IMG/VR virus record: IMGVR_UViG_3300037189_002362
Coordinates: 1-24,410 of that record
Source: a virus
Length of the DNA: 24,410 nucleotides
Direction: 5' to 3' (one strand)
Shown here one piece after another: positions 1 to 24,410 of the stretch. The translations under genes were made by a program, and so were the position numbers. Each line of letters begins with the position of its first letter. The first letter of the stretch is position 1. Under the pieces are notes generated by a model, which did no database searches, was not told the origin of the DNA, and saw only the letters and a program-made list of their open reading frames with translations.

Positions 1-719
1 ATGTTTTGCATTTTCTTTTCGATATTGATGACACGGACAAACGAGTTAGTAACCGCGGCGGTAAAATATGCGAAAGGATTATCACTTTTTGATTCATCGA
101 ATTGTAATCCAATTTGTGTAAGTTGAAGGATAGCCTGTCCTTTCATTTCGTCATTGTATGTGTAACCTCTAACGTTGCCACGAGTAGCATATCGCTCGCA
201 GAGCTTGATATACATTCGGGCCAATGTATTTGTAATCTGTCCATGATCCTTGCTGAACTTGCCTTTGATCATTCCACCGCGCCAATGGCTTTTACCTACA
301 CAGATAAGTTCGTCGGTGTCGTCAAACTTCCAATGTTGAAATGCTGGAAAGTTTACCTTCTCTCTGTGATCTGCTTGACTCTTTGGTGTGCGTTTACGAC
401 CTGGTTCCAATGGAATGTGATCATAAGTCATAATGCGGAAGATTAAATCTACTTTTTCAATCTTTTTATAATCAACCTCAAATTCTGCCAATTTAACTTT
501 GACATTTTCTGCTTTAGCGGCCTCAAATGCCTGCTGTGCAAGTCGTTTTGCTCTAGCCCGTTTGGCTTCTGCTACAGTTCTAATATTGATTTTTTCTATG
601 CTAGGCAGAATTAAATCGTATTGATGATATTCTGGCTTAACAAAACTACAGTAGGAATTCTTACTTTTGTGTATTTCTGATAATAAATCTTTGTTATTAA
701 GATAGTTTATTTTTTTCAT
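1..719 (-). CDS. 55: Late-transcription sigma factor gp55, 3'-truncated by the window edge
   Basis: T4 gp55-type sigma factor, which directs host RNA polymerase to phage late promoters. I translated the minus strand from the ATG at 719-717: 239 codons without a stop, open at the left edge. Residues 5-13 (NYLNNKDLL) match the T4 gp55 N-terminus (NYVNNKELL). Residues about 160-239 match its sigma region-2-like core: GYTYNDEMKGQ, then FDESKSDNPFAY, then NSFVRVINIEKK, against T4 GYT...QEM, FDETKYKNPHAY and NAFVQRIKKERK. The core starts near residue 184, where T4 has it near residue 60, so about 120 extra residues lie between. They include a basic, Ala-rich stretch (about 50-75) and a block with FPAFQHWKF and KSHWRGG (about 124-150). 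I recall similar longer gp55 forms in marine T4-like phages. GAGGAG lies 11 nt before the start. The gene is divergent from the baseplate cluster whose promoters it should serve. Identity is strong; the role of the extra block is unknown. Confidence 0.9.
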   Translation of the reverse strand, partial: MKKINYLNNKDLLSEIHKSKNSYCSFVKPEYHQYDLILPSIEKINIRTVAEAKRARAKRLAQQAFEAAKAENVKVKLAEFEVDYKKIEKVDLIFRIMTYDHIPLEPGRKRTPKSQADHREKVNFPAFQHWKFDDTDELICVGKSHWRGGMIKGKFSKDHGQITNTLARMYIKLCERYATRGNVRGYTYNDEMKGQAILQLTQIGLQFDESKSDNPFAYFTAAVTNSFVRVINIEKKMQN

Positions 720-743
720 TATTCTTATGACTCCTCACTATAA

Positions 744-772
744 ATTATAAACTCAGCACTTTATAAAGTCAA
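744..772 (-). promoter_or_regulatory. Sigma70-type promoter for gene 55
   Basis: Read on the minus strand, TTGACT (772-767) is followed after exactly 17 bp by a perfect TATAAT (749-744). Transcription would start near 737, just upstream of the GAGGAG ribosome site (736-731) and the gene 55 ATG (719). This layout suits early transcription by host sigma70 polymerase. The -35 hexamer shares bases with the late promoter on the other strand (771-778). The hexamers and spacing are seen directly; use as a promoter is inferred. Confidence 0.75.
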
Positions 773-778
773 TAAATA
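771..778 (+). promoter_or_regulatory. T4-type late promoter upstream of the baseplate block
   Basis: AATAAATA followed by T, matching the T4 late element TATAAATA apart from its first base. T4-like cyanophages are known for a NATAAATA form. By analogy transcription would start about 6 nt after the element, near 784-785. That leaves a short leader containing AAGGA (787-791), 9 nt before the ATG at 801. It is the only promoter-like element I see for the four coupled genes 801-5662. Confidence 0.7.
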
Positions 779-800
779 TGTTTAACAAGGATAACCAAAT

Positions 801-1694
801 ATGCCACTAGACTTAAACAATTTTGTCAATAATGCAAGATCCATCGCTGGATCTGCGGCCAGTACTTTGGGCACAATAACTAATACGGTAAACACATTAA
901 AAACAGAAGGGTTTGGTGCGGCGTTGCGTAGTATTAACTTACTACCAGGGGGTGAAACTGGTGCTAAATCGAATCCAGCATCGGCTATTTTTACTTCTTC
1001 TGCAAATAGGGACTGGCGTGTACGATTGAGCCTGCCAAACAATCCAGTATATAGAACTAGTGCTATAATGAAACCCTTAGTGGAAACTAACGGAATGGTA
1101 TTTCCATACACTCCGTCAATACAGATGACACATCAGGCAAATTATCAGCCAATGAATCCTGTACACAATAATTATCCTTTTTTATCTTATGAAAACAGTA
1201 AAGTGGATGCAATGACAATCACAGGACAGTTTTTTTGTGAAGACAGCACAGAAGCCGCGTATTGGATTGCCGCAGTGCATTTTTTAAAGTCTGTGACTAA
1301 AATGTCTTTTGGTAGCGACCTTAATGCCGGTGCTCCTCCTCCTGTTTTAAAATTAAACGGATACGGAGATTATGTTTTTAAAGATGTCCCAGTAGTAGTT
1401 ACAAGTTTTGGATTAGAATTACCAAATGATGTTGATTACATATCAACAGGATTGTCTGCAAATTCTCCTACAACAGCCAGTAAAGTTTCTGCCGCAGTAG
1501 CCGCAGTTACAGGAATTCAACTACCTGGTTCGTCGGTAGGACAAGGAGTAGCATGGGCACCGGTAAAGAGCCAGTTTACAGTAACAGTAACTCCGTTATA
1601 CAGCAGAGATCAAGTACGTAATTTTAGTCTTGATAAATTTATCAAAGGCGATTATGTAATTGGTAGTGGCCCAGGTAGAACAGGATACATTTAA
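801..1694 (+). CDS. 48: Baseplate tail-tube cap/initiator protein, gp48/gp54 family
   Basis: Probable baseplate tube protein that caps the hub and starts tail-tube polymerisation, the job shared by T4 gp48 and gp54. The 297-residue length is close to T4 gp54 (320) and gp48 (364). Recognition rests on a block that I recall from marine T4-like gp48 proteins: DWRVRLSLP (about 71-79), FPYTPSIQMTHQANY (about 101-115), PVHNNYPF, then EAAYWIAAVHFLKSVTKMSFG (about 151-171). The end resembles tube-like beta proteins (FTVTVTPLYSRDQVRNFSL). The first 60 residues are Ala/Ser/Thr-rich and probably flexible. AAGGA 9 nt upstream supports the ATG at 801. It is the first gene of the late block, and its TAA overlaps the next ATG (TAATG). 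Only one such protein is in the window, so gp48 cannot be separated from gp54 by sequence alone; the symbol is a best guess. Confidence 0.65.
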   Translation: MPLDLNNFVNNARSIAGSAASTLGTITNTVNTLKTEGFGAALRSINLLPGGETGAKSNPASAIFTSSANRDWRVRLSLPNNPVYRTSAIMKPLVETNGMVFPYTPSIQMTHQANYQPMNPVHNNYPFLSYENSKVDAMTITGQFFCEDSTEAAYWIAAVHFLKSVTKMSFGSDLNAGAPPPVLKLNGYGDYVFKDVPVVVTSFGLELPNDVDYISTGLSANSPTTASKVSAAVAAVTGIQLPGSSVGQGVAWAPVKSQFTVTVTPLYSRDQVRNFSLDKFIKGDYVIGSGPGRTGYI

Positions 1695-1993
1695 TGGCAA
1701 CTTATAATAACAAAAGTCCGTGGTTTAAAACTCAAGAGTTACCTGGTTATCTAGCACCAATCAATGTTAGACCTGTCAGTGCCGAGCCTGACGACTGGGT
1801 CTATACTATAGAACCACAATATAATCAAAGACCTGATTTATTAGCCTATGACTTATATGGATCTACTAAATTATGGTGGGTGTTTATGCAACGCAATATG
1901 GATATACTTAAAGATCCGTTGTTTGATTTTAAATCAGGTGTAAAAATTTATATTCCTAAAAAGTCTAGTTTATTTGTTGTGTTAGGATTGTAA
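1694..1993 (+). CDS. 53: Baseplate wedge protein gp53, short form
   Basis: gp53 joins neighbouring baseplate wedges around the hub in T4-like phages. The 99-residue protein carries the typical LysM-like segment: RPDLLAYDLYGSTKLWWVF (about 46-64), then DPLFDFKSGVKIYIP (about 75-89). The Tyr-Gly...Leu-Trp-Trp core and the closing Ile-Pro are family hallmarks. T4 gp53 is about 196 residues, so this version is roughly the LysM-like part alone, with a short N-terminal arm (SPWFKTQELPGYL). The start overlaps the previous stop by one base. AGGA (1682-1685) lies inside the upstream gene, 8 nt before the ATG, consistent with translational coupling. Position between a tube cap protein and the hub fits its role. 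Confidence 0.85.
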   Translation: MATYNNKSPWFKTQELPGYLAPINVRPVSAEPDDWVYTIEPQYNQRPDLLAYDLYGSTKLWWVFMQRNMDILKDPLFDFKSGVKIYIPKKSSLFVVLGL

Positions 1994-1994
1994 T

Positions 1995-4334
1995 ATGCCA
2001 ATAGCAGACAGCATCGGGATTCAACCAAATATCCTAGAATATTTCACATCCTATACAACAATTTTTACAATCAGTGCGCTGACTAGTAATCAGTTAAATT
2101 TTCCAGAATCGAGTTCTAGTTATAAAAATAATCAATTAGGAGAAATTATACTGCGTAGTGCCGCAGGAAAGCCTGATAACCGAGTATCTACTGCGTATAG
2201 TTCAATTTCAAACCCCACAGGTAAATTTGATTTTTATATTGACAATATAGAAATTGGCAGTTTAATGACCTACGATAAAAGAACTAAAGGCACTAATTCT
2301 ACTAATATTAGTTTTGAAATTTTTGAACCCTATAGTTTAGGAATGTTTTTACAGACATTGCAATTAGCCGCTGCCACAGTTTCAGACCAAAGTGTTTCGG
2401 TTAACTATACAGAAATTCCCTATTTGCTGACAATGGAATTTATTGGGTATAACAAAGACGGAAATATCATCGCTACAACTGATGTATTAAACAGACATAT
2501 TCCGTTTACTTTTGCCAACATAGAAATGGAAATTACTGCGGCCGGATGTCGATACAAAGTCACAGCAGTTCCTTACAACGAATCGGCGTTATCAGATGCT
2601 GTTAATGTTTTAAAATCGGACATGAAAATCAGCGGCACAACTGTGCAAGAAATATTACAATCTGGTCCTAACAGTTTACAACGATGGCTGAATGATAGAA
2701 GCGCAGAGATGGCTAAACAGGGTAGTGAAACTGGTAAAGAAGAATATGTGCCGGATGAAATTGTTATTATATTTCCCAAGGACGGAGCACGTATATCTTC
2801 TCCAGATTTGCCAGACGATGAAGGCCAATCGGTAACCGCGTCTCCAGGTGCACAGGGCGCAATGGCGCAAGCACAAAATAAATTAAATTTAAACAAAACC
2901 AGCACAGCAGTGGGAGGAACGGCAGGATCTGTAAAATTATTAGTACAAAATACAGAGTCTTTAAATGACATTGGTAAAGCAAAAATGGGATTTGATCTTA
3001 ACACAGGCGGAGACAGCCAGTTGAAGCCTAAAGATCAAATACAAAAAGATCCAGACAAGCCTAATTCAAGAAAGGAAAATGTTTACGATCCTAAAGATAA
3101 AGTTTTTAAATTTACACAGGGTACTACAATCATTAATGCTATCACCGAAGTATTGTTAATGAGTGAGTATTGTAAAGGTGCTGTGTCTGCACCATCCGAT
3201 GAATCTGGCTTAAAAACTTGGTTTAGAATAGAAACACAAGTTTATAATTTAAAAGCAGTACCAGGAAATAATAATCGTGCAAAAATTCCTAAACTTTACG
3301 TTTTTAGAGTTGTAGAATATCTTGTACACGAACATAGATTTAAACCGCCTGCGTCTCAGCCACAAGGCTATGAGCAGTTAAAGAAAAATGCAGTAAAAGA
3401 ATATAACTACATCTACACCGGTAAAAACGTAGATATTCTTAATTTTAATATAAGATTAAATGCAGGTATGTTTACCACAGCCTATGCTGATAGAAATGCT
3501 TTGGCCGGAGCAGTATACAGTCAAATTAATGGTCAAGGTGTAGACCGCGGTGGCCAGCCAACTAGCGATGAATCAAATAAAGTATCTAATGAAAAGGGTG
3601 TTCCTAATGCAGTAGTCGGAGAACAATTTCGTAGATATAGAAATGCTGGCGGCGGCCCTAATGATGACTATCGTAGTCTTATTGCAAAAAACTTTTACGA
3701 ATCCTTGTTAAACAGCCAAGGAGATATGCTAACAGCAGAAATAGAAGTCATGGGAGATCCTTATTATATTGCAGATAGCGGTATGGGAAATTTCAGCGAC
3801 ATACCAGTAAACTTTAATGAAAATGCCAACGGCTCGATGAATTATCAAAGTGGAGAAGTTGATATAATTATAAATTTTAGGACTCCTATTGATTATAACG
3901 GATTAACTGGATCTATGGATTTTGTTGATGGTGTTGAAAATTCAGGCTTCAGCGGATTATATAATGTACAAGAAGTAACTAATACTTTTAGAAGCGGAAA
4001 ATTTATACAAACATTAAAAGCAATAAGAAGACCTGTACAAGAACCTGAAAAAGAACAAATTGATGTCAAACAAGTTGCAGCCGTCACGGGTGCTGGAAGT
4101 TCTGCACTGGTCGACGAAACAGGAAAAGTTAGTAACATTCGTCGAAATGAAGAAACAGGCGAACTATATGATGCCACAGGATTGTATGGAGATGATGGCA
4201 AACCTTTGACACAAAGACCAGGAGAAATAGTGAAGAAAGCAGTTGATGCAGTCAGTAGAGGAACAAAAGAACTTCAAGTTGAATTTACTAATAAAGGAAT
4301 TCCAATTCCAGGTCGTCCAAGGGGTGGTGCATAA
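1995..4334 (+). CDS. 27: Baseplate hub protein, gp27-like, enlarged
   Basis: Probable central hub protein, the T4 gp27 / phage D-protein type that forms the ring holding the gp5 spike. The C-terminal hub signature is the clearest sign: SGLYNVQEVTNTFRSGKFIQ followed by TLKAIRRP (about 655-681), the pattern by which hub proteins close (Tyr-x-Val...Phe-x-x-Gly-x-Phe-x-x-x-Leu). The N-terminal part (1-230) has SYTTIFTISALTSNQLNFP and EPYSLGMFLQTLQLAA, a form I recall from hubs of marine T4-like phages. At 779 residues it is about twice T4 gp27 (391). The extra length includes a Gln/Ala/Asn/Lys-rich low-complexity stretch (about 280-365) and a charged tail after 681 ending PGRPRGGA. AGGA (1984-1987) precedes the ATG by 7 nt. 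The stop overlaps the gp5 start (TAATG), consistent with matched synthesis of hub and spike. The gp27 link is by motif and position; overall similarity to T4 is not visible by eye. Confidence 0.7.
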   Translation: MPIADSIGIQPNILEYFTSYTTIFTISALTSNQLNFPESSSSYKNNQLGEIILRSAAGKPDNRVSTAYSSISNPTGKFDFYIDNIEIGSLMTYDKRTKGTNSTNISFEIFEPYSLGMFLQTLQLAAATVSDQSVSVNYTEIPYLLTMEFIGYNKDGNIIATTDVLNRHIPFTFANIEMEITAAGCRYKVTAVPYNESALSDAVNVLKSDMKISGTTVQEILQSGPNSLQRWLNDRSAEMAKQGSETGKEEYVPDEIVIIFPKDGARISSPDLPDDEGQSVTASPGAQGAMAQAQNKLNLNKTSTAVGGTAGSVKLLVQNTESLNDIGKAKMGFDLNTGGDSQLKPKDQIQKDPDKPNSRKENVYDPKDKVFKFTQGTTIINAITEVLLMSEYCKGAVSAPSDESGLKTWFRIETQVYNLKAVPGNNNRAKIPKLYVFRVVEYLVHEHRFKPPASQPQGYEQLKKNAVKEYNYIYTGKNVDILNFNIRLNAGMFTTAYADRNALAGAVYSQINGQGVDRGGQPTSDESNKVSNEKGVPNAVVGEQFRRYRNAGGGPNDDYRSLIAKNFYESLLNSQGDMLTAEIEVMGDPYYIADSGMGNFSDIPVNFNENANGSMNYQSGEVDIIINFRTPIDYNGLTGSMDFVDGVENSGFSGLYNVQEVTNTFRSGKFIQTLKAIRRPVQEPEKEQIDVKQVAAVTGAGSSALVDETGKVSNIRRNEETGELYDATGLYGDDGKPLTQRPGEIVKKAVDAVSRGTKELQVEFTNKGIPIPGRPRGGA

Positions 4335-5662
4335 TGGAAAATATTCGTTCACCAGAAAAAAGCAGTCAAGGATCAATAGATCCAGGACCCCATCTTGCTC
4401 GTGTTATTCGATCAGAAGACAACAAGTACATGGGAACACTGCATGTACAGTTATTGCGTGATGTAGGTAATATTCCAGACAGCGAAGCCAGCACATATCC
4501 TGTACAGTATCTAAGTCCATTCTATGGTGTAACTAGCATTACCCATCTGGGGAATAATAATACATTTTCAGATACACAAAAATCATATGGTATGTGGATG
4601 ATTCCGCCAACCGAAGGCGGAATAGTTGTTGTGTTGTTTATCAATGGCGATGCTAGTAAAGGCTTCTGGATAGGTTGTGTACAAGACGAATACATGAATT
4701 TTATGATTCCTGGACTTGCGGCTACAGAACTAAACACACAAAGTCCTTCTAAAAAATTACCAGTGGCCGAACATAATAAAAGTTTAACAGACGGAACAAA
4801 AACTGATACTACACTAATTCAAAAACCAGTACATCCATTTTCTCAAGTGTTAACAGCACAAGGATTAATTGAAGACGAAACTAGAGGAATCACAACCAGT
4901 AGTGCAAGAAGAGAAAGTCCAAGTAATGTATTTGGTATAAGTACACCTGGCCCTGTTGATCGAGGGTCAGGAGCCACACGTGGAAAAGTAGGCTCTAAAG
5001 AAAACCCAGTATCTGGAGCATTTGTTGGTCGTCTAGGCGGGTTCACGTTTGTCATGGATGACGGTGATGAAAACTTCTTACGTAAAACCAAAGCCGGCGA
5101 AGGCCCGCCAGAATATGCCAGCGTAGAAAACGACGAAAAAGGTGGCAAAGTAGATATCCCGCATAACGAGTTATTTAGAATTCGTACAAGAACCGGGCAT
5201 CAGATACTGTTACACAACAGTGAAGATTTAATCTATATTGCCAATGCTCGCGGCACTGCTTGGATAGAATTAACCAGCAACGGCAAAATTGATGTCTATG
5301 CCGCAGACAGTATTAGTTTACATACTAAAAATGATTTGAATATCACTGCTGATAGAGATATTAATATGACCGCAGGTGGAAATATAAACATGAGTTCAAC
5401 AGGATATAATAAAATCAAAGCAGGCGGGAATCACGAAGTAAAAGCCGCAAACACCTACATTGACGGCGGAGATATTCATCTAAATTCTGGCAAAGCAACT
5501 ACGGCGTCAACTGCAAGTAGAGTACCCCAAGCAGAGCCATGGAACGGCCACGAAAATTTAAATCCAACAGCACATACTCCCGCAAAGACTACAGCAGGCG
5601 GATCCGCCAGCACAGGAGTTTTAAAGAAAATCCTGGATACATTCAAAAAAATAGGAAAATAA
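4334..5662 (+). CDS. 5: Baseplate hub spike protein gp5, without lysozyme domain
   Basis: Central spike protein that sits under the hub and punctures the outer membrane. Residues about 18-130 form the OB-fold: HLARVIRSEDNKYMGTLHVQ, SPFYGVTSITHLGN, YGMWMIPPTEGGIVVVLFIN and KGFWIGCVQDEYMNFM. Residues about 130-285 are a Ser/Thr/Pro/Lys-rich linker plus GAFVGRLGGFTFVMDDGDE. Residues about 285-388 give the intertwined beta-helix: RTRTGHQILLHNSEDLIYI, then short repeats such as DLNITADRDINMTAGGNINM. T4 gp5 (575 residues) has a lysozyme domain between OB-fold and helix. Here nothing of the right length, and no Glu...Asp...Thr lysozyme catalytic set, is visible. Marine T4-like phages are known to lack it. 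AAGGGG (4319-4324) lies 9 nt upstream. Its stop lies within the candidate late promoter before gene 25. Confidence 0.88.
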   Translation: MENIRSPEKSSQGSIDPGPHLARVIRSEDNKYMGTLHVQLLRDVGNIPDSEASTYPVQYLSPFYGVTSITHLGNNNTFSDTQKSYGMWMIPPTEGGIVVVLFINGDASKGFWIGCVQDEYMNFMIPGLAATELNTQSPSKKLPVAEHNKSLTDGTKTDTTLIQKPVHPFSQVLTAQGLIEDETRGITTSSARRESPSNVFGISTPGPVDRGSGATRGKVGSKENPVSGAFVGRLGGFTFVMDDGDENFLRKTKAGEGPPEYASVENDEKGGKVDIPHNELFRIRTRTGHQILLHNSEDLIYIANARGTAWIELTSNGKIDVYAADSISLHTKNDLNITADRDINMTAGGNINMSSTGYNKIKAGGNHEVKAANTYIDGGDIHLNSGKATTASTASRVPQAEPWNGHENLNPTAHTPAKTTAGGSASTGVLKKILDTFKKIGK

Positions 5663-5665
5663 ATA
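5658..5665 (+). promoter_or_regulatory. Late-promoter-like element before gene 25
   Basis: AATAAATA followed by T, overlapping the TAA stop of gene 5 (5660-5662). If used as in T4, transcription would start about 5671, two bases before the gene 25 ATG, giving an almost leaderless message. It could be a chance match, since the TAA supplies part of it. Less certain than the other three elements. Confidence 0.4.
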
Positions 5666-5672
5666 TTAAACT

Positions 5673-6116
5673 ATGGCAACATATAATTCTGTTTCTGGAA
5701 AAAGTGTAATACCTCAAAATGGTATTTCTGATCCTACTCCTACCGGCCGCGCATATCGCGGTCTAAGCACTGTTGCCTCTCCAACAGGTAGTTTTACACT
5801 ATACGATTTAAGTTTAATTAAACAAGATATTGTAAATCATCTGCACATTCGTCAGGGTGAAAAACTAGAAAATCCTGAATTTGGCTGTATTATTTGGGAC
5901 TTGCTATTCGATCCTTTAACAGAAGAACTAAAAGATGCTATTGCAGATAATGTTACTCAAATAATGAACTATGATCCTAGAGTTAAAGTTGATAGTTTAG
6001 TAGTCAGCGAATATGAAAGCGGCATACAAGTTGAGTGCGATTTAGTATATCTGCCCTATAACATATCAGAACAGTTGCGTTTTAGATTTGACAACGACAA
6101 CAACATCCTCAGTTAA
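5673..6116 (+). CDS. 25: Baseplate wedge protein gp25 (sheath-assembly initiator)
   Basis: gp25 is a conserved wedge component of contractile injection systems; in T4 it binds gp6 and gp53 and offers the handshake strand that starts sheath assembly. At 147 residues it is near the T4 length (132). The family core is present: DIVNHLHIRQGEKLENPEFG (about 51-70), where the Gly-Glu plus Asn-Pro-x-Phe-Gly pattern is characteristic, followed by WDLLFDPLTEEL and NYDPRVKV (about 99-106). The N-terminal 40 residues are Ser/Thr/Pro-rich and extend beyond the T4 protein. No strong ribosome site lies close to the ATG; the nearest AGGA (5653-5656) is 16 nt away inside gene 5. Translation may depend on coupling to gene 5 or, if the element at 5658 works, on an almost leaderless message. 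Confidence 0.92.
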   Translation: MATYNSVSGKSVIPQNGISDPTPTGRAYRGLSTVASPTGSFTLYDLSLIKQDIVNHLHIRQGEKLENPEFGCIIWDLLFDPLTEELKDAIADNVTQIMNYDPRVKVDSLVVSEYESGIQVECDLVYLPYNISEQLRFRFDNDNNILS

Positions 6117-6139
6117 TAATCTACGCACATTTTAAACTT

Positions 6140-6147
6140 GATAAATA
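6140..6147 (+). promoter_or_regulatory. T4-type late promoter upstream of gene 6
   Basis: GATAAATA followed by T, in the 49-nt gap between genes 25 and 6. Expected start near 6153 leaves a short leader with GAGGG (6155-6159), 6 nt before the ATG at 6166. Position, spacing and agreement with the elements at 771 and 23679 make this a convincing late promoter for gene 6 and possibly the giant gene downstream. Confidence 0.72.
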
Positions 6148-6165
6148 TCATATCGAGGGCTAATT

Positions 6166-9100
6166 ATGGCAAGTGTAGATAGACAAAATAAACTTATTGC
6201 GGCAGAAGATTGGAAAAAGATATACCAATCTTTTAAAAATGCAGACTTCAAATCGTACGACTTTGACAATCTACGTCGTACAATGATCACGTATCTACGT
6301 GAAAATTATCCAGAAGATTTTAACGATTATATTGAGTCAAGCGAGTACCTGGCACTAATTGATCTCATCTCATTTTTAGGTCAAAACCTAGCATTTAGAT
6401 TTGACTTAAATGCCCGTGATAACTTTCTTGAACTAGCAGAACGCAGAGAAAGTGTTCTACGTCTAGCACGTCTATTATCTTATAATCCTAAACGTTGTCT
6501 GCCAGCCAACGGCCTATTAAAATTTACATCTGTATCTACAACAGAAACTGTAATCGACAGCAACGGAAGAAATTTATCCAATCAGACTATCGTATGGAAT
6601 GACAGTGCTAATGTAAACTGGTATGAACAATTCATTAAAGTCATTAATTCAGCACTGCCAGAAACAAGTCAGTACGGCAAACCGATAGACAGCTCAATTA
6701 TCAGCGGAGTTCCTTGTGAACAATATCGCTTCAACGCTTCAAACACAGAAGTGCCAATTTACGGATTTAGTAAAAATATTGACGGCAGAAATATTGACTT
6801 TGAAGTTGTGTCTACAACCTTTTCAGGCAAAGAAGCAATCTACGAAGAATCGCCGTTCCCAACAAATAGTCTAGCATTTTTATATAGAGACGATGGCGGC
6901 GGCCCGCCTAGCAGTAATACAGGATTTTTTGTACACTTCCGTCAAGGAACATTACAAGAAAGTACATTTACAATTGAGCGTCCTAGCACTAGCGAAACAC
7001 TAGACATTGACAGTCCTAATATTAATAACTCGGATGTATGGTTATACGGATTGGACAGTATTGGTTTTGAAACAAATCTATGGACTAAAGTAGATGCGGT
7101 AGAAGGTAATAATATTATCTATAACAGCGTTAGTAAAAATATTAGAAACATCTATAGTGTATTAACACGTTCGTTGGATCGTGTTAGATTAATTTTTGCT
7201 GACGGCACTTTTGGTAATTTACCACAAGGAAACTTTAAAGTTTATTATAGAACCAGCAATGGTTTATCTTATTCTATTAACCCAACAGATATAAGAAATG
7301 TAACTATAGATATTCCTTATATTAGCCGCGCTGGCAAAAAAGAAGTTATTACAATAGCACTGGGATTAAAATATACAGTAACTAATTCTGCCATTGCTGA
7401 GACATCTGACAGCATTAAAACAAATGCACCTGCCACATACTACACACAAAGTCGTATGATTACCGGCGAGGATTACAACGTTTATCCTCTAAGCATTAAT
7501 CAAGAAATTATTAAAGTAAAATCTATTAACAGAGTTAGTAGCGGAATCAGTAGATATTTTGATTTAAAAGATAGCACTGGAAAATACAGTACAACAAATC
7601 TGTTTGGAACAGACGGGATAATTTACAAAGAACCCACAGTGGATAGATTTACGTTTACTGTAAACACACGCTCAGATATTGAAAATGTTGTATTAAATCA
7701 AATAGAACCAATATTGTCAAATAGAAAAACAATTGATTTTTATATTGACAAATATACTAAAATTGCATTAGGTCCAAACTTCAGCAGTTTTTATCAGCAA
7801 ACAAGTGCAGTTAATCTATCAACAGGTTACATTGGAGATACAGAAACTGCGTCTACAAAAAAATTAGGATCTTATACTAGTTCTAATCTGCGATATGTAG
7901 TACCGGGCGCATTAGGAAAATTTATTCCGCCTTCAGGAAAGATTTTTAATGCAGACAATGAAATAATCGATATTGCAAATGCAGATGTAAATTCTAAATC
8001 TTATATCTGGAGTAAATTCATTAATGTTATTTCTGACGGCACTGCATCGAACACAGGATTGCTATCAGACGGCACTGGCCCTGTTATTCTTAATGATGTT
8101 ATTCCTAGCGGAGCATACATGGATTTAGTATTACCAAAATTTGTTACCGGCCTGGAAGCCAGCGTTATTGCTCGAATAATTGATTTAATCTTTGCTAACA
8201 AAGAATTTGGTTTAAGATATGATGCTAATCTTACAACCTGGAAAATTGTTTCAGATACAAACGTTGATAAAAAGAATGATTTTAGTCTAGGCAAAGCCGG
8301 AGACGTAAGTAATCAACAGTTAGATGCCAGTTGGGTTGTTTTATTTGAAACCAACGGAGAAACTTATACTGTTACTAGTCGTGGAACACGATACGTATTC
8401 GAAAGCGAAAAAGAAATAAGATTCTTTTACGATAGCAGTGATAAAGTTTATGATACCAGCACAGGAAAAATTGTAAGAGACAGTATTACTGTTTTAGGAA
8501 TTAATAAAAATCCCGATAGTATTACTCCAATCAATCAAGATATCAAGTGGGAAATTATTGACGAATACAAAGGTGCTGACGGATATATCGACAGTAAAAA
8601 AATTGCAATTAGTTTCTACGACAACGATGAAGACGGTGTAGTTGATAATCCTGAAATATTTGATATTATTGTTGCTCCTACTGTAAATTCTTCAGAAAAG
8701 TATATTTTTCAAAAGAGTAGAATTAGCATAGATGGTATAACAGATTATTATTATATTAAGAATGAAAATAACTTAATTAAAATTTTTACATCGCAGGGAG
8801 TAATCGACAGTAATACTTTGACAAATCAACAGTTAGTTTATGTCATTGACGAAGATGTGATAAAAGTTTTTTATAAAGAGAGTGCTAGTTTTGTTATTAC
8901 TACAGAATATCGTGCATTTGTTGGAAGAGATATATTGAAGTTTCAGTATGTACATGCCGCAGATGAAAGTGCTAGGATTGATCCGGCATCTACAAATATT
9001 ATTGATGTTTATATGTTAACAAGATCTTACGATACACAATACCGATTATGGTTAAATGGCGATCTAACATCTAAACCTTTACCTCCAAGTAGCGATTCTC

Positions 9101-9597
9101 TTTTTATTAATTTTGGCGGAGAACTAGGAAAAATAAAAGCCATAAGCGATGAAGTAATTTATCATCCGGTAAAATATAAAAACTTGTTTGGCTCCAAAGC
9201 AGATACAAGTCTTCAGGTAACCTTTAAAGTTGTTAAAAACAGTTCTTTAATTGTCAGCGACAACGATATTAAGACAGGTGTAGTTACAGCAATTAAAGAA
9301 TTTTTTGCTATAGAAAACTGGGACTTTGGAGATACATTTTACTTCGGAGAGTTAGCAACATATATTATGACTAAAATGAGTCCTAAGATTGCTAACATTG
9401 TGTTAGTTCCAAAAAATCAAAATTTAGCGTTTGGTAGTTTATACGAAATTAAATCAAACCCTGACGAAATATTTGCCAGTTCAGTATCAGTTGATAACAT
9501 TGAAATTATTTCAGAAATAACTGCGGCAAGATTAAACACAACAGGTATAATTTTAACATCAAGCGCGGCGTCAGCCAACGGCATTGCAAGTAATTAA
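6166..9597 (+). CDS. 6: Baseplate wedge protein gp6 (baseplate J family), enlarged
   Basis: gp6 forms the ring that holds the baseplate wedges together and changes conformation on contraction. The N-terminal region is diagnostic: NLRRTMITYLRENYPEDFND, LALIDLISFLGQNLAFRFDL and LAERRESVLRLARLLSYNPK (about 35-109). The middle carries YYTQSRMITGEDYNVYPLSI (about 422-445), a conserved gp6/J-family segment. The C-terminal part (about 1027-1120) has TGVVTAIKEFFAIENWDFGD and the usual ELATYI...VLVP close. At 1143 residues it is much longer than T4 gp6 (660). The extra mass lies in the second half, with a calcium-loop-like motif at 819-830. GAGGG 6 nt upstream sets the start. It is followed after 10 nt by the giant gene, mirroring the T4 order 25-6-7. 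Confidence 0.9.
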   Translation: MASVDRQNKLIAAEDWKKIYQSFKNADFKSYDFDNLRRTMITYLRENYPEDFNDYIESSEYLALIDLISFLGQNLAFRFDLNARDNFLELAERRESVLRLARLLSYNPKRCLPANGLLKFTSVSTTETVIDSNGRNLSNQTIVWNDSANVNWYEQFIKVINSALPETSQYGKPIDSSIISGVPCEQYRFNASNTEVPIYGFSKNIDGRNIDFEVVSTTFSGKEAIYEESPFPTNSLAFLYRDDGGGPPSSNTGFFVHFRQGTLQESTFTIERPSTSETLDIDSPNINNSDVWLYGLDSIGFETNLWTKVDAVEGNNIIYNSVSKNIRNIYSVLTRSLDRVRLIFADGTFGNLPQGNFKVYYRTSNGLSYSINPTDIRNVTIDIPYISRAGKKEVITIALGLKYTVTNSAIAETSDSIKTNAPATYYTQSRMITGEDYNVYPLSINQEIIKVKSINRVSSGISRYFDLKDSTGKYSTTNLFGTDGIIYKEPTVDRFTFTVNTRSDIENVVLNQIEPILSNRKTIDFYIDKYTKIALGPNFSSFYQQTSAVNLSTGYIGDTETASTKKLGSYTSSNLRYVVPGALGKFIPPSGKIFNADNEIIDIANADVNSKSYIWSKFINVISDGTASNTGLLSDGTGPVILNDVIPSGAYMDLVLPKFVTGLEASVIARIIDLIFANKEFGLRYDANLTTWKIVSDTNVDKKNDFSLGKAGDVSNQQLDASWVVLFETNGETYTVTSRGTRYVFESEKEIRFFYDSSDKVYDTSTGKIVRDSITVLGINKNPDSITPINQDIKWEIIDEYKGADGYIDSKKIAISFYDNDEDGVVDNPEIFDIIVAPTVNSSEKYIFQKSRISIDGITDYYYIKNENNLIKIFTSQGVIDSNTLTNQQLVYVIDEDVIKVFYKESASFVITTEYRAFVGRDILKFQYVHAADESARIDPASTNIIDVYMLTRSYDTQYRLWLNGDLTSKPLPPSSDSLFINFGGELGKIKAISDEVIYHPVKYKNLFGSKADTSLQVTFKVVKNSSLIVSDNDIKTGVVTAIKEFFAIENWDFGDTFYFGELATYIMTKMSPKIANIVLVPKNQNLAFGSLYEIKSNPDEIFASSVSVDNIEIISEITAARLNTTGIILTSSAASANGIASN
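8620..8655 (+). other. EF-hand/dockerin-like calcium loop in gp6
   Basis: Residues 819-830 of gp6 read DNDEDGVVDNPE. Asp at positions 1, 3, 5 and 9, Gly at 6 and Glu at 12 match the canonical Ca2+-binding loop (DxDxDGxxDxxE). No second hand is apparent, so a single structural calcium site of dockerin or thrombospondin type is more likely than a calmodulin-type pair. Metal binding is inferred from the pattern only. Confidence 0.5.
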
Positions 9598-9607
9598 AGG
9601 ACAGTAA

Positions 9608-12600
9608 ATGGCATTTACTAAAGATCAAAAAGAACCAAGTCTGCCAACTAGCAGTACAGACACTTCACGAAGTGCTGTTAATTTTTTACCTAGATATTTT
9701 AGAACAAGCACTAATCAAAAGTTTTTAAATGGAACTTTAGATCAGTTAATTTCTGTTGGCACAGTTGATAAAATTAATGCTTATATTGGTAGAAAAACCA
9801 GTAAAGCATACACACCAGCCGACAACTACGTTGAAGAAATATCATCAAATAGATCTGCATACCAGTTAGAGCCAGCAGTTATTGTTCGCGACAATTTAGA
9901 TAATATAACTTTTTTCAGCGATTACAATGATTATATCAATCAGTTATTTTATTTTAATGCGGCTGTTGCAGACCATAGTAAAATAAACAGTCAGGAATTC
10001 TACAGTTGGGATCCTCACATTGAGTGGGATAAATTTGTTAACTATAGAGAATACTATTGGCTTCCAAAAGGTCCGCAGGTCATTGCTGTCAAAGGACAGT
10101 CTAAATCAATAATTAGTACCTATACTGTTACTTTTGTTAACGACGGTGATAATTTTGCCTATGTCTTTAGCCCAGACGGCCTAACAAGAAATCCTACTCT
10201 AAAATTATATAGAGGTCAAACATACAAGTTTGAGATTAATTGCCCTGGGCACGGTATCGCATTTAAAACTATTAGAGATCTTGCAGATTCTTTTATATAT
10301 GAGCAAGGTATAACCAGCGACACCAAGTATGTAGAAGTAGGTACTATTACTTTTAAAATACCAGAAATTTCTCCAGACATTCTCTACTATGTTAGTGCGG
10401 ACGATATCAATATGTCCGGATTCTTTAAGATTTATGACATCGAGGAAAATACTTTTATCGATGTTGAAAAAGAAATTCTAGGAAAAAAGACATACAATAT
10501 TGACGGAACCACAGAACTGTCAAACGGCATGAAGTTGAATTTCATTGGAAATGTTACGCCTAACAAATATGCAACAGACAACTGGTATGTAGAAGGTGTA
10601 GGCGAAAGAATAAGATTGATTGCAGAAGCATCTTTGCAAACTCCTTCTACGTTTACATTAGATCAGGACGTTGAATTTGATTCAGAAAATTTTGACACAC
10701 AGGGGTTTGATGTAAACAATAATTATCCTAGTAAAAAAGACTACATCACTATTAATAGAAGTAGTCGAGATGGAAATCACTGGACTAGATACAATAGATG
10801 GTTCCATAAATCTGTTATTGAAGCATCAGCAGCCTATAATAATCAACCAGTGGTAATTGATCAAACAGCCAGGGCAAAGCGTCCGATTGTTGAATTTAAA
10901 GCAGATATACAACTATGGAATTTTGGTCGTCAGGCCAAGCGTAGTGTTGACTTAATCGATTTGTATACTAAAGATGCATTTTCAACAGTTGAAGGCAGTA
11001 TTGGATATAACATTGACGGGGTGCTGTTATTAGAAGGTATGCGAGTGTTATTTGCAGTAGACACAGATGATACTGTTAACGGCAGAATTTTTAAAATTGG
11101 GTTTGTAACACATCTTGGAATTAAAAGAATAACTTTATTAGAAGACGATGATACAACTCCTATTGACGGCGAATCTGTATTAATCACAGACGGTGATAAT
11201 TTCAAAGGCAAGATGTTCCATTATGCTAGCGGAGCATGGGTAGAAAGCCAAGATAAAATTGAAGTTAATACTCCTCCATTATTTGATGTAGTAGATGTTA
11301 ATGCAGTAAGTTACGGTGATAGAACAACCTATGTGGGTTCAACATTTGCAGGTACTAAATTATTCAGTTATCAAATTGGTGATACCTATGATAATGAATT
11401 AGGTTTTAATATATCTTATAAAAATATTGGAAATATTGGCGACATAGTTTTTGATTTTAATTTACAGAAAGATTCGTTTACGTTCCAAGGCGAAGTTGAA
11501 CTAATAGAAAGATATCTAGATAGAGGATATGTTAGATTTAACAGCGACCTATCAAATTTTAATTTATTAAATGGTTGGATTAAATCTGAATTTTTAACTA
11601 GACAGCCGGTAGTGCGTCAGTATGTTGCTACAGCACAGTTATTAAATTTATTCCCAATTGATGTTTATAAAAAAAGTGCAACACTTGAAGATTTAGATGT
11701 TAAAATTTTTGTTAATAATAAAAAAATAACTGACTTTGAAATTTATAGACAAAACGGCATTGCCTATATTCAGTTTATTTCTAATGTCAAAGTTAATGAC
11801 ATTGTGCTTATTGAAACAATGTCTTCTGCTGAAAAAATAGATGACATTGGATATTATAAATTTCCAAGCAATTTAGAAAGTAATCCTCAAAATTTAAGTC
11901 TATATGATTTAACACTAGGGCAAATTTCTAATCATGTAAAAACAATTACAGATAATTATTCTAATTTCCAAGGATCTATTCCAGGAATTAGTAATTTAAG
12001 AGATTTAGGAAATGTATCCGGATACGGTACACAAATTGTACAGCATTCTGGCCCTCTTGCTCCGATCATTTATTCATTTACAAATAAAAATGTAAACATT
12101 ATAAAAAGTTTACGTTATGCAAAAAATGAATATTCTAAATTCAAACGTAATTTAATTAGAACAGCCACTAATTACGGCTACGACGGAATAACAAGAACAC
12201 ATTTAGATTTAATATTAACAGAGGCTACAAAAAATAATACAATCGAATCTCCATTTTATCTAAGTGATATGGTTCCGTTTGGCGTAAATTTTGTCTACGA
12301 GCAAGAAGTTATCGATGATTCGTTTACAGATTATCCTCTAACATTTGACTTTAATCTAGACGAGGCCAGCGCCAAGGCTGTAATGATTTATGTCAACGAC
12401 GAAATAATATTACACCGTAGAGATTATATTTTTATTAATACTAGTTTTGTAAGAATTTTATCCCCAATTCAAGCCGGCGATAATTTAAAAATTGTTCAAT
12501 ATGAACAAACAGCCGGTTGCTGTGTTCCTCCAACTCCTAGCAAATTGGGGTTATATCCTTTATTCGAACCAAAAATTTATATTGACGATACCTATCAAAC

Positions 12601-15600
12601 ACCTACAAAGGTAATACAAGGACACGACGGTAGTATCACAGTGGCGTTTTCTAAAGTAGGCGAGCCCAACGAGTTTAGAGACGAATTGTTATTAGAATTT
12701 GAAACACGAGTTTACAACAATATTAAGGTAAGATATAATCCTGAATTATTAAACATTGATAGTTTAGTTTCAGGATTCTTTAGAAAAACCGATGTGTCAA
12801 TTGAACAATTAAATTCTACGTTAAGACAGGAATTTTTAAATTGGTCAACATTAATTAATGATGATTATACCAAACACACATTCTTTGATAGGAATAATCC
12901 GTTTACATTTAATTATAAATCGTTTGCAGATCCTGCGGGTGTACCGCATTTAGGATTCTGGAGAGGTATTTACAAATACTTCTACGATACAGATCGCCCA
13001 CATACACATCCATGGGAGATGTTAGGTTTTAGCATTCAGCCTGATTGGTGGGAAAATACATACGGACCTGCTCCATATTCTAAAGACAACTTACTACTAT
13101 GGCAAGATTTGTCAGAAGGATTAATTAGAATTCCAGGACAATTGCCTGAAAAGAACAAACTGTATGCAAGGCCAGATCTATTAAAATTTTTACCAGTAGA
13201 TGATCAGGGACAATTAATTGACCCACTTACAGTAGGTATGGTTGCTGATTTTGTATCTGTGTTTACAGAACGCGAATTTACATTTGGCGATCAAGCACCG
13301 ATTGAAACAGCATGGCGCCGCAACAGTCAATTCCCATTTGCATTAATTACTGCCTTAACTTTACTGCAACCGGCAAAAATGTTTGCTTTAGGATTTGATA
13401 GAATACGTCAGTACAGAGATGATACAGGACAAATTGTTTATAAGTTACCTGAAGGTAATTTGCGTTTCAGTACTAAGAACGTAATTTTTCCAAGCACAGT
13501 AAAAGACTCGACACGGGTGTTTACTAGTGGGTTGGTTAATTATCTTTCAGATTATGCTTTAAGCAAATCATTTACAATTTTAGATAATTTTAAAACAAAT
13601 TTTAGTTCATTACAAGTAAAAATTTCTAGCAAACTTGCTGGATTTACAACTAAAGAAAAATTTAAATTAATTTTAGATAGTCGTAGTCCACTGAATGAAG
13701 GTAATGTTTTTATTCCTCAAGAAAATTATGATATTATTCTAAATTCAAGTACACCCGTAACAACAATTGATTACAGCGGAGTTATTGTTGAAAAAACTAC
13801 TTCAGGATTTGTAATCAAAGGCTACGATAAATTAGTTCCAGAATTTAAATATAAAAAAGCAGTATCAACTGTTTCTGATCCTCAGATTAGTGTTGGTGGA
13901 ATTTCTGAAACTTATATAGATTGGAATTCTGGAAAATACTACAGTAAAGGTCAGATTGTTAAAAGAGATGATAATTATTTTAGAGTGACAACAGCTCACG
14001 ACAGTACTACAACTTTTGAACTTAAATATTTTGCTAAATTACCTTCGCTGCCAATTGTTGGCGGCAGAGAAATTACTTTAAGAAGAAATTTTGAAACTGA
14101 TATTGACACTCTTCATTACGGCGCAGAATTAAAAACTGTTCAAGAAGTAGTTGATTTTCTATTAGGCTATGGCAAGTATCTAACTGATTCAGGATTTACA
14201 TTTGATTATTTTAATCCTGCCCTAAGAACAAACACAGACTGGCAAACTAGTGCTAAAGAATTTACATTCTGGACTACACAAAACTGGGCAGATGGCGCAG
14301 TAATCACATTAAGCCCAGCCGCAGAAGAATTAGTTTATAGACAAGACTATGCAGTAGTCGACAGCATTTACGATCCGTTTTACGAATATTCTATTTTTAA
14401 ACAAGACGGTATCGAATTAGAACCAAGTTTTACAAACAGTGTTCGAGAGAAAAATAGTTTTAGTCTGCGTCCAACAAATACAGCAGACGGTCTATATCAC
14501 GCAACACTAAATCTTGTACAAAAGGAACACGTTTTAATTCTTGACGACGCTACAGTTTTCAATGATATCATATACGATCAAACTCAGGGTTATCGTCAAG
14601 ATAGAATTAAAATAGTAGGATATAAAATCAGCGACTGGACCGGAGATTTTAGTATTCCTGGTTTTGTCTACGACCGTGCAACAGTTACAGAATGGAAATC
14701 TTGGAAAGATTATTCACTGGGCGAAACAGTCAAGTACAAAGAATTTTATTATAGTGCTAAACAAAATGTTCCAGGAACAGAAACATTTGATTACGACAGT
14801 TGGTACAAATTATCAGATAAACCAGAAAGTAAATTAATTCCTAACTGGGATTATCGTGCTACACAGTTTGAAGATTTTTATGATTTAGACACTGATAGTT
14901 TTGATGTTGACCAACAAAAGTTTGCACAACACTTAATTGGTTATCAAAAACGCCAGTACTTAGAAAACATTATCAATGACGATGTAAGTCAGTATAAGTT
15001 CTATCAAGGCATGATACAAGAGAAAGGCACACAGAATAGTCTTTCTAAATTGTTTGACGCACTAAATTATGCAGAGCAAGACAGTCTTGAGTTCTTTGAA
15101 GAGTGGGCAATTCGTTTAGGTCAGTACGGAGCCAACGCAGGTTTTGAAGAAGTAGAATACATTCTCAACGAAGAAAAATTCTTAATTAACCCTCAACCGA
15201 TCGAATTGGTAAATGTTGTTCCATTTGGTGTAAACGATTTCGTCTATCGTATTACTCAGGATCAGGTGTATTTAAAACCTGATGATTATACACATGCACC
15301 GTTCCCTGTAGTAGCATCGCAAAAAGAATATATTCGTACTGCTGGATATGTAAACTATGAAGATGTTGATTACATAATTAATTCAAAAGATGAATTTGCA
15401 GATTATGATATTAACACTTTAGTTGAAGGAAAATATTTCTGGCTTGGATTTGATAAGAGTTCTTGGAACGTATACAGATTTACAAATTTTGCAAAATCGA
15501 TAAAACTTGTCGAAGAAACTTCAAATCTGCGATTTGTTCTAAAAACAAAACTGCCAGTAGATATTGAAATCGGAAGTTATGTTGGAATTAACAACACCAG

Positions 15601-18600
15601 CACTTCTCTTGAAGGTATCAAAGAAGTAATCGATACAGGATTGAACTGGTTCGAAATAACCATGCCTGCAGATTTAGATACTGCGGCTATAATTGAAATT
15701 AACAAATCGTTAAACATTAATCTGTTTAAATTTACACCACAGCGATTATCAAGTATTGATGATTTAAACTCTCTGCCTATATCTGCTAAGAAAAATAATG
15801 AACTAGTATGGACAGATGGTGTTAATAATAATTGGAGTGTTTGGAAGTTTTCTAAGAACTATACCAGAACAAAAATTACCAGCGAAGAAGATAATTTTGG
15901 AAAAGCACTGGCAATTAGCGGAAATGAAATAGTCTTTGCGGTTTCTGCATCTAACATTGTTCTTTATTATTCAAGACCGACTGTAAATTTTGGCTGGGCC
16001 TATCAAGAAACGTTGTCTCCGTTGTCGACTGAAACATTTACAGATACAAATGGTAGTTTCGGCGATAGTATTTGTTTTAGTGCAGACGGCACTTACCTAT
16101 TTGTAGGCGCCCCAAAGTACGGTGTGGTATCTATCCCGGATCCAGATCCTTTAGATCCTCCTATAATCACAGAAGTTGATATTGGATATGTAGCACAATT
16201 TACTAGAAACATTTACGGTAGTTATGAATTTACTCGAGTTATACAAAACTCTACTCCAACACAATTTCAATATTTTGGAGACAAACTTCAAGTCAACGGA
16301 AATATTTTATACATAGTATCTAAAGGTGGATTATCAATTGACGGTAGCACATTAGTGCCTGCGGCATTGACAGCATATAATCTTACTTCTAATACAATTA
16401 TAACTTCGTTGGACCTAACACCAGGAATATCAATAACCGATATTGATGTTTCAACAAATAATACTGTTGTTATTTCTAAAGACGATGAATCAGTATTAGT
16501 AGTTAAGTTAGTGAGTTCAACATTTGTTACAGTAAAAGAATTAAACGTCAGCGATTTTGTTTCGTTAGAACAGATTAGTACAGGCAGCAATTTTGCTACA
16601 TCTGTTGCAATTTCTAATGATTCGTCTTATATTGCAGTTGGCGCACCAGGATATTCTAACGTTGCATCAAACCAAGGTGCAGTAGCATTGTTTAAATTAA
16701 ACAATACAGTTTACGAACCGCTTGATTTAATAACCAGCCCATTAAACCAAGACAGTGAAAAATTTGGTTATAGAGTTAAATTTAATGCTGACGGAGATAG
16801 ATTAGTAATCTATAGTTATGGTGGAAATCAAACAATTGAAACTACCATTGACGGCGAAAACACTACATTTGATTTAAACGTTACTAAATTTATAGAACTA
16901 GAAGAGTTTACTGGTAGTGTGCGTGTTTACGAAAAATACGATACAAAATTCTTAATTGGTGATGAATTAGAACCACAAAATGTTTTAGGAATTAATTATG
17001 GTGATGCATTTGTTGTAGCAAAAAATGTCTACGTTAATGATCAAACATCAACAGACGGAGCATTCTACGAGTTTGCTAGTACGGCAAAATCATGGACAAA
17101 ATATCGCCAACCAGAATCGTCTGTTAATTTGTCTAAGATTAAATCGTTATTTTTATACAATACTAGAACAAACAATATAATTGCAAATCTTGATTTTATT
17201 GATCCTATCAATGGAAAAATATTAGGCATTGCAGAACAAGAGTTAAGTTTTAAAACATACTATGATCCAGCAACGTATTCTGTAGGTACAGATGCAGTTG
17301 TAACTAATTCTTTAATGGCATGGAAAAATAACAATGTTGGAAAACTTTGGTGGGATTTAAGCACAGTTAAATTTGCAGATCCGCTACAAGGATCAATTGT
17401 TTACAAAGCCAACACATGGAACAATGTTTATAACAATGCCAGCGTTGATATCTACGAATGGGTTGAAAGCGAATATCTTCCAAGTGAGTGGGATAGCCTA
17501 GCAGATACAGAAACTGGATTGGTGTTGGGTATTAGTGGAACTTCTAGATACGGAGATGCAGTATACAGTGTTCGTCAAAGTTATGACAACGTAAGTAAAA
17601 CATTTAAAAATATCTATTACTTCTGGGTGAAGAATAAAACTGTAGTACCGAATGTTACATTTAGAAAAACATCAGCAAGTGACGTAGCCAAGTTAATAGC
17701 AAATCCAAAAGGACAAGGCGCCCAATACGCTACACTATTAGGATCAAATCAGTTTGCACTAGTAAACTGTAAAGATTTAATAACTGCAAAAGACGTTGCG
17801 TTGAACATTCGTTATTGGATTATTGATAACACAGAACAAAACATTCATGCACATTATCAGTTATTGGCCGAAGGCAATATTAATAAAAAACTTAACAAGT
17901 ATGTTGAACAAAAATGGTTTGACAGTCTTGTCGGTTACGATATAACAGGCGCAGAAGTTCCTGATCCTAAACTGCCAGCAAAATTAAAATACGGAATTTT
18001 AAACAAACCTAGACAAGGCATGTTTGTTAACCGATTGGAAGCATTAAAACAATTTACAGAACGTGTAAACTCAGTTTTAATTTCTAGATCTATAATAGAT
18101 GATTTAGACTTGTCTAAATTAAATTCTAAAGAAGATGCTCCTACAGAAATTTCTGGCAAGTATGATATTGCTATAGATACACAAAGTCAAATTCGTTTTG
18201 TTGGCTCTACAGGATTTAAACAAGCCACACTGGCACCTGTAGTAGAAGCAGGAAAAATTGTTAGAGTAATTGTTATTGCATCTGGAAGAGGCTATAAAAT
18301 CTCTCCAGAAATCACAATCACAGGAGCAGGCTCAGGTGCTAAATTAACTGCACGATTAAATTCTTCAGGAGAAATTACCGGAGTAACTGTAAATAATTCT
18401 GGTAGAGATTACCTAGATACAACAATACTGACAGTACGACCATTTACAATTCTAGTTAACAGCGATGAAACGGCCGCCAATAAGTGGAGTTTATATATAT
18501 GGGACACTACACTAGGAACCTGGTTTAGATCTAAAACACAAACATACGATGTAACAAAACACTGGAATTATATTGATTGGTATGCCGACGGTTATTCAGA

Positions 18601-21600
18601 ATATACTAAGATAAATCATTTAGTCGATTTTTCTTACGAGATGAGTTTCATTGACATTGCGGTCGGTGATTTAGTAAAAATTAAAAACGAAAAATCTGGC
18701 GGCTGGATTCTATTAGAAAGAATTAATAACTTAATCACAGATAATGTTTCTTTAAATTATAGAACAGTAGGAAGAGAAAACGGTACTATCCAGTTTAATT
18801 CAAATCTTTATAAATTTGTTAACAGCAATATTGGTTTTGACAGTTTTACCTATGACGGCGACGCATACGATGATGAACCAAAAGAAGAATTAAGAATTAT
18901 TTTAGATGTTATTAAAAATAATATATTAGTAGATGATTTAGAAATAGAATATAATAAATTATTCTTTGCAAGTCTTCGTTATGTATTCACAGAACAGCCG
19001 TTTGTTGATTGGGCTTTCAAGACATCTTTTGTCAAGAGTCAGCACAACTTAGGCGAATTACAGCAAAAAATTAACTACAAAAATGATAGTTTATCTAGTT
19101 ACGAAGATTATATCAATGAAGTTAAACCATATCGCACTAAAGTCAGAGAATTTATCAGCAATTATACAGCCACTGATAATACAAATACTGGTACAACAGA
19201 TTTTGACCTACCTGCCGCATATAACCAAGAAGAAGGAAAAATTCTTCCTTACAATGTAAAAGTTAGAGGATCTTCAATAGTTTATACAGATAGAACTATT
19301 TTAAATGCTCCTTATAGTGACTGGTTAGATAATATTGGTTATAGTGTTACAGAAATAATAGTATCCAATGGCGGATCTGATTATCAAGTAGCACCTTCTA
19401 TTGAAATAGTCGGCAGTGCAAGAACAACAGCCACAGCCAAGGCCTACATATCACAAGGATCTGTAACTAAGATTATTGTAGAAACATCAGGCGCTGGCTA
19501 TATAACAACACCTGTAATTTCCATTACAGGATCTTCTACTACACCTGCAACTGCTACAGCGGTGCTAGGCAATGGTTTAACTAGAACAAACACTATAGGA
19601 ATTAAGTTTGACAGAACAATACCTAATTATGAAATCAGTTCTATAACTGTAACACAGACATTTAACGGTACTGGCTCTAGAACTTTGTTTGAATTAAATT
19701 GGCCAATTGATTTAAGAACAAATAAAACATCTGTGGTAGTGTCTAACGAGGAATTGTTATCTAGCGATTTTGAAGTTTACAACAGAAAAGACACATCTAA
19801 GGGTTATACAAGATACATTGGTATTCTTGAATTAACCACAGCCGCAGAAATTGGATCAGCAAACGTAACTATATCTTATACCAAAGATATTAGATTGCTA
19901 TCAGCCGCAGATAGAATTCAGTATTATTATAATCCAACAACTGGACAGTTAGGTAAAGATCTTGGACAGTTAATGAAAGGCATTGACTACGGCGGTGTTG
20001 AAGTAACTGGACTTGGATTTGAGATAGGTTCAGGCTGGGACGGCCTTCCATGGTTTACTGCGGGCTGGGACGATTTCGATGAAGCATACACAGATCATCT
20101 AGTTGTATCTGACGGAACTACTCGTTCATTTAATCTTCCTTATATCCCAGAAGATGGCGAACAGATTACTGTATACATAAACGGTATAAGAATAGATGAT
20201 GTTAATTATGATGTCTACACATCTGCTAAAACTGCCTACGATATCACTGTTGCTGAGTTAGAGACATTAACAGCAGAAGAGGTAGTTTTACAAAATCAAA
20301 CAGATGCTAAACAAGCAGAGTTAGACGGCTTTACGCAGGATCTAATTGATACACAGGCAGTTATTGTAGATTTAGAAGCACAGTTAGCAGTAACTTCGCC
20401 AAGCGATCCATTGTATTTTACTCTGCAAACACTTTTAGCAGAAAATCAAGCGCAGGAAGCACAGTTAATTAGTGACATATCTGTAGCCAACGGAGAATTG
20501 GTTGTATTGCAGACAAGTCTGTCTGCAAAAGAAACTGAGGTTTCAAATAAAACAATAGAAGTTGCTAACAATTTGTCAACATTAAATTCTACGCCAGTGA
20601 TTACAAATCCTGATGCTCAAATGAATACATTTACAGGCGATGGCAGCACCAATGAACCAATAATTATTCCAGCATACGTAGATGTTAATGATGGTGATAT
20701 AATTATTTTCCGTAAAAGCACTAGCGACGGAAGTTTTAGACCAAATCAACAATTCCTTGATTCCGAAATCACAGGCGGAGATTTTACATATACCACTGCT
20801 AGAGGAATCCGTGCAGAAGAAATTATTATTGATGGTGACAATTTTGTAACGCCAACAACCAGTTATGCTCCTGAAGAAGTAGTTACTGGACAGGTAATTG
20901 ACTCTGTTGCAATTACAGTTTATCACACAGTTGAAGATGGTGCACCTGTTATTACTACAAGACACTATATTACAACAGAGCCAGAAAATGAATTTTTAAT
21001 TGGTCAAAGACCAAATAGCACACAAGCGGCATTTGTCAAAGTCAACGGATTGATAAAGAAACAAGATGTTGATTATACATTAAATTTTGGACTAGCAAAG
21101 ATTGTATTTCCAACTAATTTGCCAGTAGGCAGCGAAGTTGTTGTTACATCGATGAGCCGAAATGGTCTTAATGTTTTAGATTCTGACTCCTTTATCGGTG
21201 ACGGTGTATCGATAGAATTTGTCACAGTTGCTAGATGGGACGGAGACTATTCTGTTTTAGTTACAATTAACGGAGTTCCAACTACAGTTACAACTTTTGT
21301 TACAGATAATACCTACAGTGAAGTGGGTAACATTGGTATCAGATTTGCCACAGCGCCTGCTAACACAGCAATTATTGATTATACTGTAATAAGTTCAACA
21401 TTAAACAGCATTAGTCGCGTGTCTTCGGAGACTGTTGTTTATGACGGTACAACTCAAGTGTATGCGTTGACTAATACACCAGCCAACTTAGAACCGTTTG
21501 ACAATAATGTAATTGTTGAACACGCTGGAAAAATACTACGCCCAGTTGACACTGTTTATTTTGATGTATCAGGAACTTCTAGAACATATCTTGTAAGCAC

Positions 21601-23683
21601 AGTGGATTATGCTATTAATACAATTGATACTAACAAAATTCGAGTTTATAAAAACGGACAAGAATTATTAATTTCTAAAGAATTTACATGGAAGTCTTCT
21701 AATAATCAACTGACAATCAAGCGCGGTGTAGCAGTTGCAGGCGATAAGATTGCCTTAGTGATTTTAGCCAATGCTGAATATTACATCGAAAAAGATTCTA
21801 CTAATACACAAATTAGATTATTAGACACTTATTCTGCTAATGCAAAATTTGTTGTAACAACGTTTACTAATCATGATATTTTAGACATCGAACGTAATAA
21901 TGATTTTATTACTTCTTCGAGTACAGTTACGATCGGATCTACAGAATATTATAGATTAAATCAGTTATTAGCAGGACGTATACAATTAAGAAGCCCATCA
22001 ATTGGCGCACAATATATATGGCTAACATTGAATGGTGAATTATTAACTCCTGAAATTGATTATATTTTAGAAGATAATTTAACCTATATTCAAATTGATA
22101 GAAATAAAGTCCTATCAGATACTGATATTATTGAAGTGATTGTGTTTAGTAGTAGTGTATCATTTAATCGTCCATTTGGTTACAGAATCTTTAAGGATTT
22201 ATTGAATAGAACTTTCTATAAGAGACTAGATGCAGATGCAACTACCTATTTGGCACAACCATTGAACTATTATGATACTAAAATTGAATTAGTTGATGCT
22301 TCTAATTTAGTTGAACCTTTGCGAAATCAAAATCAACCTGGTATTATTATCATTGATAAAGAGCGTATCGAGTATCTTGAAAAATCTGGAAACACACTTA
22401 GGTATCTAAGAAGAGGTACATTAGGTACAGGTATTCCGCAGACACACGCTTTAGGAACAATGGTAATTGACGCCAGCGTAGGACAGACTATTCCTTACAA
22501 AGATGAAACAGAAACAGTTGTTTTAGTTGCTGGCGGCTATAGTCAGGGTTCGGAAGTTTTTGAAAATAGTCTTGGAATGTCAGTAACTTCTGTCAAGTAT
22601 AATTTTAATAATAATACTGCATTCCCGTTAGGAACACAAGTTGCAACAGTAACTGGTAGCGGATTCAAAGAAAATGTACAGGTAATAGTCGGCGATCCAA
22701 CATTAACTGTTAATTTTACAGCCGCTGAAATTAATTCAGCAGGAGAAATTATTGTAAGTTCAATTGATAGAATATATGAAGGAAAAGAAATAGTATTCAC
22801 CGGCGCAGTTTTTGGTGGCATTGAAACAACAACTTCTTATTATGTTTTAACTTATGGTCAGGATCCTACTACAGACGAGTATTATATTACAGTCAGTGAA
22901 AGCATCAGCGGTTCTCCTGTAATATTATCAGTAAGCACAGGGGAAATGATTGGCACACACAGCCGTTCAGTATGTAAGACAACTTATATTAACAGTACAA
23001 AATTAACTTTCATTACACAACCAGAAGTTGTTGGAGCATACGATTTAATTGTATTAAATCCTTCGTTCTCGGTGGGCCCAGTCACAGTGGCACAAACCAG
23101 TTATGTGGCTCCAGAAGCAATTAGATATGTTCAAATATTATTACCTTTTGCTCCGCTACCAAACCCAAAAACAGCAGTAGGTTGGTATAAAGATACTACA
23201 GAAATTAGTGTAACTGACATACAGCCTGGTAGAGGATACAAAATTAATACTGTTGGAACTACCGATTATATGAGTATTGGTGCAACTGCAAATACAGTAG
23301 GTACAGAATTTATTGCAACCGCAGTGGGTTCGGGTACAGGTACAGTATTAGATTACACAAGTATTCCGTTAGAGTACTGGGAAGGCATGGACATTGAGGT
23401 GTTTGTAGCAGGTACTAGACTGCGTAAAACTCCAATCACTATTTGGGACGAAAGTTTAGGCCCAGATAGTCCTAGCGGTGACAAGCAATTACAAGCAGAA
23501 TTTGCAGTAAACAAAAATGTAGGTGCTTATGTACGTTTAACAGAACCTCCAATGAAAGGTTCTAAAGTTATAGTACAGAAGAAAGTAGGAAAAGTTTGGG
23601 TAGCACAGGGCGAAAGTCTAGTGAATTCGCAAACAGACCAAGCAAAATTCGTTCGTGCTAAGGCAGCGAATTTGCCTCGATAA
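9608..23683 (+). CDS. Giant mosaic baseplate/virion structural protein in the gene 7 position
   Basis: One unbroken frame of 4691 codons (roughly half a megadalton), against 1032 residues for T4 gp7. AAGGA 6 nt before the ATG supports the start. It occupies the gp7 site after gp6, so a peripheral wedge role is likely but unproven. Visible parts: an N-terminal block I recall from large wedge proteins of marine T4-like phages (VNFLPRYFRTSTNQKFLNG, VDKINAYIGRK; 24-85); WDPHIEWDKFVNYREYYWLP (134-153); a cupredoxin-like module (168-278); RSSRDGNHWTRYNRWFHKS (about 384-402); a block with PHTHPWEMLGF (about 1131); a helical block (1778-1843, GYQKRQYLENIINDD); FG-GAP-like repeats (2092-2407); two Gly-x-Gly-Tyr beta modules (2884-2945, 3247-3323); a coiled coil (3539-3660); GDG-type beta repeats (3671-3902); a TIG-like module (4335-4497); and a C-terminal beta module. 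There are about six cysteines in all, no signal peptide and no membrane segment. The promoter is probably that of gene 6. Confidence 0.75.
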   Translation: MAFTKDQKEPSLPTSSTDTSRSAVNFLPRYFRTSTNQKFLNGTLDQLISVGTVDKINAYIGRKTSKAYTPADNYVEEISSNRSAYQLEPAVIVRDNLDNITFFSDYNDYINQLFYFNAAVADHSKINSQEFYSWDPHIEWDKFVNYREYYWLPKGPQVIAVKGQSKSIISTYTVTFVNDGDNFAYVFSPDGLTRNPTLKLYRGQTYKFEINCPGHGIAFKTIRDLADSFIYEQGITSDTKYVEVGTITFKIPEISPDILYYVSADDINMSGFFKIYDIEENTFIDVEKEILGKKTYNIDGTTELSNGMKLNFIGNVTPNKYATDNWYVEGVGERIRLIAEASLQTPSTFTLDQDVEFDSENFDTQGFDVNNNYPSKKDYITINRSSRDGNHWTRYNRWFHKSVIEASAAYNNQPVVIDQTARAKRPIVEFKADIQLWNFGRQAKRSVDLIDLYTKDAFSTVEGSIGYNIDGVLLLEGMRVLFAVDTDDTVNGRIFKIGFVTHLGIKRITLLEDDDTTPIDGESVLITDGDNFKGKMFHYASGAWVESQDKIEVNTPPLFDVVDVNAVSYGDRTTYVGSTFAGTKLFSYQIGDTYDNELGFNISYKNIGNIGDIVFDFNLQKDSFTFQGEVELIERYLDRGYVRFNSDLSNFNLLNGWIKSEFLTRQPVVRQYVATAQLLNLFPIDVYKKSATLEDLDVKIFVNNKKITDFEIYRQNGIAYIQFISNVKVNDIVLIETMSSAEKIDDIGYYKFPSNLESNPQNLSLYDLTLGQISNHVKTITDNYSNFQGSIPGISNLRDLGNVSGYGTQIVQHSGPLAPIIYSFTNKNVNIIKSLRYAKNEYSKFKRNLIRTATNYGYDGITRTHLDLILTEATKNNTIESPFYLSDMVPFGVNFVYEQEVIDDSFTDYPLTFDFNLDEASAKAVMIYVNDEIILHRRDYIFINTSFVRILSPIQAGDNLKIVQYEQTAGCCVPPTPSKLGLYPLFEPKIYIDDTYQTPTKVIQGHDGSITVAFSKVGEPNEFRDELLLEFETRVYNNIKVRYNPELLNIDSLVSGFFRKTDVSIEQLNSTLRQEFLNWSTLINDDYTKHTFFDRNNPFTFNYKSFADPAGVPHLGFWRGIYKYFYDTDRPHTHPWEMLGFSIQPDWWENTYGPAPYSKDNLLLWQDLSEGLIRIPGQLPEKNKLYARPDLLKFLPVDDQGQLIDPLTVGMVADFVSVFTEREFTFGDQAPIETAWRRNSQFPFALITALTLLQPAKMFALGFDRIRQYRDDTGQIVYKLPEGNLRFSTKNVIFPSTVKDSTRVFTSGLVNYLSDYALSKSFTILDNFKTNFSSLQVKISSKLAGFTTKEKFKLILDSRSPLNEGNVFIPQENYDIILNSSTPVTTIDYSGVIVEKTTSGFVIKGYDKLVPEFKYKKAVSTVSDPQISVGGISETYIDWNSGKYYSKGQIVKRDDNYFRVTTAHDSTTTFELKYFAKLPSLPIVGGREITLRRNFETDIDTLHYGAELKTVQEVVDFLLGYGKYLTDSGFTFDYFNPALRTNTDWQTSAKEFTFWTTQNWADGAVITLSPAAEELVYRQDYAVVDSIYDPFYEYSIFKQDGIELEPSFTNSVREKNSFSLRPTNTADGLYHATLNLVQKEHVLILDDATVFNDIIYDQTQGYRQDRIKIVGYKISDWTGDFSIPGFVYDRATVTEWKSWKDYSLGETVKYKEFYYSAKQNVPGTETFDYDSWYKLSDKPESKLIPNWDYRATQFEDFYDLDTDSFDVDQQKFAQHLIGYQKRQYLENIINDDVSQYKFYQGMIQEKGTQNSLSKLFDALNYAEQDSLEFFEEWAIRLGQYGANAGFEEVEYILNEEKFLINPQPIELVNVVPFGVNDFVYRITQDQVYLKPDDYTHAPFPVVASQKEYIRTAGYVNYEDVDYIINSKDEFADYDINTLVEGKYFWLGFDKSSWNVYRFTNFAKSIKLVEETSNLRFVLKTKLPVDIEIGSYVGINNTSTSLEGIKEVIDTGLNWFEITMPADLDTAAIIEINKSLNINLFKFTPQRLSSIDDLNSLPISAKKNNELVWTDGVNNNWSVWKFSKNYTRTKITSEEDNFGKALAISGNEIVFAVSASNIVLYYSRPTVNFGWAYQETLSPLSTETFTDTNGSFGDSICFSADGTYLFVGAPKYGVVSIPDPDPLDPPIITEVDIGYVAQFTRNIYGSYEFTRVIQNSTPTQFQYFGDKLQVNGNILYIVSKGGLSIDGSTLVPAALTAYNLTSNTIITSLDLTPGISITDIDVSTNNTVVISKDDESVLVVKLVSSTFVTVKELNVSDFVSLEQISTGSNFATSVAISNDSSYIAVGAPGYSNVASNQGAVALFKLNNTVYEPLDLITSPLNQDSEKFGYRVKFNADGDRLVIYSYGGNQTIETTIDGENTTFDLNVTKFIELEEFTGSVRVYEKYDTKFLIGDELEPQNVLGINYGDAFVVAKNVYVNDQTSTDGAFYEFASTAKSWTKYRQPESSVNLSKIKSLFLYNTRTNNIIANLDFIDPINGKILGIAEQELSFKTYYDPATYSVGTDAVVTNSLMAWKNNNVGKLWWDLSTVKFADPLQGSIVYKANTWNNVYNNASVDIYEWVESEYLPSEWDSLADTETGLVLGISGTSRYGDAVYSVRQSYDNVSKTFKNIYYFWVKNKTVVPNVTFRKTSASDVAKLIANPKGQGAQYATLLGSNQFALVNCKDLITAKDVALNIRYWIIDNTEQNIHAHYQLLAEGNINKKLNKYVEQKWFDSLVGYDITGAEVPDPKLPAKLKYGILNKPRQGMFVNRLEALKQFTERVNSVLISRSIIDDLDLSKLNSKEDAPTEISGKYDIAIDTQSQIRFVGSTGFKQATLAPVVEAGKIVRVIVIASGRGYKISPEITITGAGSGAKLTARLNSSGEITGVTVNNSGRDYLDTTILTVRPFTILVNSDETAANKWSLYIWDTTLGTWFRSKTQTYDVTKHWNYIDWYADGYSEYTKINHLVDFSYEMSFIDIAVGDLVKIKNEKSGGWILLERINNLITDNVSLNYRTVGRENGTIQFNSNLYKFVNSNIGFDSFTYDGDAYDDEPKEELRIILDVIKNNILVDDLEIEYNKLFFASLRYVFTEQPFVDWAFKTSFVKSQHNLGELQQKINYKNDSLSSYEDYINEVKPYRTKVREFISNYTATDNTNTGTTDFDLPAAYNQEEGKILPYNVKVRGSSIVYTDRTILNAPYSDWLDNIGYSVTEIIVSNGGSDYQVAPSIEIVGSARTTATAKAYISQGSVTKIIVETSGAGYITTPVISITGSSTTPATATAVLGNGLTRTNTIGIKFDRTIPNYEISSITVTQTFNGTGSRTLFELNWPIDLRTNKTSVVVSNEELLSSDFEVYNRKDTSKGYTRYIGILELTTAAEIGSANVTISYTKDIRLLSAADRIQYYYNPTTGQLGKDLGQLMKGIDYGGVEVTGLGFEIGSGWDGLPWFTAGWDDFDEAYTDHLVVSDGTTRSFNLPYIPEDGEQITVYINGIRIDDVNYDVYTSAKTAYDITVAELETLTAEEVVLQNQTDAKQAELDGFTQDLIDTQAVIVDLEAQLAVTSPSDPLYFTLQTLLAENQAQEAQLISDISVANGELVVLQTSLSAKETEVSNKTIEVANNLSTLNSTPVITNPDAQMNTFTGDGSTNEPIIIPAYVDVNDGDIIIFRKSTSDGSFRPNQQFLDSEITGGDFTYTTARGIRAEEIIIDGDNFVTPTTSYAPEEVVTGQVIDSVAITVYHTVEDGAPVITTRHYITTEPENEFLIGQRPNSTQAAFVKVNGLIKKQDVDYTLNFGLAKIVFPTNLPVGSEVVVTSMSRNGLNVLDSDSFIGDGVSIEFVTVARWDGDYSVLVTINGVPTTVTTFVTDNTYSEVGNIGIRFATAPANTAIIDYTVISSTLNSISRVSSETVVYDGTTQVYALTNTPANLEPFDNNVIVEHAGKILRPVDTVYFDVSGTSRTYLVSTVDYAINTIDTNKIRVYKNGQELLISKEFTWKSSNNQLTIKRGVAVAGDKIALVILANAEYYIEKDSTNTQIRLLDTYSANAKFVVTTFTNHDILDIERNNDFITSSSTVTIGSTEYYRLNQLLAGRIQLRSPSIGAQYIWLTLNGELLTPEIDYILEDNLTYIQIDRNKVLSDTDIIEVIVFSSSVSFNRPFGYRIFKDLLNRTFYKRLDADATTYLAQPLNYYDTKIELVDASNLVEPLRNQNQPGIIIIDKERIEYLEKSGNTLRYLRRGTLGTGIPQTHALGTMVIDASVGQTIPYKDETETVVLVAGGYSQGSEVFENSLGMSVTSVKYNFNNNTAFPLGTQVATVTGSGFKENVQVIVGDPTLTVNFTAAEINSAGEIIVSSIDRIYEGKEIVFTGAVFGGIETTTSYYVLTYGQDPTTDEYYITVSESISGSPVILSVSTGEMIGTHSRSVCKTTYINSTKLTFITQPEVVGAYDLIVLNPSFSVGPVTVAQTSYVAPEAIRYVQILLPFAPLPNPKTAVGWYKDTTEISVTDIQPGRGYKINTVGTTDYMSIGATANTVGTEFIATAVGSGTGTVLDYTSIPLEYWEGMDIEVFVAGTRLRKTPITIWDESLGPDSPSGDKQLQAEFAVNKNVGAYVRLTEPPMKGSKVIVQKKVGKVWVAQGESLVNSQTDQAKFVRAKAANLPR
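10109..10441 (+). other. Cupredoxin-like module in the giant protein, copper ligands apparently lost
   Basis: Residues about 168-278. The order YTVTFVNDG..., NPTLKLYRGQTYKFEINCPG, HGIAFKT, GTITFKIPE, LYYVSADDINMSG follows a plastocyanin-like module I recall from phage and marine bacterial proteins, whose usual close is LYYxCxxHxxMSG. Here the Cys and His of that close are absent while Met-Ser-Gly remains, so copper binding is unlikely and a purely structural role is inferred. Confidence 0.5.
15881..16830 (+). repeat. FG-GAP-like beta-propeller repeats in the giant protein
   Basis: Residues about 2092-2407 carry repeated units of the form Phe-Gly-(Lys/Asp/Tyr)...Ile-Ser-x-(Asp/Gly)...Val-Gly-Ala-Pro: DNFGKALAISGNEIVFAVS, GSFGDSICFSADGTYLFVGAP, TSVAISNDSSYIAVGAPGYS and EKFGYRVKFNADGDRLVIYS. 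FG-GAP repeats form seven-bladed propellers in integrin alpha chains and many secreted proteins. I can count four clear units plus weaker ones between, so a full propeller is plausible but not shown. Confidence 0.6.
18257..18442 (+). repeat. First Gly-x-Gly-Tyr beta repeat module in the giant protein
   Basis: Residues 2884-2945: IVRVIVIASGRGYKISPEIT, then ITGAGSGAKLTARLNSSGEI, then TGVTVNNSGRDYLDTTILTV. This is a two-unit repeat of the phage fibre type (V.xI.V...G.GY...P.ITI.G..). A second, clearly related module begins at 19346. Confidence 0.65.
19346..19575 (+). repeat. Second Gly-x-Gly-Tyr beta repeat module in the giant protein
   Basis: Residues 3247-3323: VTEIIVSNGGSDYQVAPSIE and VTKIIVETSGAGYITTPVIS form two units of the same pattern as the module at 18257, each followed by an Ile-Thr/Val-Gly-Ser turn and an Ala/Thr-rich strand. 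About 300 residues of unrelated sequence separate the modules, so they appear to be dispersed copies and not a tandem array. Confidence 0.65.
20222..20587 (+). other. Coiled-coil insertion in the giant protein
   Basis: Residues about 3539-3660 switch abruptly from beta-type sequence to Ala/Glu/Gln/Leu-rich helix: VAELETLTAEEVVLQNQTDA, LIDTQAVIVDLEAQLAVTS, then LQTLLAENQAQEAQLISDI and LQTSLSAKETEVSNKTIEV. Hydrophobic residues recur at 3-4 spacing. SPSDPLYF near the middle would break the helix, suggesting an antiparallel hairpin of two arms. It lies between INGIRIDDVNYDVY and NTFTGDGSTN, both typical of phage beta modules. Confidence 0.7.
22610..23098 (+). other. TIG/IPT-like module with an internal insertion
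   Basis: Residues about 4335-4497. It opens GTQVATVTGSGFKENVQVIVG and closes TKLTFITQPEVVGAYDLIVL, the two ends of a TIG/IPT Ig-like fold (Val-x-Gly-x-Gly-Phe ... Phe-x-x-Pro...Gly-x-Tyr-Asp-Leu-x-Val). About 85 residues separate them, including TSYYVLTYGQDPTTDEYYIT, a pattern seen in other phage fibre repeats, so one module seems inserted in another. Assigned by eye. Confidence 0.4.
23228..23350 (+). repeat. C-terminal GTTDY...GTGTV beta module
   Basis: Residues 4541-4581: GRGYKINTVGTTDYMSIGA then NTVGTEFIATAVGSGTGTV. This is a short module I recall from many phage tail fibre and appendage proteins. It lies about 110 residues before the end of the giant protein and precedes a terminal block with EFAVNKNVGAYVRLTEPP. 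Confidence 0.6.
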
Positions 23684-23686
23684 ATA
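23679..23686 (+). promoter_or_regulatory. T4-type late promoter upstream of the 204-residue gene
   Basis: GATAAATA followed by T, overlapping the TAA stop (23681-23683) of the giant gene. Expected start about 23692, then AGGTGA (23695-23700), 7 nt before the ATG at 23708. The layout matches the gene 6 promoter. It would let the downstream genes be expressed without reading through 14 kb. Confidence 0.65.
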
Positions 23687-23707
23687 TAGAATACAGGTGA
23701 TTTTAAC

Positions 23708-24322
23708 ATGACAACAAAACCAAATGAAAATTCAGGAATCCGAGTAGTAGGACATATTAAAATATATGATCCAACTACTAAGGAAGTCTTTATTGATAAG
23801 AAAAACGCTATTCACTACGAAAATATGAGTATAGCATTAGCAGAAAGTCTCGCAAATGCAGGCCAAGGATTCATTTATGAAATGGTATTTGGCAACGGCG
23901 GCACATCAGTAGATCCAACAGGAGTTATTACATACCTAACTCCTAACAGTACAGGGTCCAACGCTAGTCTATACAATGAAACATATACCAAAGTAGTTGA
24001 TGATAGAAGCACTAATAACCTAGATCCAACAAGAAATAAGATAGAAACACGTCATGTTACTGGTACAAATTACACAGATATTTTAATCACTTGTTTATTA
24101 GACTACGGCGAGCCTAGCAATCAGGACGCATTTGACAATGCTACATACACCGACGGCGAATATGTGTTTGATGAATTAGGTCTAAGAAGTTATGATCCTA
24201 CCGGAACCGGTAGATTACTAACTCATGTTATTTTCCACCCAGTACAAAAGTCACTTAACAGATTAATTCAAATTGATTATACTGTTCGTGTACAGAGTTT
24301 AACTGGTTTCAATGAGGCTTAA
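23708..24322 (+). CDS. Putative virion protein of unknown function (204 residues)
   Basis: I do not recognise a named family. Its site after the giant wedge-position gene and its own late promoter suggest a structural or appendage role. The sequence is soluble, beta-rich in appearance, with no signal peptide or membrane segment. Notable segments: IRVVGHIKIYDPTTKEVFID (11-30), NAIHYENMSIALAESLAN (34-51), YEMVFGNGGTSVDPTGVITY (57-76), VFDELGLRSYDP and LLTHVIFHPVQKSLNRLIQI (about 168-187). It does not resemble T4 gp8, expected here by gene order, nor obviously gp9. I have an impression of similar proteins in metagenomic marine phages but cannot verify it. AGGTGA 7 nt upstream supports the start. 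Two bases separate it from the next gene. Confidence 0.6.
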   Translation: MTTKPNENSGIRVVGHIKIYDPTTKEVFIDKKNAIHYENMSIALAESLANAGQGFIYEMVFGNGGTSVDPTGVITYLTPNSTGSNASLYNETYTKVVDDRSTNNLDPTRNKIETRHVTGTNYTDILITCLLDYGEPSNQDAFDNATYTDGEYVFDELGLRSYDPTGTGRLLTHVIFHPVQKSLNRLIQIDYTVRVQSLTGFNEA

Positions 24323-24324
24323 TT

Positions 24325-24410
24325 ATGTCATACCAAGTTAGATATACAGATTCAACAAATTTAGATAAACCAGCACTAACGGTAGAAGATAATACCATTA
24401 ATAACAGTAC
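24325..24410 (+). CDS. Start of a further late gene, probably a virion protein, cut by the window edge
   Basis: ATG at 24325 opens a frame that continues without a stop to the edge (28 codons plus two bases): MSYQVRYTDSTNLDKPALTV then EDNTINNST. The opening resembles the N-terminus of a tail or fibre protein I recall from aquatic T4-like phages, with a Tyr-x-Val-Arg-Tyr-Thr-Asp start and a Pro-x-Leu/Ile-Thr-Val-Glu-Asp segment. With so little sequence this is tentative. It starts two bases after the previous stop and should be co-transcribed from 23679. Confidence 0.45.
   Translation, partial: MSYQVRYTDSTNLDKPALTVEDNTINNS

Follow-up and report, generated by a model that had tools for sequence, protein, structure and literature searches.

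A giant modular structural protein encoded behind gp6 in the baseplate operon of a jumbo myophage

Background

In bacteriophage T4 the gene of the baseplate wedge initiator gp7 (1032 aa), which interacts with gp6/gp53, comes after that of gp6. The proteins encoded in the same slot in cyanophages are about 3,000-3,550 aa long, with other domains inserted into their real gp7 core. SSSM7_101 of Synechococcus phage S-SSM7 (3007 aa; PHROG 2885/4406) is encoded after gp6 and contains inserted beta domains and GxGY repeats. In the S-SSM7 sequence (L098, positions 15861-28279) two adjacent genes for proteins of about 3,000 aa are both labelled gp7.

Another family of giants is catalogued as PHROG 10938, "virion structural protein". 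It includes ORF070 of RaK2 (3326 aa), gene 582 of 121Q, CBB_236 of CBB, gp245 of phAPEC6, gp355 of PA5oct (3857 aa), gp180 of Atu_ph07 (4449 aa) and a protein of Sinorhizobium phage Phosso (4555 aa). The annotation of PA5oct gp355 notes its detection by ESI-MS/MS. CBB_236 is among the proteins identified in CBB virions, where 21 peptides cover 7.72% of it (PMC5259590). The 381.88 kDa gp245 of phAPEC6, taken here as a family member by size and position and not by sequence, is represented by 17 peptides and listed beside the wedge protein gp244 (PMC7247149). No function is given in the virion-protein entries for CBB_236 and phAPEC6 gp245 (PMC5259590, PMC7247149).

Results

The window analysed here is a 24,410-nucleotide stretch of the virus record IMGVR_UViG_3300037189_002362. 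A first-pass annotation had described in it one frame of 4691 residues at positions 9608-23683, covering 58% of the window and standing in the place of the T4 wedge protein gp7 with its 1032 residues. The coordinates, both lengths and the placement are all correct. The giant ORF, on the + strand, has an ATG start and no internal stop codons. Its start is preceded at a distance of 8 bases by AAAGGA and lies 10 bases downstream of the end of the gp6-like gene. The computed mass of the protein is 526.5 kDa and its pI is 4.7.

According to PHROG and Pfam matches, the gene order in the window is sigma factor, structural protein, gp53, structural protein, gp5-like hub, gp25, gp6, giant. The gp55-like late sigma factor gene (3-719) is on the strand opposite to the baseplate genes. 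The latter encode, on the + strand, a gp53-like wedge protein (1694..1993; Pfam Phage_gp53, PHROG 7145), a gp5-like baseplate hub/spike protein (4334..5662; PHROG 13211, E 6e-46), a gp25-like wedge protein (5673..6116; Pfam GPW_gp25), a gp6-like wedge protein of 1143 aa (6166..9597; PHROG 10646 with E=0, PHROG 219) and the giant itself (9608..23683; PHROG 10938). The giant gene is followed on the same strand by a gene matching PHROG 11259 (23708..24322); the similarly placed gp357 of PA5oct was detected in virions. The same order of baseplate genes is confirmed by PA5oct, 121Q, RaK2, CBB and Munch. The gp6-like protein is enlarged too, compared with the 660 residues of T4 gp6, and the gp6-like protein of Vibrio phage 2.275.O is annotated with CBM5/12. 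No sites of the T4-type late promoter TATAAATA were found on either strand of the window (1-24410), with 4.5 expected by shuffling, despite the gp55-like sigma factor encoded there.

The giant matches PHROG 10938 along its length (E=0, 1124 bits), as do all ten family members scanned. Searches with tblastn found relatives in 57 phage records, of which those listed come from jumbo phages, whole or in fragments. At least 594 IMG/VR stretches encode a relative, as judged by a profile of residues 1000-1360. The relatives are about 3,330 aa long in RaK2-like phages, and most aquatic contigs measured contain open frames of 4,441-5,585 codons. With frames of up to about 5,585 codons in relatives, the window protein is mid-range and typical of its clade. 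Nor is its size exceptional among phage proteins in general, since families of 4179 positions (baseplate wedge) and 6136 positions (structural) already exist in PHROGs. It is not a unique giant, and belongs to an already catalogued, widespread and functionally unstudied family.

Of the nine named relatives examined first, eight have the giant gene immediately after gp6: PA5oct (gp355), Atu_ph07 (gp180), RaK2 (ORF070), 121Q (gene 582), Vibrio phage 2.275.O, Munch, Phosso and CBB. The exception is SCTP-2, which retains the giant and has its gp6-like match elsewhere. Diverged versions, also behind gp6, were found in Xanthomonas phage XacN1 and Stenotrophomonas phage RAS14. Contigs with the giant gene also occur inside bacterial MAGs assigned to Neomarinimicrobiota, Endomicrobia, Puniceicoccaceae and Gammaproteobacteria (L113-L118); these are probably jumbo-phage contigs binned with bacteria.

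A frame of this length might be suspected of being an assembly fusion of several genes, as the first-pass annotation itself had cautioned. The improbable length is the main ground for such a suspicion, together with one relative (L061) in which the giant gene is present as two frames. However, a relative 80% identical to the giant and collinear with it across all 4691 residues occurs on other contigs (L018/L019/L030), and collinear relatives are seen in many contigs and in isolated phages. Comparison of the giant with the 80%-identical relative in segments of 400 codons yielded dN/dS of 0.06-0.12 in 10 of 12 segments; in the other two dS is saturated and dN is as low as elsewhere, showing purifying selection along the whole ORF. 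The collinearity and the low dN/dS show that the ORF is not a fusion, and the artefact explanation, which we consider to have next to no chance of being correct, was rejected. In L061 the overlapping frames (6971-13918 and 13915-21054) divide the gene near the FG-GAP region, which is either a natural fission or a sequencing frameshift.

Alignment of the giant with its relatives sets variable modules apart from a framework that is conserved (residues 1-165, about 400-1370, 1500-1860, 2500-2760 and 3095-3205). All positions given below for modules are on the + strand. The N-terminal module (residues 1-165; 9608..10102) is kept in all relatives. It had been described as wedge-like, which is not supported: profile and sequence searches with residues 1-165 found no match outside the giant family, and no profile links any part of the protein to T4 gp7.

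The proposed cupredoxin-like part was borne out. Residues 166-281 (10103..10450), modelled by AlphaFold with pLDDT in the 80s (mean 83 for residues 1-1200), are predicted to adopt a cupredoxin fold (VIA, predicted model; Z 10.8, rmsd 2.7 over 100 residues). However, the type-1 copper ligands (Cys, His, His, Met) are lost: Cys and His occur together in the copper loop in none of the 61 aligned rows, and in 51 of the 61 the loop lacks C, H and M altogether. Copper binding was therefore rejected, and the domain is a structural or binding sandwich and not an electron-transfer domain. Cupredoxins filled the list of the fold search with the N-terminal model; that no T4 wedge protein figures there carries no evidential weight. 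Among predicted viral structures, short cupredoxin-like matches were found in cyanophage proteins annotated as "baseplate wedge tail fiber connector" and in proximal tail-fibre proteins; the 107-133 aligned columns of these matches fit the cupredoxin-like module, although the range itself was not printed.

Further downstream, VNG-type beta modules were identified by cross-detection of internal profiles at residues 661-744 (11588..11839) and 893-966 (12284..12505), the latter cross-detecting 3988-4032. Residues 893-966 resemble in fold residues 187-250 of TSP4 from CBA120 (VIA, a single list row; Z 9.3, rmsd 1.7 over 64 residues). The likeness is one of fold alone and of a small module of the TSP4 N-terminal region; a sequence profile of residues 893-966 finds no TSP4 match. 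VNG modules also occur at 3500-3544, 3785-3850, 3941-4055 and 4124-4180; their cross-detections, like that of 661-744, are weak (E 0.0002-0.05).

A strongly conserved module with the motifs HDGS, WRGIY and PWEMLGF..P.WW occupies residues 1000-1240 (12605..13327). Two CBM5/12-like repeats follow at residues 1430-1480 (13895..14047; internal repeat E 4e-7) and 1691-1740 (14678..14827; internal cross-detection). Pfam CBM_5_12 matches the place equivalent to the first repeat in one relative (L055) with 35.3 bits against a cut-off of 26.2, and the window copy is below the cut-off. These repeats and the chain of VNG modules were absent from the first-pass annotation. The second repeat adjoins the most conserved stretch of the protein, residues 1741-1869 (14828..15214), with the pattern FYqGmI..KGT....KLF. 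The FG-GAP-like region proposed earlier, residues 2080-2480 (15845..17047), is variable and reduced in RaK2-like relatives; its assignment stands for relatives, where it is above the Pfam cut-off, but in the window the match is weak.

A conserved module comes next at residues 2500-2760 (17105..17887; DP..GK...A, VGkLWWD, DVYEW). GxGY beta repeats, foreseen in the first-pass annotation as Gly-x-Gly-Tyr parts, were recovered by internal profiles at residues 2860-2950 (18185..18457) and at 3235-3330 (19310..19597). The latter overlaps a match to PHROG 460 (gp14 neck) at 3214-3315 (E 3e-12). Between the two repeats is another conserved module at 3095-3205 (18890..19222; VDWaFKTSF, Y..EVKPY.TKiR). 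Only two GxGY repeats are present here, compared with 8-12 in Atu_ph07 and Phosso, a difference that accounts for some of the variation in size.

The coiled-coil part corresponds to a clade-specific, putative coiled-coil insert read from the sequence at residues ~3535-3660 (20210..20587), which 6 of the 81 proteins in the alignment share. It is followed by the chain of VNG-type modules at residues 3785-4180 (20960..22147; cross-detection at 3785-3850, 3988-4032, 4055-4090 and 4124-4180). The expected TIG-like part is a putative TIG domain interrupted by an insert at residues ~4337-4485 (22616..23062), mapped from L021, where residues 4334-4392 match Pfam TIG with E 4e-9 and 36.8 bits against a cut-off of 20.9; the insert-split copy of the window was not reported by the Pfam scan. 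The protein ends with a segment common to relatives in the consensus (residues ~4620-4691; 23465..23680). While homologous to the other PHROG 10938 giants, with collinear conserved modules and the same slot after gp6, it differs from them in having its own C-terminal third and the coiled-coil insert.

The relation to gp7 was addressed by profile-profile comparison of T4-type gp7 with overlapping 500-residue segments, in which nothing scored above reversed controls. In the positive control, gp7 of cyanophage S-SSM7 matched the T4 gp7 core with an hhalign probability of 95.9%. With a combined profile of T4 and cyanophage gp7 cores, the best four of about 114 segments all overlap residues 1802-1826 and score above every reversed control. 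There FYqGmI..KGT (1798-1818) is in register with the FY..KGT helix of gp7, with an hhalign probability of at most 4.5%, which is sub-threshold. The second element of the gp7 core, the HP.GF region, gave no match above control, reversed controls scoring better. PDB searches by sequence, using the whole protein and four conserved modules, gave no meaningful match, and neither did a fold search with a weak model (pLDDT 64) of the RaK2 middle region spanning both candidate elements.

The T4 gp7 profile detected no gene in six complete genomes containing the giant, and the gp8 profile none in the same six; the gp7 profile found its targets in the T4, KVP40-type and S-SSM7 controls, and the gp8 controls were found as well. 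In Atu_ph07 the matches to PHROG 438 fall within the giant itself and are confined to the repeat part, and a PHROG 977 match in the same phage (E 0.008, 28 positions) is negligible. Given that gp7 and gp8 are undetectable in these genomes, the giant is best read as a replacement for gp7, although this is unproven. The giant would be called gp7 by position but not by sequence.

Discussion

The giants form a conserved family of virion proteins, with presence in virions known from relatives; this is at odds with absence from virions, a prospect raised in the first-pass annotation. We consider it rather probable that the window belongs to a jumbo myophage with kinship to the Atu_ph07/PA5oct/RaK2 group and that its giant is a structural protein of the virion, most likely a peripheral scaffold of the baseplate wedge. 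This reading follows from the gene position behind gp6 in eight of nine relatives, the PHROG 10938 matches, the detection of relatives in virions, the lack of detectable gp7 and gp8 in complete relatives, the fibre-type folds, and the precedent of giant gp7 in cyanophages. Counted against it are the lack of a significant sequence or fold link of any part to T4 gp7, the retention of the giant in SCTP-2 although gp6 is elsewhere, the mass-spectrometric coverage of relatives of just 7-8%, from which an uncleaved chain does not follow, and the PHROGs category of PHROG 10938, "head and packaging". The last is probably a miscategorisation, as every named member examined is in or beside the baseplate genes.

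One possibility is true but divergent homology to T4 gp7, the core having grown by insertion of domains as it has in cyanophages. The core would then be the KGT helix module (1741-1869), possibly with the VDW..EVKPY module (3095-3205). The position after gp6 agrees with this, as do the top segments of the core scan, in register at FY..KGT and above reversed controls, and the same interrupted-core plan of cyanophage gp7. T4 gp7 is 4.5 times shorter and has no significant similarity to the giant, sharing with it the gene position and possibly the FY..KGT helix motif. Cyanophage gp7 differs in having a demonstrable core and, beyond the shared GxGY repeats, is not homologous to the giant. Against the homology, absolute significance is absent (hhalign 4.5%), the second core element is without support, and there is no match of the giant to profiles or PDB, nor any gp7 profile match in the six complete genomes. 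Homology to gp7 is tenable, but we think it somewhat improbable.

Another explanation is that the giant is a scaffold for fibres or adsorption that merely neighbours the wedge genes and is attached to the tail, at the baseplate or at another site, with an unrelated small protein in the role of gp7. Most of the recognisable modules are indeed of fibre type, neck-type PHROG 460 repeats are present, and RaK2-like virions are described as carrying complex fibres and whiskers (PMC5259590, PMC7247149). On the other hand, the strongest conservation is in modules not recognised as fibre domains, and the gene keeps its place behind gp6 across distant jumbo phages. We consider the explanation unlikely.

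If the giant is a peripheral wedge scaffold, its conserved modules (1-165, 400-1370, 1500-1860, 2500-2760, 3095-3205) may pack round the inner wedge of gp6, gp25 and gp53, so that the giant would stand in for gp7 and perhaps for gp8 too. The coiled coil and those beta modules that are inserted or C-terminal (cupredoxin-like, CBM5/12-like, FG-GAP, GxGY, VNG, TIG) would reach outward, where fibres could dock onto them or they could bind surfaces with low affinity. We infer the baseplate location, the copy number of six, the replacement of gp7 and gp8, and the docking. The merger of wedge and fibre functions suggested in the first-pass annotation is consistent with the gp7-slot position, the fibre-type mosaic and the detection of relatives in virions by mass spectrometry, but its wedge-like N-terminus is not supported. 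Joining of wedge and fibre-type parts is reasonable in view of the cupredoxin-like matches to cyanophage connector and fibre proteins and the TSP4-like fold. The suggested addition of about 3 MDa to a baseplate is arithmetically right, as six copies, the inferred number, would make 3.16 MDa. It is conceivable, though doubtful, that a single chain has taken over from gp7 as well as gp8 and supplies fibre-docking sites too, the periphery being built from six copies of 350-600 kDa and not from several proteins.

The giant family occurs widely among aquatic and jumbo phages, where its genes are among the largest, and it is present in virions. The gene position, the loss of detectable gp7 and gp8, and the modular anatomy together provide a concrete hypothesis of how large contractile phages may build and decorate their enlarged baseplates.
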